Assembly (NCBI RefSeq): GCF_004564355.1
Contig: NZ_CP038266.1
Location: forward strand, 2,666,001 to 2,730,000
Source of the DNA: Microbacterium wangchenii
GTDB taxonomy: Bacteria; Actinomycetota; Actinomycetes; Actinomycetales; Microbacteriaceae
Direction: 5' to 3'
DNA: 64,000 nucleotides
This document shows, piece by piece, positions 1-64,000 of this stretch (its first letter is position 1; the number at the start of each line of letters is the position of its first letter). The notes under the pieces were generated by a model, which was given only the letters and a program-made list of their open reading frames with translations, had not been told where the DNA came from and searched no databases. A program made the translations under genes and the position numbers.

Positions 1-438
1 CTCAATCTCCACGGCGAGGCCCGCGCGGCCCTGGAGTTCTACCAGTCCGTCTTCGGCGGTCACCTCACGATCGCCACCTACCGCGACGTCGGTATGCCCG
101 CCGATGCGCCCGGCGCCGAGAACGTCGTGTTCGGCAGCCTGCAGAGCGAAGACGGCTTCCGGATCATGGCGTATGACATCCCGGGGCCTGCCACGCGAGC
201 CACCGGGGGCGCCACCCGCCGGGAGAACGGCGTCACCGTCACCGACCAGCCGTTTTTCGTCTCCGTGCGCGGCGACACCCTGGACGAGGTGAAGGGCTAC
301 TGGGACGCGCTGTCCGCCGGCGCCTCGATCGTCGAACCGCTCGCGGCCTCGGCGTGGAGCCCCGGCTTCGGCATGCTCACCGACACCTTCGGCGTGACGT
401 GGATCCTCGACGTCGCTGCGGCGGACCGCGCGGAGTAG
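1..438 (+). CDS. VOC family protein (PhnB/glyoxalase-like), 5' end missing
   Basis: The frame is open from base 1, so the N-terminus lies outside the window and 145 residues are visible. The opening residues (LNLHGEARAALEFYQSVFGG) match the first beta-alpha unit of PhnB-type VOC proteins, and the C-terminal WSPGFGMLTDTFGVTWILD matches their closing strand. These small dimeric proteins are often annotated as PhnB or 3-demethylubiquinone methyltransferase-like, but their substrates are generally unknown. The gene converges on the metallo-hydrolase gene that ends 18 bp further on. Family assignment is firm; function is not. Confidence 0.85.
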   Translation, partial: LNLHGEARAALEFYQSVFGGHLTIATYRDVGMPADAPGAENVVFGSLQSEDGFRIMAYDIPGPATRATGGATRRENGVTVTDQPFFVSVRGDTLDEVKGYWDALSAGASIVEPLAASAWSPGFGMLTDTFGVTWILDVAAADRAE

Positions 439-456
439 GCGTCCCTCCGGCCGCCG

Positions 457-1290
457 TCAGGATCCGGCGTGATCCTGCGGCGGCCGATCGGCGCGCTCGG
501 CGAGGCGCTGCAGTTGCCAGCGAGGCATGTCCGCGAGCCAGGGAACTGGCGCCGCCTCTCCCACCCGCGCATCGACCGGGAGATCGCCGGCGCGCAGCGC
601 CTCCACATAGGCACGATCCTGTGCGATCCGGCCGCGCAGCCGGTCCCCGGAGGCCACCGATCCGTGGCCGGGAACGACGGCTCCCACCTTTTCGGCCACC
701 TCCTCGAACAGCCCGAGCGCCGCGAGGTAGTCCTCCAGCGGCTGATCGGCATCCACGTCGACGAACGGCATCAGGATGTCGGAGAGCATGTCGCCCGCGA
801 TCAGAACGCCGCCCTCCTCCACCAGCAGCGCCGCGTGACCTCTGGCGTGCGCCCGGTGCTCGATGATCCGGATCGCGGGGCCCTCCCACGGAATGCGTTC
901 GGCACCCCGGGGCAGCGCGGTGATCGCTCCGAACAGCTCGAGCGGGATCTGATCCGCGTACTCCGGCGGCAGGCCGGCAGCCACCTGCGCCGGCCAGTCC
1001 GGCTGTGCGAGCAGCTCCGCCATCGTGGCGGCACACAGCGCCGTGCCGTATCGCGGTGCGTCGCCCAGCGCGGGGTGCCACAGCACGTGATCCCAGTCGG
1101 GGTGCGTGGCGAACCCGGCGACGATCCGCTGTCCCATCCCGCGGATGTCGTCGGCGAGCTGCGTCATCTCGTCGTCCGTGAGCCCCGGATCGACCACGAG
1201 CACACCGTCCCGGCCCTCAACGACCACGGAGTTGCTCTGGAGGAACCCGCTCTCGGAGACGAAGACGCCGTCGGCGATCTGCGTCAGCAT
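457..1290 (-). CDS. MBL-fold metallo-hydrolase
   Basis: 277 residues. The metallo-beta-lactamase fold is shown by the metal motif THPDWDH (HxxxDH type) near residue 62, a later RGHAALL histidine, the AGDML aspartate, and PGHGS near residue 215. This is the ligand set for a dinuclear zinc or iron site that hydrolyses or oxidises small substrates. The ATG at 1290 is preceded by GGAGGG at good spacing. It lies 81 bp downstream of the DMT transporter on the same strand and is probably co-transcribed with it. The physiological substrate cannot be read from the sequence. Confidence 0.85.
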   Translation of the reverse strand: MLTQIADGVFVSESGFLQSNSVVVEGRDGVLVVDPGLTDDEMTQLADDIRGMGQRIVAGFATHPDWDHVLWHPALGDAPRYGTALCAATMAELLAQPDWPAQVAAGLPPEYADQIPLELFGAITALPRGAERIPWEGPAIRIIEHRAHARGHAALLVEEGGVLIAGDMLSDILMPFVDVDADQPLEDYLAALGLFEEVAEKVGAVVPGHGSVASGDRLRGRIAQDRAYVEALRAGDLPVDARVGEAAPVPWLADMPRWQLQRLAERADRPPQDHAGS

Positions 1291-1371
1291 GAGCGGCCCT
1301 CCGTGTGCGACCGTGCCGGCCGGGGTTCGGGGTGTGTCATCTTCGTCTCCTGTTCGAGGGCGGACGGGGAG

Positions 1372-2208
1372 TCAGCCGAACGCCATGGCGGCGACGGCGA
1401 GGATGCAGACGACGATGCCGACTCGCTGACTGGGCGCGACCCGTTCCCTCAGGAATCCGGCGGCCAGCAGGACGGTGACGGCGGGGTACAGGGAAGCGAG
1501 CACTCCCGCGATGCCCAGTCCGGTCGTGCCGCTGGCGATGAAGAAGGCGAGGGTGCCGGAGGCGCCGAGCACACCGGCAGCGCTCCCCCACCCCAGCACT
1601 CCGACCGCAGGGCGCCACACCTGTCTCAGGGTGGCCGCCGTCACGACGGTGAGGACCGCGCCGGTCAGCTGATTGAGGGCGAGGGGCGCCAGGCCGGCGT
1701 CATCGGAGATCTGCGCCAGCGCGACGAAGAGGACTCCGAAGCCGACGCCCGCCAGCGTGCCGTCGACCAGGGCACCCCGCATCGCCGAGGGCTGCGCGGA
1801 GGCATCGCGGGCGACCAGCCAGATTCCCGGCAACGCCACGATCATCCCCGCCCAGGCCAGCCATCCCGGCCGCTCCCCGAGGATGGCGCCGGCCAGCACG
1901 GGAAGGATCGCCGCGCCCAGCGCCGAGATGGGAGCCACCAGCCCCATCCGGCCGCGTGCGAGGCCGCGGTACAGGAAGATGCTGCCCGCCGCCGACCCCA
2001 CCCCGGCCACGACCGCCCACGCGAAGTCCGCCGGCACCGGGCTGCCCGGCAGCAGCGCCCCGGCCGCGGCCATCACCACCGCGCCGGCGCTCTGCCCCAC
2101 CAGGACGACCTGCCACGTGGTGTACCGGCGTGAGCCGAGCCCGCCGACGAAATCCGAGGCGCAGTACGCCACGGCGGAGGCGAGGCCGAGGAGGATGCCG
2201 AGGCTCAT
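1372..2208 (-). CDS. EamA/DMT-superfamily transporter
   Basis: 278 residues with about ten hydrophobic helices arranged as two EamA repeats, the standard architecture of drug/metabolite exporters. The start is taken as the ATG at 2208 because MSLGILLGLASAVAYCASDF is the natural first helix; a longer upstream frame is non-membrane and overlaps the divergent gene. The MocR-type regulator starts 83 bp away on the other strand. MocR regulators often control a divergent exporter, so this gene is the likely target. The exported compound is unknown, perhaps an amine or amino acid. Confidence 0.87.
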   Translation of the reverse strand: MSLGILLGLASAVAYCASDFVGGLGSRRYTTWQVVLVGQSAGAVVMAAAGALLPGSPVPADFAWAVVAGVGSAAGSIFLYRGLARGRMGLVAPISALGAAILPVLAGAILGERPGWLAWAGMIVALPGIWLVARDASAQPSAMRGALVDGTLAGVGFGVLFVALAQISDDAGLAPLALNQLTGAVLTVVTAATLRQVWRPAVGVLGWGSAAGVLGASGTLAFFIASGTTGLGIAGVLASLYPAVTVLLAAGFLRERVAPSQRVGIVVCILAVAAMAFG

Positions 2209-2279
2209 GCATCGACTCTGCCGTCCGGGCGGTCCGGGGTGAAGGTCCGCTTCTCTGTCCGTCGACTGGACCATTCGGC

Positions 2280-2291
2280 TGTAATGGGCCG
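2280..2291 (+). promoter_or_regulatory. Likely -10 element of a leaderless promoter for the MocR gene
   Basis: TGTAAT at 2280-2285 is followed by only six bases before the ATG at 2292, and no ribosome binding site fits between. This places transcription start at or next to the A of the ATG, implying a leaderless mRNA. Confidence 0.5.
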
Positions 2292-3719
2292 ATGACAGTG
2301 GAGTGGGCGCGCGGCGGTCCGGATCTTCTGGTGCTCCTCGACCGCGACGCGGGCGGCCTCGGCAGCCAGATCCAGGATCACCTTCGGGCCGCCATCCGTG
2401 AGCGGCGACTCGTTTCCGGCGAACGACTGCCCTCGACTCGGCGCCTGGCAGCCCTGCTCGGAGTCGCCCGCGGCACCGTCGTCGAGGCGTACGAGCAGCT
2501 CCTCGCCGAGGGCTACGTCCTCTCGACGGTCGGTTCCGGCACCCGGGTGGCGGCGATACCGCCGTCGGAAGAGGTGAGCGGGCACGCTCCCGAACCGGTG
2601 TCGGCCGTGTCACCTCGACCGATCGACTTCGAGTACGGCATCCCCGACCTGCGCACAGTGCCCCTGTCGGATTGGAGCTGGGCTGTGTCGAAGGCGACCC
2701 AGACGCTCCCGACGGCTGCGCTCGGCGACGACGACCCGGCCGGATGGCGACACCTCCGCGACGTCGTCTCCGCCTACCATCGCCGCGTCCGAGCCGGAAG
2801 CGCCACCACCGACGACACCGTCATCGTCGCGGGCTTCCGGCAGGGCTTGACGTTCGCGCTCGCGACGCTGGCCCGGCGTGGCATCCACCGGATCGCGCTG
2901 GAGGATCCGGGGCCGCGCGACCACGACGTCATCGCACAGCGGGCGGGTCTGGAGGCGGTGCCGGTTCCCGTCGACGCGGAGGGGCTGGATGTGGGCCGCC
3001 TGCGCGACAGCGGCGCACGCGCCGTGCTGCTGACGCCGGCACACCAATGCCCGACCGGCGTCGCCCTCGGGCCGTCGCGACGGCGCGACCTCATGGCGTG
3101 GGCGGAAGAGGTCGACGGGGTGATCCTGGAGGACGATTACGACGCGGAGTTCCGATACGACCGGCAACCCGTCGGGTCGTTGCAGGGACTGAACCCTCGC
3201 CGGGTCATCGCGTTCGGCTCGGTCAGCAAGACCCTCGCGCCGGCGCTCCGACTGGGATGGGTGCTCGCGCCGCCGCAGTGGCGCGACGGGATCATCGAGG
3301 AGAAGCAACTCACCAGTCGCGGAGCCCCGAGCCTGGACCAGGAAGCGCTCGCGCTCCTGATGGAGACGGGACGGTTCGATCGCCATCTGCGGCGCGCACG
3401 GGAGGTGTATCGGGCCCGCCGCGACGTCTTGGCCGCGGAAGTGGATCGCGCCTTCGAGCCGGGCCGGCTCACCGGACTGGCCGCCGGATGCCACGCCGTC
3501 CTGCAGCTTCCCGCCGGGGCGGACGAGCGGGCCGTGTCCGCGACCGCCGCAACTCTGGGCGTTGTGGTCAACACGCTCGGCCGATACCGGTTCTCGGCAG
3601 AGGGTCGACCGGCGGAGCCCCTCGCGCCGGCACTCGTGATCGGCTTCGGCAACGTCGACGAAGCCCGCATCCGCGACGGTGTCCGCATCCTCGCCGCCGC
3701 CGCAGGCGTGCAGCCCTGA
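2292..3719 (+). CDS. MocR/PdxR-type GntR regulator with aminotransferase domain
   Basis: 475 residues. An N-terminal GntR winged helix (about residues 15-80, with SGERLPSTRRLAALLGVARGTV) is joined by a linker to a fold-type I aminotransferase-like domain from about residue 110. The PLP lysine is in FGSVSKTLAPALR, and the DDYDAEFRYDR stretch is characteristic of MocR proteins. Such proteins use PLP or a PLP-amino acid adduct as a ligand rather than for catalysis. The divergent DMT transporter is the probable regulated gene. ATG 2292 is chosen because it begins just before the GntR domain and has a -10 box six bases upstream. Confidence 0.9.
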   Translation: MTVEWARGGPDLLVLLDRDAGGLGSQIQDHLRAAIRERRLVSGERLPSTRRLAALLGVARGTVVEAYEQLLAEGYVLSTVGSGTRVAAIPPSEEVSGHAPEPVSAVSPRPIDFEYGIPDLRTVPLSDWSWAVSKATQTLPTAALGDDDPAGWRHLRDVVSAYHRRVRAGSATTDDTVIVAGFRQGLTFALATLARRGIHRIALEDPGPRDHDVIAQRAGLEAVPVPVDAEGLDVGRLRDSGARAVLLTPAHQCPTGVALGPSRRRDLMAWAEEVDGVILEDDYDAEFRYDRQPVGSLQGLNPRRVIAFGSVSKTLAPALRLGWVLAPPQWRDGIIEEKQLTSRGAPSLDQEALALLMETGRFDRHLRRAREVYRARRDVLAAEVDRAFEPGRLTGLAAGCHAVLQLPAGADERAVSATAATLGVVVNTLGRYRFSAEGRPAEPLAPALVIGFGNVDEARIRDGVRILAAAAGVQP

Positions 3720-3770
3720 CCGGAACGCAACCCCCTCCAGCGTCCGCGGCGCCGCCGGTCAGGATGGGCC

Positions 3771-4687
3771 ATGCGCACTTCCCGCGTCCACGCTTTCCGT
3801 CACGCCGGCCTGATCTTCGACGTATCCGACACCGGGCCCATCGACGGACCGGTGATCGTTCTGCTGCACGGATTCCCGGGATCCCGTCGTACGTGGGACG
3901 CCGTCGCACCGCTGCTGGAGGCCGGCGGCGCCCGGGTGATCGCGTTCGATCAGCGCGGCTACTCCCCCCGCGCGCGACCGTACCGCCGACGCGACTACCG
4001 CGCCGCCGACGTCACCGGCGACGTGCTCGCCCTGCTCGACGCGCTCGGGAGCCACCGCGTGCACGTCGTCGGTCATGACTGGGGCGGATTCGTCGCGTGG
4101 CGGCTGGCGACCCCGCTCCGCAGCGACTGAACGGCATCACCGTGCTCTCCACGCCGCATCCGAGCGCGATGCTGCGTTCGCTGCTCTCCTCGACGCAGGG
4201 CCTGCGGTCGCTCTACATCGCCTTCTTCCAGCTGCCGTGGCTGCCCGAGGCCGTGCTGCGGCCCCGCCTCGCGCGCCTGCTGCAGTCGTCGGGGCTTCCG
4301 GCCCCCATCGCCCAGGAGTATCAGCGCTTTCTGTCGCAACCGAAAGCCCTCCGCGCGGCCCTGCACTGGTATCGCGGCATGTCGCTGCCCGACCGGCGCC
4401 GGCCGCGCCGGGGCAGCTCGCGTGTGCACGTGCCGACCACGTACGTGTGGGGCAACGGCGACCAGGCGCTCGGGCGACGCGCCGCCGAGCTCACACGGCA
4501 CTGGGTGCACGCGCCGTACCGCTTCGTCGAGGTGGACGAGGGGCACTGGCTTCCCGAGCTCGCCGCGGAGAGGGTGTCGCAGGAGATCCGCGCCACCCTT
4601 CCCGCGACACCGCACTACGCCGCGTCGACCGAACCGGGCGAGTCGACGAGGCCGTCGACGTCGTCCGGCTCCGGTTCGGACAGGTAG
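3771..4687 (+). pseudogene. Alpha/beta hydrolase (epoxide hydrolase-like), frameshifted
   Basis: Two overlapping frames together give one alpha/beta hydrolase of about 300 residues. Frame one (3771-4130) carries the oxyanion-hole HGFPGS motif, DQRGYS, and the nucleophile elbow VGHDWGGFVAW, so the nucleophile is aspartate. It then runs into a stop. The rest of the fold, from RLNGITVLSTPHP through the cap to the catalytic histidine in EGHWLPE, continues in another frame up to 4687. The break lies between about 4105 and 4125 and equals a loss of one base (or gain of two). It may be a real null mutation or a sequencing error. The last 73 bp overlap the convergent monooxygenase gene. Confidence 0.8.
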
Positions 4688-6012
4688 CGCTCGAGGCTGT
4701 CGTCCAGTTCGGCCAGCCACGGGGTGTGGTGCACAGCGGCCATCGTTCCCGTCATCACGGACGGATAGACGGCATCGCGGTACCCGAGGATGTTCACCTG
4801 CTTGTCGTGCTTCCAGGCCAGGAAGATCCGCACGACCTCGTCGAGGTCGAACATCGGATAGTCGGTCAGTTCGATCAGGTCGCGGATGTAGTCGGCCTGG
4901 AACCTGATCTCGTCGGCCGGTCCGTTGAGTTCGCTGAACCGCCGGCGCCACGCATCCATGTCCTGCCAACGCGCCTGCGGGCCGGGGAGCTCGAAATCAC
5001 CCAGGATGACGTCGCGGACGAACCACGCCTGCGCGTCGAACATGTTGAAGGTGAACCACTGGTCCTGCGCGCCCAGGTAGAACAGCCGGTCGTTGGCCTC
5101 GGAGACCACGCCGCGGTACAGGCCGTCGGGGTAGAGGCAGTTGGGCGAATCCAGCGCGAGGTCCGAGGGCAGGAACGGGTAGTGGTGCAGATAACCGGTG
5201 CACAGCACGACGGCGTCGAACTCGCCGCTGGTCCCGTCGCTGAAGTGCACGGTGGATCCTTCGAAGCGCTCGACGAGCGGCACCTCCCGCATGCCCTTGG
5301 GCCAGTCGAATCCCATCGGCTGGGTGCGGTAGCTGAAGGTGACCGAGCGCGCGCCCATCTTGTACGCCTGCACGCCGATGTCTTCGGCGGAGTAGCTCGC
5401 GCCGATCAGCAGGACATCCTTGTCGGCGAGGGCCTCCGCCCCGCGGAAGTCGTGCGCGTGGCGGAGGCTCCCGGGGAAGGTCTCGATGCCGGCGAACTCG
5501 GGCACGTTCGGGTAGCTGAAGTGTCCGCTGCCGACCACGACGTAGTCGAACTCGCTGGTCTCGGTCCGATTGGCGGCCATGTCGTGGACCGTCACGCTGA
5601 AGGTGTTCGTGTCCTCGTTGTACTGGACCCAGCGCACGACGGTGTTGAAGCGCACGTACTGCTTGACGTCACTCTTCTCGACGCGGCCGTTGATGTAATC
5701 CCACAGCACGGCGCGCGGTGGGTACGACGAGATCGGACGCCCGAAGTGCTCGTCGAAGGTGTACTCGGCGAACTCCAGCGCCTCCTTCGGCCCGTTGGAC
5801 CACAGGTTGCGGTACATGCTCGAGTGCACCGGCTCACCGTGCGCATCCATGCCGGTGCGCCACGTGAAGTTCCACTGCCCGCCCCAATCGGCTTGCTTCT
5901 CGAAGCACACGATCTCGGGCATCTCCCGGCCGGTGTGTCGAGCGGACTCGAAAGCCCGAAGCTGTGCCATTCCGCTGGGTCCGGCTCCGATGATTGCGAC
6001 GCGAGAAGTCAA
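4615..6012 (-). CDS. tmm: Flavin-containing monooxygenase, trimethylamine monooxygenase (Tmm)-like
   Basis: 465 residues. The FAD motif GAGPSG sits at residues 9-14, the NADPH motif GASYSA near residue 200, the FMO signature FPGSLRHAHDF fits FxGxxxHxxxF, and LCTGY fits the C-terminal signature. Many segments closely resemble bacterial Tmm, which oxidises trimethylamine to its N-oxide: CFEKQADWGGQWNFTWRTG, SNGPKEALEF, QDQWFTFNMFDAQAW, GTMAAVHHTPW. TTG at 6012 is chosen because AGGAACGG precedes it and the FAD motif follows directly; no ATG lies close by. No trimethylamine transporter or TMAO demethylase is visible nearby. Substrate is inferred from similarity only. Confidence 0.8.
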   Translation of the reverse strand: MTSRVAIIGAGPSGMAQLRAFESARHTGREMPEIVCFEKQADWGGQWNFTWRTGMDAHGEPVHSSMYRNLWSNGPKEALEFAEYTFDEHFGRPISSYPPRAVLWDYINGRVEKSDVKQYVRFNTVVRWVQYNEDTNTFSVTVHDMAANRTETSEFDYVVVGSGHFSYPNVPEFAGIETFPGSLRHAHDFRGAEALADKDVLLIGASYSAEDIGVQAYKMGARSVTFSYRTQPMGFDWPKGMREVPLVERFEGSTVHFSDGTSGEFDAVVLCTGYLHHYPFLPSDLALDSPNCLYPDGLYRGVVSEANDRLFYLGAQDQWFTFNMFDAQAWFVRDVILGDFELPGPQARWQDMDAWRRRFSELNGPADEIRFQADYIRDLIELTDYPMFDLDEVVRIFLAWKHDKQVNILGYRDAVYPSVMTGTMAAVHHTPWLAELDDSLERYLSEPEPDDVDGLVDSPGSVDAA

Positions 6013-6159
6013 ACCGTTCCTATCCTGGCCGGGGCCATTGAGCGACGACGGCGGCAGGATCCGCGGCGGATGCCGCAGGGCGCACCGACGTGGTGGGCAA
6101 TCCGTTCCGCGCACCATCGGCGGGTCGGCGATGGGACTCTTGCGGAATCGATCACTGCA

Positions 6160-6191
6160 TGGTAAAAGCAGCGACTTTCACGATTTTACCA
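6160..6191. promoter_or_regulatory. Inverted repeat TGGTAAAA-N16-TTTTACCA
   Basis: Perfect 8-bp arms lie in the short AT-rich gap between the divergent Tmm-like and dioxygenase genes. Such a site fits a dimeric regulator acting on either or both promoters. The MarR protein encoded at 7131 is one candidate. Confidence 0.5.
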
Positions 6192-6226
6192 GGTCGCCTC
6201 TCGTGCGCCCGCGGGCGGTCGGAATA

Positions 6227-6240
6227 GTTGAGCGTTCAAC
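6227..6240. promoter_or_regulatory. Inverted repeat GTTGA-N4-TCAAC, probable MarR operator
   Basis: A 14-bp palindrome with 5-bp arms ends 15 bp before the dioxygenase ATG, and a third half-site GTTGA follows at 6244-6248, overlapping the ribosome binding site. TTGA-N-TCAA sites are common for MarR-family repressors. A protein bound here would block expression of the downstream dioxygenase-marR pair. Confidence 0.55.
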
Positions 6241-6255
6241 TCAGTTGAGGATGCC

Positions 6256-7134
6256 ATGAGCACCAGCACACCCCTCGCCGCCGATACGGCGATGGGGGCG
6301 GTCACCCTGAACGTGGCGGACCTCGACGCGATGACGTCGTACTACCGGGACGGCGTCGGGCTGGCGGTGATGGAGCAGACGGGACCGCGTGTCACCCTCG
6401 GGCGCTCGGGACGGCCGGTCGTCGTGCTCGTGCACACCCCCGAACTGCGGCACGCGGGGCCGCGCGAGGCCGGCCTGTTCCACACGGCGATCGTCTTCGA
6501 CACCGAGGCGGCGCTGGCCGCCGCGGTCTACTCCGTCGCCCGGCTGCGCCCGGCTTCCTTCACCGGGTCCAGCGACCACCTGGTCAGCAAGGCCTTCTAC
6601 TTCGACGACCCCGAGGGCAACGGCGTCGAGCTGTACTGGGACCGCGACCGCACGACGTGGAGCTGGATCCACGGCCAGGTCGAGATGTCCACGCTGTTCC
6701 TGGATCCGAACGCCTATCTGCGGGAGCACCTGGACGAGCGCGGACTCGCCGGGGAGGCGGTCGGAGACGCCCGCGTCGGGCACATCCATCTGTCGGTCGG
6801 CGACGTCGCGACGGCGCGCGACTTCTACGCGACCACCCTCGGGTTCGACGTCACGCTCGCGCTGGGCGACCAGGCCGTGTTCGTCAGCGCCGGTGGATAC
6901 CACCATCACATGGCGATGAACGTGTGGAACAGCCGCGGCGCGGGTCGCCGGCAGCGCACCCTGGGGCTCGGCCGCGTGGACCTCGAACTGCCGACCTCCG
7001 ATGACGCCGGCGCGCTGGCCGAACGGCTCCGGCACTACCGGGTCCCCGTGCGCGACGACGGCGGGAGCGTGCACTTCGAGGACCCCTGGGCCAACGACGT
7101 CAGCCTCACCGTGGCCCCCTCGGCCACCTCGTGA
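6256..7134 (+). CDS. VOC dioxygenase, CatE (catechol 2,3-dioxygenase)-like
   Basis: 292 residues with two VOC domains: about residues 10-130 (VTLNVADLDAMTSYYRDGVGL through GASDHLVS-like and DPEGNGVELYWDR) and about 170-290 (GHIHLSVGDVATARDFYATTLGF through DPWANDV). This is the layout of CatE-type extradiol dioxygenases. Likely metal ligands are the histidines in GHIHLSV and YHHHMAMN plus a C-terminal acidic residue. The start at 6256 has GTTGAGG upstream at correct spacing. Its stop overlaps the start of the MarR gene (GTGA), so the two are translationally coupled and probably form a self-regulated aromatic- or quinone-response unit. The true substrate is unknown. Confidence 0.85.
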   Translation: MSTSTPLAADTAMGAVTLNVADLDAMTSYYRDGVGLAVMEQTGPRVTLGRSGRPVVVLVHTPELRHAGPREAGLFHTAIVFDTEAALAAAVYSVARLRPASFTGSSDHLVSKAFYFDDPEGNGVELYWDRDRTTWSWIHGQVEMSTLFLDPNAYLREHLDERGLAGEAVGDARVGHIHLSVGDVATARDFYATTLGFDVTLALGDQAVFVSAGGYHHHMAMNVWNSRGAGRRQRTLGLGRVDLELPTSDDAGALAERLRHYRVPVRDDGGSVHFEDPWANDVSLTVAPSATS

Positions 7135-7589
7135 CCGGCGCCTCCGAGGCATGGCGCGACCTCATGCTCGCGACGCACCTCCTCGACACCGCACTCGAAC
7201 GGCAGGCCCAGCGCGACGGCGGCATCTCGCACGGTCACTTCAAGATGCTCGTCCTCCTGAGCGCCGCGCACGATCAGACGCTCGGCCTGAAGAGCCTCGC
7301 GGAGTCGCTCCGCTTCTCCCCCAGCCGTATCAGCCATGCGATCACCGCGCTCGAGGGTCAGGGGCTCGTCGCGCGCCGCCCCGTCACGGGCGGGCGGCGC
7401 GCCTTCGAGGCGACCCTGACGCGGAAGGGACGGCTGCTCGTGGGCACCGTCCTGCGCGGGCAGCGGCGGGAGATCCGCGACCCCCTCCTGGACGGCCTGG
7501 GCGGTGAGGGCACAGCGGCCCTCGGCGACCTCAGCGCCCGCATCATCGCCCTGCTCGACCGCGAGAATCCGGACGTGGCCGACCGCTGA
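7131..7589 (+). CDS. MarR-family transcriptional regulator
   Basis: 152 residues starting at a GTG that overlaps the previous stop. The winged helix spans about residues 35-110, with LKSLAESLRFSPSRISHAITALEGQGLVARR as the recognition region (recognition helix around SPSRISHAITAL) and a basic wing (VTGGRRAFEATLT). MarR proteins typically repress their own operon and a neighbouring enzyme gene and are released by phenolic or oxidised ligands. The palindrome just before the dioxygenase start is the likely operator, and the other AT-rich repeat may extend control to the Tmm-like gene. Confidence 0.88.
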   Translation: MTGASEAWRDLMLATHLLDTALERQAQRDGGISHGHFKMLVLLSAAHDQTLGLKSLAESLRFSPSRISHAITALEGQGLVARRPVTGGRRAFEATLTRKGRLLVGTVLRGQRREIRDPLLDGLGGEGTAALGDLSARIIALLDRENPDVADR

Positions 7590-7596
7590 CGGCGCG

Positions 7597-7989
7597 CTAC
7601 GCGGCGAGCTGGGCGAGGATCTCGGCCCTCACATCCGATCCGGACGCCTCGGCGATGCGCCCATCCGCCACGCGATAGATGACGAACTCCGCCACGTTGA
7701 CGTGCCGGCGCGTGGGGGCCACCCCGCGGAAGACGCCGAGATGCGTGCCACTCCCCCGCAGGTGAACGGCCAGTCGATCGTCCTCGACCAGGAGCTGGAT
7801 GCGCCGCCACCGCCAGTCCGGAAACGCATGGAAGAGGTCGACCATCTCCTCCACCCACGCATCCGCTCCGCCGGGGAGGTGCGCGCGACGGACAGCGGGC
7901 TGCACGAACGAGCGGATCGCCTCCAGGTCGTGCCGGTTGGCGGCGTCGAGGTAGTCGGCGTACCACTCCCGCATCTGCCACGACTCCAC
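7597..7989 (-). CDS. SnoaL-like / NTF2-fold ester cyclase family protein
   Basis: 130 residues of the cone-shaped NTF2-like fold: the N-terminal helix WYADYLDAANRHDLEAIRSFV, the central FPDWRWRRIQLLVEDDRLAVHLRGSGTH strands, and RHVNVAEFVIYRVADGRIAEASG at the end are characteristic of SnoaL-like proteins. These may be cyclases, isomerases or ligand-binding proteins. The gene converges on the MarR gene with only a few bases between them. There is no neighbour that suggests a polyketide pathway, so no reaction is assigned. Confidence 0.78.
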   Translation of the reverse strand: MESWQMREWYADYLDAANRHDLEAIRSFVQPAVRRAHLPGGADAWVEEMVDLFHAFPDWRWRRIQLLVEDDRLAVHLRGSGTHLGVFRGVAPTRRHVNVAEFVIYRVADGRIAEASGSDVRAEILAQLAA

Positions 7990-8049
7990 CCCTCATTATC
8001 GGCACGGGCCAGGCCGGCCCGGCTTGCAAGGCGAACCGTCACGCATTGA

Positions 8050-8072
8050 ATGTCATCTATGCGTGACATACT
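8050..8072 (+). promoter_or_regulatory. Palindrome ATGTCA-N8-TGACAT overlapping the -10 of the LysE gene
   Basis: Perfect 6-bp arms at 8050-8055 and 8064-8069 overlap a -10 box CATACT (8067-8072). The ATG at 8079 follows after six bases, so the mRNA is probably leaderless. A protein bound to the palindrome would cover the promoter directly. Confidence 0.6.
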
Positions 8073-8078
8073 GACGCC

Positions 8079-8735
8079 ATGATCCTGGACATCCCGGTGG
8101 CGGTGTACCTCGCCTTCCTCGCCGCGACGCTGCTCATCGCGGTGGTCCCCGGTCCCGACCATGTGTACCTGGGCGCCGTGGCCCTCCGCGACGGACGACG
8201 GGCGGGGACGGTGGCGGCATCCGGGATGGCGGTGTCGATGACCGTGCACACCCTCGTCGCCGTGACGGGCTTGGGCGCGCTCCTCACGGCCGCCCCCGCG
8301 GCCCTCGTGATCATCCGCCTGCTCGGTGCGGCCTACCTCATCCACCTCGGGATCGGCGCGCTGCGCGCTGCCGACGCCGCCGACGCCCCGGCTCCCGCAT
8401 CCACCGGCCGGAACTTCTGGCGCGCGATGGTGGTCAACCTCACCAACCCCAAGATCGTCATCTTCTTCCTCGCCTTCCTTCCCCAGTTCGTCGATGGCGG
8501 CGTCGGCAACCCCGCCTTGCAACTGCTGACCCTCGGTCTGACGTTCGTCGTGATCGGGTTCGTGGTCGATACCGTGTACGCGTCGCTGGGTGGGCTGCTC
8601 GGACACTTCCTGGCTGGACGGGGCACCAAGGCGCGCGTCCTGTCCGTGATCAGCGGATGCGTCTACCTCACCCTGGCCGCCCTGGTGCTCGTGACCGTCG
8701 TCGCCGATGTCGTATCCGGAGCGGTCGGAGGGTGA
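8079..8735 (+). CDS. LysE/RhtB-family amino acid exporter
   Basis: 218 residues with about six membrane helices. The N-terminal VVPGPDHVYL matches the conserved PGP motif of the LysE/RhtB family, and NLTNPKIVIFFLAFLPQFV is the family's second signature. These carriers export amino acids such as lysine, threonine or homoserine lactone; the particular substrate cannot be read here. No divergent LysG-type regulator is adjacent, but a palindrome covers the promoter, so control by a distant regulator is likely. The SnoaL-like gene is divergent, 90 bp upstream. Confidence 0.9.
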   Translation: MILDIPVAVYLAFLAATLLIAVVPGPDHVYLGAVALRDGRRAGTVAASGMAVSMTVHTLVAVTGLGALLTAAPAALVIIRLLGAAYLIHLGIGALRAADAADAPAPASTGRNFWRAMVVNLTNPKIVIFFLAFLPQFVDGGVGNPALQLLTLGLTFVVIGFVVDTVYASLGGLLGHFLAGRGTKARVLSVISGCVYLTLAALVLVTVVADVVSGAVGG

Positions 8736-8799
8736 CACCCCATCCACGGCCCCTTCGTCACGTGTTAGCCTCCGGTCAGCCGTGACAGAGGGGGAACCG

Positions 8800-9372
8800 A
8801 TGACCGACCAGACCTCCGCGGTGGTGGAGGCGCTCCCCCTCCCCCTGCTGATACGGATCGTGAACGAGTACGGCGACGCGCCGCGCTCGGCAGCGGGCGA
8901 ATCCGCGTCTCCCTACCCTCCTGCCGACGCGCTCGGCCAGGAGGACACCGCCTTCTGGGCGCACCGCGCAGCGCCGCAGGAGAAGGTCTTGGTGGAGACG
9001 GCCAATCTCCTCCACCCGGTCTTCGCCGCAGCATCCGGCGGCGAGTGCGCCGATCGACTCAACACGGTGATCGCCGAGGCGGGACTGACCCCGGCAATGA
9101 CGGCGCGGGAATGGGACGTGCGCGAGCAGTGGCGCACCTGCCGCCCTGGGCGCACGCTGCTGGCGGCCGCCACGCTCGCGCTCCTCCATCACCTGCGCAG
9201 CGATCCCGACGTCAGCCGCCTGGGCACGTGCCTGGGCGATGCGTGCGTCGACGTCTTCGTCGATTCCTCCCCCGGACGCCGGCGGCAGTACTGCTCGCTG
9301 ACGTGCCAGAACCGCGCCCGCACGCGCGCGTACCGCGCCAGGCGCGCCGCCGCATCGCGTTCTGCGCAGTGA
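8800..9372 (+). CDS. CGNR zinc-finger domain protein
   Basis: 190 residues. The C-terminal part has GTCLGDAC, YCSLTC and QNRARTRAYRARR, which is the CGNR zinc finger (here CQNR) thought to bind nucleic acid. The N-terminal two thirds corresponds to the stress-induced/ABATE-like domain that normally precedes CGNR fingers, with mostly helical sequence and little signature. ATG 8800 is preferred over an upstream ATG because of GAGGGGG directly upstream. These proteins are presumed transcription regulators of unknown target. Confidence 0.82.
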   Translation: MTDQTSAVVEALPLPLLIRIVNEYGDAPRSAAGESASPYPPADALGQEDTAFWAHRAAPQEKVLVETANLLHPVFAAASGGECADRLNTVIAEAGLTPAMTAREWDVREQWRTCRPGRTLLAAATLALLHHLRSDPDVSRLGTCLGDACVDVFVDSSPGRRRQYCSLTCQNRARTRAYRARRAAASRSAQ

Positions 9373-9519
9373 GCCCGCCCTCCCGGGAGAGGCCACCCGC
9401 TGCGGATAGCGCACCGCGCGCCTGACGGCAAGGCGGTTCTGGAGACCGCGGTGCATCGGGTTCCCTGGTGGTCGACGCGCCGACCCCTTCCTGCGGCGCC
9501 ATACCGAGAAGGAGGAGTT

Positions 9520-9990
9520 GTGGACACGACAGCCCTCATCTGGATCATCGTCGCCGTCGTCGTCGTGATCGCGATCATCGCGGTCGTCCTGGTCGCCACC
9601 GCGAAGGGACGGCGGGAACGGCGCCAGCACGCGCAGCACGAGAAGGCGGAGAAACTGCGCGCCCAGGCGAGAGAGGCAGACCTGGGCGCGCGTCGGCACG
9701 AGGCCGAACTCGCGCAGGCCCGCGCCGACACCGCGTCGGCGCAAGCGGAGTCCGAGCGGGCCAAGGCCCAGGCGGCCCAGGCCGACGTCGACGCGCAGCG
9801 CCGCGCCGCCGACATCGACCAGCACGCCGCCGACGCCGCCAAACGCCGTGACGAGCAGGCCGAAACGCTGCGCAAGGCCGACAAGGTCGACCCCTTCGTC
9901 GACGGGGAGGGCCGCGATCGCGGAGCTTCGGGCGGAAACACCCGTTCGGATCGCGGCGCTCCGGGCCACAACGACGGACCCGAACGCTGA
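9520..9990 (+). CDS. Membrane-anchored alanine-rich coiled-coil protein
   Basis: 156 residues. One hydrophobic helix (about residues 5-28, rich in Val/Ile) is followed by a basic stretch and a long Ala/Glu/Arg/Gln-rich region (about 33-125) with heptad character, then a polar tail. It therefore looks like a single-pass membrane protein with a cytoplasmic coiled coil. The GTG at 9520 follows AAGGAGG by four bases. I do not recognise a named family. It ends 67 bp before a strong bidirectional terminator. Confidence 0.7.
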   Translation: MDTTALIWIIVAVVVVIAIIAVVLVATAKGRRERRQHAQHEKAEKLRAQAREADLGARRHEAELAQARADTASAQAESERAKAQAAQADVDAQRRAADIDQHAADAAKRRDEQAETLRKADKVDPFVDGEGRDRGASGGNTRSDRGAPGHNDGPER

Positions 9991-10057
9991 TCCGCCTGCC
10001 CGACATGTGGTCCGCCTCCCGGCGCCGCGCCGGAGGTGATGTCGCGCCTGAAGGACG

Positions 10058-10091
10058 ACGAAGGTCCCCTGCGAGTGCAGGGGACCTTCGT
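10058..10091. terminator. Bidirectional terminator between convergent genes
   Basis: A perfect 15-bp stem (arms 10058-10072 and 10077-10091) with loop GAGT lies between the coiled-coil gene ending at 9990 and the reverse-strand gene ending at 10130. It can serve both directions. Confidence 0.85.
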
Positions 10092-10129
10092 TCAATCCGT
10101 GGGGGCGAGATCTCCGCCCCGGGCTGGGC

Positions 10130-10414
10130 TCAGCGGCCGTTGCCGGCCTCACGGCCTTCGCGGTCGTAGTACTCACGGCTGCCGGACTTGGCCAGTCCGC
10201 GGCTGATCATGTAGCCGATGGTGAGCAGCGTGGCGTACAGCCAGACCTGCTCGGCTCCGAACCCCTGGCCGTCGTCACCGTTGTCCACGACGAGGGACGC
10301 GATGAACATCCCGGCGAGGATCACCACGTACACGATGAACTCCGTGGTCTTGAACGCGGCTTTGGTCTCGGTCGAGATGCGGGGGGTGCGGGCGGCGAGA
10401 GAGGTATTGCTCAT
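10130..10414 (-). CDS. Small two-helix membrane protein
   Basis: 94 residues. A hydrophilic N-terminus is followed by two hydrophobic segments (around EFIVYVVILAGMFIASLVV and VWLYATLLTIGYMISRGLA) and a polar, charged tail containing YYDREGRE. Start at 10414 (MSNTSLAARTPR) has AAGGA upstream at usable spacing; an earlier in-frame ATG lacks one. No function can be assigned. It has its own promoter region and a strong terminator. Confidence 0.7.
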   Translation of the reverse strand: MSNTSLAARTPRISTETKAAFKTTEFIVYVVILAGMFIASLVVDNGDDGQGFGAEQVWLYATLLTIGYMISRGLAKSGSREYYDREGREAGNGR

Positions 10415-10615
10415 GAAAGGTGTCCTTTTGGGGTTTTCGGGTGCTGGCACGCGTTTGGCGGCCCCGTTGAGCTAATCAGTACGCACGGATGTCGCCTCCG
10501 CCCTTGCTTTCGGAGGGAAGCGTCAGGAGAAATCTCCGCGGTCGAGTGCCGGTCGGGCATCGTAGTGGTCCGGCCCCGCCCCGGCGATGGGGCTGGGCGG
10601 GGCGGCCCCGTTGCA

Positions 10616-10627
10616 GACAATGGCGGG
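10616..10627 (+). promoter_or_regulatory. -10 box of a leaderless promoter
   Basis: GACAAT at 10616-10621 lies six bases before ATG 10628 with no ribosome binding site between, as expected for leaderless mRNA. Confidence 0.5.
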
Positions 10628-11317
10628 ATGCTCGCTCGTTCGGCCGAGGTCGTCGGCACCGCCCTGCGCGGACTGTTCGCGCTCATCCTCCGCTTCCGGC
10701 ACCCCCGGCCCATCCACACCCGCGGGCTCGTCCTGGAAGGCGAGCTGACGTGGCTCGGGGCTGCCGCGGCATCCGGCATCTCGTGGATCGACGACGCACC
10801 GCCGGATCCTGTGGGCGTCGTCGCCCGCCTGTCGAGGGCGGTGGGGCTACCGGCTCGGCTGCCGGATGTCATCGGACTGGCACTGCGCGCCAGCGCGGGC
10901 GGGCGCACGGTCGACCTGGAGCTGGCCTCGACCGGGATCGGATTCCCCTCGCGGTTCCTCCTCGTCCCCCGGAGCACCCCGACCGGCGCGACGTTCGGCA
11001 GCCTCCTGCCCTACCGGTCGTCTCGTGGACCGATCCTGGTGTGCGCGCGCAGCGTCCCGCGGCGTCAGCTGCCCGCGTCGACGCACGACATCGCCGCCGC
11101 CCTCGACGGGGAGCCGTGGCGCGTGCGCCTGTACTTCGCGACGCCGCGCGGCCGGTGGCATCCGTTCGCCGAGGCGGCACTGCAGCCATCAACCGACCAG
11201 GAGGACCGCGAACTCCGGTTCGACTCCGTGCGCCATCCGCTCCCCGGCGCGGGCACCTACCGGTGGGTGGATCGCGTGCGCCAGCCGTCGTACCTCCGGG
11301 TGCAGGGCCCGCAGTGA
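10628..11317 (+). CDS. Conserved hypothetical protein
   Basis: 229 residues, no clear signal peptide; the N-terminus contains a mildly hydrophobic helix (AEVVGTALRGLFALILRF). The middle has LSRAVGLPARLPDVIGLALR, FLLVPRS, FGSLLPYRSSRGPILVCAR and HPFAEAALQ. This pattern resembles a conserved actinobacterial protein sometimes called a phosphodiesterase, but I see no catalytic motif that supports a reaction. ATG 10628 is selected from the -10 box spacing. It converges on the DUF1801 gene. Confidence 0.7.
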   Translation: MLARSAEVVGTALRGLFALILRFRHPRPIHTRGLVLEGELTWLGAAAASGISWIDDAPPDPVGVVARLSRAVGLPARLPDVIGLALRASAGGRTVDLELASTGIGFPSRFLLVPRSTPTGATFGSLLPYRSSRGPILVCARSVPRRQLPASTHDIAAALDGEPWRVRLYFATPRGRWHPFAEAALQPSTDQEDRELRFDSVRHPLPGAGTYRWVDRVRQPSYLRVQGPQ

Positions 11318-11332
11318 CCGACGCGCATCGGG

Positions 11333-11773
11333 TCAGTGCACCGCCGCGCCCACCAGTTCCGTGACCTTCGCCTGCACCGCCGGAGTCCATGCGCGCACGG
11401 CGAAGCCGACGGGCCACAGGTCGCCGTCATCCAGGTGCGCGCGATCCTCGAACCCGATCGTGGCGTAGCGCGTGCCGAATTTGCGCGCCGGCTGGATGAA
11501 GACGACGATCTTGCCCTCGTCGTTGGCGTATCCCGGCATGCCGTAGTAGGTCATGGGGACCAGCTCGGGGGCGACCTCGCTCACCACGGCATGCACTCCC
11601 TCCGCCAGCGCCTTGTCCTCGGGTTCGAGTGCGGCGATCGCCTCGAGGACGGCCTTCTCCCCGGCAGCGCGGTTCTTGCCGGCCTTCTCCTGTGCGCGCA
11701 GCTCCTTCGCACGCTGCTTCACCGCTTCGCGCTCCTGTGCGCTCAATCCGTCGGAGGTGTCGGTCTTGGCCAT
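11333..11773 (-). CDS. DUF1801 (YdhG-like) domain protein
   Basis: 146 residues. A charged N-terminal helix (about residues 12-45, rich in Glu/Lys/Arg) leads into the DUF1801 domain with PELVPMTYYGMPGYA, KIVVFIQPARKFGTRYATIGF and a C-terminal helical segment. DUF1801 proteins include the YdhG/Fra iron-chaperone-like group, but evidence for iron delivery is limited and this member has the extra N-terminal helix. It stands alone, upstream of the convergent hypothetical gene. Confidence 0.78.
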   Translation of the reverse strand: MAKTDTSDGLSAQEREAVKQRAKELRAQEKAGKNRAAGEKAVLEAIAALEPEDKALAEGVHAVVSEVAPELVPMTYYGMPGYANDEGKIVVFIQPARKFGTRYATIGFEDRAHLDDGDLWPVGFAVRAWTPAVQAKVTELVGAAVH

Positions 11774-11859
11774 GGCGGGCCATCCTTCCCGGTCGTGGTT
11801 CTGGCTCTCACGGTAGGGGCCGCCGGCGCCGGGTGCTTCTCCGATCGTGACCGAAACGA

Positions 11860-11896
11860 CGATGCCCCCGTCCGCGCAAGGCGGACGGGGGCATCG
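11860..11896 (-). terminator. Terminator downstream of the desaturase gene
   Basis: A 16-bp perfect stem (11860-11875 with 11881-11896) and five-base loop begin 13 bp after the desaturase stop. No long T tract follows, but the stem is very strong. Confidence 0.75.
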
Positions 11897-11908
11897 GAAG
11901 GCGGTGTG

Positions 11909-13021
11909 TCACATGCCGCGTATCTGCTGACGGGTGGGGCAGTCGAACGGGTCGCGCGCGGCCAGTCCCACCTCGTTGAGGTAACGGATGACGATGGCGT
12001 ACGACTCGATGAGACTCGTCTCGGTGTACGGCACGTTCAGGTTCTCGCACGCCTCGCGCACGACCACGCGGGCCCGCGAGAGGTACGGCCGGGCCATGCT
12101 CGGGAACAGGTGGTGCTCGACCTGGTAGTTCAGGCCGCCCATGAGGGCGGTCGCCCACCAGCCGCCGCGCACGTTGCGGGAGGTGCGCACCTGCTTGGTG
12201 AAGAAGTCGAGGCGCGCGTCCGGTGCGATGACCGGCATGCCCTTGTGGTTCGGGGCGAAGGACGCACCCATGTAGACACCGAAGACGGCCATCTGCACGA
12301 AGATGAAGGCGAAGGCCATGCCCAGCGGCAGGAAGAGGAAGACGGGCACGATGACCGCGGCCAGGCGCAGGAGGATCAGGGACAGCTCGAGCCAGCGGCC
12401 CTTGATGGGCTCACGCGTGGTGACGAGGTACTTGATGCCGAGGAAGTGGAGGTTCCAGCCCTCCATGGTCAGCAGCGGGAAGAACAGCCATCCCTGACGC
12501 TGGGTGATGAAGCGGACCACGCCGCGCGCCTTGCGGGCGTCGTCCTCGACGAAGGAGATGGTGTCGATCTCGATGTCGGGGTCTTTGCCCACCCGGTTGG
12601 GGTTGGCGTGGTGACGGCTGTGCTTGGAGTCCCACCAGGAGTAGCTCATACCCACGAGGGCAGGGCCGATGAAGCGGGAGAGGCGGTCGTTGGCCGGACC
12701 GGAGGAGAGGATGACGCGGTGCGCGGCCTCGTGAGCGAGGAACGCGATCTGCGTGAAGACGATGCCGAGTCCGGCGGCGATCAGGAGCTGGAACCAGCTG
12801 TCGCCCAGCAGGATGAAGCCGGTGATGAGACCGGCCAGAGCGACGAGGAGTGCACCGGCGACCAGGGCGTAGAACCACTGGGCACGTCGGAGCAGCCCCA
12901 TCTCTTTCACCACCTGCGAGACCTGGGTGTAGGCCTTCGCAACGGGCGGGAATGACTCACGGGTGGCGTACGTCTGCCGGACCGGACCCATGGTGGCCGC
13001 GACGGGGGACAGAGTGGTCAA
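11909..13021 (-). CDS. Membrane fatty-acyl desaturase
   Basis: 370 residues. Three histidine boxes typical of membrane di-iron desaturases are present: HEAAH (97-101), HSRHH (134-138) and QVEHHLFP (about 305-312). Two hydrophobic helix pairs separate them. The enzyme introduces double bonds into membrane or CoA-linked acyl chains, using electrons from a ferredoxin or cytochrome partner, and is often involved in cold adaptation. The TTG at 13021 has AAGGAG four bases upstream; ATG at 12991 is an alternative. A cold-shock gene lies just upstream on the same strand but has its own terminator. Confidence 0.9.
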   Translation of the reverse strand: MTTLSPVAATMGPVRQTYATRESFPPVAKAYTQVSQVVKEMGLLRRAQWFYALVAGALLVALAGLITGFILLGDSWFQLLIAAGLGIVFTQIAFLAHEAAHRVILSSGPANDRLSRFIGPALVGMSYSWWDSKHSRHHANPNRVGKDPDIEIDTISFVEDDARKARGVVRFITQRQGWLFFPLLTMEGWNLHFLGIKYLVTTREPIKGRWLELSLILLRLAAVIVPVFLFLPLGMAFAFIFVQMAVFGVYMGASFAPNHKGMPVIAPDARLDFFTKQVRTSRNVRGGWWATALMGGLNYQVEHHLFPSMARPYLSRARVVVREACENLNVPYTETSLIESYAIVIRYLNEVGLAARDPFDCPTRQQIRGM

Positions 13022-13106
13022 GAGACTCCTTGGTTGTACAGCAAGACCCGGGAGTCCCAGCTGAGACGGTGCGGGAAGCGAAATGAACGACCCGCTGTTG
13101 CCGACC

Positions 13107-13137
13107 ATACTTGGGACGGCAGTGCCCCGTGTGTCAA
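13107..13137 (-). promoter_or_regulatory. Possible desaturase promoter
   Basis: On the reverse strand TTGACA (13137-13132) is followed after 19 bp by AAGTAT (13112-13107). This would give a 5' leader of about 80 nt before the TTG start. The long spacer makes the call tentative. Confidence 0.35.
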
Positions 13138-13176
13138 CTTGCGGATCCACAGAGAGTCCACAGGCGGGGCAGGGTA

Positions 13177-13216
13177 TAGAAAAAGGATGCGGCGGGCTTT
13201 CGCCCGCCACATCCTT
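13177..13216 (-). terminator. Rho-independent terminator of cspA
   Basis: On the reverse strand the stem (outer 13211-13216/13183-13188, inner GGCGGGC/GCCCGCC with TTTC-type loop) is followed by a TTTTTCT tract. It starts five bases after the cold-shock stop and separates it from the desaturase promoter. Confidence 0.85.
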
Positions 13217-13220
13217 CGGG

Positions 13221-13424
13221 TCACACGAGGCGGATGCTCGAGGCCTGGGGGCCCTTCGGGCCACGCTCGACGTCGAACTCGACGCGCTGTGCCTCTTCGA
13301 GCGAGCGGAAGCCGCCACCCTCGATCGCGCTGTAGTGCGCGAACACGTCGGGCGAGCCGTCCTCGGGTGCGATGAAGCCGTAGCCCTTTTCAGAGTTGAA
13401 CCACTTAACAGTTCCGAATGCCAT
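13221..13424 (-). CDS. cspA: Cold-shock protein (CspA family)
   Basis: 67 residues, the full length of a CspA-type OB fold. RNP1 ([10 protein letters not shown]) and RNP2 (DVFAHYSAI) are intact, and the start [14 protein letters not shown] is canonical. It binds single-stranded nucleic acid and acts as an RNA chaperone. A purine-rich AAGAGAG lies upstream of the ATG at 13424. The reading frame is open for 141 codons upstream of the start with no stop, and part of that stretch looks protein-like (see neighbouring entry). A strong terminator follows directly. Confidence 0.93.
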
Positions 13425-13682
13425 CGGATCTCTCTTTCTTGAAGAGGGGCCGCGACGGCGACCCCGATGACCGCGACGAACACATCGCGGAGATATGGGG
13501 CGACGTCGCCCGAGATGGGGGTGGCCACAGTCGTAGCCGGAGGCGGTCTCGAGCGCGTGCTGCGCTGCGGAGAGGTCCGCGAACATTCCCAGGCGTACCC
13601 CTACGGCGTCGTGCGCGGAGAATCCGGCGGCATCGACCGTGACGTGCCCGGCGTACTCGTCGCGCGAGTGCGCGACATACAC
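13425..13682 (-). other. Protein-like open frame continuous with cspA
   Basis: Reading from GTG at 13682, the first 50 or so residues ([20 protein letters not shown], then [19 protein letters not shown]) look like a small compact domain of the kind seen in short actinobacterial hypothetical proteins. After that the sequence turns Arg/Pro/His-rich and low in complexity, and it runs without a stop into the cspA start. It may be a small gene that lost its stop or was frameshifted, a true N-terminal extension of the cold-shock protein, or chance. The 510 bp between cspA and the next gene hold nothing else that I can support. Confidence 0.35.
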
Positions 13683-13937
13683 GTCGAGATCGGCCTTGAG
13701 CCACGTCAGCAGAGCGGGGGGTACGGCGGTGGAGAGAAGTGAAGAAGAGATGTGAAGAAGTCGATTCAGTTCGTGCAGTCCGGTTCGGCAATGATCGTCA
13801 CGGAGTGCGGGGGTTTGCCCGGTCGGGCGTTGCCCGTCTTTGGACATTCCAACCGGACAGCCGGCGTGCTCGTATGCGCGCCGTTCTTGAACACTACAGC
13901 AGTGCGGCCGAAAAGTCGCGTTCTCGGACGGATGACG

Positions 13938-14249
13938 TCAGTTGTGCTCGTCCCAGTCGAATCCGGCGGTGGTCCCGGCGAGCACGGCAGCACGGCGGCG
14001 GATGCTCCACGCCGCGAGCTCCTCACCCTCCAGCGACAGGGGCAGCTGAGGTTCGGATCGCACCGCGGCCAGCGGCATGCCGGCGCCCAGGGTCAGCCAC
14101 GCCTGCGCGGGTTGACCGTCCAGCAACGCCGGGAACGAAACGAGTTCGGTGCGCCCCTGGTCGGCGAGCACCCGGACATACTCCAACAACGCCTCGGCGA
14201 CGTCGTCACTGGTGGCCAGGCGGGCGCCCGTGACGAAGATGTCGAACAT
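13938..14249 (-). CDS. Small hypothetical protein
   Basis: 103 residues, soluble, with no motif I recognise. It begins MFDIFVTGARLATSDDVAEAL and contains RTELVSFPALLDGQPAQAWLTLGAG and a final SIRRRAAVLAGTTAGFDWDEHN. The even distribution of hydrophobic residues and the GGGAGAGC site before ATG 14249 support a real gene. No operon partner is evident. Confidence 0.65.
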   Translation of the reverse strand: MFDIFVTGARLATSDDVAEALLEYVRVLADQGRTELVSFPALLDGQPAQAWLTLGAGMPLAAVRSEPQLPLSLEGEELAAWSIRRRAAVLAGTTAGFDWDEHN

Positions 14250-14368
14250 CTGCTCTCCCTCGCATGTCGAGCGCGCTCGGGTTGCGCGTTCACGATCGAT
14301 CCATGTTCATCAAGATGCTCGCACAGACCTAGCCCTTGACCCCGCGGCGGGCCCGCGCTAGACAAAGC

Positions 14369-15130
14369 TCACCACAAGAGGTAGAGCGCTCCCACCACGG
14401 TGAGCACGATCACGAGCCGCTCGAAGACCTCCTGCCGCAGACGCCGGGCCAGCACCCGGCCGGCCAGCGCTCCCACGATCACGGCGGGAAGCAGCCACAG
14501 GTCGATCCACAGGCTGTCGACCGAGAACAGCCCGAGCGCGGCGGCGAAGGGCACCTTGCCGATATTGACGACCGCGAAGAACCACGCGGCGGTGCCCAGG
14601 AACGCCTTGACGGGGAAGCGGGCCGCCAGGAAGTACATCGACATGACCGGGCCGGCGGCGTTGGCGACCATGGTGGTGAACCCGCCGAGGGTGCCGTAGA
14701 CGGCCGCCGCGGGCCACCCGCCGCTGGGCTCCCGTCCGCCGCGCGCTGCCGCGTACCGTCGCCACAGGGTCACCGCCACCACGAGCAGGAGCAGGACGCC
14801 GATGACGCGCCGCACCCCGACGTCATCGGCGACGGCGAGGAAGACCACGCCGAGGAGGATGCCCGCGAGCACGGCGGGAATGAGCCGCACCAGCATGCGC
14901 CATTCCGCGTGCCGGCGGTACGTCCACAGGGCGAACATGTCCCCCACGATGAGCAGCAGCAGGAGGGTGGCCGTCGATTCGCGGGCGGGGAGGACGGCGG
15001 CGAACAGGGCGACGGCGAGCGTGCCGGCGCCTGGGAGCGCGGTCTTCGACAGCCCGACCACGACGGCGCCCAGCGCCAGTAGCATCCACGAGACGATCGT
15101 GAGATCGTCGAGGGCGACGGCACCGGTCAC
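14369..15130 (-). CDS. TauE/SafE-family membrane transporter
   Basis: 253 residues with seven to eight hydrophobic helices in two repeats. The N-terminal GAVVVGLSKTALPGAGTLAVALFA and the internal GGFTTMVANAAGPVMSMYFLA are the duplicated signatures of the TauE/SafE (sulfite/sulfonate/anion exporter) family. The start is a GTG at 15130 with only a weak upstream site. The substrate is probably a small organic or sulfur anion, but nothing nearby identifies it. Confidence 0.88.
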   Translation of the reverse strand: MTGAVALDDLTIVSWMLLALGAVVVGLSKTALPGAGTLAVALFAAVLPARESTATLLLLLIVGDMFALWTYRRHAEWRMLVRLIPAVLAGILLGVVFLAVADDVGVRRVIGVLLLLVVAVTLWRRYAAARGGREPSGGWPAAAVYGTLGGFTTMVANAAGPVMSMYFLAARFPVKAFLGTAAWFFAVVNIGKVPFAAALGLFSVDSLWIDLWLLPAVIVGALAGRVLARRLRQEVFERLVIVLTVVGALYLLW

Positions 15131-15175
15131 CGTCCCAGGCTATGCCCCGTGACGCCGCGGCTCGGACACGCGGAA

Positions 15176-15201
15176 GGGGGCGAGCCCGACGGCCCGCCCC
15201 C
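15176..15201 (-). terminator. Possible terminator of hsp20
   Basis: An interrupted GC-rich stem (GGGGGCG pairing with CGCCCCC, inner GCC with GGC) lies 14 bp beyond the hsp20 stop and before the TauE start. It has no T tract. Confidence 0.45.
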
Positions 15202-15214
15202 GCGCATGATCGCC

Positions 15215-15667
15215 TTACTGCTCGATCGGCTGTGGTGCGTCCGACTCGTGTGCGCGGATCGTGGCGTCACCGGCCTCGGTGGACACCTCGATGCGGCGCG
15301 GCTTGGCGCGCTCGCTCACGGGGATCATCACCGACAGCACGCCGTTGCTGTACGACGCGCTGATGCGATCGGTGTCGATGCCCTGACCGAGGTTCAGCTG
15401 ACGCACGAAGGTGGCCGCCTCCCGCTCACGGGTGATCCACTTGACGCCCTCGCCCGAGGCGAGCGTGCGCTCGGCGCGGATCGTGAGCAGCTGGCCGTCC
15501 ACATCGATGTCGACGGAGCCCGGATCCACACCGGGCAGGTCGGCGGTCAGAACGTAGTGATCGCCATCTCGGTACAGGTCCATCGGCATCCGCCGCGGAC
15601 CGCGACGGGTGTCGAACAGGGCCGACGCGAGTCGGTCGAAGTCACGGAAAGGGTCGGTGCTCGCCAT
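15215..15667 (-). CDS. Small heat-shock protein, Hsp20/alpha-crystallin family
   Basis: 150 residues. The alpha-crystallin domain spans about residues 28-128, with YVLTADLPGVDPGSVDIDVDG at its start and NGVLSVMIPV (the G-x-L anchoring motif) near its end; short flexible N- and C-terminal arms flank it. Such proteins form oligomers that hold unfolding proteins for refolding by ATP-dependent chaperones. The ATG follows GAAGGAGGAACC. The promoter (TTGGCA, 18 bp, TAATCT on the reverse strand) is overlapped by a CIRCE element, with a HAIR-like element just downstream of the expected start of transcription. It is therefore likely repressed by both HrcA and HspR. Confidence 0.93.
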   Translation of the reverse strand: MASTDPFRDFDRLASALFDTRRGPRRMPMDLYRDGDHYVLTADLPGVDPGSVDIDVDGQLLTIRAERTLASGEGVKWITREREAATFVRQLNLGQGIDTDRISASYSNGVLSVMIPVSERAKPRRIEVSTEAGDATIRAHESDAPQPIEQ

Positions 15668-15714
15668 GGTTCCTCCTTCTCTGCGCGTGCCGGTCAGGCC
15701 GGCGGTGTGTCCAA

Positions 15715-15735
15715 GTTGAGCCTGGTCGGCTCAAG
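15715..15735. promoter_or_regulatory. HAIR-like element (HspR site)
   Basis: On the reverse strand CTTGAGC-N7-GCTCAAC, against the HspR consensus CTTGAGT-N7-ACTCAAG. Arm length and spacing match exactly, with few base differences. It lies just downstream of the predicted hsp20 transcription start. Confidence 0.7.
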
Positions 15736-15745
15736 TGCGATCAGA

Positions 15746-15772
15746 TTAGCACTCGGCAGGGTCGAGTGCCAA
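15746..15772. promoter_or_regulatory. CIRCE element (HrcA site)
   Basis: TTAGCACTC-N9-GAGTGCCAA differs from the CIRCE consensus TTAGCACTC-N9-GAGTGCTAA at one base. It spans from the -35 (TTGGCA) to the -10 (TAATCT) of the hsp20 promoter on the reverse strand. Confidence 0.9.
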
Positions 15773-15796
15773 GAGGTCTCCGAGAGGGTTCCGGGG

Positions 15797-16159
15797 TCAG
15801 CGACCAGCCGCACGGGCGGCGAGCTGGCGGCGCCAGTCGGGCGGAACCCGGCCCTCCGGGCCGGGCGAGGGCTGGGACTCGGGCCTGCTGGTCGGGGCCG
15901 CCAGATCCGGTCCGTCGACCATCGCCTCCTCCTGGTAGTCCCACCACCAGTCCTCGCCGGGCTCGAAGCTCTGGATGTACCGGTGACCCGTGCTGTGCCA
16001 GTGGGCGGTGGCATGCCGCGACAGGGAGTCGTCGCAGCATCCGACATGCCCGCACGCCGCACAGCGGCGCAGATGCACCCACCACCCCCCGTGGGCGTCG
16101 CAGTCGATGCATCCCGCCGACGAGGGCGGGGCGGTGGGGTCGATCTGAGCCGGAGTCAT
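15797..16159 (-). CDS. UBP-type zinc finger protein
   Basis: 120 residues. Cysteine and histidine pairs typical of the UBP (ubiquitin-hydrolase-type) zinc finger are clear: CIDC, then CAACGHVGCCD, HATAHWHSTGH and FEPGEDWWWDYQEE. Bacteria lack ubiquitin, so the role of such stand-alone fingers is unknown; they are common in Actinobacteria. The C-terminus after about residue 85 is polar and Pro-rich. ATG 16159 is preceded by GGGAGCAGGG. It lies 17 bp after the DUF2510 membrane protein gene and is probably co-transcribed with it. Confidence 0.88.
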   Translation of the reverse strand: MTPAQIDPTAPPSSAGCIDCDAHGGWWVHLRRCAACGHVGCCDDSLSRHATAHWHSTGHRYIQSFEPGEDWWWDYQEEAMVDGPDLAAPTSRPESQPSPGPEGRVPPDWRRQLAARAAGR

Positions 16160-16176
16160 CCCTGCTCCCGGGGGTG

Positions 16177-16995
16177 TTACGGGGCGAGCGGGCTGCCGCC
16201 GATGCTGCTGTCGTAGACGGCGGCGAGGGCGAACAGCTCGTTGAGGAGGTAAGCGGCGAAGACCACACCGAGGATCAGGCCTCCCACCGACACGGCGATC
16301 CAGGCCCACACCGGGCCCAGGCCCTTACCGGTCTGACGGCGCAGCACGACGCCGCGGCCGATGACGTACACGCCGTTGCTGATCACCAGGGCGAAGAAGA
16401 TCCACGCCCAGTGGAACGGCTTGTCGATCCCGCGCGCACGCAGCGCGCGCCAGTCGAGGTAGGCGAAGACGATCTGCGCGGCGATGACGGCGTAACCCAG
16501 GAGTGTCAGCAGCAGGCTCGCGCCGGCGAACGATGCCACCCACTCCGCCGACGCGGAACCGCTGGGGTCGAGCGCAGCGGCTCGCAGGAGACCGTTCCAG
16601 TCCAAGAAGAACACCGGCACGACGCCCACCAGCGGCAGGAACACGATCAGCCAGATCCACGGCGTGTCGGTCGGGATGTCGCGTCGCACCGGCGCGGGGG
16701 CGGCGGGCGCCGCCGACGGGTAGGACGGGTAAGCGGCGGGCGCCGAGGAGTAGGCGGCAGGCGCCTGCTGCTGGTACGGCGGGTACGCGGCGTTGGCCTG
16801 GGCACTGTTGGTCGGAGCCGCGGGCGCCGGATTGGCGGGCTGGGCCGGGGCGGCAGGCTGGGCCGGGGCGGCGGCAGGCGCCGGGTTCGCGGGCTGGCGC
16901 GCTTCGGTCCACGCCGTGCCGTTCCACCAGCGGTGAACGGAGGGGTTGTCGGGGTCGGCGTACCAGCCCGGGGGGAACTGCTGTGCGTCGGTCAT
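16177..16995 (-). CDS. DUF2510-domain membrane protein
   Basis: 272 residues. An N-terminal DUF2510 motif (PPGWYADPDNPSVHRWWNG, TAWTE) at about residues 8-31 is followed by a long Ala/Pro/Gln/Tyr-rich linker (about 33-103) and four hydrophobic helices. DUF2510 is a short beta motif widespread in actinobacterial membrane proteins and of unknown ligand. The gene lies 52 bp after dnaE2 on the same strand. Function unknown. Confidence 0.83.
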   Translation of the reverse strand: MTDAQQFPPGWYADPDNPSVHRWWNGTAWTEARQPANPAPAAAPAQPAAPAQPANPAPAAPTNSAQANAAYPPYQQQAPAAYSSAPAAYPSYPSAAPAAPAPVRRDIPTDTPWIWLIVFLPLVGVVPVFFLDWNGLLRAAALDPSGSASAEWVASFAGASLLLTLLGYAVIAAQIVFAYLDWRALRARGIDKPFHWAWIFFALVISNGVYVIGRGVVLRRQTGKGLGPVWAWIAVSVGGLILGVVFAAYLLNELFALAAVYDSSIGGSPLAP

Positions 16996-17047
16996 GTCGA
17001 TCCTTCCGAAGTGCCCGTGTTCGGGTCGAGTCTAGGGGTCGCCGAAC

Positions 17048-20000
17048 TCAGCGGAAATCACGGGATGAGTGCGCCACGCCCACCCTCAGGTCATCGAATC
17101 GATCGGCGACGAGGTTCGTCACCCCCTCCACCGAGCGCTCCAGGATCCCGCGGACGATGAGGGCCGGCGACTCCCGCACGATGCGTCGGTGACGGTCCCA
17201 CACGCCGACCGAGCAGATCACGTTGACCAGCCCGTGCTCGTCCTCGAGGTTGAGGAACGTGATGCCCGATGCCGTCGCCGGTCGCTGCCGGTGGGTCACG
17301 AGCCCGGCGACCTCGACCCGGCGGCCGTTCTCGTGCGTGCGCAGCTCGCGCGAGGTGAGCACTCCGCGCGCGTCGAGCTGGGAGCGGTAATGCGCAAGCG
17401 GATGATCGCCCGGCGAGATGCCGGTCGCCCACAGGTCGGCGGCGAGCACCTCGTAGCTGGTGGGGTCGGGGAACAGGGGCGGCTGCACCGACACCATCGA
17501 CTCGGGCAGGTACTCGGCGCGATCCTGTGCGGCCGAACCGGCGCTCCAGATCGCCTCCCGGCGCGTGATGCCGAGGCACTCGAAGGCACCCGCGGTGGCG
17601 AGGGCCTCCAGCTGCGCGGCGGTGAGTCCGGTGCGGCGCACCAGGTCGCGCAGATCGCGGTACGGACCCGACGCCTCCCGCTCGGCCACGATGCGCTCGG
17701 CCGCCTTCGTGCCGATCCCGGTGACGGCGGCCAGCCCGAGGCGCACGGCGAACCGCCCGTCCCGGCGGTGCGCCTCCGACTCGTCCGGCTCGGTGGGGTC
17801 GAAATCGCCCACCGGCGGCTGCACTCGCTCGGCGCACGCCTGCCGCCCCGTCGGCGGAAAACGAGGGGATCGATCCGCAGCATCCTCGGTTCCCGGGATC
17901 CCCTCGGAATCCGCGTGCGGTTCGAGGAGGGCTTCGACTCCCGAGCGCAGCAGATCGGGGCGGCGCACCTCGACGCCGTGCCGGCGGGCGTCGGCGCTGA
18001 GGGTCGCCGGTGAGTAGAACCCCATCGGCTGGGCGCGCAGCAGTCCCGCCAGGAACGCCGCGGGGTAGTGCAGCTTGATCCACGAGCTGGCGTACACCAG
18101 CAGCGCGAAGGAGAGGGAGTGGGATTCGGCGAAGCCGAAGTTCGCGAACGCCTGGATCTTGTCGTAGATGCTGTCGGCCACCTCGCCGGTCAGGCCGTTT
18201 CGGGCCATGCCTGCGTACAGCTTCTCGCGGAGCTTCTCGATCCGCTCCACGCCGCGCTTGGACCCCATCGCCCGGCGCAGGAGATCGGCGTCCTCGGCCG
18301 TGCAGTCCCCCACCGCCACGGCCATCTGCATGAGCTGCTCCTGGAACACCGGCACGCCCATGGTCCGCTCGAGCACCGGGCGGAGCTTCTCGTGGGCGTA
18401 GGTCACCTTCTCCTGCCCGAGCTTGCGCCGGACGAACGGATGCACCGCACCGCCCTGGATCGGCCCGGGCCGCACGAGCGCGATCTGCACGACGAGGTCG
18501 TAGAACCGCCGCGGCTGCAGGCGCGGGAGCAGTCCCATCTGCGCGCGGGACTCGACCTGGAAGACCCCGATCGAATCGGCGCGGCACAGCATGTCGTAGA
18601 CGGCCTTCTCCTCCTTGGGGATCGTCGCGAGTTCCCACTCCTCCCCCGTGGCGTCGCGGATGAGGTCGAAGCAGTACTGCAGCGCGGCCAGCATCCCCAG
18701 GCCCAGAAGGTCGAACTTCACCAGCCCCATCCAGGCGGCGTCGTCCTTGTCCCACTGGATGACCGTGCGGTCCTCCATGCGCGCATGCTCGATGGGCACG
18801 ACCTCCCCCACGGGACGGTCGGTGAGCACCATCCCGCCGGAGTGGATCCCCAGGTGCCGCGGCGCCTTGAGCAGCTCGGTGGCGTACGCGAGCACCTGAT
18901 CGGGGATGTCGTGGTCGGCGCCGGTGTCCAGCGCCGCCCCCCAGCGCTCGACCTGCTTGGACCACGCGTCCTGCTGCCCCGGCGAATGCCCGAGGGCCTT
19001 GGCCATGTCGCGCACGGCGTTCTTCGGGCGGTATTGGATGACGTTGGCCACCTGCGCGGCGCGGTCGCGGCCGTATTCGCGGTACACCCACTGGATGATC
19101 TCCTCCCGGCGGTCGGAGTCGAAGTCCACGTCGATGTCGGGCTCCTCGTCGCGAAGGCTGGAGAGGAACCGCTCGAAGGGCAGGTCGTAGGCGATCGAGT
19201 CGACCGCGGTGATATCGAGCAGGAAGCACACCGCACTGTTGGCCGCCGACCCACGGCCCTGGCACAGGATGCCGCGGCGCCGAGCCTCCTGCACGATGCC
19301 GTGCACGATGAGGAAGTAGCCGGGGAAGTCCTTCATCTCGATCACCGCGAGCTCGCGCTCGATGCGGTCGCGGTCCTTCGGCGTCAGATCGGGGTACTTG
19401 CGCGGCACCGCCTCCCACACCAGGTGCCGCAGCCACGTCATGGGCGTGTGCCCCTCGGGAACCTGCTGCTTCGGCAGCGCGGGCTTGGCCCGCCGCAGGG
19501 GGAAGGCCAGCTCGTCGGCGAGCGTCACGGTGCGCGACACCGCGCCGGGGTAGCGCGCGAAGCGGCGGGCCATCTCCGCGCCCGAGCGCAGGTGCGCGCC
19601 GGCGTGGGCGGGCAGCCATCCGTCGATCTCGTCCAGGCCGCGGTTGGCGCGGACGGCGGCGACCGCCGCGGCGAGGAGCTCCCGTTCGGGCGCGGCGTAG
19701 TGCACGTTGTTGGTGGCCAGCACCGGAAGCCTCCGCTCGGCGGCGAGGGCGGCGAGCACGTCGTTCTGGCGGGAATCGAGCGGGTTGCCGTGATCCATCA
19801 GCTCCACATGCACCGCCTCCTGGCCGAAGAGCCCGACGAGCCGGTCGAGCTCCGCGGCCGCTGCATCCGCCCCGCCCTCGGCGAGCGCGCGGCGGACGGT
19901 GCCCTTGCGGCATCCGGTGAGCACCGCCCAGTGCGGATCGCGCGGACCGCCGGAACGCTCGGCGAGCTCGTCGAGGTCGTACACCGGCCGGCCCTTCTCC

Positions 20001-20500
20001 GCGCCCCGCAGCTGGGCGGCCGTGATCGCCGCCGCCAGACGGTGGTACCCCTCCTCCCCGCGGGCCAGGACGAGCAGGTGCGATCCGACCGGATCGGGTT
20101 CGCCGTTCTGCGGCCCTGGGAGCTCCAGCGACAGCTCGGCGCCGAACACCGTGCCCAGCTGCAGCGCCTCGGCCGCCTCGGCGAAGCGGACGATGCCGTA
20201 GAAGCCGTCGTGGTCGGTGACCGCGAGGGCGTGCAGCCCCAGCCGCTCGGCCTCCTCGGCCAGTTCCTCGGGCGAGGAGGCGCCGTCGAGGAACGAGTAC
20301 GACGAGTGCGCGTGCAGCTCCGCGTACGGCACCGTATCGGCGGGACGGTCGATGGCCGGGGGGACATAGGGCCCGCGCTTGTGCGACCACGCGGGGCTGT
20401 CGCCGCCGTCGGCGCCGGCGGGAACGGGGCGCGGTCGGCGCCGGTCGCTGAGGGTGCGCTCGATCTCCGACCACGGCACGGGCGGGTTATGGAAGCCCAT
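17048..20500 (-). CDS. dnaE2: Error-prone DNA polymerase DnaE2 (ImuC)
   Basis: 1150 residues. An N-terminal PHP domain (about 60-290) has YAELHAHSSYSFLDGA and TDHDGFYG. The C-family polymerase palm carries the catalytic PDIDVDFDSDRR near residue 450. Helix-hairpin-helix (AAERIVAEREASGPYRDLRDL) and OB-fold regions lie in the last 300 residues, and the beta-clamp motif of replicative DnaE is not evident. This is the catalytic subunit of the ImuA'-ImuB-DnaE2 mutasome, responsible for damage-induced mutagenesis and lesion bypass. It is the last gene of a LexA-controlled three-gene unit, 81 bp after imuB. GGAGCTG precedes the ATG. Confidence 0.96.
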   Translation of the reverse strand: MGFHNPPVPWSEIERTLSDRRRPRPVPAGADGGDSPAWSHKRGPYVPPAIDRPADTVPYAELHAHSSYSFLDGASSPEELAEEAERLGLHALAVTDHDGFYGIVRFAEAAEALQLGTVFGAELSLELPGPQNGEPDPVGSHLLVLARGEEGYHRLAAAITAAQLRGAEKGRPVYDLDELAERSGGPRDPHWAVLTGCRKGTVRRALAEGGADAAAAELDRLVGLFGQEAVHVELMDHGNPLDSRQNDVLAALAAERRLPVLATNNVHYAAPERELLAAAVAAVRANRGLDEIDGWLPAHAGAHLRSGAEMARRFARYPGAVSRTVTLADELAFPLRRAKPALPKQQVPEGHTPMTWLRHLVWEAVPRKYPDLTPKDRDRIERELAVIEMKDFPGYFLIVHGIVQEARRRGILCQGRGSAANSAVCFLLDITAVDSIAYDLPFERFLSSLRDEEPDIDVDFDSDRREEIIQWVYREYGRDRAAQVANVIQYRPKNAVRDMAKALGHSPGQQDAWSKQVERWGAALDTGADHDIPDQVLAYATELLKAPRHLGIHSGGMVLTDRPVGEVVPIEHARMEDRTVIQWDKDDAAWMGLVKFDLLGLGMLAALQYCFDLIRDATGEEWELATIPKEEKAVYDMLCRADSIGVFQVESRAQMGLLPRLQPRRFYDLVVQIALVRPGPIQGGAVHPFVRRKLGQEKVTYAHEKLRPVLERTMGVPVFQEQLMQMAVAVGDCTAEDADLLRRAMGSKRGVERIEKLREKLYAGMARNGLTGEVADSIYDKIQAFANFGFAESHSLSFALLVYASSWIKLHYPAAFLAGLLRAQPMGFYSPATLSADARRHGVEVRRPDLLRSGVEALLEPHADSEGIPGTEDAADRSPRFPPTGRQACAERVQPPVGDFDPTEPDESEAHRRDGRFAVRLGLAAVTGIGTKAAERIVAEREASGPYRDLRDLVRRTGLTAAQLEALATAGAFECLGITRREAIWSAGSAAQDRAEYLPESMVSVQPPLFPDPTSYEVLAADLWATGISPGDHPLAHYRSQLDARGVLTSRELRTHENGRRVEVAGLVTHRQRPATASGITFLNLEDEHGLVNVICSVGVWDRHRRIVRESPALIVRGILERSVEGVTNLVADRFDDLRVGVAHSSRDFR

Positions 20501-20581
20501 CAGCTCCCCTCTCCGTGCGGCCTCGCCGGCGCCGGCCCCGGGGGTGCCGGCGACGCGGAGGGGCGGCGGGCGGAGCGAGGG

Positions 20582-22171
20582 TCAGTCATAGCGCCCCTCC
20601 GCGGTCCACGCGCCGTCCTCCTCCACCAGCAGCCACGCCGTTCCGTCGTCGTCGACCACCTGGAAACGGTGCGCGCGACGACGGCGCGCCGCATCCCACC
20701 CCCGCTCGCGGATCGGCCACGGCCCCGCCCATGAGCGGATGCGGCTGCGCCGCGCCCCCGCGGCGAGGAAGGCCGGCGGGGCGCTCAGAACCTCCCGCTC
20801 CCCCACCACCACCGTCGCCCCCGCGACGTCGGTGACCTCCACCGTTCGCGGCTCGGGGTAGACGGTGGTCGGCAGCGGATCGGGCAGGCTTCCCGGCCAC
20901 GGGCGCGCACGTTCCTTCGCCACGATCGCCCGGTCACCCCACGGCACGAGCACCTGCCGCTCGACCAGCCAGCGACCGCCGCCGATCGCCGGGGTGAGCA
21001 CGCCCCGGTGACCGAGCATCGCCTGCACGCGCGAGAGGGCGTGGTGCACCCGTTCCTCGGGGCCCGAGCCGAACAGCCCGATCACGTGATGGGAGGCCTC
21101 GTCCACGGCCTCGGGCGAGATCCGCACGCGCGCGACGCCGCTGCCCAGGATGCTCTGGGCGTCTTCGGCGAGCTGCCATCGCACCCGGTCGACGACGGCT
21201 GCCGCATCGAAGGATCCCGGATGCAGCCACACCCGTTCGCTGCGCTCCCCGCGGTCTCCGGTGAGCTCGACGCGCAACTCCGTGCACACCAGCCGTCGCT
21301 CGCCCAGCGCCGAGACGAACTCGTCGGCGGCGATGCGCATGCCGAAGGCGATCTGGTCGGCCAGTTCCAGAGGCGGCTCGAAGACCACCTCACGGTGCAG
21401 CTCAGGTGGCGGGGTGCGCGGCTCGATCGGGCGGGAGTCGCGTCCGCCCGCGAGCGCGTGCAGCCGCACCCCCTGTTCGCCGAACCGTTCGCGCACGCGG
21501 TCGACGCCCATCGCCGCGAAGGCACCGAGAGTATGCACGCCCAGCCGCGCGAGCAGCTCGGGGAGACCGGCCTCGCGGGAACCCGAGCGTCCCGGCGACC
21601 CCGCCGGGAACCCGGTGGAGGCATCGAGGACGGCCACCGACAGCGGCGCGAGGAATTCCGCCGCCTCCCCCGCCGGCACGACCAGTACGGGATCGTCGGG
21701 GCGGGCGGCTCGGGCGGCCAGCTGGGCGGTGAACAGCCCGTCGGCGATCCCCGCGCACACGGCCGCCACCCCGCCTTCTCGAAGCGCGGTCACGAGGGTG
21801 CGCGCCGCCTCCGCCTCTCCCCCGTAGTAGCGGGCGGGCCCGCGCGCCCGCAGGGCGCACAGCCCGGGACGCACGATCTGCACGCCCGGGGCGAGTTCTT
21901 CGATCCGGGCGACCAGAGGCGCGAAGGCACGCGCATCACGCACGGGATCGGCCGGGACGACGCTCAGCCCCGGACAGGCCGCTTGTGCGTCTCGCCGGCG
22001 CTGGCCACGTCGTACGCCCGCGGCCCTCGCCGCATCCGAGCACGCCACCACGACGTTGTTCTCGAACACCGCGACGGGGGCGCCGGGGTCGAGCGCGGCG
22101 CCGTCCAGAAGGAGTGCGGTCACCGGCCAGTCGGGGAACCACAGCACGAGACTGCGCACGGGTGACAGCAC
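20582..22171 (-). CDS. imuB: ImuB, Y-family polymerase-like mutasome subunit
   Basis: 529 residues. The Y-family fold is recognisable, but the N-terminus reads RSLVLWFPDWPVTALL rather than the catalytic Asp-containing strand of active Y polymerases, as is typical for ImuB, which is a catalytically dead scaffold. ImuB links DnaE2 to the beta clamp and to ImuA'. A C-terminal stretch (about 400-529) contains the polymerase-associated region found only in ImuB. It directly abuts imuA' (stop and start one base apart) and precedes dnaE2, so the three form one operon. Confidence 0.93.
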   Translation of the reverse strand: MLSPVRSLVLWFPDWPVTALLLDGAALDPGAPVAVFENNVVVACSDAARAAGVRRGQRRRDAQAACPGLSVVPADPVRDARAFAPLVARIEELAPGVQIVRPGLCALRARGPARYYGGEAEAARTLVTALREGGVAAVCAGIADGLFTAQLAARAARPDDPVLVVPAGEAAEFLAPLSVAVLDASTGFPAGSPGRSGSREAGLPELLARLGVHTLGAFAAMGVDRVRERFGEQGVRLHALAGGRDSRPIEPRTPPPELHREVVFEPPLELADQIAFGMRIAADEFVSALGERRLVCTELRVELTGDRGERSERVWLHPGSFDAAAVVDRVRWQLAEDAQSILGSGVARVRISPEAVDEASHHVIGLFGSGPEERVHHALSRVQAMLGHRGVLTPAIGGGRWLVERQVLVPWGDRAIVAKERARPWPGSLPDPLPTTVYPEPRTVEVTDVAGATVVVGEREVLSAPPAFLAAGARRSRIRSWAGPWPIRERGWDAARRRRAHRFQVVDDDGTAWLLVEEDGAWTAEGRYD

Positions 22172-22894
22172 TCAGCCCACCGCCCTCACCTCGGACAGCT
22201 CCGGCACCGCCTCCAGGCGGGGCCGCGCGGCGGCGGCCGGCCCGAGAAGCGACACGGTGCCGTCGGCGGCGGGCAGCAGCATCCGCGCCCTGCGCGCCGT
22301 CGGCGACCGGCGGCTCGTCACCGACACGGTCAGTTCGCGTCCGGCGAGATACCCGTGCCCGGCGCCCAACCCGGCCCAGCGCGGATCGGCGACGTCGATC
22401 GCCGCCTCCGCCTGCGGCCACGGCCCCTGCACGAGCAGCACCGTCCCGCGGTCGCGCAGGCGGGCCGCCAGACGAGACACCGCGCTCTCGGTCACGCGCG
22501 CCGGCGGACGCACGGCGACCACGGGCATCACTTCGGCGATCGTCGCGGTGATCGCCAGCCACCGCGGACCGGGCTCGGGCACGAACACGAGCCGGTCGAG
22601 GTCGAGCCCGTACCGCTCGGCGGCCTCGGCGCCCAGGTCGGGCATGCCCACCGCCGCACACCAGGCGCCGTCCTGCGAGGGCCGGGCCATCAGCGCCAGC
22701 AGCAGGGCGGTCGAGGACGCGAGGGCGTAGGCGGATCCGGGGCGCAGCCCGCCGCCGGGGAGAAGGCCGGCGAAGGCGGGGTGCGTCGGCAGAACGGGGG
22801 CGTCGAGGCGACGGCCCTGCATCCGCTCGAGCTGCGCACGCAGCTCGCTCACGTCACGCAGCGCCTCCGCCTCGGTCCGCACGATCGCCCTCAC
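22172..22894 (-). CDS. imuA: ImuA', RecA-like mutasome subunit
   Basis: About 240 residues. The sequence resembles a reduced RecA core, with GLLPGGGLRPGSAYALASST in place of a Walker A loop and no intact GKT. It ends in VSLLGPAAAARPRLEAVPEL. ImuA' supports DnaE2/ImuB-dependent mutagenesis. Two in-frame GTGs compete: 22900 directly touches the -10 box, while 22894 lies six bases from it and would be leaderless, so 22894 is preferred. No ribosome binding site exists for either. The promoter contains a perfect LexA box, so expression is SOS-controlled. Confidence 0.85.
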   Translation of the reverse strand: MRAIVRTEAEALRDVSELRAQLERMQGRRLDAPVLPTHPAFAGLLPGGGLRPGSAYALASSTALLLALMARPSQDGAWCAAVGMPDLGAEAAERYGLDLDRLVFVPEPGPRWLAITATIAEVMPVVAVRPPARVTESAVSRLAARLRDRGTVLLVQGPWPQAEAAIDVADPRWAGLGAGHGYLAGRELTVSVTSRRSPTARRARMLLPAADGTVSLLGPAAAARPRLEAVPELSEVRAVG

Positions 22895-22900
22895 TCCCAC

Positions 22901-22929
22901 AGGCTAGAACATCTGTTCTAGGGTCTCAA
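22901..22929 (-). promoter_or_regulatory. SOS promoter with LexA box (22904-22921)
   Basis: On the reverse strand TTGAGA (22929-22924), 17 bp, TAGCCT (22906-22901). The palindrome CTAGAAC-ATCT-GTTCTAG, containing the actinobacterial SOS core GAAC-N4-GTTC, fills the spacer and overlaps the -10. LexA binding would block the polymerase directly. It serves the imuA'-imuB-dnaE2 operon. Confidence 0.9.
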
Positions 22930-22980
22930 TCCCGTGGTTCGAAGATACGAACGGCCCCCGACATCCGGAGGCGTCGAGGT

Positions 22981-23478
22981 TCAGGCGGCCAGGGCCAGGT
23001 AGGGCTCCCAGCGCGGATCGGCGCGATCGGTGCCGCGCACCGTCCACTGCATCCCCCGCGGCGGGCCGGGGATCATGCGCAGCTCCCACGACATCTCCTG
23101 CGGCGTGCGGTCGCCCTTGAGGTTGTTGCAGCGCAGGCAGCAGGCCACGAGGTTCTCCCACGAGTCCGCGCCGCCGCGCGAGCGGGGCAGGATGTGGTCG
23201 ATCGTGGACGCCGCCTTGCCGCAGTAGCCGCACCGGTGCGCGTCGCGACGCAGGACGCCCCGGCGCGTCACCGGCACCCGTCGCGCGCCCGGCACGCGCA
23301 CGTACCGGGTGAGCAGGATGACGGCGGGACGGTCGTAGCTGTTCATCGCCCCCCAGACCGGATCACCCTCGACCCGTTCGATGACGGTGGCCTTGTCGTT
23401 CATGACGAGCACCAGCGCCCGCTTGAACGACACGACCGCGAGCGGCTCGTAGCCCGCATTGAGCACCAGTGTGCGCAT
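22981..23478 (-). CDS. HNH endonuclease family protein
   Basis: 165 residues. The HNH motif is complete: zinc-type CGYCGK, STIDHILPRSRGGADSWENLVACCLRCNNLKGD, with the DH, N and C-x-x-C positions of the classic beta-beta-alpha metal finger. The N-terminal half (MRTLVLNAGYEPLAVVSFKR) is the conserved extension found in a chromosomal actinobacterial group of HNH proteins. It is probably a housekeeping or repair nuclease rather than a mobile one, since no intron, intein or phage gene is nearby. GAGAGGAAG precedes the ATG. Confidence 0.9.
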   Translation of the reverse strand: MRTLVLNAGYEPLAVVSFKRALVLVMNDKATVIERVEGDPVWGAMNSYDRPAVILLTRYVRVPGARRVPVTRRGVLRRDAHRCGYCGKAASTIDHILPRSRGGADSWENLVACCLRCNNLKGDRTPQEMSWELRMIPGPPRGMQWTVRGTDRADPRWEPYLALAA

Positions 23479-23558
23479 TCCGCTTCCTCTCGAATGGCCG
23501 GGACGGATTCTCGGATATTCGACGTGCGACGGATCAAGGGGTGCGAGGGCATGAAAAA

Positions 23559-23582
23559 GGCGCTGTCTTCACAGACAGCGCC
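23559..23582 (-). terminator. Rho-independent terminator
   Basis: On the reverse strand a perfect 10-bp stem (GGCGCTGTCT/AGACAGCGCC) with a 4-nt loop is followed by TTTTTC. It sits 81 bp before the HNH start and ends the transcript that carries the 36-codon frame upstream. Confidence 0.9.
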
Positions 23583-23679
23583 ACGATGTCACGGCGGGGC
23601 CGCGGCATCCGATTCCATGATGCCGAAGGACGAGCAGGCCGAGCGCATCCGTGGTGCGGATGCGAGGTGTGCTGCCCAT
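23569..23679 (-). CDS. Possible 36-residue small protein or leader peptide
   Basis: ATG 23679 has GGAGG at ideal spacing (GGAGGTCGCCG before the ATG). The frame encodes 36 residues starting MGSTPRIRTTDALGLLVLRHHG and ending CRGPAVTSWRCL, and the stop codon falls in the loop of the terminator hairpin. The arrangement (strong ribosome site, short frame, hairpin with T tract) resembles either a short independent transcript or an attenuator leader ahead of the HNH gene. It is too short to judge by composition. Confidence 0.45.
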   Translation of the reverse strand: MGSTPRIRTTDALGLLVLRHHGIGCRGPAVTSWRCL

Positions 23680-23798
23680 CGGCGACCTCCGCTTTCTCTC
23701 AGCGTCGCTGACAGGGTAACCCACGGGGGCGGGAGGCGGGATCGGCTGCGGGCAAACGCGCTGCGGCGTGTCGGGCGGCGGTGATCCACCCAGGAGCG

Positions 23799-24824
23799 TC
23801 AGCTCGCGTTGACCTGCAGCCAGCCGTACGGATCGACGACGGAGCCGTTGACGTGCACCTCGAAATGCAGGTGGCACGCGGTGGAGCTGCCGGTCGAGCC
23901 GACCACTCCGATGAGCTGACCGGGGGCGACCGTCTGGCCCGACTGCACGACACGGCTGCCGTAGGTCATGTGGCCGTACAGGGTGCTCACGCGCTGGCCG
24001 TTGATGACGTGGTCGATCGTGACCGCCACGCCGTAACCGCCGAAGCTCTCCTGGGACACGCGCACGACACCGCCGGCGGCGGCGAACAGCGGCGTGCCGC
24101 ATCCGGCCAGCAGGTCGACGCCCTGGTGGTAGCCGGAGTCGCCCAGCCCGCGGCCGAGCCGGTAACCCGACAGCGGCCAGCGCACTTCGCCCGAACCGGG
24201 CGCGGTCATGGACAGGTCGACCGACGAGAGCGTCGTCACCGGAGTCGCGGCGGCGCGGGCGCGGGCACGCTCTGCGGCGGCTTCGGCGGCCTTCTTCTTC
24301 TCGATCTCCTCGGCCGTGGTCGCCGCGTACGAGCTGCGCTCGAGCTGCATTCCCGACACGTCGGATGCGACCACGAGCGTCTGGGCGTCATCGGCGGACA
24401 TCTGCTGGAGGGTCTGAGGCTCCTCCTCCGGCTGCCACGCCGCGTAGGCGGGGAGCGCGACGGTGGCGATCAGGCCGGCGACCATGGTCAGGATGGCGGC
24501 GCTGCGCAGCGGGGTGGTCTTGCCCGATCGCACCCGCGCCGGCGCGGAAGGTCGCTCGACGGCGCGCGGTGCGCGCGCGACGGGGCGCGTCTTCTCACGG
24601 GGGGATGTGCGCGCTCGGGTTCGGCGCGTCATGTCGGTGATGTTCTGCTCGGGTGCAGATTCCACCGGCTCGGTCTCTTCAGCCAATAGTTCCTCCGGCG
24701 CCTCCGCGCCGTCAGGCACTGGTTCGTCGGCACTCGATGTCTGGGCACGATATGCGGGTTCAGCCCTCCGCAGACGACGAACCGATGAGGCAGCCTGCGC
24801 GGGGTCCGACGGTGGGCTTCTCAC
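23799..24824 (-). CDS. M23-family peptidoglycan endopeptidase
   Basis: 341 residues. A long polar N-terminal region precedes a membrane anchor (AAILTMVAGLIATVALPAYA, about residues 108-127). A charged helical stretch (EEIEKKKAAEAAAERARAR) follows, then the M23/LytM domain with YHQGVDLL (zinc ligands H and D) and HLHFEVHVNG (HxH). The protein is therefore a cell-surface endopeptidase acting on peptidoglycan cross-bridges. GTG 24824 is the longest plausible start; MTRRTRART near 24630 is an alternative and would give a short cytoplasmic tail. It lies downstream of the DtxR gene but has a separate upstream gap. Confidence 0.88.
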   Translation of the reverse strand: MRSPPSDPAQAASSVRRLRRAEPAYRAQTSSADEPVPDGAEAPEELLAEETEPVESAPEQNITDMTRRTRARTSPREKTRPVARAPRAVERPSAPARVRSGKTTPLRSAAILTMVAGLIATVALPAYAAWQPEEEPQTLQQMSADDAQTLVVASDVSGMQLERSSYAATTAEEIEKKKAAEAAAERARARAAATPVTTLSSVDLSMTAPGSGEVRWPLSGYRLGRGLGDSGYHQGVDLLAGCGTPLFAAAGGVVRVSQESFGGYGVAVTIDHVINGQRVSTLYGHMTYGSRVVQSGQTVAPGQLIGVVGSTGSSTACHLHFEVHVNGSVVDPYGWLQVNAS

Positions 24825-24918
24825 CTGTGGACGGGGTCGAGGCTACCGGAAGGTAACGAATAAGTCACGTTCAGGGGAACCCTGTGGAAAACCTCTCGGC
24901 AGATCCGGATGTGGGAAC

Positions 24919-25620
24919 TCAGCGCCGGTCGTCGACGAGGAAGATGTGGGATGCCACTTCGACGGGCAGCTCGAGTGCCTCCTCGCTGCCCTCCATCTGC
25001 ACCAGGACGTACCCCTCGCTGAAGCGGTAGTCACCGCGCGCGCCGGGCATGACACCGGCCGCCTTGAGCTGCTGGAGCAGCTCCGGATCGACCTGGGCGG
25101 GCTCGGCGAGCCGGCGTACGGTGCCCTCGATGGGCTCCCCCGCCTCGGTGAGTCGGCGCACCAGCCCCACGACCCCCTGCTCGAACGTGTTCGCGGGGAC
25201 GTCGCCGAGCTGATCGAGCCCCGGGATGGGGTTGCCGTACGGCGACTCGGTGGGGTGGCCGAGCAGCTCGACCAGACGTCGTTCCACCTGCTCGCTCATG
25301 ACATGCTCCCACCGGCATGCCTCTTCATGTACGTATGCCCAGTCGAGGCCGATCACGTCGCTGAGGAGACGCTCTGCCAGGCGGTGCTTGCGCATGACGT
25401 CGACCGCCTTCTGGCGCCCGGCGGCGGTGAGCTCGAGGCGGCGGTCATCCGAGACGACGACGAGTCCGTCGCGCTCCATGCGTCCCACCGTCTGCGACAC
25501 CGTGGGGCCGGAGTGACCCAGGCGTTCGGAGATCCGTGCCCGCAGCGGGACGATGTTCTCCTCCTCGAGTTCGAGGATCGTGCGCAGGTACATCTCCGTC
25601 GTGTCGATGAGATCGGTCAT
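24919..25620 (-). CDS. DtxR-family metal-dependent regulator
   Basis: 233 residues with the full three-domain plan: winged helix at 1-72 (MYLRTILELEEENIVPLRARIS; SGPTVSQTVGRMERDGLV), a dimerisation/metal domain (HRLAERLL, WAYVHEEACRWEHVMSE), and a C-terminal FeoA/SH3-like domain. The H-x-E and EACxWEH residues are the metal ligands typical of IdeR/DtxR or MntR-type repressors that sense Fe(II) or Mn(II). An ATG at 25620 begins exactly at the helix; upstream in-frame codons add nothing. No iron transport gene is adjacent, so it is probably a global regulator. Confidence 0.92.
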   Translation of the reverse strand: MTDLIDTTEMYLRTILELEEENIVPLRARISERLGHSGPTVSQTVGRMERDGLVVVSDDRRLELTAAGRQKAVDVMRKHRLAERLLSDVIGLDWAYVHEEACRWEHVMSEQVERRLVELLGHPTESPYGNPIPGLDQLGDVPANTFEQGVVGLVRRLTEAGEPIEGTVRRLAEPAQVDPELLQQLKAAGVMPGARGDYRFSEGYVLVQMEGSEEALELPVEVASHIFLVDDRR

Positions 25621-25712
25621 GGGGGTGTCCTCGGCGCTCGGGTGGAGCATCCAGCCTATCCAACGCGGCGGACGGCGGCCCCGGGCGGACGAGGCGGCAT
25701 CGGCGACCGCCC

Positions 25713-25724
25713 TACAATCGAGCC
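25713..25724 (+). promoter_or_regulatory. -10 box of leaderless serC promoter
   Basis: TACAAT at 25713-25718 is followed by six bases and then ATG 25725, with no ribosome binding site between. Transcription would start at the ATG. Confidence 0.6.
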
Positions 25725-26837
25725 ATGCCGCACGTGGACCTGCCTCGCGACCTGCTGCCCGCCGACGGACGCTTCGGATGTGGGCCGTCCAAGATCCGCG
25801 GAGCGCAGTTGGAGGCGCTGGTCACCCGCGGCGCCACCCTGCTGGGAACCTCTCACCGCCAGGCGGCCGTGAAGGGCCTGGTCGGCAGCGTGCGCGCCCG
25901 CCTGGCCGAGCTGTTCCGCCTTCCCGACGGCTACGAGGTCATCGTCGGAAACGGCGGGTCCACCGCGTTCTGGGATGCCGCGGCCTTCGGACTGGTCGAG
26001 CAGCGCGCTCAGAACCTCGTCTTCGGGGAGTTCGGCGGCAAGTTCGCCGCGGCCGCGAAGGCGCCGTGGCTGCAGGCCCCCGACGTGCGCAAGGCGGAGC
26101 CGGGCACGCGCACGGTCGCCGAGCCGGTCGAAGGCGTGGACGTCTACGCGTGGCCGCACAACGAGACCTCCACCGGCGTGGCGGCCCCCGTCGTGCGGGT
26201 CGCCGGCGACGCCGGTGCGCTCACGGTGATCGACGGGACGAGCGCCGCCGGCGGCATCGACCTGGAGATCGGCGAGGCCGACGTCTACTACTTCGCCCCG
26301 CAGAAGAACCTCGGCTCCGACGGCGGCCTGTGGTTCGCCGTCGTCTCCCCCGCCGCCATCGAGCGCATCGAGCGGATCGCCGCATCCGGCCGGTACATCC
26401 CCGAGTTCCTGAGCCTGAAGAACGCGCTGGACAACTCCCGCCTGCAGCAGACGCTCAACACCCCCGCGCTCGCGACGCTCCTGCTCCTGGACGACCAGCT
26501 CGGATGGATCCTCGACAACGGCGGACTGGCATGGGCCGGCGCCCGCACACGCGAGTCGTCGCAGCTGCTGTACGACTGGGCCGAGGCATCCGCCGCGGCG
26601 ACCCCGTTCGTCGCCGATCCCGCCGACCGCTCGCCGGTCGTGGTGACGGTGGACTTCGATGAGCGGGTGGATGCGGCGGCCGTGGCCGCGAGCCTGCGAT
26701 CCAACGGAATCGTCGACACCGAGCCGTACCGCAAGCTCGGCCGCAATCAGCTGCGCATCGCGACGTTCGTCTCGATCGAGCCCGACGACATCCGCCAGCT
26801 GATCCGCTGCATCGACTACACGATCGAACGGCTCTGA
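25725..26837 (+). CDS. serC: Phosphoserine aminotransferase SerC
   Basis: 370 residues. A class V aminotransferase with FGCGPSKIR at the N-terminus, GNGGSTAFWDA, the PLP lysine in YYFAPQKNLGSDGGL (about residue 193), and the closing YRKLGRNQLRIATF. The enzyme converts 3-phosphohydroxypyruvate and glutamate to phosphoserine in serine synthesis (and serves in B6 synthesis in some bacteria). The sequence type matches the actinobacterial/mycobacterial form. The gene stands alone between the divergent DtxR gene and a convergent DUF3027 gene. Confidence 0.95.
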   Translation: MPHVDLPRDLLPADGRFGCGPSKIRGAQLEALVTRGATLLGTSHRQAAVKGLVGSVRARLAELFRLPDGYEVIVGNGGSTAFWDAAAFGLVEQRAQNLVFGEFGGKFAAAAKAPWLQAPDVRKAEPGTRTVAEPVEGVDVYAWPHNETSTGVAAPVVRVAGDAGALTVIDGTSAAGGIDLEIGEADVYYFAPQKNLGSDGGLWFAVVSPAAIERIERIAASGRYIPEFLSLKNALDNSRLQQTLNTPALATLLLLDDQLGWILDNGGLAWAGARTRESSQLLYDWAEASAAATPFVADPADRSPVVVTVDFDERVDAAAVAASLRSNGIVDTEPYRKLGRNQLRIATFVSIEPDDIRQLIRCIDYTIERL

Positions 26838-26867
26838 CGCGCACCCGCTCCTGGCGAGGACGGGCGG

Positions 26868-26896
26868 ACTGAGGCGCCGCTCAGGCGGCGCTCAGT
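26868..26896. terminator. Bidirectional terminator between serC and the DUF3027 gene
   Basis: A stem of ACTGAG(g)CGCCGC with GCGGCGCTCAGT and a short loop lies in the 54-bp convergent gap and overlaps the DUF3027 stop codon. Confidence 0.65.
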
Positions 26897-27527
26897 CCTC
26901 GTCTTCCGAGTCGGAGTCGTCGTCCGAGTCCTCGTCCGAGTCGTCGTCGTCGTCCGAGTCGTCGTCCTCGTCCGAGTCGTCGTCGTCCTCGTCGTCCGAG
27001 TCGTCGTCCTCGTCGGATGCGGCGGGGTCCAGCTCGTCGATGTCGACGCCGTCCAGGTCGCCCGCGTGCAGGATCGGCGAGCCGTCGTCATCCAGCTCGT
27101 CGTCGTCGAGATCGTCACCGAGAACCTCGTCGATCTCGTCGTCGTCGAGCTCGTCGGAGTCGTCCCGCTCGTCGAGGTCGGACTCGCCCGACTCGGCCGA
27201 GGCGCGCGCAGTGGCCTGATACTCGGCAAGGCGCACCGCCCACGGCACCCATTCCGGCGCGACGAGCGCGTCGTCACCGGGGAGCAGCTCCACCTCGAGC
27301 ACCGTCGGCTCCGCGTCCTCGACACGGGCGACACTCACGGTCCAGAACCATCCCGGGTAGCCGGCGAGGCGGTTGGCGAAGCGCAGCGAGATGACGCCGT
27401 CGCCCTCATCGAGATAGCCCACCGGCTCGCCGATCGACGCCTCGGAGGTCACCTCCAGCAGGGCGGCGCGGGCGAGGTCGGAGGCGCCGAGGAGGCGCTC
27501 GTCGACCGGCTCAGGCATCGAGGTCAT
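26892..27527 (-). CDS. DUF3027 protein with very acidic C-terminal tail
   Basis: 211 residues. The first 110 residues form the DUF3027 domain (GEPVGYLDEGDGVISLRFAN, PGWFWTVSVARVEDAEPTVL, VAPEWVPWAVRLAEYQATA). From about residue 115 to the end the protein is almost only Asp, Glu and Ser, with runs such as DEDDDSDDEDDDDSDEDDD. Such tails are disordered and highly negative, as in proteins that mimic DNA or bind basic partners. The gene overlaps the cold-shock-like gene upstream by 17 bp, so the two are coupled. Function of DUF3027 is unknown; a nucleic-acid-related role fits the partner. Confidence 0.88.
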   Translation of the reverse strand: MTSMPEPVDERLLGASDLARAALLEVTSEASIGEPVGYLDEGDGVISLRFANRLAGYPGWFWTVSVARVEDAEPTVLEVELLPGDDALVAPEWVPWAVRLAEYQATARASAESGESDLDERDDSDELDDDEIDEVLGDDLDDDELDDDGSPILHAGDLDGVDIDELDPAASDEDDDSDDEDDDDSDEDDDSDDDDDSDEDSDDDSDSEDED

Positions 27528-27894
27528 CGGCGACCTTGCGCAGCACGGCGGCGACCTTCTTGCCGTGCGAACCGCTGGGGTAGCGTCCGCGACGGAGATC
27601 GGAGCCGATGTCGTCGAGGAGCTTGACGAGATCCTCCACGATCACCGCCATGTCGTCGGCGGGCTTCCGGGCGCGCTTGGCCACGCTGGGGGGCGCCTGG
27701 AGGACGCGGACCGACAGCGCCTGCAGGCCGCGTTTGCCTTCAGCGACCCCGAACTCCAGCCGTGTTCCGGCCTTGGGTGCGGGGGCGCCGGCGGGGAGGG
27801 CAGTCGCGTGCAGGAAGACGTCCTGGCCGTCATCGCCCGTGATGAAGCCGAAACCCTTCTCTTCGTCGTAGAACCTGACCTTGCCGGTGGGCAT
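27511..27894 (-). CDS. Cold-shock domain protein with C-terminal extension
   Basis: 127 residues. The cold-shock domain (about 1-65) has KGFGFITGDDG (RNP1) and DVFLHATAL (RNP2). An extra 60-residue, helix-rich C-terminal segment (KRARKPADDMAVIVEDLVKLLDDIGSDL...) follows, absent from ordinary CspA. This domain combination, overlapping a DUF3027 gene, recurs in Actinobacteria. It is likely an RNA- or ssDNA-binding protein whose extension mediates partner contacts. Confidence 0.88.
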   Translation of the reverse strand: MPTGKVRFYDEEKGFGFITGDDGQDVFLHATALPAGAPAPKAGTRLEFGVAEGKRGLQALSVRVLQAPPSVAKRARKPADDMAVIVEDLVKLLDDIGSDLRRGRYPSGSHGKKVAAVLRKVADDLDA

Positions 27895-28010
27895 CGAGAA
27901 CCTCGCTGAGACGGGGGTCCGCGCGGGCGCGCGGACGTGGGGTGGATCGCGACCGGTGCGTCGCCGCCTCCCAGACTACGGCACCGGCGCGAACCGCTAG
28001 GCTGGTGCGG

Positions 28011-28277
28011 ATGAGCACGCGCCCGCACAGCGACGACCTTCCCGTCCGTCGCATCGACCGCGTCCTGGCGTTCATGTCGCTGGGACTGCTGGTGCTGTCG
28101 ATCGCGTGCTTCGTGGCGATCATGATCGGGTCCGCCTCCGGCGCCGATTTCAGCTCGGGGATATGGCCGACGGTCGGCGTGACGGTCTACATCGCCCCGA
28201 TCCTCGCGTTCGTGATGCTGATGACGGTCCTGGTCATGAGTTTCGTGCGAAGGGCCCGAGCCAACCGGGATCATTGA
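28011..28277 (+). CDS. Small two-helix membrane protein
   Basis: 88 residues with two transmembrane helices (VLAFMSLGLLVLSIACFVAIMI and VYIAPILAFVMLMTVLVMSFV) and charged ends. A -10 box TAGGCT (27998-28003) stands seven bases before ATG 28011, so it is probably leaderless. It slightly overlaps or abuts the next gene and is likely co-transcribed with the helicase-associated gene. No function can be given. Confidence 0.75.
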   Translation: MSTRPHSDDLPVRRIDRVLAFMSLGLLVLSIACFVAIMIGSASGADFSSGIWPTVGVTVYIAPILAFVMLMTVLVMSFVRRARANRDH

Positions 28278-28279
28278 TC

Positions 28280-30007
28280 GTGCCGCCGACATCCGACCAA
28301 CGCGCACTGGCCACTGCTCTGGCCGCGATGGACGATGCGGCCCTGTCGGAACTGCTGGCCGTGCGGCACGCACCGCCGACCGCGCCGTGGCGTGATCTGT
28401 ACGACGTGGCCGCCGCGCTGCTCGAACCCACCTCGATCGCACGAGGCCTCACCGCCCTGTCGTTCTTCCCCGCGCGGGCGCTGACGCGCGCGATCACCGA
28501 GGGGACGATGGTGCTCGCGGGCGACCGGGCCGAGCTGGTGGCCTCGGCACTCGTCGACGCCGAGGGGCACCCGTACGCAGCGGTGGCGGTGTCCGTGCGC
28601 GACCGCGAGGCACCCGTCGAACGCGCGGGACGGGCGGACCGCTCCACGACCGCGGAAGAGGACGCCGGTGCCGCCGAGCGCGCGTTCACCTCCGCCGCAT
28701 CCCTCGCCGACCTCCTCCTGCGCGCACTGACCGCACCGCTCACGCGCATCGGCAACGGCGCCCTCGGGGCGGGCGACCGCCGCGAGCTCGTCGAATCCGG
28801 CGCCGTCCCCGACGGCGACACCGCGGATCTCCTCGTGGGGTTCGCGGCGGCCACGGGCCTGCTGCATCCCGAGGAGAAGGCCTGGCTGGTCACCCCGGCC
28901 GGCCGCTCGTGGGTGGGCAGTCCGACGCTGGAACGGTGGATGATCGCCGCCGAACGGCTCCGAGACGCCCTCCCGTCCGGGCTGCGCACTCCCGAGGGGG
29001 GATGGATCCCCGCCGCCCTGTGGGCGGACGCCTATCCGTTCGACACCGCCTGGCCCAGCCACGCCGGCGTGTGGCGTGCACGCGCAGTGGCGTGGGGGCT
29101 GCTGAGCCCGGCCGGGGGCGAGCCACCATGGGCGGCGCCGCTGGCGGCCGGAGCCGACGCCGACGGCGCGGCGCTCGGCGCCTTCCTGCCGCCCGAGGTC
29201 GACCGCGTGTACCTGCAGAACGACCTCACCGCGATCGCGCCGGGTCCGCTGGCCCCGCATCTGGACGTGCGGCTGCGCAGCATGGCGGTGCGCGAATCGC
29301 ATGCCCAGGCCTCGAGCTACCGGTTCAGCGCCGACACGATCGCCGCGGCGATCACCGCCGGCGAGACGGCGGATTCGCTCAGATCCTTCCTCAGCGAACT
29401 GTCGCTGACCGGCGTGCCTCAGCCGCTGGAGTACGTCCTCTCCCGCACCGCCGACCGGCACGGCCTGCTGCGGGTCGGGCGCGACCCGGTCGCGGGGCGC
29501 ACACGCGTGACCAGCGACGATCCCGCCGCGCTGGAGACGGTGGCCGTCGATCAGGCGCTGCGCGCCCTCGGCCTCATCCGGCACGGCGGCGCCCTCGTGT
29601 CCCGCGTGGGCGAGGACACCGTCTTCTGGGCGCTCGCCGACGCGCGCTACCCGGTCGTGGCCGTCGACGAGACCGGGATGCCGCGGCGGCTGGATCGCGC
29701 GCGGCTGGCGCCCGAGCACACGGCTCCCGCCGCCGTGCAGCGGTACGCCGATCTCCTGGCTCGCGTGCGTGCCGGCAGCGAATCCGAAGACGCGGATGCC
29801 GCGTGGCTGGAGCGCGAGCTGGACTCCGCCGTCCGCGCCCGCTCCGTCGTCGACGTCGTCGTGCGCCTGCCGGACGGCTCCAGCCGCACGTTCCGCCTGG
29901 AGGCGACGGGACTGGGTGGCGGGCGCCTGCGCGGACGTGACCGCGGCGCCGACGTCGAGCGCACGCTGCCGCTGTCCAGCATCGCGAGCGTCCACCCCGT
30001 CACATGA
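28280..30007 (+). CDS. Helicase-associated (XPB_N/Helicase_C_3 type) protein
   Basis: About 575 residues. The sequence is dominated by winged-helix-like repeats: an N-terminal DQRALATALAAMDDAALSEL, middle sections with LVESGAVPDGDTADLLVGFAAATGLL, and a C-terminal part including ASSYRFSADTIAAAITAG and FLSELSLTGVPQPLEYVLSR, which is the conserved helicase-associated domain. No ATPase motifs exist. Its gene precedes xpB and the pair occurs together in Actinobacteria, where the protein is presumed to act with the XPB helicase. Start may be TTG 28274 (TTGA overlap with the previous stop) or GTG 28280; the latter has GGGA upstream. Confidence 0.82.
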   Translation: MPPTSDQRALATALAAMDDAALSELLAVRHAPPTAPWRDLYDVAAALLEPTSIARGLTALSFFPARALTRAITEGTMVLAGDRAELVASALVDAEGHPYAAVAVSVRDREAPVERAGRADRSTTAEEDAGAAERAFTSAASLADLLLRALTAPLTRIGNGALGAGDRRELVESGAVPDGDTADLLVGFAAATGLLHPEEKAWLVTPAGRSWVGSPTLERWMIAAERLRDALPSGLRTPEGGWIPAALWADAYPFDTAWPSHAGVWRARAVAWGLLSPAGGEPPWAAPLAAGADADGAALGAFLPPEVDRVYLQNDLTAIAPGPLAPHLDVRLRSMAVRESHAQASSYRFSADTIAAAITAGETADSLRSFLSELSLTGVPQPLEYVLSRTADRHGLLRVGRDPVAGRTRVTSDDPAALETVAVDQALRALGLIRHGGALVSRVGEDTVFWALADARYPVVAVDETGMPRRLDRARLAPEHTAPAAVQRYADLLARVRAGSESEDADAAWLERELDSAVRARSVVDVVVRLPDGSSRTFRLEATGLGGGRLRGRDRGADVERTLPLSSIASVHPVT

Positions 30008-30027
30008 CCGGCCCCGCCTCCGCGAAA

Positions 30028-30085
30028 GTGCATCGCCTCGGCGAGAGTGCACCGGATCCGGTGCGGATTCGGCGAGTCGATGCAC
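30028..30085. repeat. Nested palindromic element
   Basis: Outer arms GTGCATCG (30028-30035) and CGATGCAC (30078-30085) enclose a 16-bp perfect palindrome GCACCGGATCCGGTGC (30049-30064) and two GGCGAG(A/T) segments. It fills most of the gap between the helicase-associated gene and xpB. It could be a dispersed palindromic repeat, a processing site or an attenuator. Confidence 0.55.
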
Positions 30086-30142
30086 TCTCGGCGATGGCGC
30101 CCGCGACCGCCGGGGCGCGTTGCGACGGTAAGATGGACGGTT

Positions 30143-31792
30143 ATGGTTGACGGCCCCCTGATCGTGCAGAGCGACCGCACGGTGCTCCTGGAAGTGGCGC
30201 ATCCCGATGCGGAGAGCGCGCGCCACGAGCTCGCGGTGTTCGCGGAGCTGGAGCGCGCCCCCGAGCACATCCACACGTACCGCATCACCCGCCTGGGGCT
30301 GTGGAACGCCCGCGCGGCCGGGCACGACGCCGAGGACATGCTGGTCACCCTCGACCGCTGGTCGCGGTTCCCCGTGCCCGCGTCGGTGTCACTGGACATC
30401 CGCGAGACCGTCGGCCGGTACGGGCGCCTCGTCATCGAGCGCGATGAGGAGGGCGCCCTCGTCCTCCGCTCCACCGACCCGGCCGTCCTCACCGAGGTCG
30501 CCCGGAACAAGCGCATCTCGCCGCTGTTGATCGGCCACCCCGCGCCCGACGTCTACGTCATCGACGCGTGGGCCCGCGGCCACATCAAGCAGGAGCTGCT
30601 GAAGATCGGCTGGCCCGCCGAAGACCTCGCCGGCTACACGCCCGGCACCCCGCATCCGATCGATCTGGACGAGTCCAGCTGGCACCTGCGTCCGTACCAG
30701 CGCCAGGCCGTCGACGCCTTCGCCGAGGGCGGCTCCGGCGTGGTCGTGCTCCCCTGCGGCGCCGGCAAGACGCTCGTGGGCGCCGGGGCGATGGCCGACA
30801 CCAAGACCACGACGCTCATCCTCGTGACCAACACCGTCAGCGCGCGGCAGTGGCGCGACGAGCTGCTGCGCCGCACGTCGCTGACCCCCGAGGAGATCGG
30901 GGAGTACTCCGGGCAGGTCAAGGAGGTCAAGCCGGTCACGATCGCGACCTACCAGATCCTCACCGCCAAGCGCGGCGGGCAGTACGCGCACCTGGCGCTG
31001 CTGGATGCGCTGGACTGGGGGCTCATCGTCTACGACGAGGTGCACCTCCTCCCCGCTCCCGTGTTCAAGCTCACCGCCGATCTGCAGGCCCGCCGCCGGC
31101 TGGGGCTCACGGCGACGCTGGTGCGCGAGGACGGCCGCGAGGGCGACGTGTTCAGCCTCATCGGCCCGAAGCGGTTCGACGCGCCGTGGAAGGAGATCGA
31201 GGCCCAGGGCTTCATCTCCCCCGCCGTCTGCTACGAGGTGCGCGTGGATCTGCCCGCCGGCGACCGGCTCGAGTACGCCGCCGCCGCGGACGAGGAGCGC
31301 TACCGGCTGGCGGCGACCGCCCCGGCCAAGATCGAGGTGGTGCGGGGCCTCGTGCACCGGCATGCCGGCGAGCGCATCCTCGTGATCGGGCAGTATCTCG
31401 ACCAGATCGAGGTGCTGGCGCAGGCACTGGATGCTCCGCAGATCACCGGAGCCACCCCGATCCCCGAGCGCGAGGAGCTCTTCCAGGCGTTCCGCGTGGG
31501 CGAGATCTCGCTGCTGGTGGTGTCGAAGGTCGCCAACTTCTCCGTCGACCTGCCGGAGGCCTCCGTCGCCATCCAGGTGTCGGGGTCGTTCGGCTCGCGG
31601 CAGGAGGAGGCCCAGCGGCTGGGGCGGCTCCTGCGTCCGAAGCAGTCGGGCAACACCGCGAGCTTCTACACGCTGATCTCCCGCGACACGGTCGACCAGG
31701 ACTTCGCACAGAACCGGCAGCGCTTCCTCGCCGAGCAGGGCTACGCCTACACGATCCTGGATGCCGACGACCTGCTGACCGCCGCCGCCTGA
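30143..31792 (+). CDS. DNA repair helicase XPB
   Basis: 549 residues. An N-terminal damage-recognition-like domain (about 1-170) precedes two RecA folds. Motifs are clear: Q-type LRPYQRQAVDAF, Walker A PCGAGKTLVG, DEVH box (IVYDEVHLLP), motif III LTATLVREDG with an RED-like motif, and motif VI EEAQRLGRLLRP. XPB is a 3'-5' helicase/translocase linked to nucleotide excision repair; bacterial homologues unwind DNA in vitro, and the family is common in Actinobacteria. ATG 30143 has a -10-like TAAGAT eight bases upstream, suggesting a second, leaderless start inside the operon. Confidence 0.93.
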   Translation: MVDGPLIVQSDRTVLLEVAHPDAESARHELAVFAELERAPEHIHTYRITRLGLWNARAAGHDAEDMLVTLDRWSRFPVPASVSLDIRETVGRYGRLVIERDEEGALVLRSTDPAVLTEVARNKRISPLLIGHPAPDVYVIDAWARGHIKQELLKIGWPAEDLAGYTPGTPHPIDLDESSWHLRPYQRQAVDAFAEGGSGVVVLPCGAGKTLVGAGAMADTKTTTLILVTNTVSARQWRDELLRRTSLTPEEIGEYSGQVKEVKPVTIATYQILTAKRGGQYAHLALLDALDWGLIVYDEVHLLPAPVFKLTADLQARRRLGLTATLVREDGREGDVFSLIGPKRFDAPWKEIEAQGFISPAVCYEVRVDLPAGDRLEYAAAADEERYRLAATAPAKIEVVRGLVHRHAGERILVIGQYLDQIEVLAQALDAPQITGATPIPEREELFQAFRVGEISLLVVSKVANFSVDLPEASVAIQVSGSFGSRQEEAQRLGRLLRPKQSGNTASFYTLISRDTVDQDFAQNRQRFLAEQGYAYTILDADDLLTAAA

Positions 31793-31810
31793 CCGGCGCC
31801 GGGGCCCGCG

Positions 31811-33508
31811 CTAGGCCGGCGGGGGCGTGAGCCACGCGTACCCGTGCGGGGGCAGGCGCAGCGCGGTGACCGTCTCGCCCGTGAGCACGTCGGTGCCGGC
31901 GAGGGAGGGCAGCTCCACGACCTCGTCGCTCACGTTGATCGCCGCGACGATCTCGTGCACCGTCCCGGCGGCGCGGCGCACGACGAAGGCGCGCTCGTCG
32001 AGCGCCTCGACGGTCTGATCCGCGAACGGCGAGAAGCCCGGCTGCGTGCGCCGCACCGACAGCAGGTGCCGGAGGCCGGCGAGCATGCGCGCACGGCGCG
32101 GGATCTCGGCCAGTTCGGCCGCGAGCAGGTCGGCGTCGAGGACCTGCCGGTTGATCCGGCGGGCGATCCCGCTGTGCTGCATGCCCTGCTCGTCCTGACC
32201 GGAGCCGAAGAGGGAGTGGTAGTACACCGCGGGCACGCCCACCACCGACAGCAGGATGGCGTGGGCGGCCAGCCCCCGCACGACCGCGGAGGCGTCGGGG
32301 TCGGGGTCGGCGGGATCCACGAGCGCGTCGAGGAAGTTCGTGTTGAGCTCGTACACGCCCTCGGTGCCGTCGGGGCGTCGCGCCATCGACACGCGGCCGC
32401 CGCGGGCACGCGTGCGCTCGACGAGCAGGTCGCGGTCGGCGTCGGAGAGGAGGCCCACGGTGGGGCGCAGCCCGATCCCGTCATGGCTGGCGAGGAAGTT
32501 GAACCACGTCGCCGCCGGGCCCACCGGGCCGATGCCGCTCGCCCACCGGGTCAAGGCGCCTGCCCGGCCGGTGACGAAGGCGTGCAGGACGAGCGGCGGG
32601 AGGGCGAACTGGTACACCATGTGCGCCTCGTCCGAGCCGTCGCCGAAGTACGTGATGTTGTCGGCGTGCGGCACGTTGGTCTCGGTAAGCAGGCGCGTGC
32701 CCGGGGCCACCGCATCCACGATCGCCCGCCATATGCGGATGACGGCATGCGTCTGCGGCAGGTGGATGCACGAGGTGCCCGACTCCTTCCACAGGTAGCC
32801 GATGGCGTCCAGGCGCACCGTGGTGGCGCCCCGCGACACGTATCCCAGCAGGACATCGGTGAGATCCAGCAGCACGGCCGGGGTGCGCGGATCGACGTCG
32901 ACCTGGTCGTCGCCGAACGTCGTCCACGCGCGCACCTGTGTGCCGTCGGGGCGCTCGTAGGTGTGCAGCAGCGGTGTCGTGCGCGGGCGCACCACGTGCG
33001 ACACGTCGAAGTCCGGCCCCGGCTCGAGGAAGTAGCCGGCGTAACGCGGGTCACGGTCAAGCCACCGGCGGAACCACGTGCTCGAACTGGACACGTGGTT
33101 GGCGACGAAGTCCAGGGCGAGCGCGTAGTCCTGACGCAGCTGCGCGATGTCGTCCCACGTCCCCAGGGACGGATCGACCTGGCGGTGATCGGTGACGCCG
33201 AACCCGTCGTCGGAGGTCCAGGGGTAGATGGGCAGCAGGTGCACATCGGTCACGACATCGCCCACGTGCGCGCGCAGGATACCGGCGAGCGTCTGCAACG
33301 GCACCTCGCCCTCGCGGTGGAACGAGCCGCCGTACGTGATGAGGTAGGCGGTGCCCTCGTCCCACCGGGCGGGGCCTGTCGTCGCGAGGGGCTCCGCCCA
33401 CCGCGCCGCGAGGCGGACGAGATCGTCGAGCACGGCGGTGGCATCCCCGGGGTACAGCATCGCCACCAGCGGCGCGATGCGCTCGCGCAGGCGATCCAGC
33501 TCAGGCAT
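31811..33508 (-). CDS. GH13 sugar phosphorylase (subfamily 18 type)
   Basis: 565 residues. The (beta/alpha)8 catalytic residues of GH13 are present: VRLDAIGYLWKE (nucleophile Asp), LLTETNVPHADN (acid/base Glu) and FNFLASHDGIGLRP (stabilising Asp). The start LVAMLYPGDATA, LLPIYPWTSDDGFGVTDHRQVDP and SGQDEQGMQHSGIARRINR match sucrose phosphorylase-like enzymes. At 565 residues it is longer than sucrose phosphorylases (about 490) and fits the glucosylglycerate or related phosphorylases of GH13_18. The enzyme would split an alpha-glucoside with phosphate to give glucose 1-phosphate. It is the last gene of the operon and overlaps the alpha-galactosidase gene. Confidence 0.85.
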   Translation of the reverse strand: MPELDRLRERIAPLVAMLYPGDATAVLDDLVRLAARWAEPLATTGPARWDEGTAYLITYGGSFHREGEVPLQTLAGILRAHVGDVVTDVHLLPIYPWTSDDGFGVTDHRQVDPSLGTWDDIAQLRQDYALALDFVANHVSSSSTWFRRWLDRDPRYAGYFLEPGPDFDVSHVVRPRTTPLLHTYERPDGTQVRAWTTFGDDQVDVDPRTPAVLLDLTDVLLGYVSRGATTVRLDAIGYLWKESGTSCIHLPQTHAVIRIWRAIVDAVAPGTRLLTETNVPHADNITYFGDGSDEAHMVYQFALPPLVLHAFVTGRAGALTRWASGIGPVGPAATWFNFLASHDGIGLRPTVGLLSDADRDLLVERTRARGGRVSMARRPDGTEGVYELNTNFLDALVDPADPDPDASAVVRGLAAHAILLSVVGVPAVYYHSLFGSGQDEQGMQHSGIARRINRQVLDADLLAAELAEIPRRARMLAGLRHLLSVRRTQPGFSPFADQTVEALDERAFVVRRAAGTVHEIVAAINVSDEVVELPSLAGTDVLTGETVTALRLPPHGYAWLTPPPA

Positions 33509-34799
33509 CCGCGGGTCCTTCCAGCAGATCCCGCACCAGCTGCAGTCCGCGTCCGTCCAGTTCCGCGATGCGGTCGGAGAACCCCCGGATCCCCGGGGCG
33601 GCCTGGACGACGGCGGCCCATTCCTCGCGCAGCGCGAAGTCGGGGCGCGCCACGAGGCAGTCCGGGTCGGTCGTCCACAGGCGCCCGTCCTGCCACGCCC
33701 GCGCCTCGAGCGACATGCGGCCGCGGAGGCCCTGTGATCCGTCCTCGCCGCCCTCGTGGAACGTGTCCGACGCGATGCGCATCGCGTCGACGAGCCCGAC
33801 GCTCGGCAGCAGCGGCGCCCCGCACCCCAGCAGGTACGCGTCCTCGCCGAGCACCTCCCGCACCAGCTGCAACCCCGCCCGGTATGCCGCGAGAGGCGTC
33901 GCGTCGGGGTCGTACCGCGCGCCGGGAACCGCGCCCGCGAAGAGGAAATCGAGCTTGACGTAGCCGACTCCCCACTCGCGCACGCGCGTGAACACCTCGG
34001 TGAGGTACCCGCGCACACCGGGGTGGGTGAGGTCGAGCCCGACGAGATCATCGCCCCAGTTGTACCCTGCTTCGCCGACGAGCCACTCCGGATGCTGCCG
34101 CGCGACCGCCGAGGCCGCGCCGACGACGAACGGGGCCAGCCACAGGCCCGGCCGCCGTCCGGCGTCGCGGATCCGGGCGACCGCATCCGCCACCGAGCCG
34201 AAGCGCTCGTTCTCCGCGGTCCACTCCCCCGTGCCGCGGCTCCAGCCGTCGTCGATCTGCACGACGTCGACGGGGAGGTCGCGCGCACGCAGGTCGTGGA
34301 GGTTCTCCTGCACGTCGGCGGCGGTGACATCCTCGAAGTACCGGTACCAGCTGCACCACACGCGCGGGGGCTCCCCGCCCGCGCGCGCGCCGGCAGCTCG
34401 GCCCATCCGGTCACCGAAGGCGCGGAGCGCCTCCTCTCCGGGATCGGCGCCGGGTGCCGCCGAGGTCGTCCAGGATGTGACCGCGCCGCTGGCCGACACC
34501 GTCACCCGCCCGTCCCGCCACCGCGCGCGGATGGAGGGGACCTCCGTCGAGGCATCGGTGACGCCGTACGTGCGCACAGGCGAGCCGTCGCCGGGATCCA
34601 CCACGAGCAGTCCCTCGCCCTGCACCGCGTCGTCGGCGAGCGCGACACCCGGCCGGAAGCGCATGAGGTGCTGCCACCGCTCCTGCGGGCGATGGATCTC
34701 CTCGCCCGCGCGGTACCACGTGGTCGGGCTCCAGCTCTGCCATCCCTCCCCATAGACGCGCGCATCAGGTCCGACGGCGACCTCGTCGACGTCGATCAC
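33501..34799 (-). CDS. GH36 alpha-galactosidase-like protein
   Basis: 432 residues. GH36/GH27-clan features are clear: RVWCSWYRYFEDVTAADVQENL, VQIDDGW, GLWLAPFVVGAASAVARQHPEW, the nucleophile in VGYVKLDFLFAGAVPGARY and the acid/base in MRIASDTF. The N-terminal EGWQSWSPTTWY is typical of GH36, but the usual large beta-sandwich domain is missing, so it is short for the family (often 550-750). It would remove alpha-galactosyl (or similar alpha-linked) residues. GTG 34799 overlaps the previous stop by 4 bp (GTGA). No signal peptide: it acts in the cytoplasm after uptake. Confidence 0.87.
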   Translation of the reverse strand: MIDVDEVAVGPDARVYGEGWQSWSPTTWYRAGEEIHRPQERWQHLMRFRPGVALADDAVQGEGLLVVDPGDGSPVRTYGVTDASTEVPSIRARWRDGRVTVSASGAVTSWTTSAAPGADPGEEALRAFGDRMGRAAGARAGGEPPRVWCSWYRYFEDVTAADVQENLHDLRARDLPVDVVQIDDGWSRGTGEWTAENERFGSVADAVARIRDAGRRPGLWLAPFVVGAASAVARQHPEWLVGEAGYNWGDDLVGLDLTHPGVRGYLTEVFTRVREWGVGYVKLDFLFAGAVPGARYDPDATPLAAYRAGLQLVREVLGEDAYLLGCGAPLLPSVGLVDAMRIASDTFHEGGEDGSQGLRGRMSLEARAWQDGRLWTTDPDCLVARPDFALREEWAAVVQAAPGIRGFSDRIAELDGRGLQLVRDLLEGPADA

Positions 34800-35887
34800 C
34801 GGCCCCTCCCGCCTCGCACGGCCGAACGGGTCAGTTCGAGGCCGGCCGGTCGCTCCGGCGTGCCCCCGTTCGCCGCCGATGCTGCAGCGGCCATCCCCAG
34901 CCGCGCCGACACGAGCACGTGGGCGGCGGAGTTCTCCGGTTCCCGGTCCTCGGCCACGGCAGTGAGCAGCTCCCCCATGGCCCCGGCGAACCCGTCCGGA
35001 AACCACTCACCCTCCGCCTCGATCGACACGCGCTCACCGTCGCGCTCGATCTCGACCCAGTCGCTGCCGCGGAGCACGCTGCCGCGGATCGTGCCCGCGG
35101 TGCCGTGGATCCAGAACGGACACCCGCCGGCACCGGTGCGCACATCGCCGACGACGCGGATGGCTGCCGTCGCTCCGGAGGAGACGGCGATGTGGATGCT
35201 CGCCTGCCACGGGTTCTCCGCATCCGCCGGCTGCCCCGGCACGCGTGAGTCGTGGGCGGCGACCGACACGACGCGGGAGCCCTCCAGCCAGCAGCGCGAG
35301 ATGTCGATCCAGTGCGCGAGGTAGTCGTTCACGAGCATGTGCGGCACGTCATCGAACGGGGTGCCCGCCAGCGGCGGCAGTGGCTTGTCGTGCAGGTGGG
35401 TGACGCCGACGACCTCCCCGATCTCGCCGGCCCGCGCGAGCAGCGTCGCCACGCGCCACGGCGGCGCCCAGCGGGCGTTCATGTTGCCGGCCACCCGGAT
35501 GCCGCGGGCCGCGGCGAGCGCGAGCACCTCTGCGAGCCGGTCGGCCTCGTGCGGCTCGAGGACGAGCGGCTTCTGGGCGAGGACGTGCTTGCCGGCCGCC
35601 ACGGCCGCGGCGATGAGGTCCACGCGTCCGTGCGGGCCGGTGGCGATGTCGACGACGGCGACGGCGGGGTCGGCCAGGAGGTCTTCCACCCGATCGTGCA
35701 CGGTGGCGATGCCGAACTGCCCGGCCAGGGTCCGCCCCGACGACGGGGTGCGCGACGCGATCGCGACCACCGGGATCCTCCAGCGCGCGTACGCGGGGAG
35801 GTGGGCGCTGCGCGCGATGGCGCCCGCGCCGATCAGACCGACCCCGGGCGGGTCCGGCGGCACGTGAGGGCGGGAGTCGGGGATCAC
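34796..35887 (-). CDS. Gfo/Idh/MocA-family oxidoreductase
   Basis: 363 residues. The N-terminal Rossmann fold has GLIGAGAIARSAHLPAY, followed by VDIATGPHGRVDLIAAAVAAGKHVLAQKPL, whose lysine in the QKP motif is the usual catalytic residue. A C-terminal alpha/beta domain (GRV...HDKPLPPLAGTPFDD...WIDI) closes the active site. Such enzymes oxidise or reduce sugars, inositols or amino sugars with NAD(P). It overlaps both neighbours by 4 bp, in the middle of the sugar operon, so it probably acts on a product of the two glycoside enzymes. Substrate unknown. Confidence 0.9.
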   Translation of the reverse strand: MIPDSRPHVPPDPPGVGLIGAGAIARSAHLPAYARWRIPVVAIASRTPSSGRTLAGQFGIATVHDRVEDLLADPAVAVVDIATGPHGRVDLIAAAVAAGKHVLAQKPLVLEPHEADRLAEVLALAAARGIRVAGNMNARWAPPWRVATLLARAGEIGEVVGVTHLHDKPLPPLAGTPFDDVPHMLVNDYLAHWIDISRCWLEGSRVVSVAAHDSRVPGQPADAENPWQASIHIAVSSGATAAIRVVGDVRTGAGGCPFWIHGTAGTIRGSVLRGSDWVEIERDGERVSIEAEGEWFPDGFAGAMGELLTAVAEDREPENSAAHVLVSARLGMAAAASAANGGTPERPAGLELTRSAVRGGRGR

Positions 35888-36942
35888 GTCGCCCGCTCCG
35901 GGGCGGCCTCGAATCGGAGGATCGCCTGCAGGATGCCGGGATCGCCCCGGTCCAGGCGCTCGAACACCGTCGCCACCTCGGCCGCCGCCACGACGTCGGT
36001 CACGAGGGCCGCGGCATCCACGCGCCCGGACAGGATCAGGTGCATGACGGTGCGGACGAGACGCGCCTGGTCCCAGCGGCCGCCGAGCCCGACGGGCACG
36101 CCCGCGATCTGGCTGGCCACGAGGCGGACGTGGTTGTGGTGGAACTCCTCTCCCAGACGCAGATGCTCCGCACCGCCCTGGTAGAAGCCCGCCGCCGCCA
36201 CGAGGCCGTCGGCGACGACGGATCGCACCGCCTCGTGCAGGGCGCGGTCCGAGCCGGAGAGCTCGATGGCGCTGTCCGCGCCGCCCGCCGTGCGCTCGCG
36301 GATGACCGCCCCGGCGCCGCGTGGGTCGCGCGCGTCGACCACCACGGCGGCACCGAAGCGCTCGGCCATCGCCAGGCGCGCGGGCTGCGTGTCGGCGGCG
36401 AGCACGGATCCTCCGGCCAGGGTCGCCAGTCGCGTCGCGAGCAGCCCGATCACCCCCTGGCCGAAGATCGCGACGGTCTCACCCAGCCGCACGTCGGCGG
36501 CGAGCACCGCGTTCAATGCGATCGCGCCCACGCGGGCGAACGTGCCGAGGATCGTGTCGGCGCCGGGCGGCAGCACCCGCCCGGCGAGAGCGGAGGCGGG
36601 CAGGACGGCATCGCTGCGGTGCCCCCAGATGCCGTGGACCACGTCGCCGACGACCACGCCGTCCACACCGTCGGCGACCTCCACCACCTCACCCACTTCG
36701 GAGTAGCCCCAGCCCCGCACCGGGTAGGCGACGCTCGGCTCTCCCGGGACGAAGATGCGCCGCGCCGGATCCCACGTCGAGGTGAGGTACGGGTTGGTGC
36801 CGCGGTAGGCGGTCAGCTCGGTGCCGGCGGAGATGCCGGAGTACCACGTCGCCACCCGCACTCCGCCGAGCACGAGCGGCGCGGGGGCGATCTCGACGAG
36901 TTCGACCCTGCCGGGGCCGGCGAATTGGACGATCTGGGGCAC
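35884..36942 (-). CDS. MDR-superfamily (zinc-type) alcohol dehydrogenase
   Basis: 352 residues. The GroES-like N-domain has YSGISAGTELTAYRG where typical zinc alcohol dehydrogenases carry a Cys ligand; this SGISAGTE form is seen in the BchC-like branch. It may therefore not bind catalytic zinc in the standard way. The NAD(P) domain has AIFGQGVIGLLATRLATLAGG. The closing ILSGRVDAAALVTDVV is normal. The gene overlaps the Gfo/Idh gene by 4 bp (ATGA) and belongs to the sugar operon, where it probably oxidises a polyol or sugar released by the glycosidases. Confidence 0.87.
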   Translation of the reverse strand: MPQIVQFAGPGRVELVEIAPAPLVLGGVRVATWYSGISAGTELTAYRGTNPYLTSTWDPARRIFVPGEPSVAYPVRGWGYSEVGEVVEVADGVDGVVVGDVVHGIWGHRSDAVLPASALAGRVLPPGADTILGTFARVGAIALNAVLAADVRLGETVAIFGQGVIGLLATRLATLAGGSVLAADTQPARLAMAERFGAAVVVDARDPRGAGAVIRERTAGGADSAIELSGSDRALHEAVRSVVADGLVAAAGFYQGGAEHLRLGEEFHHNHVRLVASQIAGVPVGLGGRWDQARLVRTVMHLILSGRVDAAALVTDVVAAAEVATVFERLDRGDPGILQAILRFEAAPERAT

Positions 36943-36975
36943 GGAGCTGCGCCTTCCTTCCGGACGGTGGGGCCG

Positions 36976-37896
36976 TCAGCCCTTTTCCGCCCCTGCCGTG
37001 AGCCCGCCCACGAGGAGGCGCTCCGAGGCGAAGAACAGGATGATGATCGGCAGGGTGAGGATGACGGACCCGGCCATCAGCACGGTCGTGGGCACCTCGA
37101 TGCTCCCCGACAGCTGCGACAGACCGAGGGAGACCGTCCACGACTCCCGCCGTTCGACGAGGAACAGCAGCGCGAAGAGGAACTCGTTCCACGCGATCAT
37201 GAAGATGAACAGCCCGTTGGAGACGATGGCCGGCATCGCCAGCGGGATGCTGATCTTCCGCATCGTCTGCAGCCGGGTGCACCCGTCGATCGCCGCGGCC
37301 TCCTCGAGGGAGACGGGGATCGTGGCGAAGTAGTTGCGCAGCGTGTAGATCGACACGGCGACGACCTGCGAGACGTACACGATGAGCAGGCCCACGAGAG
37401 ACCCACGCAGTCCGATCTGCGTGAACACCACGAACAACGGCACGGCCAGCAGGATGCTGGGGAAGAAGTACACCGCCAGGAACAGCGCCGACACCTGCCG
37501 GTGGCCGAAGAAGCGCAGCCGGCTGACCGCGTAGGAGCCGGGAATCGCCACGAGCAGCGACAGCACCACCGTCCCGAGGGCGACCAGGAGCGAATTGCGC
37601 ATGAACTCGATGAAGCCCTGACCGCCGTCCGAGACCGGGGCGAGGATGTCGAGGTACGTGGACAGGTCGAGCTCGTCGAGCGAGATCCACAGTGCACCCG
37701 GCTCCTGCAGCAGGGAATCGAGGGTGCGGAAGCTCAGCAGCACCATGTAGTAGAAGGGGAACACCGCCACGATCAGCAGCAGGACGATCACGACCGGCCG
37801 CACGATCCGCAGGACCGTGTTCTCGATCCGGTCGCGGCCCACTCCGCGACGTGCGTTTCCCGTGCGCGGCGCCGACTCCAGCAGAGACGTGGTCAT
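36976..37896 (-). CDS. Carbohydrate ABC transporter permease (MalG type)
   Basis: 306 residues, six membrane helices. The EAA loop EEAAAIDGCTRLQTMRKISIP is the ATPase-contact motif. N-terminal residues to about 33 are polar. This is the second permease of a CUT1 importer; it overlaps the first permease gene by 4 bp (ATGA). Its stop lies 33 bp before the dehydrogenase start. The operon contains no ATPase, as is common in Actinobacteria where a shared MsiK-type ATPase serves many importers. Confidence 0.92.
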   Translation of the reverse strand: MTTSLLESAPRTGNARRGVGRDRIENTVLRIVRPVVIVLLLIVAVFPFYYMVLLSFRTLDSLLQEPGALWISLDELDLSTYLDILAPVSDGGQGFIEFMRNSLLVALGTVVLSLLVAIPGSYAVSRLRFFGHRQVSALFLAVYFFPSILLAVPLFVVFTQIGLRGSLVGLLIVYVSQVVAVSIYTLRNYFATIPVSLEEAAAIDGCTRLQTMRKISIPLAMPAIVSNGLFIFMIAWNEFLFALLFLVERRESWTVSLGLSQLSGSIEVPTTVLMAGSVILTLPIIILFFASERLLVGGLTAGAEKG

Positions 37897-38912
37897 GCCT
37901 GCTCCTCCCGCCGGCCGAATAGCCGCAGGTACACCGTCACCAGCACCGCCAGGATGAGCGCGAGGATCAGCGCCTGGGCCGCGGCGGAGCCGATGTCGCC
38001 GCGAGCGGTGAGGTAGTCGAAGACGCGCACCGACACCACCTGCGTGCCGGCGCCGCCACCGGTGAGGAGGTAGATGTCGTCGAAGTTGTTGAACGTCCAG
38101 ATGAACCGCAGCACCGTCAGCACGGCGATGGTGGGGAGCAGCTGCGGCAGCAGGATGTGCCGGAAACGCTGCGTCGGCGTGGCGCCGTCGATGAGTGCTG
38201 CCTCATCCAGCACTCCCGGGACGGCCTGCAGTCGTGCCGTCAGGAAGAGGAAGGCGAAGGGGAACGACCGCCACGCCTCGAAGAGGATGACGGTGATCAG
38301 CGCGATCGGAAGGTCGATCTGCAGGCCGAAGAAGGGCACCGGCAAGGACCGCTGCGACAGGAACGCTACCGGATCCTCCCAGCCCAGCACCGTGCGGCCG
38401 AACCAGTTGACCAGTCCGAACTGGGGGTTCAGCAGCGTCGACCACACGAACGTGGCGGCCACCACGGGCGCCACGTAGGGAAGCAGGAGCGCGGCGCGGA
38501 TGAGCCCCCGGCCGCGGAAGGGCTTGCGCAGGGCGAGGGCTGCGACGAGCCCGACGCCGATCGCCAGGGCCGTGCCGCCGACGGCGTACACCAGCGTCGT
38601 CCACAGCGCCCCGAGGAACCCGGGCGACGTGAGGACGTTGACGAAGTTGTCGAGGGTGTACTGACCGAAGAACCCGGTACCGCGGATGTTGATGAGCCGC
38701 ACCCGCTGGAACGCGAGGGCGACAGCCCACAGGATCGGCAGCACGACCGCGACGCCGACGATGATGACAGTCGGGGAGATGAGCAGGAGCCCTGCCCGGT
38801 TCTCATCCCGCCCCTGACGCGAGCGCCGCGCGCGCACCGTCCCGCGGGGTGCGGCCGGGCCCGAGGCGGGGGCCGGGCCGCTCAGGCCCGTCCCGCCGGC
38901 CAGCTGGGTCAC
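37893..38912 (-). CDS. Carbohydrate ABC transporter permease (MalF type)
   Basis: 339 residues starting at a GTG that overlaps the upstream stop (GTGA). After a polar N-terminal 40 residues there are six helices, with the EAA loop DEAALIDGATPTQRFRHILLPQL. It is the first permease of the CUT1-type importer. Longer upstream reading frames exist but run antisense-like through the binding-protein gene and lack protein character. Confidence 0.9.
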   Translation of the reverse strand: MTQLAGGTGLSGPAPASGPAAPRGTVRARRSRQGRDENRAGLLLISPTVIIVGVAVVLPILWAVALAFQRVRLINIRGTGFFGQYTLDNFVNVLTSPGFLGALWTTLVYAVGGTALAIGVGLVAALALRKPFRGRGLIRAALLLPYVAPVVAATFVWSTLLNPQFGLVNWFGRTVLGWEDPVAFLSQRSLPVPFFGLQIDLPIALITVILFEAWRSFPFAFLFLTARLQAVPGVLDEAALIDGATPTQRFRHILLPQLLPTIAVLTVLRFIWTFNNFDDIYLLTGGGAGTQVVSVRVFDYLTARGDIGSAAAQALILALILAVLVTVYLRLFGRREEQA

Positions 38913-40303
38913 TGGAGCGACTCCGCGATGGAGCGCACCGCCTCCGCGGCCTGCTCGGCGGCGGTGGCCGGGTCGGCGCCCTGGGACACCTCGTTGACGG
39001 CAGTGGCGACGGGGAGCTCCCCCTGCAGCGCACCGAGGAGGTCGCCCTGACCCTGCGTGATGCCCCAGCGGGCGAGGTCCTCGGGGCCGGCGGCGACGGC
39101 CTCGAGCACGTCCGCAGTGTAGAAGTCCGACAGCGGGGCCTTGGTGTCCACACCCGCCGGCAGGGTCGCCCACGCATCCGAGAACACGGTGGGCTCTTCC
39201 GGGGTGCCGGTGCGCACCGGCACCTTGCCCTCGGGGGCGATGGCGATCCAGTCCTCGTATCCGTCGCTCATCATGTACTCGATGAACGACTGAGCATCCT
39301 CGGTGTTGGCCCCGGCCGTGACGGTCCACGAGGTGATTTCGCCGAACTGTGCGGGGGTGTCCGAATCCGGGCCGGCGATGGAGGTCACGACCCCCGTGTT
39401 GGCGGCGAGGAAGGACGGGTCGGCCGCGCACTCCGGGCACGAGGGCTTGGCGTCCTCCCGCAGGCCCGCCAGCTCGTCGAGCACGAAGCTCGACCAGATG
39501 AACATGGCGGCGTCGCCGGCGAAGTAGGTGGCGCGGGTGGTGTCCACGTCCTGCGCACCGGGCACGGAGTAGTCGCTGGTCAGCTCGCCGTAGAAGGCGA
39601 ACGCGTCCACGCACGGGCCCGAGTCCAGCTCGACCTCGCCGTCCTCCGAGACCAGCTCGCACCCGTTGCCCAGCCCGATCTGCTCGAACGTCTGCTCAGT
39701 GAAGGCGTCGCCGGGGGCCGTTGCCCCCACGAAGCCCGCCAGGTCGGGGCTGTCCAGCGTGCGCGCGGCCTCAAGGATCGCGTCGTAGGAGTCCGGCGCA
39801 TCCAGCCCTGCCGCCTCGAACAGGTCGGTGCGGTAGAACAGCATCTGCGTCCAGGACTCGCTGGGAACGGCCAGAAGGTCATCGCCGTCGGAGACGAGTT
39901 CCAGCGCCCGCTCGGAGAAGGTGGCGGAGTCCAGGTCGTCGATGACGGCTCCCACCGCCTCCGGATCGACCAGTTCGTTCGAGGAGAGCGTGCGCACCTG
40001 CGGAAGCGAGATGCCGCCGATGACATCCGGCAGGTCGCCTGCGGCTGCGGCGGAGGTGATCAATTGGCTGAACTGGTCCTCGGCCACCGACACGAGCTCC
40101 ACCTCGACGCCGGACTCCTCGGTGAACGCATCGACGATCGCCTGGGTGGCAGCGACCCGGTCGGGCAGATCCTCCTGCAGCCAGAAGGTCAACCCGTCCC
40201 CGCCGCCTCCCCCGCCGCCGTCGCCGGAACTGGTGCAGCCGGAGAGCACGAGCGCCGCCGTCCCCATCACCGCCAAGCCCACTGCCGTTGCACGTCGAGC
40301 CAT
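38909..40303 (-). CDS. Extracellular sugar-binding lipoprotein
   Basis: 464 residues. A lipoprotein signal peptide with lipobox LSGC at about residues 20-23 is followed by a Gly-rich linker and a CUT1 solute-binding fold (DGLTFWLQEDLPDRVAATQAIVDAF, AAAGDLPDVIGG, ARTLDSPDLAGFVG, WGITQGQGDLLGALQGELP). Four additional cysteines (e.g., PSCPECAAD and GNGCELV) may form disulfides in the mature protein. First gene of the sugar operon. GAGGAGG precedes the ATG, and the promoter lies about 50 bp upstream. Confidence 0.92.
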   Translation of the reverse strand: MARRATAVGLAVMGTAALVLSGCTSSGDGGGGGGGDGLTFWLQEDLPDRVAATQAIVDAFTEESGVEVELVSVAEDQFSQLITSAAAAGDLPDVIGGISLPQVRTLSSNELVDPEAVGAVIDDLDSATFSERALELVSDGDDLLAVPSESWTQMLFYRTDLFEAAGLDAPDSYDAILEAARTLDSPDLAGFVGATAPGDAFTEQTFEQIGLGNGCELVSEDGEVELDSGPCVDAFAFYGELTSDYSVPGAQDVDTTRATYFAGDAAMFIWSSFVLDELAGLREDAKPSCPECAADPSFLAANTGVVTSIAGPDSDTPAQFGEITSWTVTAGANTEDAQSFIEYMMSDGYEDWIAIAPEGKVPVRTGTPEEPTVFSDAWATLPAGVDTKAPLSDFYTADVLEAVAAGPEDLARWGITQGQGDLLGALQGELPVATAVNEVSQGADPATAAEQAAEAVRSIAESLQ

Positions 40304-40346
40304 GATGCGCCTCCTCGCGCCATCGAACGGGATGTCGGCCTGCCGA

Positions 40347-40393
40347 CATATGCCTAGAAGCTAGACATTATTGGCGTAGCTGTCAAGCATATG
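40347..40393. promoter_or_regulatory. Inverted repeat CATATGC/GCATATG flanking the operon promoter
   Basis: Perfect 7-bp arms (40347-40353 and 40387-40393) bracket the reverse promoter with a 33-bp spacer. In a GC-rich genome these AT-rich arms stand out and are candidates for the ROK regulator. The right arm contains an ATG that is in frame with the ROK gene. Confidence 0.5.
40358..40386 (-). promoter_or_regulatory. Promoter of the sugar operon
   Basis: On the reverse strand TTGACA (40386-40381), a 17-bp spacer, then TAGCTT (40363-40358). The -35 is a perfect match. The start site would be near 40351, giving a leader of about 48 nt with GAGGAGG before the binding-protein ATG. Confidence 0.75.
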
Positions 40394-40420
40394 ATCGAGA
40401 CGTCGAACGAGGGGGTCACG

Positions 40421-41569
40421 ATGTCCGGTCCGGGCGATGTGCTGGAACTGATCCGCACGGGGCGCGCGCTCACGCGGGGCGACGTCCTGGAGATCACGGG
40501 CCTGTCGCGGATGACGGTGTCCACGCGCATCGACGCCCTGCTGGAAGCCGGGCTCATCGTGGAGAACGGCACCGAGCGTCCCGCCTCGGGCCGTCCCTCA
40601 CGGCTGCTGGAGTTCAACTCCGCGCGGGCCACCGTGCTCACCGCCGCGGTCGACACGACCCACACCATGGTCGCCCTGACCGATCTGGCCGGACGTCTTC
40701 TCGCCGAGGAGCGCATCGAGGTCGCCGTCGCCGACGGCCCGGACCGGACCCTCGACGAGATCGCCGCCACCGCGCGTCGGGTCCTCGTCGCGGCGGAGAC
40801 TCCGCTGGAGCGCGTCGCGGCGATCGGCATCAGCATCCCCGGGCCCGTCGACCCCGACACCGGGCGCCCCAGTCAGCCGCCCATCATGCCGGGGTGGGAC
40901 GCGTATCCGATCCCCGATCACCTGCGCGATGCCCTGGGTATCCCCGTCCTCGTCGCCAACGACGCCGATGCCGCCGCCCTCGGCGAGCAGCGCGCCGCAC
41001 ATGCCGATTCACGCGCGCTGTGCTTCATCAAAGTCTCCTCCGGCATCGGCGCGGGCATCGTCATCGGGGGGCGGGTCTACCAGGGCACCGACGGCGGCGC
41101 CGGAGACATCGGCCACGTCAAGCTCGCCGGGCACGACGACGAGGTGTGCCAGTGCGGGGCGCACGGCTGCCTGGCGGCCGTGGCCTCCGGACGCGCCGTG
41201 GCGCGGGCCCTCTCGGCGATCGGCAAGAACGCCGAGTCCGGCTCCGACGTCGGGGCGTACCTCGCGGCGGGCGACCCGGATGCGGCTGCCCTCACCCGGG
41301 CGGCGGGCCGCGTGATCGGCGAGGTCGTGGCCACCCTGGTGTCGGTGCTGAACCCGGGAGAGGTCGTGCTGGGCGGGATGCTCGCATCCGCCCCTCTCCT
41401 GGCCGGCGTGCGCGAGACGCTGTACCCCCGCTCCCTGCCGCGCGCGACGCGCCACCTCACGGTCAGCCAGTCCACGCTGGGAGAGCATGCCGGGATCGTC
41501 GGCTTGGCCACCCTCGTGGTGGAGCGGGAGTACTCCGCCGTCGCCGTCAACGCCGCCCTCAGCAGCTGA
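40421..41569 (+). CDS. ROK-family transcriptional regulator
   Basis: 382 residues. The N-terminal winged helix (about 1-60: DVLELIRTGRALTRGDVLEITGLSRMTVSTRIDALL) precedes a ROK domain. The sugar kinase-like ATP fold contains AIGISIPGPVD, VANDADAAALGEQ and the zinc cluster CQCGAHGCLAAVASG (CxCGxxGC). Such proteins repress sugar operons and are released by a sugar ligand. ATG 40421 has GAGGGGG six bases upstream and matches the helix start; ATG 40391 is the alternative. It is divergent from the sugar operon and is its likely regulator. Confidence 0.9.
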   Translation: MSGPGDVLELIRTGRALTRGDVLEITGLSRMTVSTRIDALLEAGLIVENGTERPASGRPSRLLEFNSARATVLTAAVDTTHTMVALTDLAGRLLAEERIEVAVADGPDRTLDEIAATARRVLVAAETPLERVAAIGISIPGPVDPDTGRPSQPPIMPGWDAYPIPDHLRDALGIPVLVANDADAAALGEQRAAHADSRALCFIKVSSGIGAGIVIGGRVYQGTDGGAGDIGHVKLAGHDDEVCQCGAHGCLAAVASGRAVARALSAIGKNAESGSDVGAYLAAGDPDAAALTRAAGRVIGEVVATLVSVLNPGEVVLGGMLASAPLLAGVRETLYPRSLPRATRHLTVSQSTLGEHAGIVGLATLVVEREYSAVAVNAALSS

Positions 41570-41605
41570 GAGCGACCCGCGATCAGGCCGGATTTCCCGG
41601 ATTCC

Positions 41606-41622
41606 GGGCCCTGTACGGGCCC
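41606..41622 (+). terminator. Possible terminator of the ROK gene
   Basis: GGGCCC-N5-GGGCCC can form a short, very GC-rich hairpin 37 bp after the ROK stop, followed by ATTTCCCGCTTT. The stem is short, so this is uncertain. Confidence 0.35.
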
Positions 41623-41671
41623 ATTTCCCGCTTTCGCGCAGGGCATCCAGGCGCGCGAAGGGTTTGGTCAC

Positions 41672-41683
41672 GATAATGAGGGC
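41672..41683 (+). promoter_or_regulatory. -10 box of leaderless response-regulator promoter
   Basis: GATAAT at 41672-41677 is followed by six bases and then ATG 41684. No ribosome binding site fits, so the mRNA is probably leaderless. Confidence 0.55.
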
Positions 41684-42376
41684 ATGACCGCACCGCGCAT
41701 CCTCGTCGTGGACGACGAACCGAACATCCGGGATCTGCTCGTCACGAGCCTCCGATTCGCCGGATTCCAGGTCCGCGCCGTCTCCAACGGCGCGCAGACC
41801 ATCTCCGCCGTCCTCGAGGAGGAGCCCGATCTCATCGTGCTGGATGTGATGCTGCCCGATATGAACGGGTTCAGCGTCACCAAGCGCCTGCGGGGCGCCG
41901 GCTACACGGCACCGATCCTCTTCCTCACCGCCAAGGACGAGACCGAAGACAAGATCACCGGGCTCAACGCCGGCGGCGACGACTATGTCACCAAGCCCTT
42001 CAGCCTGGACGAGATCGTCGCGCGCATCCAGGCGATCCTGCGCCGCACGATGCAGACCGACGAGGAGTCGATCATCCGCGCGGGCGAGCTCACGATGGAT
42101 CAGGACACCCACGACGTCACGGTCGGGGACGTCTCGATCGACCTGAGCCCCACGGAGTTCAAACTGCTGCGCTACCTCATGCTCAACCCGAACCGGGTGC
42201 TGTCCAAGGCGCAGATCCTCGATCACGTGTGGGAGTACGACTTCAACGGCGACGCGGGCATCGTGGAGAGCTACATCTCCTACCTCCGCCGCAAGATCGA
42301 TCCGCACTCCTCCGAGCCGCTCATCCAGACCAAGCGCGGCTTCGGCTACATGCTCAAGGCCGGCAAGACCGCCTGA
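41684..42376 (+). CDS. OmpR-family response regulator
   Basis: 230 residues. The receiver domain has VVDDE near residues 9-13, the phosphoacceptor Asp in LIVLDVMLPDMNG (about 54), LTAKDE and a KPF lysine (about 105). The C-terminal winged helix has LSPTEFKLLRYLMLNPNRVLSK and GIVESYISYLRRKID. The gene is followed by its sensor kinase, with the reading frames nearly touching. It resembles TrcR/MprA-type regulators of Actinobacteria. Regulated genes are not visible. Confidence 0.94.
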   Translation: MTAPRILVVDDEPNIRDLLVTSLRFAGFQVRAVSNGAQTISAVLEEEPDLIVLDVMLPDMNGFSVTKRLRGAGYTAPILFLTAKDETEDKITGLNAGGDDYVTKPFSLDEIVARIQAILRRTMQTDEESIIRAGELTMDQDTHDVTVGDVSIDLSPTEFKLLRYLMLNPNRVLSKAQILDHVWEYDFNGDAGIVESYISYLRRKIDPHSSEPLIQTKRGFGYMLKAGKTA

Positions 42377-42399
42377 GCGGCCCGACGGAAGAAGACCTC

Positions 42400-44148
42400 C
42401 TGGCTCACCACAACGACGCCGTCACCGGATGGTGGCGTGGGCTCAGCCTGCGCGCCAAGGTGACCGGCGTGACCGTGGGCCTGCTCGCGATCGGGCTGGT
42501 CTCGGCCGGATTCGGAACGATGGCCTTCCTCCGCACCACCCTCACGGCGTCGCTGGACGACTCGCTGCGGCAACTGGCGTCCTCGGATGCCGCGCTGTCG
42601 GTCCTGGACGTGCAGAACTCCGGCGGCACCCTGCGCTTCACCGAGGACGAGGAAGCGGCCCCGACCGACATCTTCGTGGCGATCTACGATCCGACAGGCC
42701 AGTTCCTCATCGCGGCCGGCGGTGACGGCACGACCGCTCCGCCGGAATTCCCCTCGACCTACACGCTTCAGAAGACGCAGTTGCAGGGCCTCACTCCCTT
42801 CGCGCTGCCGAGCACCGGCAGCGGACCGCCGTTTCACGCGGCCGTCGACGTGCTGGCCGTCGACGGCGTCAGCGCGCTGTACACGCAGATGGTCGCCGTG
42901 TCCCTGGGACCCACCGAACGGGTCGTGGCCGCCTACGTCGGCATCTACAGCATCCTCGCCCTCCTCATCCTCATCGCCAGCGCCCTCCTGACGCGGTGGC
43001 TCGTGACCCTGACCTTCCGCGGCCTCGGTCAGGTGGAGGCCACCGCGATGTCGATCGCGGGAGGGGACTTCAGCCAGCGGATGTCGGACGTGGTCCCCGG
43101 CACCGAGGTCGGGCGACTGAAGACCGCCATCAACACGATGCTGGACCGGGTGGATGCGGCGATCCGCCAGCGCGACGCGACCGTCGGGCAGATGCGCCGG
43201 TTCATCGGCGACGCGAGCCATGAGCTGCGCACCCCCCTGGTGACGGTGCGCGGCTACGCCGAGCTGTACCGCATGGGAGCCATCCGCGGCGACGAGGAGG
43301 TCGCGCAGTCGATGGAGCGCATCGAGAAGGAGGCGATCCGCATGGGGGTGCTCGTGGAGGACCTCCTCGCGCTGGCGCGCCTGGACGAGCAGCGGGGCGT
43401 GGTCATCCAGCCGGTGGATCTGCGCCCCATCGCCCGCGACGCCGCGCTCGATCTGCGGGCGGCGTCGCCGCAGCGCGAAGTGACCGTCGAGGACACCTCC
43501 GCGTACGGAGGGCCGCGTGTGACGATGTCGATCACGGTCGACCCGCCCGCCGAGACGCCCGAAGACGACACCTCCGGCGAGCCGCGCCGGCGCACGACTT
43601 CTGCGACCTCCGCCATCGCGCTGGCGGGGGCGACGCTGTCGCGTCTGCGTCGCCGGCCCCGCGGCGCCGGTGACGCCGACGAGGCGGCGGACGCGCCGGC
43701 AGCTCCGGCGACCGCGCCGGTGCGCACGGTTCCCGTCGAACCCGTCGTGCTCGGAGATGAGAACCGCATCCGCCAAGTCGTGGCCAATCTGCTGGGCAAC
43801 GCGCGCCGGTTCACCGGCGAGGACTCCCCCATCGAACTGCGCGTGGGGGTCTCCGCGGCCGACGAGACCGGGTGGATCGAGGTCATCGACCACGGCGAAG
43901 GCATCCCGGAGCAGATCCGCGACCAGATCTTCCAGCGGTTCTGGCGCGCCGACACCTCGCGGGCGCGGGAGACCGGCGGCTCCGGGCTCGGCCTGTCGAT
44001 CGTCGCCTCGATCGTGCAGGCGCTGCATGGCACCGTGTCGGTGCGCGACACCCCCGGCGGCGGAGCGACGTTCCGCGTCGCACTGCCGCTGGCACCGCCC
44101 TCCGCCGACGAGGTCGCCGACACGCGTCCGCTGCCGCGCCAGCGCTGA
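42400..44148 (+). CDS. Membrane sensor histidine kinase
   Basis: About 582 residues. Transmembrane helix 1 (about 21-43), an extracellular sensor region (about 44-180), helix 2 (about 185-205) and HAMP (AGGDFSQRMSDVVPGTEVGRL) lead to HisKA (FIGDASHELRTPLVTVRGY, phospho-His), N box RQVVANLLGNARRF, G1 DHGEGIPE and G2 GGSGLGLS. A 75-residue low-complexity insert lies between HisKA and the ATPase domain. No ATG, GTG or TTG exists between the response-regulator stop and GTG 42460, which would cut into the first helix. CTG 42400, with GGAAGAAG five bases upstream, is therefore the best start and is unusual. Confidence 0.83.
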   Translation: MAHHNDAVTGWWRGLSLRAKVTGVTVGLLAIGLVSAGFGTMAFLRTTLTASLDDSLRQLASSDAALSVLDVQNSGGTLRFTEDEEAAPTDIFVAIYDPTGQFLIAAGGDGTTAPPEFPSTYTLQKTQLQGLTPFALPSTGSGPPFHAAVDVLAVDGVSALYTQMVAVSLGPTERVVAAYVGIYSILALLILIASALLTRWLVTLTFRGLGQVEATAMSIAGGDFSQRMSDVVPGTEVGRLKTAINTMLDRVDAAIRQRDATVGQMRRFIGDASHELRTPLVTVRGYAELYRMGAIRGDEEVAQSMERIEKEAIRMGVLVEDLLALARLDEQRGVVIQPVDLRPIARDAALDLRAASPQREVTVEDTSAYGGPRVTMSITVDPPAETPEDDTSGEPRRRTTSATSAIALAGATLSRLRRRPRGAGDADEAADAPAAPATAPVRTVPVEPVVLGDENRIRQVVANLLGNARRFTGEDSPIELRVGVSAADETGWIEVIDHGEGIPEQIRDQIFQRFWRADTSRARETGGSGLGLSIVASIVQALHGTVSVRDTPGGGATFRVALPLAPPSADEVADTRPLPRQR

Positions 44149-44261
44149 GTCTCCTCCACAGGGAGCCCGACCGAGGGCGGTGTGCACGAGCACGCCGCAC
44201 CGCGCCCGTGCCCGCGGGCCGGCGCCCTAACGTGGCGGGACGTACTCGAAAGGAGCCTCCC

Positions 44262-44549
44262 ATGGCCGTCTTCTCCGTCGACAGCGATGCCGTCTTCACC
44301 GCGTCGGGCGCGATCCGCGCGACCGTCGATCGCTTGGAAAGCGAATCCGCCGCGCTGCTGTCGCAGCTCACTCAGCTCCAGGGCTCCTGGACGGGCGCGG
44401 CCTCGGCGGCGTTCTCCGGCGTCGTGGAGCGGTGGCGCGCGACGCAGCGCGAGGTCGCCGCCGCTCTGGCCGAGATCGACGGTGCGCTCACCGTCGCCGG
44501 GCGCCAGTACGCCGAGGTGGAGCAGGCCAGCACGAGCCTCTTCCGCTGA
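44262..44549 (+). CDS. WXG100-family (ESX-type) protein
   Basis: 95 residues, the family size. Two helices are joined by the WTG turn (QLQGSWTGAASAAFSGVVERW), and the C-terminus carries YAEVEQA, close to the YxxxD/E export signal. These proteins form helical hairpins that are exported by type VII secretion, often as dimers. AAGGAG precedes the ATG. No ESX machinery gene (EccC, mycosin) or second WXG100 gene is nearby; it is an orphan whose export would rely on a distant system. Confidence 0.9.
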   Translation: MAVFSVDSDAVFTASGAIRATVDRLESESAALLSQLTQLQGSWTGAASAAFSGVVERWRATQREVAAALAEIDGALTVAGRQYAEVEQASTSLFR

Positions 44550-44587
44550 GCCTCCCGGATCGCCCGGCCCGACACGGCCGGGAACGG

Positions 44588-44621
44588 CAGAAGGGCCCCC
44601 TCCGCAGAGGGGGCCCTTCTG
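44588..44621. terminator. Bidirectional terminator between the WXG100 gene and groEL
   Basis: A perfect 15-bp stem (44588-44602 with 44607-44621) and CGCA loop lie between the convergent stops, about 40 bp after one and 22 bp after the other. Confidence 0.88.
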
Positions 44622-44642
44622 TGCGTCAGACGCGGAGCGGAC

Positions 44643-46292
<1,650 letters not shown>

Positions 46293-46300
46293 TCAGTCTG

Positions 46301-46327
46301 TTAGCACTCCACAAAGACGAGTGCTAA
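46301..46327. promoter_or_regulatory. CIRCE element 1 (perfect)
   Basis: TTAGCACTC-N9-GAGTGCTAA matches the CIRCE consensus exactly and lies 39 bp before the groEL start. It is the HrcA operator. Confidence 0.95.
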
Positions 46328-46330
46328 GCC

Positions 46331-46360
46331 ATTCTGGCACTCGCCCCATGCGAGTGCAAG
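46331..46360 (-). promoter_or_regulatory. groEL promoter with second, imperfect CIRCE
   Basis: CTGGCACTC-N9-GAGTGCAAG (46334-46360) keeps the core GGCACTC/GAGTGC arms and 9-bp spacer. It overlaps a reverse-strand promoter TTGCAC (46359-46354), 17 bp, CAGAAT (46336-46331). The two CIRCE copies are seven bases apart edge to edge, so HrcA could bind in tandem. Confidence 0.75.
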
Positions 46361-46409
46361 CTGCGACCGTGTGCGCGCGTCGCTCGGCACGCGCGCACGG
46401 GAACGCGAA

Positions 46410-46476
46410 GGAGGCGGCATCCCGCGGCGACTCCGGGCGCCCTCGCCCGCGGGAGTCACTGCGCGATGCCGCCTCC
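46410..46476 (-). terminator. Large nested hairpin after cspA-like gene
   Basis: A 12-bp outer stem (GGAGGCGGCATC, 46410-46421, with GATGCCGCCTCC, 46465-46476) encloses further complementary segments (GACTCC/GGAGTC, GGGCG/CGCCC). It starts 24 bp after the cold-shock stop. It probably terminates that transcript before it reaches the groEL control region, though it lacks a T tract. Confidence 0.65.
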
Positions 46477-46499
46477 GAACGAGACGCGCGCGAACGGCG

Positions 46500-46700
46500 T
46501 CAGAGGACGCGCACTGCTTCGGCCTGAGGGCCCTTCTGGCCGGCGCCGACGGTGAACTCGACCGCCTGCCCCTCCTCGAGAACCCGGAACCCGGTCATGT
46601 CGATGTTGGAGTAGTGAACGAAGACGTCCTCTCCGTCGCCGGAGGTGATGAAGCCGAAACCCTTCTCGGCGTTGAACCATTTGACGGTGCCCTGGGCCAT
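46500..46700 (-). CDS. cspA: Cold-shock protein (CspA family)
   Basis: 66 residues. RNP1 ([11 protein letters not shown]) and RNP2 (DVFVHYSNI) are intact and the start [14 protein letters not shown] is canonical. CAGGAGAAGAAGAGC precedes the ATG at 46700. It is the second full-length CspA in the window and resembles the common actinobacterial CspA more closely than the copy at 13221. Confidence 0.94.
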
Positions 46701-46833
46701 GCTCTTCTTCTCCTGATGCTGTCGGACGCAGGTCATCGTATCCACGGCGCAGAAGGGCGCGACCCCTCGCCGGGCAACTGTTGACACGCCCGCATCGAAG
46801 TGTTTACCGCCCGGAAACACGCGGGCGACGGCC

Positions 46834-47412
46834 TCAGGGCGCGGGGGTGTCGACCCGGTCGAGTCCGATGACGACGGTGAGCTGACGCCCGGCCTCGTCC
46901 TCCTCGGTCTCGAGGTCGTCCGGTGGCAGGTACTGGGCGCTCAGCGCGATCTCGGCCCCGCCGATCGTCTCGGCCAGCCCCAGCGCGGCCGCCTCGTCCG
47001 CTTCCTGGGCGTAGTAGACGGTGGTGGTGGGGAAATCGGTGGCTCCCGCGGCGCCTGCGGTGACCGCATCCGCCGACCAGCCGGCGGTGATGACGACATC
47101 GCGGATCTGGGTTGCGAGCCCTTCTTGCGGCGTCGCGTTGAGCACCAGGACGGGGTAGGTGGTGTCGACGACGGGCTCGACGACGGGGGCCGGCTCGGTG
47201 GTGGGCACCGGCTCAGGTGCCAGCGAGATCCGCCCCGACATCACGAGGGAGCCGAAGATGCCGGCCACGACGAGGACGACGGTGGCCACGGCAGCCCACA
47301 GGAACACCATCCCGCCGCGCATGCGCGGATTCTCCGCACGATGGGCGCCGACGCGGCCCGTGCTGGGGGCGAGGTCGTCGAAACGGTCGCGCGGGTACGT
47401 CGTTCGAGCCAC
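46834..47412 (-). CDS. LytR C-terminal (LytR_C) domain protein
   Basis: 192 residues. A polar N-terminus and one transmembrane helix ([23 protein letters not shown], about 36-58) precede a Pro/Val-rich linker and a LytR_C domain ([21 protein letters not shown], ...[30 protein letters not shown]). It lacks the LytR-CpsA-Psr phosphotransferase domain. Such proteins sit outside the membrane and may assist wall-polymer ligases. It is just downstream of a DUF3263 gene; that pairing is common in Actinobacteria. Confidence 0.85.
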
Positions 47413-47443
47413 CCCCCGATGCTACCGGGCCGTCCCCGCCCGA

Positions 47444-47689
47444 TCAGCGAACGCCGGCGCGGGCGGCGCGGGTCGCGGCGCGCTCGTCGCGGAGCCGCCG
47501 CAGCCGCCGTACGAGCAGCGGATCGTGCTCGAGCGCTTCGGCGGTGTCGATCAGACGGCCGAGCAGCTGGTAGTACCGTGCGGGGGGCATGGCGAACTCG
47601 GCACGGATCGCCTCCTCCTTCGCACCGCCGTGGCGGCGCCACTCCGCTTCGAAGGCGAGCAGCGCACGGTCGCGGTCGGAGAGGGGCAC
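47444..47689 (-). CDS. DUF3263 protein
   Basis: 81 residues, small and basic. It begins MPLSDRDRALLAFEAEWRRHGGAKEEAIRAEF and contains MPPARYYQLLGRLIDTAEAL, the conserved core of DUF3263, which looks like a helix-turn-helix. A DNA-binding role is therefore plausible but unproven. It lies 31 bp upstream of the LytR_C gene on the same strand, and this synteny is conserved in the phylum. Confidence 0.83.
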   Translation of the reverse strand: MPLSDRDRALLAFEAEWRRHGGAKEEAIRAEFAMPPARYYQLLGRLIDTAEALEHDPLLVRRLRRLRDERAATRAARAGVR

Positions 47690-47698
47690 TCCTCCACG

Positions 47699-48688
47699 CT
47701 AAGCCCGGTGGTGCCCTGCACCCGGGAGCCACTCCACACACGCGCCGAGTGGATCCACCGCCGCCAGGATGTCGCCGTCCAGCGCGAGTGCGAATCCCCC
47801 CGGCCATGGTGCCGGGACGGATGACCAGCCCTCGTGCAGCGCGGGTTCGTCGATCGTGATCCACCGGCCCGCCGCCCGCGCCGCCTCGATCACGGCGCTC
47901 CGGCCGGCGCGGGGAATGTGGGCGAGCACCCCCGGGGTGGTGACCACGAGCGTGGCCTCCCGCGGTGCGCGGGCGGCAGCGGCGGCGAGCGCGTCGGCGG
48001 CGTCGCCGGCGATCAGCAGCGGCGGATCGGCCGCCGCCACCGCCAGCGCGGCTTCCACCCGCTCGCGCCGGCCCTCCTCGCCCGGCCACACCAGGCCGGT
48101 CAGCCAGGCGCGATCCCGAGGGTCGCGGGCGTCGAGCGGATCGAGGTCGATCCCGGCCCGCCACACCACCTCCGGCATCCGCAGCGCGGGGTCACCCGTC
48201 AGCCGGCTGCCCAGCACCACCGGCGCGGGACCTGCGGGAGGGTCGATCCGGCGCACGCCGTGCCCCGTCTCGTACCGGTAGGAGTAGCGGTCGGGGTACA
48301 GACACAGCCCTGCGCTGGCCCCCACCTCCAGCAGCGCGATCGGACCCTCGATGAGACTCAGCGCGGGAAGGAGCGCCGCGCAGCGCAGCGGTTCGTTGGT
48401 CTGGATGCGGCGGGCCGCGCATTCGGCGACGACCTCGTCGGCGTGCGCCCGCAGCCAGGCCGCCCACCGGGGGAATGCGGCCTCGGGGGCTCCCAGCATC
48501 CGGGTGACGGCGAAGACGAGCGGCGGTTGCCGGTGGGTCGCGGGGATCCGGGTGAGGATCCGCGCCGTCGCCGCGTCCGCCACGACCCCCGCCGCCCACT
48601 CCGCGTACAGCGCCGAGCGGCCGGGCGCCTCCTCCCGCGCGAAGCGGTCGTAGCGGGCGATCACGGCGTCGAACTCGGGTGTGCCCAC
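47699..48688 (-). CDS. DUF2332 protein
   Basis: 329 residues. The pattern matches DUF2332: an N-terminal helical part (FDAVIARYDRFAREEAPGRSALYAEW), RIQTNEPLRCAALLPAL, LLEVGASAGLCLYPDRYSYRY and a C-terminal ITIDEPALHEGWSS. The EVGASAGL segment looks like a SAM-binding glycine motif, so a methyltransferase-like fold is possible. No function is established for the family. It is separate from the DUF3263 gene by only nine bases, so they may be co-transcribed. Confidence 0.83.
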   Translation of the reverse strand: MGTPEFDAVIARYDRFAREEAPGRSALYAEWAAGVVADAATARILTRIPATHRQPPLVFAVTRMLGAPEAAFPRWAAWLRAHADEVVAECAARRIQTNEPLRCAALLPALSLIEGPIALLEVGASAGLCLYPDRYSYRYETGHGVRRIDPPAGPAPVVLGSRLTGDPALRMPEVVWRAGIDLDPLDARDPRDRAWLTGLVWPGEEGRRERVEAALAVAAADPPLLIAGDAADALAAAAARAPREATLVVTTPGVLAHIPRAGRSAVIEAARAAGRWITIDEPALHEGWSSVPAPWPGGFALALDGDILAAVDPLGACVEWLPGAGHHRA

Positions 48689-48762
48689 TCCGGCATTATC
48701 CGCTGCGAGCGACCGGGGTGCCGCGGGTTCGGGTTGAATGGAGGAAGAGAGGACACACCCCC

Positions 48763-49170
48763 ATGAGCTATTCCGTTGACAAGACCGACGAGCAGTGGCG
48801 CGCCGAGCTGGACCCCCAGCAGTACGCCGTGCTGCGTCAGGCCGGCACCGAGCCCGCGTGGAGCGGTGAGCTCCTGAACGAAGAGCGCGCCGGCCTGTAC
48901 GCGTGTGCGGCCTGCGGCGCGGAGCTGTTCCAGAGCGGGACGAAGTTCGATTCGCACTGCGGCTGGCCGAGCTTCTACGAATCGGTGCGTCCCGAAGCGG
49001 TCGAGCTCATCGAAGACCGCAGCCACGGCATGGTGCGCACCGAGGTGCGCTGCGCGAACTGCGGCTCCCACCTCGGCCACGTCTTCCCCGACGGCTTCGG
49101 CACGCCCACGGGCGACCGGTACTGCATGAACTCCCTCGCATTGGAGTTCTCTCCCGAGTCCGAGGCGTGA
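48763..49170 (+). CDS. msrB: Peptide-methionine (R)-S-oxide reductase MsrB
   Basis: 135 residues. Zinc-binding CAACG and CANCG, the GWPSFYES motif, and the catalytic RYCMNS near residue 120 are all present, as is the FDSHCGWPS region. The enzyme reduces methionine-R-sulfoxide in proteins and is recycled by thioredoxin. GAGGAAGAGAGG upstream gives a ribosome site. The stop overlaps the next gene's GTG (GTGA), so it is coupled to a nitroreductase-like gene, suggesting a shared oxidative-stress role. Confidence 0.96.
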   Translation: MSYSVDKTDEQWRAELDPQQYAVLRQAGTEPAWSGELLNEERAGLYACAACGAELFQSGTKFDSHCGWPSFYESVRPEAVELIEDRSHGMVRTEVRCANCGSHLGHVFPDGFGTPTGDRYCMNSLALEFSPESEA

Positions 49171-49826
49171 CCCTCCCCGAGCCCTCTTCGCCCGCCGAGG
49201 CGGCCACCGGAACCCCCGAGCGCGGGGGCTCCGCGTTGGAGGCCGTCCGGGCACGCCGGTCGTGGTCGCGCGTGACCGACGAGGCGCCCACGCGCTCCGA
49301 GTTGGAGGCCCTCGTGTCGGCGGCCGGACGCGTCGCCGACCATTCGTCGCTGCGTCCATGGCGGCTCATCGAGCTGCGCGGCGCGGATCGCGAACGGCTG
49401 GGTCGCGCCATCCACAAGGCGCTCGGCCAGGACGGCAGCTCGACCAAGCCGCTGCGCGCGCCGCTGCTCGTGGCGATCGTGGTCAGCTACCGCAAGAGCG
49501 ACAAGGTGCCGCGCTGGGAGCAGGAGGCGGTGGCCGCGGGCGTCGCCCACACGCTGAGCCTGCTGTTGGACGAGGCCGGCTGGGGGGTCATCTGGCGCAC
49601 GGGGCACTACACGCGCAGCAAGGCGGTCGCCAAGGCGCACGGGCTCGGCAAGGACGAGGCACTCCTGGGCTGGCTCTATGTCGGCGGGAAACCGGACACC
49701 GAGCGCGGCGGGCCGCGCAAGGGCGTGGATGCGGCGGCACACCTGACCCCGATGCCGGGGAAGTCCAGCCGGGGGTCGAAGAAGAACGCCGCCGACGCCG
49801 CGAAGGACGAATCGACCGCGCTCTAA
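49167..49826 (+). CDS. Nitroreductase-family protein
   Basis: 219 residues. The N-terminal ALEAVRARRSWSRVTDEAPTRSEL, with FMN-phosphate contacts RRS, HSSLRPWRLIEL and the C-terminal DEALLGWLYVGGKP are typical of flavin nitroreductases, which reduce nitro compounds or quinones with NAD(P)H. A basic tail (KGVDAAAHLTPMPGKSSRGSKKNAADAAKDE) is an extra. GTG 49167 overlaps the msrB stop. It ends overlapping the convergent YdcZ gene by 4 bp. Confidence 0.88.
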   Translation: MTLPEPSSPAEAATGTPERGGSALEAVRARRSWSRVTDEAPTRSELEALVSAAGRVADHSSLRPWRLIELRGADRERLGRAIHKALGQDGSSTKPLRAPLLVAIVVSYRKSDKVPRWEQEAVAAGVAHTLSLLLDEAGWGVIWRTGHYTRSKAVAKAHGLGKDEALLGWLYVGGKPDTERGGPRKGVDAAAHLTPMPGKSSRGSKKNAADAAKDESTAL

Positions 49827-50791
49827 CCCGCCGCGGGGCGCCGGCGGCGTCGGACCACGACGATCGCGACACCCGCGAAGGCGATCACGACGGCGGCGAG
49901 CGCGACCGGCAGCGGCGGTCCCGAGGGCGCGGGCCAGATCGCATCGAGCGCGACCGACATCGCCAGGAGCCCCACCACCGAGCCGAGGCCCAGCAGCAGC
50001 ACACCCGTGACGCGCACGATCGCTGCCGACAGGAAGATGTAGATCACACCGATCACACCGCCGAGGTAGAGCCACGGGTCCGCCGGCAGGGTGCGCGGTG
50101 CTCCGGCGGAGGAGATGTGCACCGCCGCGGCGATCCCGAGCACGACCGTGCCCCCGGCGAAGTTCACCAGCGTGGCGGTGAGGGGGTTGCCGACCCGCTG
50201 CCCCAGGCGCCCATTGGTCCCCTGCTGCCAGGCGATTCCCGCCCCCGCGAGCACCGGCAGCACGAGCATCCAGAGCGGCGGCGCCGTGGCGATCCCCACG
50301 ACGCACACGATGACGCCCGTCACCGCCAGCGCGCCGCCCACCAGACGGGGCATGGTGACGGCCACCACTCCCCCGGGCCCGTACCCGATCCGGTCCAGGA
50401 CGAGTCCGTTGAGGGTCTGCCCGGCGACGACGCCCACGGTGAACAGCGCCACGCCGATCGTGGCGACCGTGAGCCCCTGCGTCGCGACGGTGAGAGCGCC
50501 GGCGAGCCCGCCCAGCAGCATCCATGCCGGCACGGTGCCGCCGCGGATGCCGCGGACCAGGCGCAGGGCGCCGGCCCGCCCGGAAGGAAGCACCGCCGTG
50601 AGAGCGAGCAGGACGACCAGACCGGATCCGAAGGAGATCACGGCGGCGGTGTAGCCGTCGCCGATCGCCTCACCCAGTGATCCGTTGATGCGGGCCTGCA
50701 GCGCCGTCAGCACGCCCACGACCACGGCCGCGGCCACAGCGAGCCACAGCGGGATCGGCCGGGGCCGGTCTGCTCGGGCGTGCTCGGTCAC
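49823..50791 (-). CDS. YdcZ/DMT-family membrane transporter
   Basis: 322 residues with ten hydrophobic helices in two related halves: LTALQARINGSLGEAIGDGYTAAVISFGSG at the start and AWQQGTNGRLGQRVGNPLTATLVNFAGG in the second half. The repeated NG-LG motif is the YdcZ (DMT_YdcZ) family signature. These transporters have unknown cargo. The stop overlaps the convergent nitroreductase by 4 bp. Confidence 0.85.
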   Translation of the reverse strand: MTEHARADRPRPIPLWLAVAAAVVVGVLTALQARINGSLGEAIGDGYTAAVISFGSGLVVLLALTAVLPSGRAGALRLVRGIRGGTVPAWMLLGGLAGALTVATQGLTVATIGVALFTVGVVAGQTLNGLVLDRIGYGPGGVVAVTMPRLVGGALAVTGVIVCVVGIATAPPLWMLVLPVLAGAGIAWQQGTNGRLGQRVGNPLTATLVNFAGGTVVLGIAAAVHISSAGAPRTLPADPWLYLGGVIGVIYIFLSAAIVRVTGVLLLGLGSVVGLLAMSVALDAIWPAPSGPPLPVALAAVVIAFAGVAIVVVRRRRRPAAG

Positions 50792-50843
50792 CGGACGATG
50801 CTACGGCCTGCCGGCGGGCCGGCCCGACCGGGCCGCGTCCACG

Positions 50844-51635
50844 TCAGGCTGCACGCAGCTCGCCGCGGACGATCGAGTCACCGGAGTGCTGGGGGTCGCC
50901 GTCTTCGGGCTCCAGCGACACGTCTACGAGCACGTACTCGTCGATGTCGATGTCGGGCGGGATGGGGAAGGTCCCCTCGCTGCCCTCCAGAGTGCCGAGG
51001 CTCACCAGCGCGGTGGCATCGGCGGTGATGAGCCACACCTCCCGCGACCCTTCCCCCGTGTCGGCATCGGCATCGAGGGTGACGCGCACGACCCGCTCGC
51101 GGTCGTCCGTCTCGATCACGGTCGCCGATCCCCGCGCGCCGGGGTGCGCCGGGAACGCGTCGAGCGAGGCCGCCGCCACTTCGACCGGCTGGCTGGGGCG
51201 CACCGCCACCCCGATCCCGACGATCACGAGCAGCAGGGCGACGCTGGCGGCGAGGGTGAACAGCATCCGCGTGCGCCCTCGCGGCGGTGGCGATCCTGCG
51301 CCGGCTGCCGGGGAGGAGGGTGCGGCGGGCGGAGTCGCCGGCGGGGCGGGTGCGGATGCGGCGGGTGCGGATGCCGCACCGGAAGCTGCGGGAGGTTCGG
51401 CGGGCGGGTCGGCTCGGGGAGCGGAGATGTCGGCGAGGATCCCCTCCCAGACCCGCTCCGGAGGCGTCTCCCACTCGCCCACATCGACGGTGGAGCGCCC
51501 GACCGACACGGCGAAGGCCAGCTCGTCCAGCTCCGCGGCGCACTGCGGGCAGTCGTCGAGGTGCGAGCGTTCGCCGTCTTCGGCGTTCTCGCCGATGGCG
51601 AGCAGCGCCATCCGCTCCGGGTCAAGGTGCGACAT
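50844..51635 (-). CDS. Anti-sigma factor (RskA-type)
   Basis: 263 residues. An N-terminal zinc anti-sigma helix has HLDDCPQCAAELDELAF (HxxxCxxC). A Pro/Ala/Ser-rich linker, one membrane helix (LFTLAASVALLLVIVGIGVAV, about residues 124-144) and an extracellular RskA C-domain (EVWLITADATALVSLGTLEGSEGTF) follow. It should hold the ECF sigma factor encoded just upstream and release it by proteolysis in response to an outside signal. It overlaps the sigma gene by 14 bp, giving strict coupling. Confidence 0.9.
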   Translation of the reverse strand: MSHLDPERMALLAIGENAEDGERSHLDDCPQCAAELDELAFAVSVGRSTVDVGEWETPPERVWEGILADISAPRADPPAEPPAASGAASAPAASAPAPPATPPAAPSSPAAGAGSPPPRGRTRMLFTLAASVALLLVIVGIGVAVRPSQPVEVAAASLDAFPAHPGARGSATVIETDDRERVVRVTLDADADTGEGSREVWLITADATALVSLGTLEGSEGTFPIPPDIDIDEYVLVDVSLEPEDGDPQHSGDSIVRGELRAA

Positions 51636-52212
51636 GACTGACCTCCAATCGGCGTCGTAGGCGGGTGAGACTTCGGCGGATATGACTTTTCACCGTGCCC
51701 AGCGGCAGCTGCAGGCGGTGTGCGATCTGATCGTGGGTCAGATCGTCGTAGAACGCCAATCGGATGACGGCGCGCGCATCCGGTTCCAGGCGTTCGATCT
51801 CATCGGCGAGGAGCAGTCGGTCACCCAGGTCGATCTCGGGGACCACGAGCGCCTCGGGGTCGGTGAGGCGCTGCAGCTCATCCTGGGCGGCCGCGACGCG
51901 CGCACGCGCCTCGCGGACGTCGGCGATGCGGCGCTTGGCGATGGCGACCAGCCACGTCGACAGACCGGCGCGGGCCGGATCGAAGGACTCACGGGAGTTC
52001 CAGGCCGAAACGAAGGTGCGTTGCGTCGCGTCCTCGGCGTCGCCGCGGTCGCCCAGCGCGCGCAGAGCCAGGGTGAACACCAGGGGCGACCAGCGGCGGT
52101 AGATCGCTTCCAGGGCGCGCTCATCGCCCGCCTGGAAACGACCGGCCACGTCGAGTTCGTCCTCGTCGGGCACCCCTGCCTCTTTCGTCGTCTGCGCCTG
52201 GAGCATGTCCAC
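51622..52212 (-). CDS. ECF sigma factor (SigK-like)
   Basis: 196 residues. Region 2 (LEAIYRRWSPLVFTLALRALGDRGDAEDATQRTFVSAW) and region 4 (EPDARAVIRLAFYDDLTHDQIAHRLQLPLGTVKSHIRRSL) are complete. Together with a RskA-type anti-sigma it resembles the SigK/RskA pair. The start codon is GTG or ATG within GTGGACATG; 52212 is used. It abuts the sortase gene (last base of its stop 52213), so the operon is DUF4397, sortase, sigma, anti-sigma. The target promoters are not identified; self-control is likely. Confidence 0.9.
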   Translation of the reverse strand: MDMLQAQTTKEAGVPDEDELDVAGRFQAGDERALEAIYRRWSPLVFTLALRALGDRGDAEDATQRTFVSAWNSRESFDPARAGLSTWLVAIAKRRIADVREARARVAAAQDELQRLTDPEALVVPEIDLGDRLLLADEIERLEPDARAVIRLAFYDDLTHDQIAHRLQLPLGTVKSHIRRSLTRLRRRLEVSHVAP

Positions 52213-52860
52213 TCACCCCGTGGGGGAAGCGATGACGACTACGTTATCTTCGTACCGGCCCACGGAGGCGTCGAATGCGCCGCCGCACGTGATCAGAACG
52301 AGCGCGGGTGCCCCGTCGCGGGCGAACAGCTCGGCGACGGGAAGGTCGGTCTTGCGGTAGTAGGTCACGTCGGTAACGGCGTAGTCGAACGCCTGACCGG
52401 CGGCATCGCGCACCTGCACGGTCGCACCGGGGGCGAGGTCGCGCAGCCGGCTGAACGGGCCGATCGGATAGTCCGGCGCATCCACGTGCGCGGAGATGAC
52501 CGTGCGCCCCTGTGGGCTGGCGGGGTCGGCGCCGTATTCGTACCAGCCGGCCACCGCCGGATCGACGGGGAGCTCCATCGCGCCGTTGGGGTCGACGCCG
52601 ACCGGGACGACCGGCACCTCCACCCCGACCGCGGGTACCGATACCGCCACGGGTACGGCGGTCGCCCGGGCCGGGGCGGGGGTGGCAGGCGTCACCGGCA
52701 CCTCGACCACTGCCGTGGGGGTCGGCGAGGGGAGTGCCGGTGACGCCGTCGGGGACGGACCGGCGGCGGGCGGTGCCGAAGCACCGCACGCCGCCAGGCC
52801 GAGGGCGATCGCGGCGGCGGCACCGGCCGCCGCGATCGCCCGGAGGGGGTGTGGCATCAC
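52213..52860 (-). CDS. Class F sortase, lipoprotein-type N-terminus
   Basis: 215 residues. The sortase core has ISAHVDAP (His), VLITCGGAFD (catalytic Cys) and GRYEDNVVV (Arg), in correct order. The N-terminus (LGLAACGAS) carries a possible lipobox rather than the usual single membrane helix, followed by a Pro/Thr/Ala-rich linker of about 50 residues. Class F sortases are typical of Actinobacteria and often have unknown substrates. It overlaps the DUF4397 gene, its likely partner or substrate. Confidence 0.88.
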   Translation of the reverse strand: MMPHPLRAIAAAGAAAAIALGLAACGASAPPAAGPSPTASPALPSPTPTAVVEVPVTPATPAPARATAVPVAVSVPAVGVEVPVVPVGVDPNGAMELPVDPAVAGWYEYGADPASPQGRTVISAHVDAPDYPIGPFSRLRDLAPGATVQVRDAAGQAFDYAVTDVTYYRKTDLPVAELFARDGAPALVLITCGGAFDASVGRYEDNVVVIASPTG

Positions 52861-53681
52861 CGGGTCGAGCGGGAGGACCGAACGACGCGGGTCGCGGCGA
52901 CCGCGCCCACTGCCGCCAGCGCGATACCGCCGGCCAGAAGCAGCGACTGGGCGCCGGCGTCACGTGCGGCCAGCTGTCCACCCGAACCCGAGGGGACGCC
53001 CGAGGGGTTGGAGTGCAGACCCTCGATCGTCTGGGTGGCCAGCGCGAGGTTGCCGTCTTCCAGGCTGCCCCACGCGTACACGATCGTGAGCGCGCCTTCG
53101 CGCACGTCCACGTCAGCCGGGCCGATCACCGGGTCGGTGGTGCCCGCAGCGGCCACGGAGGCCGAGATCACACCGGCCGGCAGCGTCAGCGTGGACTCCC
53201 CCGGGTTGGTGAGGCCTTCGATCACAGGGGCGCCGCCGGCCAGCACGTCCACCGCAGGGGCGGCGGCGTCGTGACGGACCGTCAGTCGTCCCTCACCGGC
53301 GGCGAGGGGTGCGACATCGTTCTGGTACGGCGTGAGGGTCGGGTCTCCGGACTCGCTCAGGTGCGCGACGGCGGTGTAGTTGCCGCCTGCGGCGAGGGTG
53401 ACGGTGGCCGGTCCGAGCACGGGAGAGCTCGCGTCGGCAGCATCCGGAGCCGTCAACGCCACCTCGTAGTCGCCGGCGGGAAGCTCGAGCGGCCCAGCCA
53501 GGTCGCCGGGCTGGAAGTCGTCAAGCGTGAGGTCGCCGTTGACGTACACGTCGACGGGGGTGTCGGGGATGCCGTGCAGCACCGACAGCTGCGCGTTGCC
53601 GGTAGCAGCGGAGGCGGGGACGACGAAGCCCAGGGCGAGCACCGCACCGGCCACGACGCCGAGGGAAAGAGTCTTACGCAC
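52857..53681 (-). CDS. Secreted DUF4397 protein, C-terminally anchored
   Basis: 274 residues. A signal peptide (MRKTLSLGVVAGAVLALG to about residue 25) is followed by two DUF4397 domains (AQLSVLHGIPDTPVDVYVNG and GRLTVRHDAAAPAVDVLAGG), and the end has a hydrophobic helix (SLLLAGGIALAAVGAVAATRVV) and a basic tail RSSRSTR. That tail is a cell-wall sorting-like arrangement, but no LPxTG is visible in front of it. AAGGAG precedes the GTG at 53681. It is the first gene of the sortase-sigma-anti-sigma operon. Confidence 0.88.
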   Translation of the reverse strand: MRKTLSLGVVAGAVLALGFVVPASAATGNAQLSVLHGIPDTPVDVYVNGDLTLDDFQPGDLAGPLELPAGDYEVALTAPDAADASSPVLGPATVTLAAGGNYTAVAHLSESGDPTLTPYQNDVAPLAAGEGRLTVRHDAAAPAVDVLAGGAPVIEGLTNPGESTLTLPAGVISASVAAAGTTDPVIGPADVDVREGALTIVYAWGSLEDGNLALATQTIEGLHSNPSGVPSGSGGQLAARDAGAQSLLLAGGIALAAVGAVAATRVVRSSRSTR

Positions 53682-53814
53682 TGTGTTCTCCTTGCTCGGG
53701 GGCGACCCCGTGGCCGCCCTTCCCCCTCTTATTCCGGCGGGGGGCCGGTCTTGGATGCAGGCGAATGAAAAAACTTCGCGAAACCCCCGCCGAGGGCCGG
53801 GGTAGCCTCGTCCC

Positions 53815-54467
53815 GTGGACACCGAGCGCCCCGCGACCGCCCGCGAAGTTCTCGCGGGCGGCATGGCCAACGCCGGCGCTGTCATCCGCCGCGGCGCGGT
53901 GGTGGAGCGCCCAGGGGACACGGCTTCGACGGCGCTCCGCTCCCCCTGTCCCTCACCGACACCGGTCGCGAGCAGCTGACGTTCATCCTCGGCGACGTTC
54001 CGCTGTCGGCCACGGATGGCGCGATGACGGGGGGCGGGACGATCCTGTGCCACAACGACGTGTGCCCCGGAAACGTCGTCTTCCGTGAGGGGCGCGCGGT
54101 CGCGCTCATCGACTTCGACATGGCCGCTCCCGGGCACCCGCTGTGGGATCTCGCCATGGCCGCGCGGTACTGGATCCCCATGCACGACGGCGGAACCGGC
54201 TCTCCGTCCGCGCCCTCGGACGCAGCCAGACGGTTCCGGATCCTCGCCGACGGCTACGGCCTCTCGGTCACCGAGCGCCGCCGGCTGCCGGACGTCATCG
54301 AGCAGGCGATGCTCTCCTGCCGGGCCTTCGTGGCCGATCGTGTGGCGCGCGGCGATGCGGTCTACGTCCGGTCGCTGACGGCCGGCGGCGGCTGGCCAAG
54401 GTGGGACCGGATGCAGGCCTGGCTGATCGACAACCGGGCGACCTTCCAAGCGGCGCTGACGGCCTGA
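53815..54467 (+). pseudogene. Aminoglycoside phosphotransferase-family remnant
   Basis: The 5' part (GTG 53815: MDTERPATAREVLAGGMANA, then GAVIRRGAVVERP) is the normal start of this kinase family, but it reaches a stop after 53 codons. Matching sequence continues in another frame from about 53919 (HGFDGAPLPLSLTDTGREQL, then LTFILGDV) and on to the catalytic loop LCHNDVCPGNVVF, IDFDMAAPGHPLWDLA and the C-terminal helices. About 15 residues between VERP and HGFDGAP and about 40 before the catalytic loop are missing. The gene has a deletion with frame change and an internal deletion, so it is almost surely inactive. Confidence 0.8.
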
Positions 54468-54504
54468 CGACGGGGCCAGCGACGGCACTGCTGTCCGGCG
54501 TACC

Positions 54505-54535
54505 GTTACGGCGTAACAATCCGTACACTTGTGGT
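54505..54535 (+). promoter_or_regulatory. Promoter and palindromic operator of the toxin-antitoxin pair
   Basis: GTTACG-G-CGTAAC (54505-54517) is a perfect 13-bp palindrome. TACACT (54524-54529) is a -10 box six bases before ATG 54536, so the mRNA is leaderless. The palindrome falls in the -35/-10 spacer, as expected for autorepression by the antitoxin. Confidence 0.65.
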
Positions 54536-55144
54536 ATGAGCACCGCATACGACGAGCCACGCCCCACGCTCGACGAGGAGGATCTGGGCGCCCACCTGGA
54601 GAAGCACGGCGTGCCGCACCAGTATGCCCGCGGTGTGGTGGACACCATGCTGGAGCTCGTCGCGGGACCGGTGACCACGGCACTGACGGCATCGGAACTC
54701 GCCTTCATGCGGGACTCCGGCGTCCCCGCCCAGGTCTTCAGCACGGAGGCCGAGAGGTTCAATGCGGTATACGAAGCCGCGTCCGCTCTCGTCCTCAGGC
54801 GGGAGCTGAAAGAGTCGCTGCTGCCGACCAGGGCAGTCGCGCAGATGATGGGTAAGGACGTCGCTCACGTGCGCCGGCTGTTGTCCGAGCGGCGCCTGAT
54901 GAGCGCCGGGCAGGTCGATGGACAGACGGCCTATCCCTCGTGGCAGTTCGTGGACGGAGAGATGCTGCCCGGTCTTCGGGAGGTTCTGGCTGCGTTCCCC
55001 AGCGACTTCCACCCGTTAGACATCCAGAAGGTGATGACCTCTCCTTCTGAGGAACTGCGCGGGCGCACGCCGCAGGAGTGGCTGGCAACGGGAGGCACCG
55101 TGGCCACCGTCGTCCAGATGGTCGGAGACCTGGCCTACCGGTGA
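54536..55144 (+). CDS. Xre/MbcA/ParS-type antitoxin
   Basis: 202 residues. A helix-turn-helix-like region (LPTRAVAQMMGKDVAHVRRLLSERRLM) lies near residue 100, and the C-terminus (DIQKVMTSPSEELRGRTPQEWLATGG, TVATVVQMVGDL) matches the toxin-binding domain of Xre/MbcA/ParS antitoxins. It should bind and neutralise the RES toxin encoded next and repress its own promoter. It has a N-terminal extension of about 90 residues beyond the usual antitoxin. The stop overlaps the toxin GTG (GTGA), a normal antitoxin-first order. Confidence 0.8.
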   Translation: MSTAYDEPRPTLDEEDLGAHLEKHGVPHQYARGVVDTMLELVAGPVTTALTASELAFMRDSGVPAQVFSTEAERFNAVYEAASALVLRRELKESLLPTRAVAQMMGKDVAHVRRLLSERRLMSAGQVDGQTAYPSWQFVDGEMLPGLREVLAAFPSDFHPLDIQKVMTSPSEELRGRTPQEWLATGGTVATVVQMVGDLAYR

Positions 55145-55764
55145 CAGCGAAGAACCCGCGCACCCCTCCTACTCCCCTGACGATGGAGGAGGGCGACCTC
55201 ACCTCTGTGCAGCATCCACTGTGGCGGATCCACCGGGTGTCCGGCGCGCACCCGTCGACGTGGGACGAGCTGCGTGAGCACGGACCGGTCACCTCGATGC
55301 GATGGGACCCCCACCCGACCCCTCGAGGCGACCACCCTGGCATCGGGGTCTCGTACGCAAGTGCAGACGTCTTCACCGTCGTGGCGGAAGCGTTCCAGCA
55401 ACAGCGCGTCATCACGCTGAGCCGCGAGCGCGCGCTTGTCGGGTGGACACCGACTCGTCCCCTGCGGCTGCTGCGGGTGTCAGGCGAATGGGCGATCCGA
55501 AACGGCGCATCTGCCAGCTTGCACGCCGCTCCCCGATCCACCTGCAGGGCATGGGCCCGGGAGATCCACCACACGTGGCCAGACCTCGATGGGCTGGACG
55601 TGCCCTCGACGATGACCGGCACTGCCATGACCGTCCTGTTCTCACATGCGGCGACTGCCTTCCCGCCGAGCCCCGCGGTCTCCGCCACGCTCGATCAGCG
55701 CGTTGCGGCTGCACTCATCGTCCCCGTCGCCCGCCGTTTCCGCTGGCCGGTCACCCGCGCTTGA
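55141..55764 (+). CDS. RES-domain toxin
   Basis: 207 residues starting at a GTG that overlaps the antitoxin stop. The RES core has LWRIHRVSGAHPSTWDELREHG, MRWDPHPTPRGDHPGIGVSYAS and VVAEAFQQ, with the Arg, Tyr and Glu positions expected for an NAD+-degrading or ADP-ribosyltransferase-like active site. Studied RES toxins such as MbcT deplete NAD+. No TM or signal. Residues 130-207 are less typical, so its activity should be treated as inferred. Confidence 0.78.
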   Translation: MTAKNPRTPPTPLTMEEGDLTSVQHPLWRIHRVSGAHPSTWDELREHGPVTSMRWDPHPTPRGDHPGIGVSYASADVFTVVAEAFQQQRVITLSRERALVGWTPTRPLRLLRVSGEWAIRNGASASLHAAPRSTCRAWAREIHHTWPDLDGLDVPSTMTGTAMTVLFSHAATAFPPSPAVSATLDQRVAAALIVPVARRFRWPVTRA

Positions 55765-55781
55765 CATCGCAACGCGAGCGC

Positions 55782-55794
55782 TACTGTTCGTTCC
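55782..55794 (+). promoter_or_regulatory. Putative promoter of a small membrane protein
   Basis: TTGACA at 55761-55766 and TACTGT at 55782-55787 (spacing 15) precede ATG 55795 by seven bases. Short spacing keeps this tentative. Confidence 0.35.
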
Positions 55795-55950
55795 ATGCTG
55801 AGGAATGTGGGCATCGCTCTCGCGCTGTGTCTTCTCGCAGGCCTCGTCCTGTTCCTCGTCACGGACCGAGTGCTGTGGCTCGTGGCAGGGCTCGCCGTCT
55901 GGCTGCTCATCTCGATCTGGGTGGGCGCGCGCGGGGATCGCCGCGAGTGA
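55795..55950 (+). CDS. 51-residue two-helix membrane protein
   Basis: MLRNVGIALALCLLAGLVLF begins the protein and ARGDRRE ends it. Two hydrophobic helices (about 5-22 and 26-44) are separated by a short TDR turn, with charged residues at both ends. A -10-like box seven bases before the ATG supports a leaderless mRNA. It starts 30 bp after the RES toxin stop and may be independent. No function is known. Confidence 0.65.
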   Translation: MLRNVGIALALCLLAGLVLFLVTDRVLWLVAGLAVWLLISIWVGARGDRRE

Positions 55951-56101
55951 TCGCCTGGCGAACGGGAATGGCTCCTACCGGTGAAGGACTTGGTCTGCAG
56001 CCTCCTCATCCACGGCACGGCGCATCCGTCTCCTCCTGACGTCGGATTCTGCGGCCGTCCAGAGACGCCTACTGCGTACTCCTACCTCGTCCTCCATTCC
56101 C

Positions 56102-56545
56102 CTACTCAAGGTGTGCCACACCTCTGGTGTGGATCGCTCGAGCGCTCACGAGCACCACCAGGAAGGTCAGCACGTCCGTTCCCGCCAAGGCGAGGCTGGT
56201 CAACGCCCAGTCGGCGGTGTCCCAGATCATGAGTCGAAGAACGAGCGCCCCGGGCAGGATCGAGGACCCGCTGCCCGCCACTGCCATTCCGAAGAGCTTG
56301 CTCGTGCGCGAGGTCACGCGGCGTCTCGCAATGATCCACGTGGCGGTTGCCGCTGGGAGTCCCCCCGCCGTGAAGAGTGCGACGGCGCCCAGAAGAGTCC
56401 GCGCTTCCTGCGAAGGTGGCTCGAGAGCGGTGGACGCTGCCTCGACGATGAGAGACCGCCCGACGCCGACTATCAGAGCGGTCACAAGAGCAGCGGCGAC
56501 CATGCCACCAAGGAGAGGCCATTCGCGACCGGACTCGCGCATCAT
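56102..56545 (-). CDS. Small polytopic membrane protein
   Basis: 147 residues with four hydrophobic segments (LLGGMVAAALVTALIVGVG, LLGAVALFTAGGLPAATATWII, a third around LPGALVLRLMIWDTADW and a fourth ALAGTDVLTFLVVLVSA). Start ATG 56545 follows GGAG at good spacing; longer upstream frames run into the lipoprotein gene. The family is not recognised. It lies downstream of the lipoprotein gene on the same strand, 49 bp away, and is probably co-transcribed. Composition is less GC-biased than neighbours. Confidence 0.65.
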   Translation of the reverse strand: MMRESGREWPLLGGMVAAALVTALIVGVGRSLIVEAASTALEPPSQEARTLLGAVALFTAGGLPAATATWIIARRRVTSRTSKLFGMAVAGSGSSILPGALVLRLMIWDTADWALTSLALAGTDVLTFLVVLVSARAIHTRGVAHLE

Positions 56546-56594
56546 CGTTCGGACTCCACGAGCGGCGAGCGCGCTTGCTGCCGCATCTTCGGCG

Positions 56595-57071
56595 TCAGTC
56601 GAGCTCGGCTGGATGTAAGAGGAGCACTTGGTCCCGCTCGAGAACATCCGGGTCCACACCTACCGGAATCGTAATCCGCAGGCTTAGCGCCCCATCACCA
56701 TTCCGCCACACAGTTGCCTGCGTCCCCCCTCGCGCACAGACGGTGTCGTCGAAAACCATCATGACGACATACCCCAGAGACCCCGAACCCGGTCTCCACG
56801 TCCCGTCGAATGCGAGTGCCTCGTCGTCCTCTAGGGCGGCCAGGTCCCGCGCGCCGTCTGAGACACAGTGCAAACTCGCCGGCCACTCACTCGCGTAGAG
56901 CGTCCCATCCCCGGACAACGTGAGGTCTGTCCCGAGCCCGTCGGCCTCCACCCAGCTTCCCACCAGTTCACCTGACGACACACCGAAAGCGAGGTCCTGC
57001 GCTGCGCAACCCGTGAGCAACGTCGACGCAAGGATCAAAGCCGCGACGCGTCGACGTGCTATCCGCCTCAT
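56595..57071 (-). CDS. Putative lipoprotein
   Basis: 158 residues. MRRIARRRVAALILASTLLTGC is a lipoprotein signal peptide with lipobox LTGC at residues 19-22. The mature part has a beta-rich look (GELVGSWVEADGLGTDLTLS, GDGTLYASEWPASLHC, FDGTWRPGSGSLGYVVMMVFDDTVC) similar to lipocalin-like or META-type folds, with two cysteines likely to form a disulfide. GGGGGA precedes the ATG. Function unknown; membrane-anchored and extracytoplasmic. Confidence 0.72.
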   Translation of the reverse strand: MRRIARRRVAALILASTLLTGCAAQDLAFGVSSGELVGSWVEADGLGTDLTLSGDGTLYASEWPASLHCVSDGARDLAALEDDEALAFDGTWRPGSGSLGYVVMMVFDDTVCARGGTQATVWRNGDGALSLRITIPVGVDPDVLERDQVLLLHPAELD

Positions 57072-57175
57072 TCGAATCCCCCGAGCTGCACCGTCGCAGT
57101 CGACGAGCGCAGCCATATCCTGGCGGAAATACTCGTTACTCGGAAGCGAAGCCCTGCGCTTTACCGAGGATTCGG

Positions 57176-57248
57176 TGCCGGCTACAGGACTTGAACCTGC
57201 AACCCCCTAATTACAAGTTAGGTGCGCTACCAATTGCGCCAAGCCGGC
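57176..57248 (-). tRNA. tRNA-Thr(TGT)
   Basis: Read on the reverse strand, the acceptor GCCGGCT pairs with AGCCGGC, the D-arm is GCGC...GCGC, the anticodon stem CCTAA/TTAGG carries loop CTTGTAA with anticodon TGT (threonine, codon ACA), and the T-arm is GCAGG-TTCAAGT-CCTGT. The CCA end is not encoded. 73 nt. The tRNA 3' end faces the accessory pocket at 53.8-57.1 kb. Confidence 0.97.
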
Positions 57249-57346
57249 GGGTCGTGGAGTTCCACGGGTCTTCGAGACTGCGAGAGTCGGGTGACGGGCC
57301 ACCCCACACCTTCAGATTCTCCCTACCGAGTGTAGAGCGTCCGCCC

Positions 57347-58036
57347 TCAGCGTCCTTCGAGTGCCGCGCGATGGGCGAGGTAGCGCCGCTGACCCACCCA
57401 GCGCCAGGCCCAACGCGCCGGGGCCGGCATGTTCTTGTGCAGCCACTCGTCGCCGCCGTCGGGCTGTGAGGCGAGAATCTCGCCCAACTGCTGCCAGGTC
57501 TGCCCCTTCGGGATCGAGCGGCGCCCGTGCTGCGAGAACCAGTCGATCTCGGCCTTGGTGATGGTGTACTCCATCACGGGCACGATGGTGGTCTCTTCGT
57601 CGGGCAGGTGCACGCCGATGGCGGCGTTGATGCCCTCGAGCGAGTCGAGCACCCGCGCGGCATCCGCCGAGCTCGCCGACGAGCGCCAGGCCGGCAGTGC
57701 GGCATCCATGATCGTGAGGTGCGCGAGCAGCTCGGCGTGCTGCGCCTTCATGCGCTCGACGTGCACGGTGCAGGCCGGGGCGCGCTCGTCGAGGGCGTCC
57801 CAGAGCCGCTCGTCCTCGCCCTCATGATGCGCGTGCAGCCCCAGCGACAGTGTCTCGAGCTGCGTCGCGACGACGGCGGCGTGCGCGGTGTCGCCCTCGG
57901 CGACGCGCCGGATGAGGTCGGGCGCCTCGCCGAAGCCCCGGCGGAACATGCGGTGGATGTCGATCATGCCGCTCGCATCGCACGTCTTGGGTCCGGTGGG
58001 GACGGCGCCGCCGTGCGGCAGGGGCGTGGCAGGCAT
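57347..58036 (-). CDS. Hemerythrin-like (HHE) domain protein
   Basis: 229 residues. A four-helix HHE bundle is signalled by HRMFRRGF, LGLHAHHEGEDERLWDAL, HVERMKAQHAELL and HLPDEETTIVP, which place His/Glu/Asp ligands for a di-iron centre that binds oxygen or reacts with NO and peroxide. The C-terminal 60 residues (WFSQHGRRSIPKGQTWQQLGEILAS..., WLHKNMPAPARWAWRWVGQRRY) are a conserved extension. GAGGAGG precedes the ATG at 58036. The role is probably oxygen or redox sensing or detoxification. Confidence 0.9.
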   Translation of the reverse strand: MPATPLPHGGAVPTGPKTCDASGMIDIHRMFRRGFGEAPDLIRRVAEGDTAHAAVVATQLETLSLGLHAHHEGEDERLWDALDERAPACTVHVERMKAQHAELLAHLTIMDAALPAWRSSASSADAARVLDSLEGINAAIGVHLPDEETTIVPVMEYTITKAEIDWFSQHGRRSIPKGQTWQQLGEILASQPDGGDEWLHKNMPAPARWAWRWVGQRRYLAHRAALEGR

Positions 58037-58145
58037 GCGGCCTCCTCGTCGACGGGATCTGCCGAGAGGATAGAGCCTCGCCTGGATCAGCGAAAGAGGG
58101 CGTCCGTGCGCTGTCCGCGGATGCCGCTCCGGGCACCCGATCGCC

Positions 58146-59123
58146 TCACGGCGTGGGGGTGGGCGTCCCGGACTCGGAAGGCGACGGCGTGGGAGAAGGC
58201 GTGCGGTAGTACGCGTCGCTGGCGACGGTGAGGACGAACTGGGCGAACTCGGTCGGATCGTCCATCGCGCCGATGTAGGGCGTGCCGTTCACCAGCACCA
58301 TGGGGGTTCCCGTGAGAGCGACACCGTCGCTGTCGGGGATGCTCTCCAGCGCCCGGTCGGTGGCGGCACGCGCCCAGGAGAGGAACGAGCCCTCCTCGAT
58401 GCAATTGCGCACGACCTTGGGTGCCGAGGCACCGGCGGCCTGGGCGAGCTCGGCGATCTCCTCGTCGCTCATGCCGTCGGAGTCGATCTCGGGCTGCTTT
58501 CGCAACATCTGGTCGTTGAAGGTGAAGAAGGTGTCGGGCGAGTACGTCGCCACGCACGCGGCCGCTCCCGCCGCACGCAGGGAGTACTTCGTGCCGTTGG
58601 ACTTCGACGTCAGCATGGCCACGGGATAGTACGTCAGGGTCGCTGCATCCTGACCGACCCACTTCTTCAGCTGCTCGGCGTTGGAGATCTGGAACTCTCG
58701 TGCGCCGGTGGAGAGGTAGTCCACGTACACGCGGATGTCGACGGCCCGAGTGTCGGTGGCGCCGGGGGTGGGGGTGGCCTCGCCCTCCGACGGCGCCTCC
58801 TCCTCCGGCGTCGTCTCGGCGGTCGGGGTGGAGCCGTCCACACCGGTCTGCAACGGCTCGCCCACCTCGGGGATCGAAGACACCGTGAATCCGTCCCCGT
58901 GCGCGTTGGCCGGCTGCACCTGCGGGCGCGGCCCCATCTCGGCGAACGCCCAGATGACGGCGGCGGCGGCGCCGCCGATGACGGCGAGCCCGACGGCACC
59001 GAGGATCACGCCACGCAGCAGACGCACACGCGACTGCTTGGCGTGCACCTGCTGAGCCTTCTCGCGCACCGCCTCACGGCGGTCACGCGTGGCAGGCACC
59101 TGCGGTGTCTGATCGCTCGGCAT
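58146..59123 (-). CDS. DsbA-like thioredoxin-fold protein without CXXC
   Basis: 325 residues. An N-terminal cytoplasmic stretch and one membrane helix (LLRGVILGAVGLAVIGGAAAAVIWAFA, about 35-61) precede a Thr/Pro/Glu linker and a DsbA-like thioredoxin fold. The position that normally reads CPxC has DYLSTGAREF, so both active-site cysteines are missing. The cis-proline GTPMVLVNG and the second cysteine pair (AAACVATY, VVRNCIEEG) are kept. It ends in a Pro/Thr/Ser-rich tail. It may be a thiol-binding or folding-helper protein without oxidase activity. Divergent from the ABC ATPase gene. Confidence 0.85.
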   Translation of the reverse strand: MPSDQTPQVPATRDRREAVREKAQQVHAKQSRVRLLRGVILGAVGLAVIGGAAAAVIWAFAEMGPRPQVQPANAHGDGFTVSSIPEVGEPLQTGVDGSTPTAETTPEEEAPSEGEATPTPGATDTRAVDIRVYVDYLSTGAREFQISNAEQLKKWVGQDAATLTYYPVAMLTSKSNGTKYSLRAAGAAACVATYSPDTFFTFNDQMLRKQPEIDSDGMSDEEIAELAQAAGASAPKVVRNCIEEGSFLSWARAATDRALESIPDSDGVALTGTPMVLVNGTPYIGAMDDPTEFAQFVLTVASDAYYRTPSPTPSPSESGTPTPTP

Positions 59124-59206
59124 GAATCCTCTTGCACAGATGGTGGGGCCGGGGATCCGGCGGGCCGCACGGGGGTGAGGCGGCCAGAAATGATGCTAGT
59201 CAGGCT

Positions 59207-59225
59207 GTCTGGGAAAAACCCAGAC
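59207..59225. promoter_or_regulatory. Inverted repeat GTCTGGG-AAAAA-CCCAGAC
   Basis: Perfect 7-bp arms around an A5 core lie between the divergent DsbA-like and ABC ATPase genes, upstream of the likely ATPase promoter. It is a candidate operator; a terminator role is unlikely as no gene ends here. Confidence 0.45.
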
Positions 59226-59342
59226 GGTTCGGGTTGCGTGGCATACTGAGGATCGCGCCCGATGGCGGGCGTGCGGGCCAGCCCCCGCTCATCCTCACTA
59301 CGGATCGTCCGGCACGTACCTGCCGGTGAAGGAGAAGAGAAC

Positions 59343-60446
<1,104 letters not shown>

Positions 60447-60517
60447 CACGACTCTCACACCGCGGCGCGGGTAGCCTTGGGGCTGCCCGCGCCGCGTCGT
60501 TTCCGCCAGGAGTGCCC

Positions 60518-61828
60518 GTGTCCCCCTCAGCCCTCAGTATCACCGCGAGCTCCGTCGACCCGGGTCTGCTGTCCCTGCCGTGGGCGACGCCTCTGGCGGA
60601 GTGGCCGAGCAGCACGATCGTCTACCTGCCCAAGGGGATCTCGCGCCACCTCGTGCGCTTCGCGAACCTCTCGGGGCGGGTGGTGGCCATCAAGGAGACC
60701 ACCGAGGAGATGGCCCGGCGCGAGTACGACATGCTGGGCAACCTGCACCGCCTCGCCGCCCCGTGCGTGGAGCGCGTCGCCGTGATCGCCGGCCGGACGG
60801 ATGCGGCGGGCGAGCCGCTGCCCGCGGCTCTGGTCACGGCGCACCTGCGCTTCTCCCTCCCCTACCGCGCCCTGTTCACGCAGGTGTTGCGCCCGCACAC
60901 CGCCACCCGCCTGGTCGACGCCCTCGCGGTGCTGCTGGTGCGCCTGCACAACGTGGGGTTCTTCTGGGGCGACGTGTCGCTGTCGAACACGCTGTTCCGC
61001 CGCGACGCGGGCGCCTTCGCCGCGTACCTGGTGGATGCCGAGACCGGTGAACTGCATGAAGGCGGGCTCACGCCCGGGCAGCGTGCGCACGACCTGGACG
61101 TGGCGCGCACGAACATCGCCGGCGAGATCATGGACCTCGCCGCCGGCGGCCGGCTGGAGGGCGGCATCGACGCCGTCCAGGTCGCCGACGGGCTCGTGTC
61201 GTCGTACCACTCGCTGTGGGCGGCACTCACCGACAAGGAGAGCTTCGCCGTCGACGAGTCGTGGCGGCTCACCGAGCGCGTCCAGCGCCTGAACGCCCTC
61301 GGTTTCGACATCGGCGAGATGTCGATCCAGACCACGACCGACGGAACACGGGTGTCGATCCAGCCCAAGGTCGTCGACGCGGGGCACCACCAGCGCCGGC
61401 TGCTGCGGCTGACCGGCCTCGACGTCGAGGAGAACCAGGCGCGGCGACTGCTCAACGACCTGGACGAGTTCCGCGCCCGGGTGAGCCGGTTGGGCGCGGA
61501 CGAGGAGATGGTCGCCCACGAATGGCTCACGCGCGTGTTCGAGCCGGTCGTGATGGCGATCCCGTTCGACCTGCGAGCGAAGCTCGAGCCCGCGGAGGTG
61601 TTCCATCAGGTGCTCGAGCACCGGTGGTACATGTCGCAGACGCGCGGGCGATCCGTCCCGATCGCCGAAGTGCTCACGTCCTACATCGACGACGTCCTGC
61701 GCCACCGCCGGGACGAGGCCACCGTGATGGGCCCGCCCACCGACACCGTGTCACTGCCGGTCATCACCGGCGCTCTGCCCGTCGCCGACGACGACGAGCA
61801 GGGCGTGGACTGGCGCGACCTCGTGTAG
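60518..61828 (+). CDS. DUF4032 protein (kinase-like fold)
   Basis: 436 residues. The N-terminal part has kinase-like features (RHLVRFANLSGRVVAIKETTEEMARREYDML, RLHNVGFFWGDVSLSNTLFRR, YLVDAETGE), reminiscent of lipopolysaccharide-kinase or Rio-like folds, then the DUF4032 region. Catalytic residues are not certain. GTG 60518 has AGGAG six bases upstream and is preferred over GTG 60512. It is common in Actinobacteria; function unknown. It follows the ATPase gene by 71 bp. Confidence 0.85.
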   Translation: MSPSALSITASSVDPGLLSLPWATPLAEWPSSTIVYLPKGISRHLVRFANLSGRVVAIKETTEEMARREYDMLGNLHRLAAPCVERVAVIAGRTDAAGEPLPAALVTAHLRFSLPYRALFTQVLRPHTATRLVDALAVLLVRLHNVGFFWGDVSLSNTLFRRDAGAFAAYLVDAETGELHEGGLTPGQRAHDLDVARTNIAGEIMDLAAGGRLEGGIDAVQVADGLVSSYHSLWAALTDKESFAVDESWRLTERVQRLNALGFDIGEMSIQTTTDGTRVSIQPKVVDAGHHQRRLLRLTGLDVEENQARRLLNDLDEFRARVSRLGADEEMVAHEWLTRVFEPVVMAIPFDLRAKLEPAEVFHQVLEHRWYMSQTRGRSVPIAEVLTSYIDDVLRHRRDEATVMGPPTDTVSLPVITGALPVADDDEQGVDWRDLV

Positions 61829-61842
61829 CGGCGGAGCCGGGG

Positions 61843-62484
61843 TCAATACCCCACGGTGAACCGTTCGCGGGAGTGTTTCGGCGATTCGATCTCGTCGAGG
61901 ACGGCCACGGCGAGGTCGGCGCCGGAGATGAACGATTCGCCGTCCGCGTCCGTCACGAGCACGTCGCCGCCGTCGCGGTAGGAGCCGGTCCGCTCCCCCG
62001 GCGCCCACATGCCGAAGCCGCCCGCGGGGTGCACGTAGAACCAGTCCCGTCCACCCGTTCCCGACTGCAGGTCTTCGAGCACGCCGATCGCCTCGAGCGC
62101 CTCCGGCTTGTAGTCCTCGGTGAAGCCCTCGGTGTCGACCAGGCGCGGCCCGCCGGGAGCGACGAGGCTCCCGCCCGCGCCGCCGATGACGCCGACGCGC
62201 ACGTTCTCCGGGAGAGCCGCGAACAGCTCCTCCAGGGCGGGGCGCACCTTGCCGAGCATGTCGCCGCGTGCCGGCACCGCCGCGACGACGACCTCCACGC
62301 CCTCGAGCTGGTGAACCAGTTCCGGCACGTCGAGGATGTTGCCCTCGATGTAGCTCGCGCCCTCCACGCGCTCGGACGGCACCGAGCGGGCGATCGAGAC
62401 GACGGTGTGCCCGCGGCTCACCGCCTCGGCCACGATGTGACGTCCGGCGTAGCCGGTTCCTCCGATGACAGCGATACGGGTCAC
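61843..62484 (-). CDS. NAD(P)-binding NmrA/SDR-like protein
   Basis: 213 residues. A Rossmann start (IAVIGGTGYAGRHIVAEAVSRGH, GxxGxxG) is followed by SIARSVPSERVEGASYIEGNILD and VGVIGGAGGSLVAPGG, typical of NmrA-like or atypical SDR proteins. The catalytic Tyr-x-x-x-Lys of classical SDRs is not clear. GTG 62484 with GGAAGGAAGACC upstream is the start; a longer N-terminal frame lacks support. It may be a reductase or a redox sensor. Confidence 0.83.
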   Translation of the reverse strand: MTRIAVIGGTGYAGRHIVAEAVSRGHTVVSIARSVPSERVEGASYIEGNILDVPELVHQLEGVEVVVAAVPARGDMLGKVRPALEELFAALPENVRVGVIGGAGGSLVAPGGPRLVDTEGFTEDYKPEALEAIGVLEDLQSGTGGRDWFYVHPAGGFGMWAPGERTGSYRDGGDVLVTDADGESFISGADLAVAVLDEIESPKHSRERFTVGY

Positions 62485-62556
62485 GGTCTTCCTTCCGTCG
62501 CGGACACTCCGACCATCCTGCACCGGCTCCGGCGAATCCCCTACCCCGACCCGCTC

Positions 62557-63558
62557 CTACTCGCGAACGGCGCAGAGGGTCGCCACCTGGTACAGGGCGA
62601 CGGATGCGGCGATGCCGGCGTTGAGCGACTCGGTCGCGGCGGAGATCGGGATGGAGACGACCTGGTCGCACGTCTCGGTGACCAGGCGCGACAGGCCCTT
62701 GCCCTCCGAGCCCACCACGATCACGACGGGCCGGTCGGCCAGCTCCAGCGCCGGCAGCGCCACGTCACCGTCGCCGTCGAGTCCCAGGACGAACACGCCC
62801 TGCTTCTTGAACTCCTTGAGCGTGCTGGTGAGGTTCGCAGCGATGGCGACGGGGATGCGCGCGGCTGCGCCGGCGCTCGTCTTCCACGCCGCCGAGTTCA
62901 CGCTCGCCGACCGGCGCTGCGGGATGATGATGCCGTGCCCGCCGAAGGCTGCGGTGGAGCGGATGATCGCACCGAGGTTGCGCGGGTCGGTCACGCCGTC
63001 CAGCGCGACGAACAGCGGAGTCTGCCCGCGGTCGATGACCTGTTCGAGCAGGTCTTGCGGGTGTGCGTACTCGTACGGCGGAACCTTCAGCGCGACGCCC
63101 TGGTGCACGCCGTCGAAGCCGGCCATGCGGTCCAGCTCGGGGCGGGTGACCTCCAGCACGGGGATCTCGCGGTGATTCGCGATCGACAGCATCTCCTTGA
63201 CCCGGTCGTCCATCTCCACGCGCTGCGCGATGTAGAACGCGGTCGCGGGGATCTTGGCGCGCAGGGCCTCGAGCACCGAGTTGCGGCCGGTGACCGTCTC
63301 GGTGTCGTCGTCCTTCTTCGCCTTCGAACGACTGGGGTTACCCCCGCGTCCGCCGGCGGACCCGCCGGGCTTGCGCGCTCCACCCGCCGCGGCATAGCGC
63401 TCGGCCGCGGCCTTGCGCTTGCCGGCGGGGTGCCACGCGCGGTCCTCGGCCTTCGGCGTCGGTCCGCGACCCTCGAGGGATCGCTTGTTCTTGCCGCCCG
63501 TGCCCTTGGTGGGGCCCTTCTTGCCACGCCCGGCGGACGGGTTTCCTGGCTTAGCCAT
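62557..63558 (-). CDS. rlmB: 23S rRNA (guanosine-2'-O-)-methyltransferase RlmB
   Basis: 333 residues. A basic, low-complexity N-terminal 80 residues leads to the SpoU domain. Motif 1 (NLGAIIRSTAAFG), motif 2 (VVGSEGKGLSRL) and motif 3 (ISAATESLNAGIAASVALY) build the SAM-binding knot. It methylates G2251 of 23S rRNA. It overlaps cysS by eight bases, a typical actinobacterial cysS-rlmB pair. Confidence 0.93.
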   Translation of the reverse strand: MAKPGNPSAGRGKKGPTKGTGGKNKRSLEGRGPTPKAEDRAWHPAGKRKAAAERYAAAGGARKPGGSAGGRGGNPSRSKAKKDDDTETVTGRNSVLEALRAKIPATAFYIAQRVEMDDRVKEMLSIANHREIPVLEVTRPELDRMAGFDGVHQGVALKVPPYEYAHPQDLLEQVIDRGQTPLFVALDGVTDPRNLGAIIRSTAAFGGHGIIIPQRRSASVNSAAWKTSAGAAARIPVAIAANLTSTLKEFKKQGVFVLGLDGDGDVALPALELADRPVVIVVGSEGKGLSRLVTETCDQVVSIPISAATESLNAGIAASVALYQVATLCAVRE

Positions 63559-64000
63559 CGTTCAGACTCCAATGGGTCCCGGTGGGACCGTCTTCGAGGG
63601 CGACACCGGCCGCCGCGATCGCGTCGCGGATGCGGTCGGCTGCCGCCCAGTTCTTGTTCGCGCGGGCTTCCGCGCGCTGGTCGATGAGTGCGCGGAGCAG
63701 CCCGTCCAGGGCCGCGGCCGCGGCATCCGGGGCTGACGCGACGGCACTGCCGGTCTCGAGGAGACCGAGGACGTCGAGCATCGCCGCCACGGCGCGCGAC
63801 GCGGCGATCGCGCCGTCGCGGTCGCCGTCGTCGACGGCGACATTGCCGGCGCGCACGGTCTCGTGCAGGACGGCGAGGGCCTGCGGCACACCCAGGTCGT
63901 CGTCCATCGCCGCCGCGAACGCCTCGGGGATGCCGGCGGGCGTCACCGCCGCCGGGTCGCCGGCTGTCAGGCGCAGCACGCGCTGTCGGAATGTGGTGAT
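63551..64000 (-). CDS. cysS: Cysteinyl-tRNA synthetase, C-terminal part
   Basis: 150 codons are visible; the start lies outside the window. The sequence FAAAMDDDLGVPQALAVLHETVRAGN and the closing NKNWAAADRIRDAIAAAGVALEDGPTGTHW match the DALR/anticodon-binding and terminal region of CysRS. The catalytic domain (HIGH, KMSKS) is not in view. Its stop is eight bases inside rlmB, so translation of the two is coupled. Confidence 0.93.
   Translation of the reverse strand: MTTFRQRVLRLTAGDPAAVTPAGIPEAFAAAMDDDLGVPQALAVLHETVRAGNVAVDDGDRDGAIAASRAVAAMLDVLGLLETGSAVASAPDAAAAALDGLLRALIDQRAEARANKNWAAADRIRDAIAAAGVALEDGPTGTHWSLNDG

Follow-up and report, generated by a model that had tools for sequence, protein, structure and literature searches.

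A ycj-type operon of Microbacterium wangchenii with a GH36 alpha-galactosidase in the place of YcjR: a candidate variant of guloside degradation

Background

The closest described system is the ycjMNOPQRSTU gene set of Escherichia coli, which converts gulosides to glucosides and for which RefSeq gives the names D-guloside 3-dehydrogenase (ycjQ), 3-dehydro-D-guloside 4-epimerase (ycjR) and D-glucoside 3-dehydrogenase (ycjS). As to the native substrate of these genes, in the thermal-shift screen of YcjN described in PMC11543891 no ligand stabilized the protein by more than 2 degrees, which by the authors' account there does not exclude binding, and a report on YcjW suggests that kojibiose is perhaps not its natural inducer, this being instead some kojibiose derivative (PMC6599011). 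Glucosylglycerate phosphorylases of family GH13_18 are marked by a TETN signature and by a loop-A Glu where most other members have Gln (PMC7178133). D-gulose and D-galactose are epimers at C3 (PMC4011222).

Operon structure and conservation

The window, i.e. the whole stretch of 64,000 nucleotides of Microbacterium wangchenii that was analyzed, was found to harbor a seven-gene operon and a divergent ROK-family regulator at 31811-41569, conserved as a block. The relevant features are as follows.

31811-33508, minus strand: GH13_18 enzyme resembling glucosylglycerate phosphorylases (42% identity to YcjM of E. coli)
33501-34799, minus strand: short alpha-galactosidase of family GH36, like Thermotoga GalA (Pfam Melibiase)
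34796-35887, minus strand: Gfo/Idh/MocA dehydrogenase, proposed 3-keto-galactoside reductase (Pfam GFO_IDH_MocA)
35884-36942, minus strand: YcjQ-like MDR dehydrogenase, proposed guloside 3-dehydrogenase (28% to YcjQ)
36976-37896, minus strand: ABC permease 2, YcjP-like (Pfam BPD_transp_1; 37% to YcjP)
37893-38912, minus strand: ABC permease 1, YcjO-like (Pfam BPD_transp_1; 34% to YcjO)
38909-40303, minus strand: lipoprotein SBP, YcjN-like (Pfam SBP_bac_1/8, lipobox LSGC)
40358-40386, minus strand: promoter-like element of the operon, read from the sequence (-35 TTGACA at 40381-40386, -10-like TAGCTT at 40358-40363, spacing 17)
40421-41569, plus strand: divergent ROK-family regulator (Pfam ROK, 170.7 bits, and HTH_24)
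59284-59340, plus strand: msiK leader RNA upstream of the shared sugar-ABC ATPase (Rfam RF01747, 59 bits)
59343-60446, plus strand: MsiK/UgpC-type ATPase (Pfam ABC_tran, OB_MalK and TOBE_2)

Read 5' to 3' on the minus strand, the order is SBP, permease 1, permease 2, MDR, Gfo/Idh, GH36 and GH13, with five of the six junctions overlapping by 4-8 bases and a gap of 33 bases between permease 2 and the MDR gene. The seven coupled genes of the first-pass annotation were all present, and Pfam bears out its family assignments (GH36, GH13, MDR and Gfo/Idh). One gene boundary was revised, since the 867-aa GH13 open reading frame is rejected as a single protein: it appears to be an open-frame extension, and the likely start is the ATG at 33508, which follows a purine-rich stretch and overlaps the GH36 stop. 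A GH36 search over 299 genomes of the family yielded the identical eight genes in identical order in three more genomes, and a species-level scan found the GH36, Gfo/Idh and MDR set in 21 of the best 80 MDR loci. The eight-gene arrangement is beyond chance.

The -35 element precedes the SBP gene, and its 9-mer GCTTGACAG is common to 7 of the 15 intergenic stretches compared; the exact TAGCTT at spacing 17 was read only in the window and in one relative (L112), and varies in the others. For the ROK gene, which has homologs of at least 40% identity in 72 of the best 80 MDR loci, an alternative start at the upstream ATG at 40391 is possible. The best solved relative of the SBP is E. coli YcjN itself (8vqk, E 5.6e-34; 27% identity over 370 aa). 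The operon holds no ATPase gene, and the MsiK/UgpC-type ATPase elsewhere in the window likely energizes its transporter; a 69% homolog of this ATPase adjoins the cluster in one of the best 80 loci (L123).

The glycerate side

The GH13 protein is 42% identical to the E. coli glucosylglycerate phosphorylase YcjM over 541 aa, and both signatures of that activity are in place, namely TETN (T275-N278) and the loop-A Glu (E387, in YE), each kept in 18 of 18 sequences, a set that includes this protein and YcjM. Its loop A reads GVYE, not the sucrose phosphorylase motif N(L/V)D(I/L/V)YQ, and the sucrose phosphorylase model scores it at 163.8 bits, where 334.4 would be needed. On this score, together with the TETN and loop-A Glu, sucrose phosphorylase was rejected as its function; a plain sucrose phosphorylase, the outcome that the first-pass annotation had named as contrary to its own reading, is not what model and motifs indicate.

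Relatives of the operon point in the same direction. Among the 21 loci with Gfo/Idh and GH36 within the best 80, 16 have GH13 and the other five have instead a GH63 enzyme of the glucosylglycerate hydrolase type. Of seven such GH63 proteins (GH63b) scored, one exceeds the equivalog cut-off for glucosylglycerate hydrolase (650.7 versus 550) and six fall below it; ten checked positions, including the glycerate contacts of the hydrolase MhGgH, are kept in 56 of 56. A glycerate kinase homolog lies directly downstream in 4 of the 21 loci, while in the genome of M. wangchenii itself glycerate kinase, galT and galK are found together within one 4.6-kb stretch. Glycerate use by the operon is thus well supported by sequence comparison, and the glucosylglycerate-like core proposed at first reading was a good guess, given the two signatures and the GH63 replacement.

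GH36 and the two dehydrogenases

The GH36 protein matches 1zy9 (E 6e-59) and keeps the motifs KxDFLF and MRIxxDT, the Asp of the latter aligning with the D-to-A change in chain 6gta. Its catalytic Asp pair, D284 and D345, which would supply nucleophile and acid/base, is kept in 22 of 22 sequences. Related GH36 genes were found in 26 other places, 16 of which were inspected. In none of these 16 was an operon-type MDR, operon-type Gfo/Idh, YcjR, GH13 or GH63 gene nearby, so related GH36 enzymes elsewhere do without the dehydrogenases.

The MDR protein resembles YcjQ at the family level only (28% identity over 319 aa, E 1.7e-23, with a GTE motif in common). It carries the motif SGISAGTEL and not a single cysteine in 352 aa, it scores far below the cut-offs of the NCBIfam MDR models, and no close solved relative of it was found. 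The Gfo/Idh protein is not, by sequence, a clear YcjS ortholog, as it aligns with YcjS over 152 aa only (26%), and it is also weakly similar to YcjS-type proteins of sister loci. Its QKP motif and D188-xxx-H192 are kept in 22 of 22 sequences. The nearest solved relatives by profile include 1,5-anhydrofructose reductase, a sugar 3-ketoreductase and DgpA. A search of 394 genomes of the class for relatives of the Gfo/Idh protein at E <= 1e-60 found them in only three, in every case beside GH36 and MDR genes (L028, L076).

Exchange of YcjR and GH36 among related loci

Related loci were collected by their MDR gene, so its presence in all 80 is no evidence in itself; these 80 are the best-scoring of 577. 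Genes were called at identities of at least 45% for GH36 and at least 30% for YcjR, with the alignment covering at least 35% of the reference. By these thresholds, 54 of the best 80 loci have YcjR, 21 have GH36 together with Gfo/Idh, none has both and five have neither. Gfo/Idh accompanies GH36 in 21 of 21 cases, and no YcjR gene was found in the window's operon or in any of these 21 loci; in 11 of the 54 YcjR loci, no Gfo/Idh was detected in the stretch. Two further cases deserve mention: a draft locus outside the best 80 (L208) has a YcjR fragment and GH36, with no Gfo/Idh found, and in one YcjR locus (L176) the stretch edge, about 10 kb away, matches a long GH36 at 30%, which was not counted. 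Homologs of a glucosylglycerate-cleaving enzyme accompany YcjR in 51 of 54 loci and GH36 in 21 of 21, which makes 72 of 75 in all.

The 48 whole-genome loci compared include some repeats of the same genomes. The MDR tree, made by a quick method with SH-aLRT support only, was thinned to 54 rows (21 of the 54 YcjR loci, all 21 GH36 loci, four Jiangella loci, the window, YcjQ and six further); loci L077-L083 and L106-L110 bear one genus code, and the named contigs among them are Jiangella. The loci with GH36 and Gfo/Idh form one clade, i.e. one event, and the exclusivity counts are for that reason not independent events. A second MDR branch also has sets of long GH36, MDR and Gfo/Idh that lack YcjR (L089, L090 and, by similarity, L198); up to 9 kb from the MDR gene, no glycerate enzyme was detected in these three loci. 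Positions conserved to at least 90% within each kind of locus, yet different between kinds, number three of 352 in the MDR and one of 464 in the SBP. Such scarcity would fit one shared substrate, but it carries little weight given how strict the test is and how widely the proteins differ otherwise.

Proposed pathway and alternatives

From the gene content, family memberships, active-site signatures and swaps, we infer that the operon would import and degrade a glucosylglycerate-based glycoside with an outer alpha-D-guloside, inverted at C3 to a galactoside for GH36. Every reaction, the C3 stereochemistry and the linkage are predicted from these observations, and we give the proposal an even chance. 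Uptake of the compound would fall to the lipoprotein and permeases, energized by the shared MsiK ATPase, and the ROK protein would regulate the operon. The YcjQ-like MDR would oxidize the gulosyl residue at C3 with NAD+, and as the 3-keto-guloside and the 3-keto-galactoside are one compound, reduction of C3 to the opposite face by Gfo/Idh would leave an alpha-D-galactoside, making the pair a redox-neutral C3 epimerase. GH36 would release galactose to the Leloir enzymes, and phosphorolysis by GH13 would split the glucosylglycerate left over into glucose 1-phosphate and glycerate, the latter going to glycerate kinase. By removing the galactoside so formed, GH36 would stand in for YcjR, the C4-epimerase by which relatives would convert this keto intermediate to a glucoside instead.

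The first-pass annotation had the two dehydrogenases act on a leftover polyol or sugar. This now seems less likely, because the pair travels with GH36, sits where relatives have YcjR and recurs without a detected glycerate enzyme, and it thus most likely remodels the outer sugar before the GH36 cut. A redox epimerization of the sugar is probable for the pair, and its gulo-to-galacto direction is inferred. Counting against the proposal are the low identity of the MDR to YcjQ, the weak likeness of Gfo/Idh to YcjS, the single clade behind the exclusivity counts, the draft locus L208, the 11 YcjR loci with no detected Gfo/Idh and the six GH63b proteins below the cut-off. GH36 could, moreover, cut an alpha-galactoside without any dehydrogenase, and a literature search listed no natural gulosyl or galactosyl glycerate.

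An alternative substrate is a plain alpha-galactosyl-glucosylglycerate, from which GH36 would cut galactose directly and GH13 would phosphorolyze the rest, the dehydrogenases salvaging a related oxidized or epimeric form or acting at another carbon. The conserved TmGalA active site of GH36 would require no prior change of a galactoside, and the GH13 signatures fit equally. However, plain galactoside operons are expected to look like the 16 inspected GH36 places, all lacking Gfo/Idh, whereas here Gfo/Idh accompanies every GH36 among the 21 loci, is found nowhere outside such a cluster in the 394 genomes, and occurs with MDR and long GH36 also where no glycerate enzyme was detected; we consider this reading unlikely, if worth weighing. 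Those same three loci (L089, L090 and L198) suggest that the parts can separate, and hence that one transporter might serve two parallel substrates, with GH13 acting on free glucosylglycerate, and MDR, Gfo/Idh and GH36 on a second compound, a guloside or galactoside. That is quite improbable given the glucosylglycerate-cleaving homologs in 72 of 75 loci.

A galactinol-like substrate, also suggested at first reading, or another galactosyl-inositol would have GH36 free inositol for IolG- and IolM-like dehydrogenases. IolG is indeed the best NCBIfam match of Gfo/Idh (78.6 bits) and IolM is among those of the MDR (56.2 bits), but both scores lie far under the cut-offs of 355 and 450, on which grounds inositol use was rejected, and the exchanges of GH13 for GH63 and of YcjR would be left unexplained; we hold it to be very unlikely. 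A raffinose or melibiose operon with sucrose phosphorylase is hardly credible: GH36 adjoins GH13_18 here as in known raffinose loci, but model score and motifs reject sucrose use, and the two dehydrogenases would have no role, as the first-pass annotation had correctly sensed.

Comparison with known systems

The activity predicted for Gfo/Idh is that of a 3-keto-galactoside reductase; a literature search by name for galactoside 3-oxidation gave no match, though bacterial 3-ketolactose is a known case of oxidation at that carbon. It is tentatively possible that the operon represents a new route of alpha-D-guloside consumption, in which two dehydrogenases invert C3 to turn guloside into galactoside, a common alpha-galactosidase replaces YcjR, and the import is an undescribed alpha-D-gulosyl-glucosylglycerate that would double as the missing substrate of the E. 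coli genes. If so, kojibiose phosphorylase YcjT and glucosylglycerate phosphorylase YcjM would finish the epimerized compound in E. coli. The actinobacterial comparison predicts a testable class of substrate for the ycj genes, i.e. a guloside on glucosylglycerate, and one pathway step would have been replaced by unrelated enzymes.

The candidate pathway of the first-pass annotation is not free-standing: by sequence, the operon is an actinobacterial variant related to the ycjMNOPQ(R)S genes of E. coli. Both have a Gfo/Idh dehydrogenase and proteins like YcjM, YcjN, YcjO, YcjP and YcjQ; here, however, YcjR, the kojibiose phosphorylase YcjT and YcjU are absent from the operon and GH36 is present instead, the regulator is of the ROK family rather than LacI, and the Gfo/Idh protein is no clear ortholog of YcjS. 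GH13 resembles the glucosylglycerate phosphorylases (GH13_18, EC 2.4.1.352) in its identity to YcjM, TETN and loop-A Glu. MhGgH belongs to another glycosidase family, GH63, absent from the window's operon, and its relatives with all checked glycerate contacts replace GH13 in 5 of 21 sister loci. The Gfo/Idh protein keeps the K-D-H set of pyranoside dehydrogenases and reductases, to which its likeness is remote. The GH36 protein, lastly, has the catalytic Asp pair and surrounding motifs of Thermotoga maritima GalA, but with 432 aa against a 564-residue chain it is shorter in its N-terminal part.

Operon organization

The sugar operon proposed in the first-pass annotation was recovered from the window sequence and Pfam with correct gene calls, comprising seven genes and a ROK regulator. 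The seven genes lie on the minus strand, from the lipoprotein to the GH13 enzyme, and overlap by 4-8 bases at 5 of the 6 junctions. No ATPase gene was found in the operon, and the window's MsiK-type ATPase is likely shared by several importers.

31811-33508, minus strand: GH13 enzyme, last gene
38909-40303, minus strand: lipoprotein, first gene
40421-41569, oriented away from the seven-gene operon: ROK regulator
59284-60446, plus strand: msiK leader RNA (Rfam RF01747) and MsiK-type sugar ABC ATPase

A species-level genome collection was scanned with an alignment of the MDR dehydrogenase, and the best 80 of 577 loci were kept. In one of these 80, from Nocardioides lijunqiniae (L123), an MsiK homologue adjoins the cluster. 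Separately, at 17048-22900 on the minus strand, the window holds a candidate mutasome gene set, which we take to resemble the DnaE2/ImuB/ImuA type.

Evidence for a glycerate-containing substrate

The GH13 enzyme is 42% identical across 541 residues to E. coli YcjM, a glucosylglycerate phosphorylase by RefSeq annotation. Such phosphorylases are marked by a loop-A Glu and a (T/S)ETN motif (review PMC7178133); both are kept in all 18 sequences compared, namely the window enzyme, YcjM and 16 from related GH36-carrying loci. A plain sucrose phosphorylase, raised by the first-pass annotation as part of what would undo its reading, is disfavored, since the model for that enzyme scores 163.8 bits where its cut-off is 334.4.

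Among the best 80 of 577 loci, 21 carry GH36 and Gfo/Idh beside the MDR (GH36 loci), and in 5 of these GH13 is absent and two GH63 genes, GH63a and GH63b, are found instead. One of the seven GH63b enzymes tested, that of L136, scored above the equivalog cut-off for glucosylglycerate hydrolase (650.7 vs 550 bits), the other six below it (301-374 bits). In the hydrolase crystal structure (PMC6608630), glycerate contacts Tyr36, Trp40, Tyr88, Arg216 and Tyr375, and Asp182 and Glu419 are catalytic. Ten checked positions of this hydrolase are invariant in all 56 GH63b proteins; the same report describes most of these residues as common to mannosylglycerate hydrolases, and the identity of the sugar therefore does not follow from them. 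GH63a lacks Tyr88 and Tyr222, two glycerate-site tyrosines (two sequences aligned), and is putatively a third glycosidase. It has about 400 residues and lies near MDR and Gfo/Idh in L125, L129, L132, L136 and L174. Of the loci of the other kind, with the epimerase gene ycjR (54 of the best 80 of 577), 51 have GH63b and 22 have an additional GDE_N_bis/MGH1-like enzyme (Pfam run on three) that might perform a second glucosyl cut.

In 4 of the 21 GH36 loci (best 80 of 577), the gene directly downstream of GH13 encodes a glycerate kinase homologue, and Pfam agreed for both homologues run. The window's own genome holds glycerate kinase, galT and galK inside a single 4.6-kb stretch; there, at G000:C1 3353803-3358300 (L197), galT-galK lies close to genes for a LacI-type regulator and a glycerate kinase resembling GarK.

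Judged from YcjM similarity, both sequence marks, the GH63b stand-ins and the glycerate kinase neighbors, the earlier guess of a glucosylglycerate-like compound appears sound, and use of a glycosyl-glycerate by the operon is well supported and highly probable.

Distribution of YcjR and GH36

Within the best 80 of 577 MDR loci, YcjR was found in 54, GH36 in 21, both in none and neither in five. Four of these five are Jiangella loci, three of which hold a long GH36, and the fifth lies on a cut contig. All 21 GH36 loci carry the window-type Gfo/Idh. A second set of 48 whole-genome loci, from partly overlapping genomes, gave 14 with YcjR and no GH36, 14 with GH36 (3 short, 11 long) and no YcjR, one with both, and 19 with neither, 15 of which have only remote MDRs (32-41%). 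The locus with both is L208, where an open frame matches YcjR:

G999:C199 7987-8454, draft contig: YcjR open frame between MDR and GH36 gene

Of the roughly 270 residues of YcjR, the match covers only 3-106 before it runs into a GH36 gene, and no Gfo/Idh was found at this locus; either the epimerase gene has been partly lost, as a remnant of the replacement, or the contig is misassembled here.

In the MDR tree, the GH36 loci form one clade (support 93) placed among YcjR loci, and therefore count as one event. Two further groups are formed by Jiangella and by the long GH36-MDR-Gfo/Idh sets (L089, L090); judging from this tree, an alpha-galactosidase gene perhaps joined this MDR three times.

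Other arrangements were also observed. L092-L105 have a remoter MDR (32-41%), with a Gfo/Idh gene nearby in 9 of 14 and neither YcjR nor GH36 detected, and a similar pair adjoins YcjR clusters in Nonomuraea (e.g. L140). In Jiangella (L130, L133-L135), the neighbors of an MDR of the same family are a DHDPS-type aldolase and a second ABC importer. Two of these four loci also have SDRs and three a full-length GH36, and the set perhaps serves a galactonate-type route.

Controls not drawn through the MDR covered 394 genomes of the class. Gfo/Idh relatives (E <= 1e-60) occur in three (own, G258, G514), each adjoining GH36 and MDR (L028 and L076 besides the window's own), and Gfo/Idh thus looks special to the cluster. 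GH36 relatives (E <= 1e-90) occupy 29 places in 27 genomes, and the cluster accounts for three of these places. Of the remaining 26, 16 were inspected; most of the 16 have ABC permease homologues, and none has the MDR, window-type Gfo/Idh, YcjR, GH13 or GH63. Related GH36 enzymes elsewhere thus go without the dehydrogenases, and GH36 as such plainly needs none. These controls leave the odds for each reading unaltered.

The dehydrogenases and a possible route

The MDR is YcjQ-like (28% identity, E 1.7e-23) and has no cysteines, which excludes zinc sites of the usual cysteine-bound kind. Gfo/Idh, with its K-D-H set intact in all 22 sequences, is only weakly similar to YcjS; in profile comparison, DgpA, a sugar 3-ketoreductase and 1,5-anhydrofructose reductases are among its closest relatives of solved structure. 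RefSeq names YcjQ, YcjR and YcjS of E. coli D-guloside 3-dehydrogenase, 3-dehydro-D-guloside 4-epimerase and D-glucoside 3-dehydrogenase.

D-gulose and D-galactose are C3 epimers (PMC4011222), and C3 oxidation of a guloside or a galactoside therefore yields the same ketone. In YcjR loci, inversion of this ketone at C4 by YcjR would lead to a glucoside; in GH36 loci, a reductase adding hydride on the opposite face would give a galactoside. The enzyme gained by the latter is a galactosidase; its active site matches Thermotoga GalA, and its acid/base Asp aligns with the residue mutated to Ala in chain 6gta. Removal of galactose would leave glucosylglycerate for GH13.

That the outer sugar is re-modelled by redox seems probable; the specific conversion from gulo to galacto is a sharp and testable proposal with about an even chance of being right. 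Against the reading as a whole stand the distant MDR-YcjQ similarity, the 11 of 54 YcjR loci (best 80 of 577) in which no Gfo/Idh was detected, and the six of seven GH63b enzymes below the cut-off; moreover, no gulosyl or galactosyl glycerate of natural origin appeared in the literature searched. Another possible substrate is a simple galactosyl-glucosylglycerate, in which case the dehydrogenases would serve another purpose.

Under the gulo-to-galacto conversion, the same starting compound might in E. coli become kojibiosyl-glycerate, completed by YcjT and YcjM. This fits two published reports, of which one suggests that the natural YcjW inducer is perhaps not kojibiose but some derivative (PMC6599011), and the other gives no hit in a YcjN ligand screen (PMC11543891). 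The operon, of which no description was found in the literature searched, is a conserved variant of the E. coli ycj gene set.
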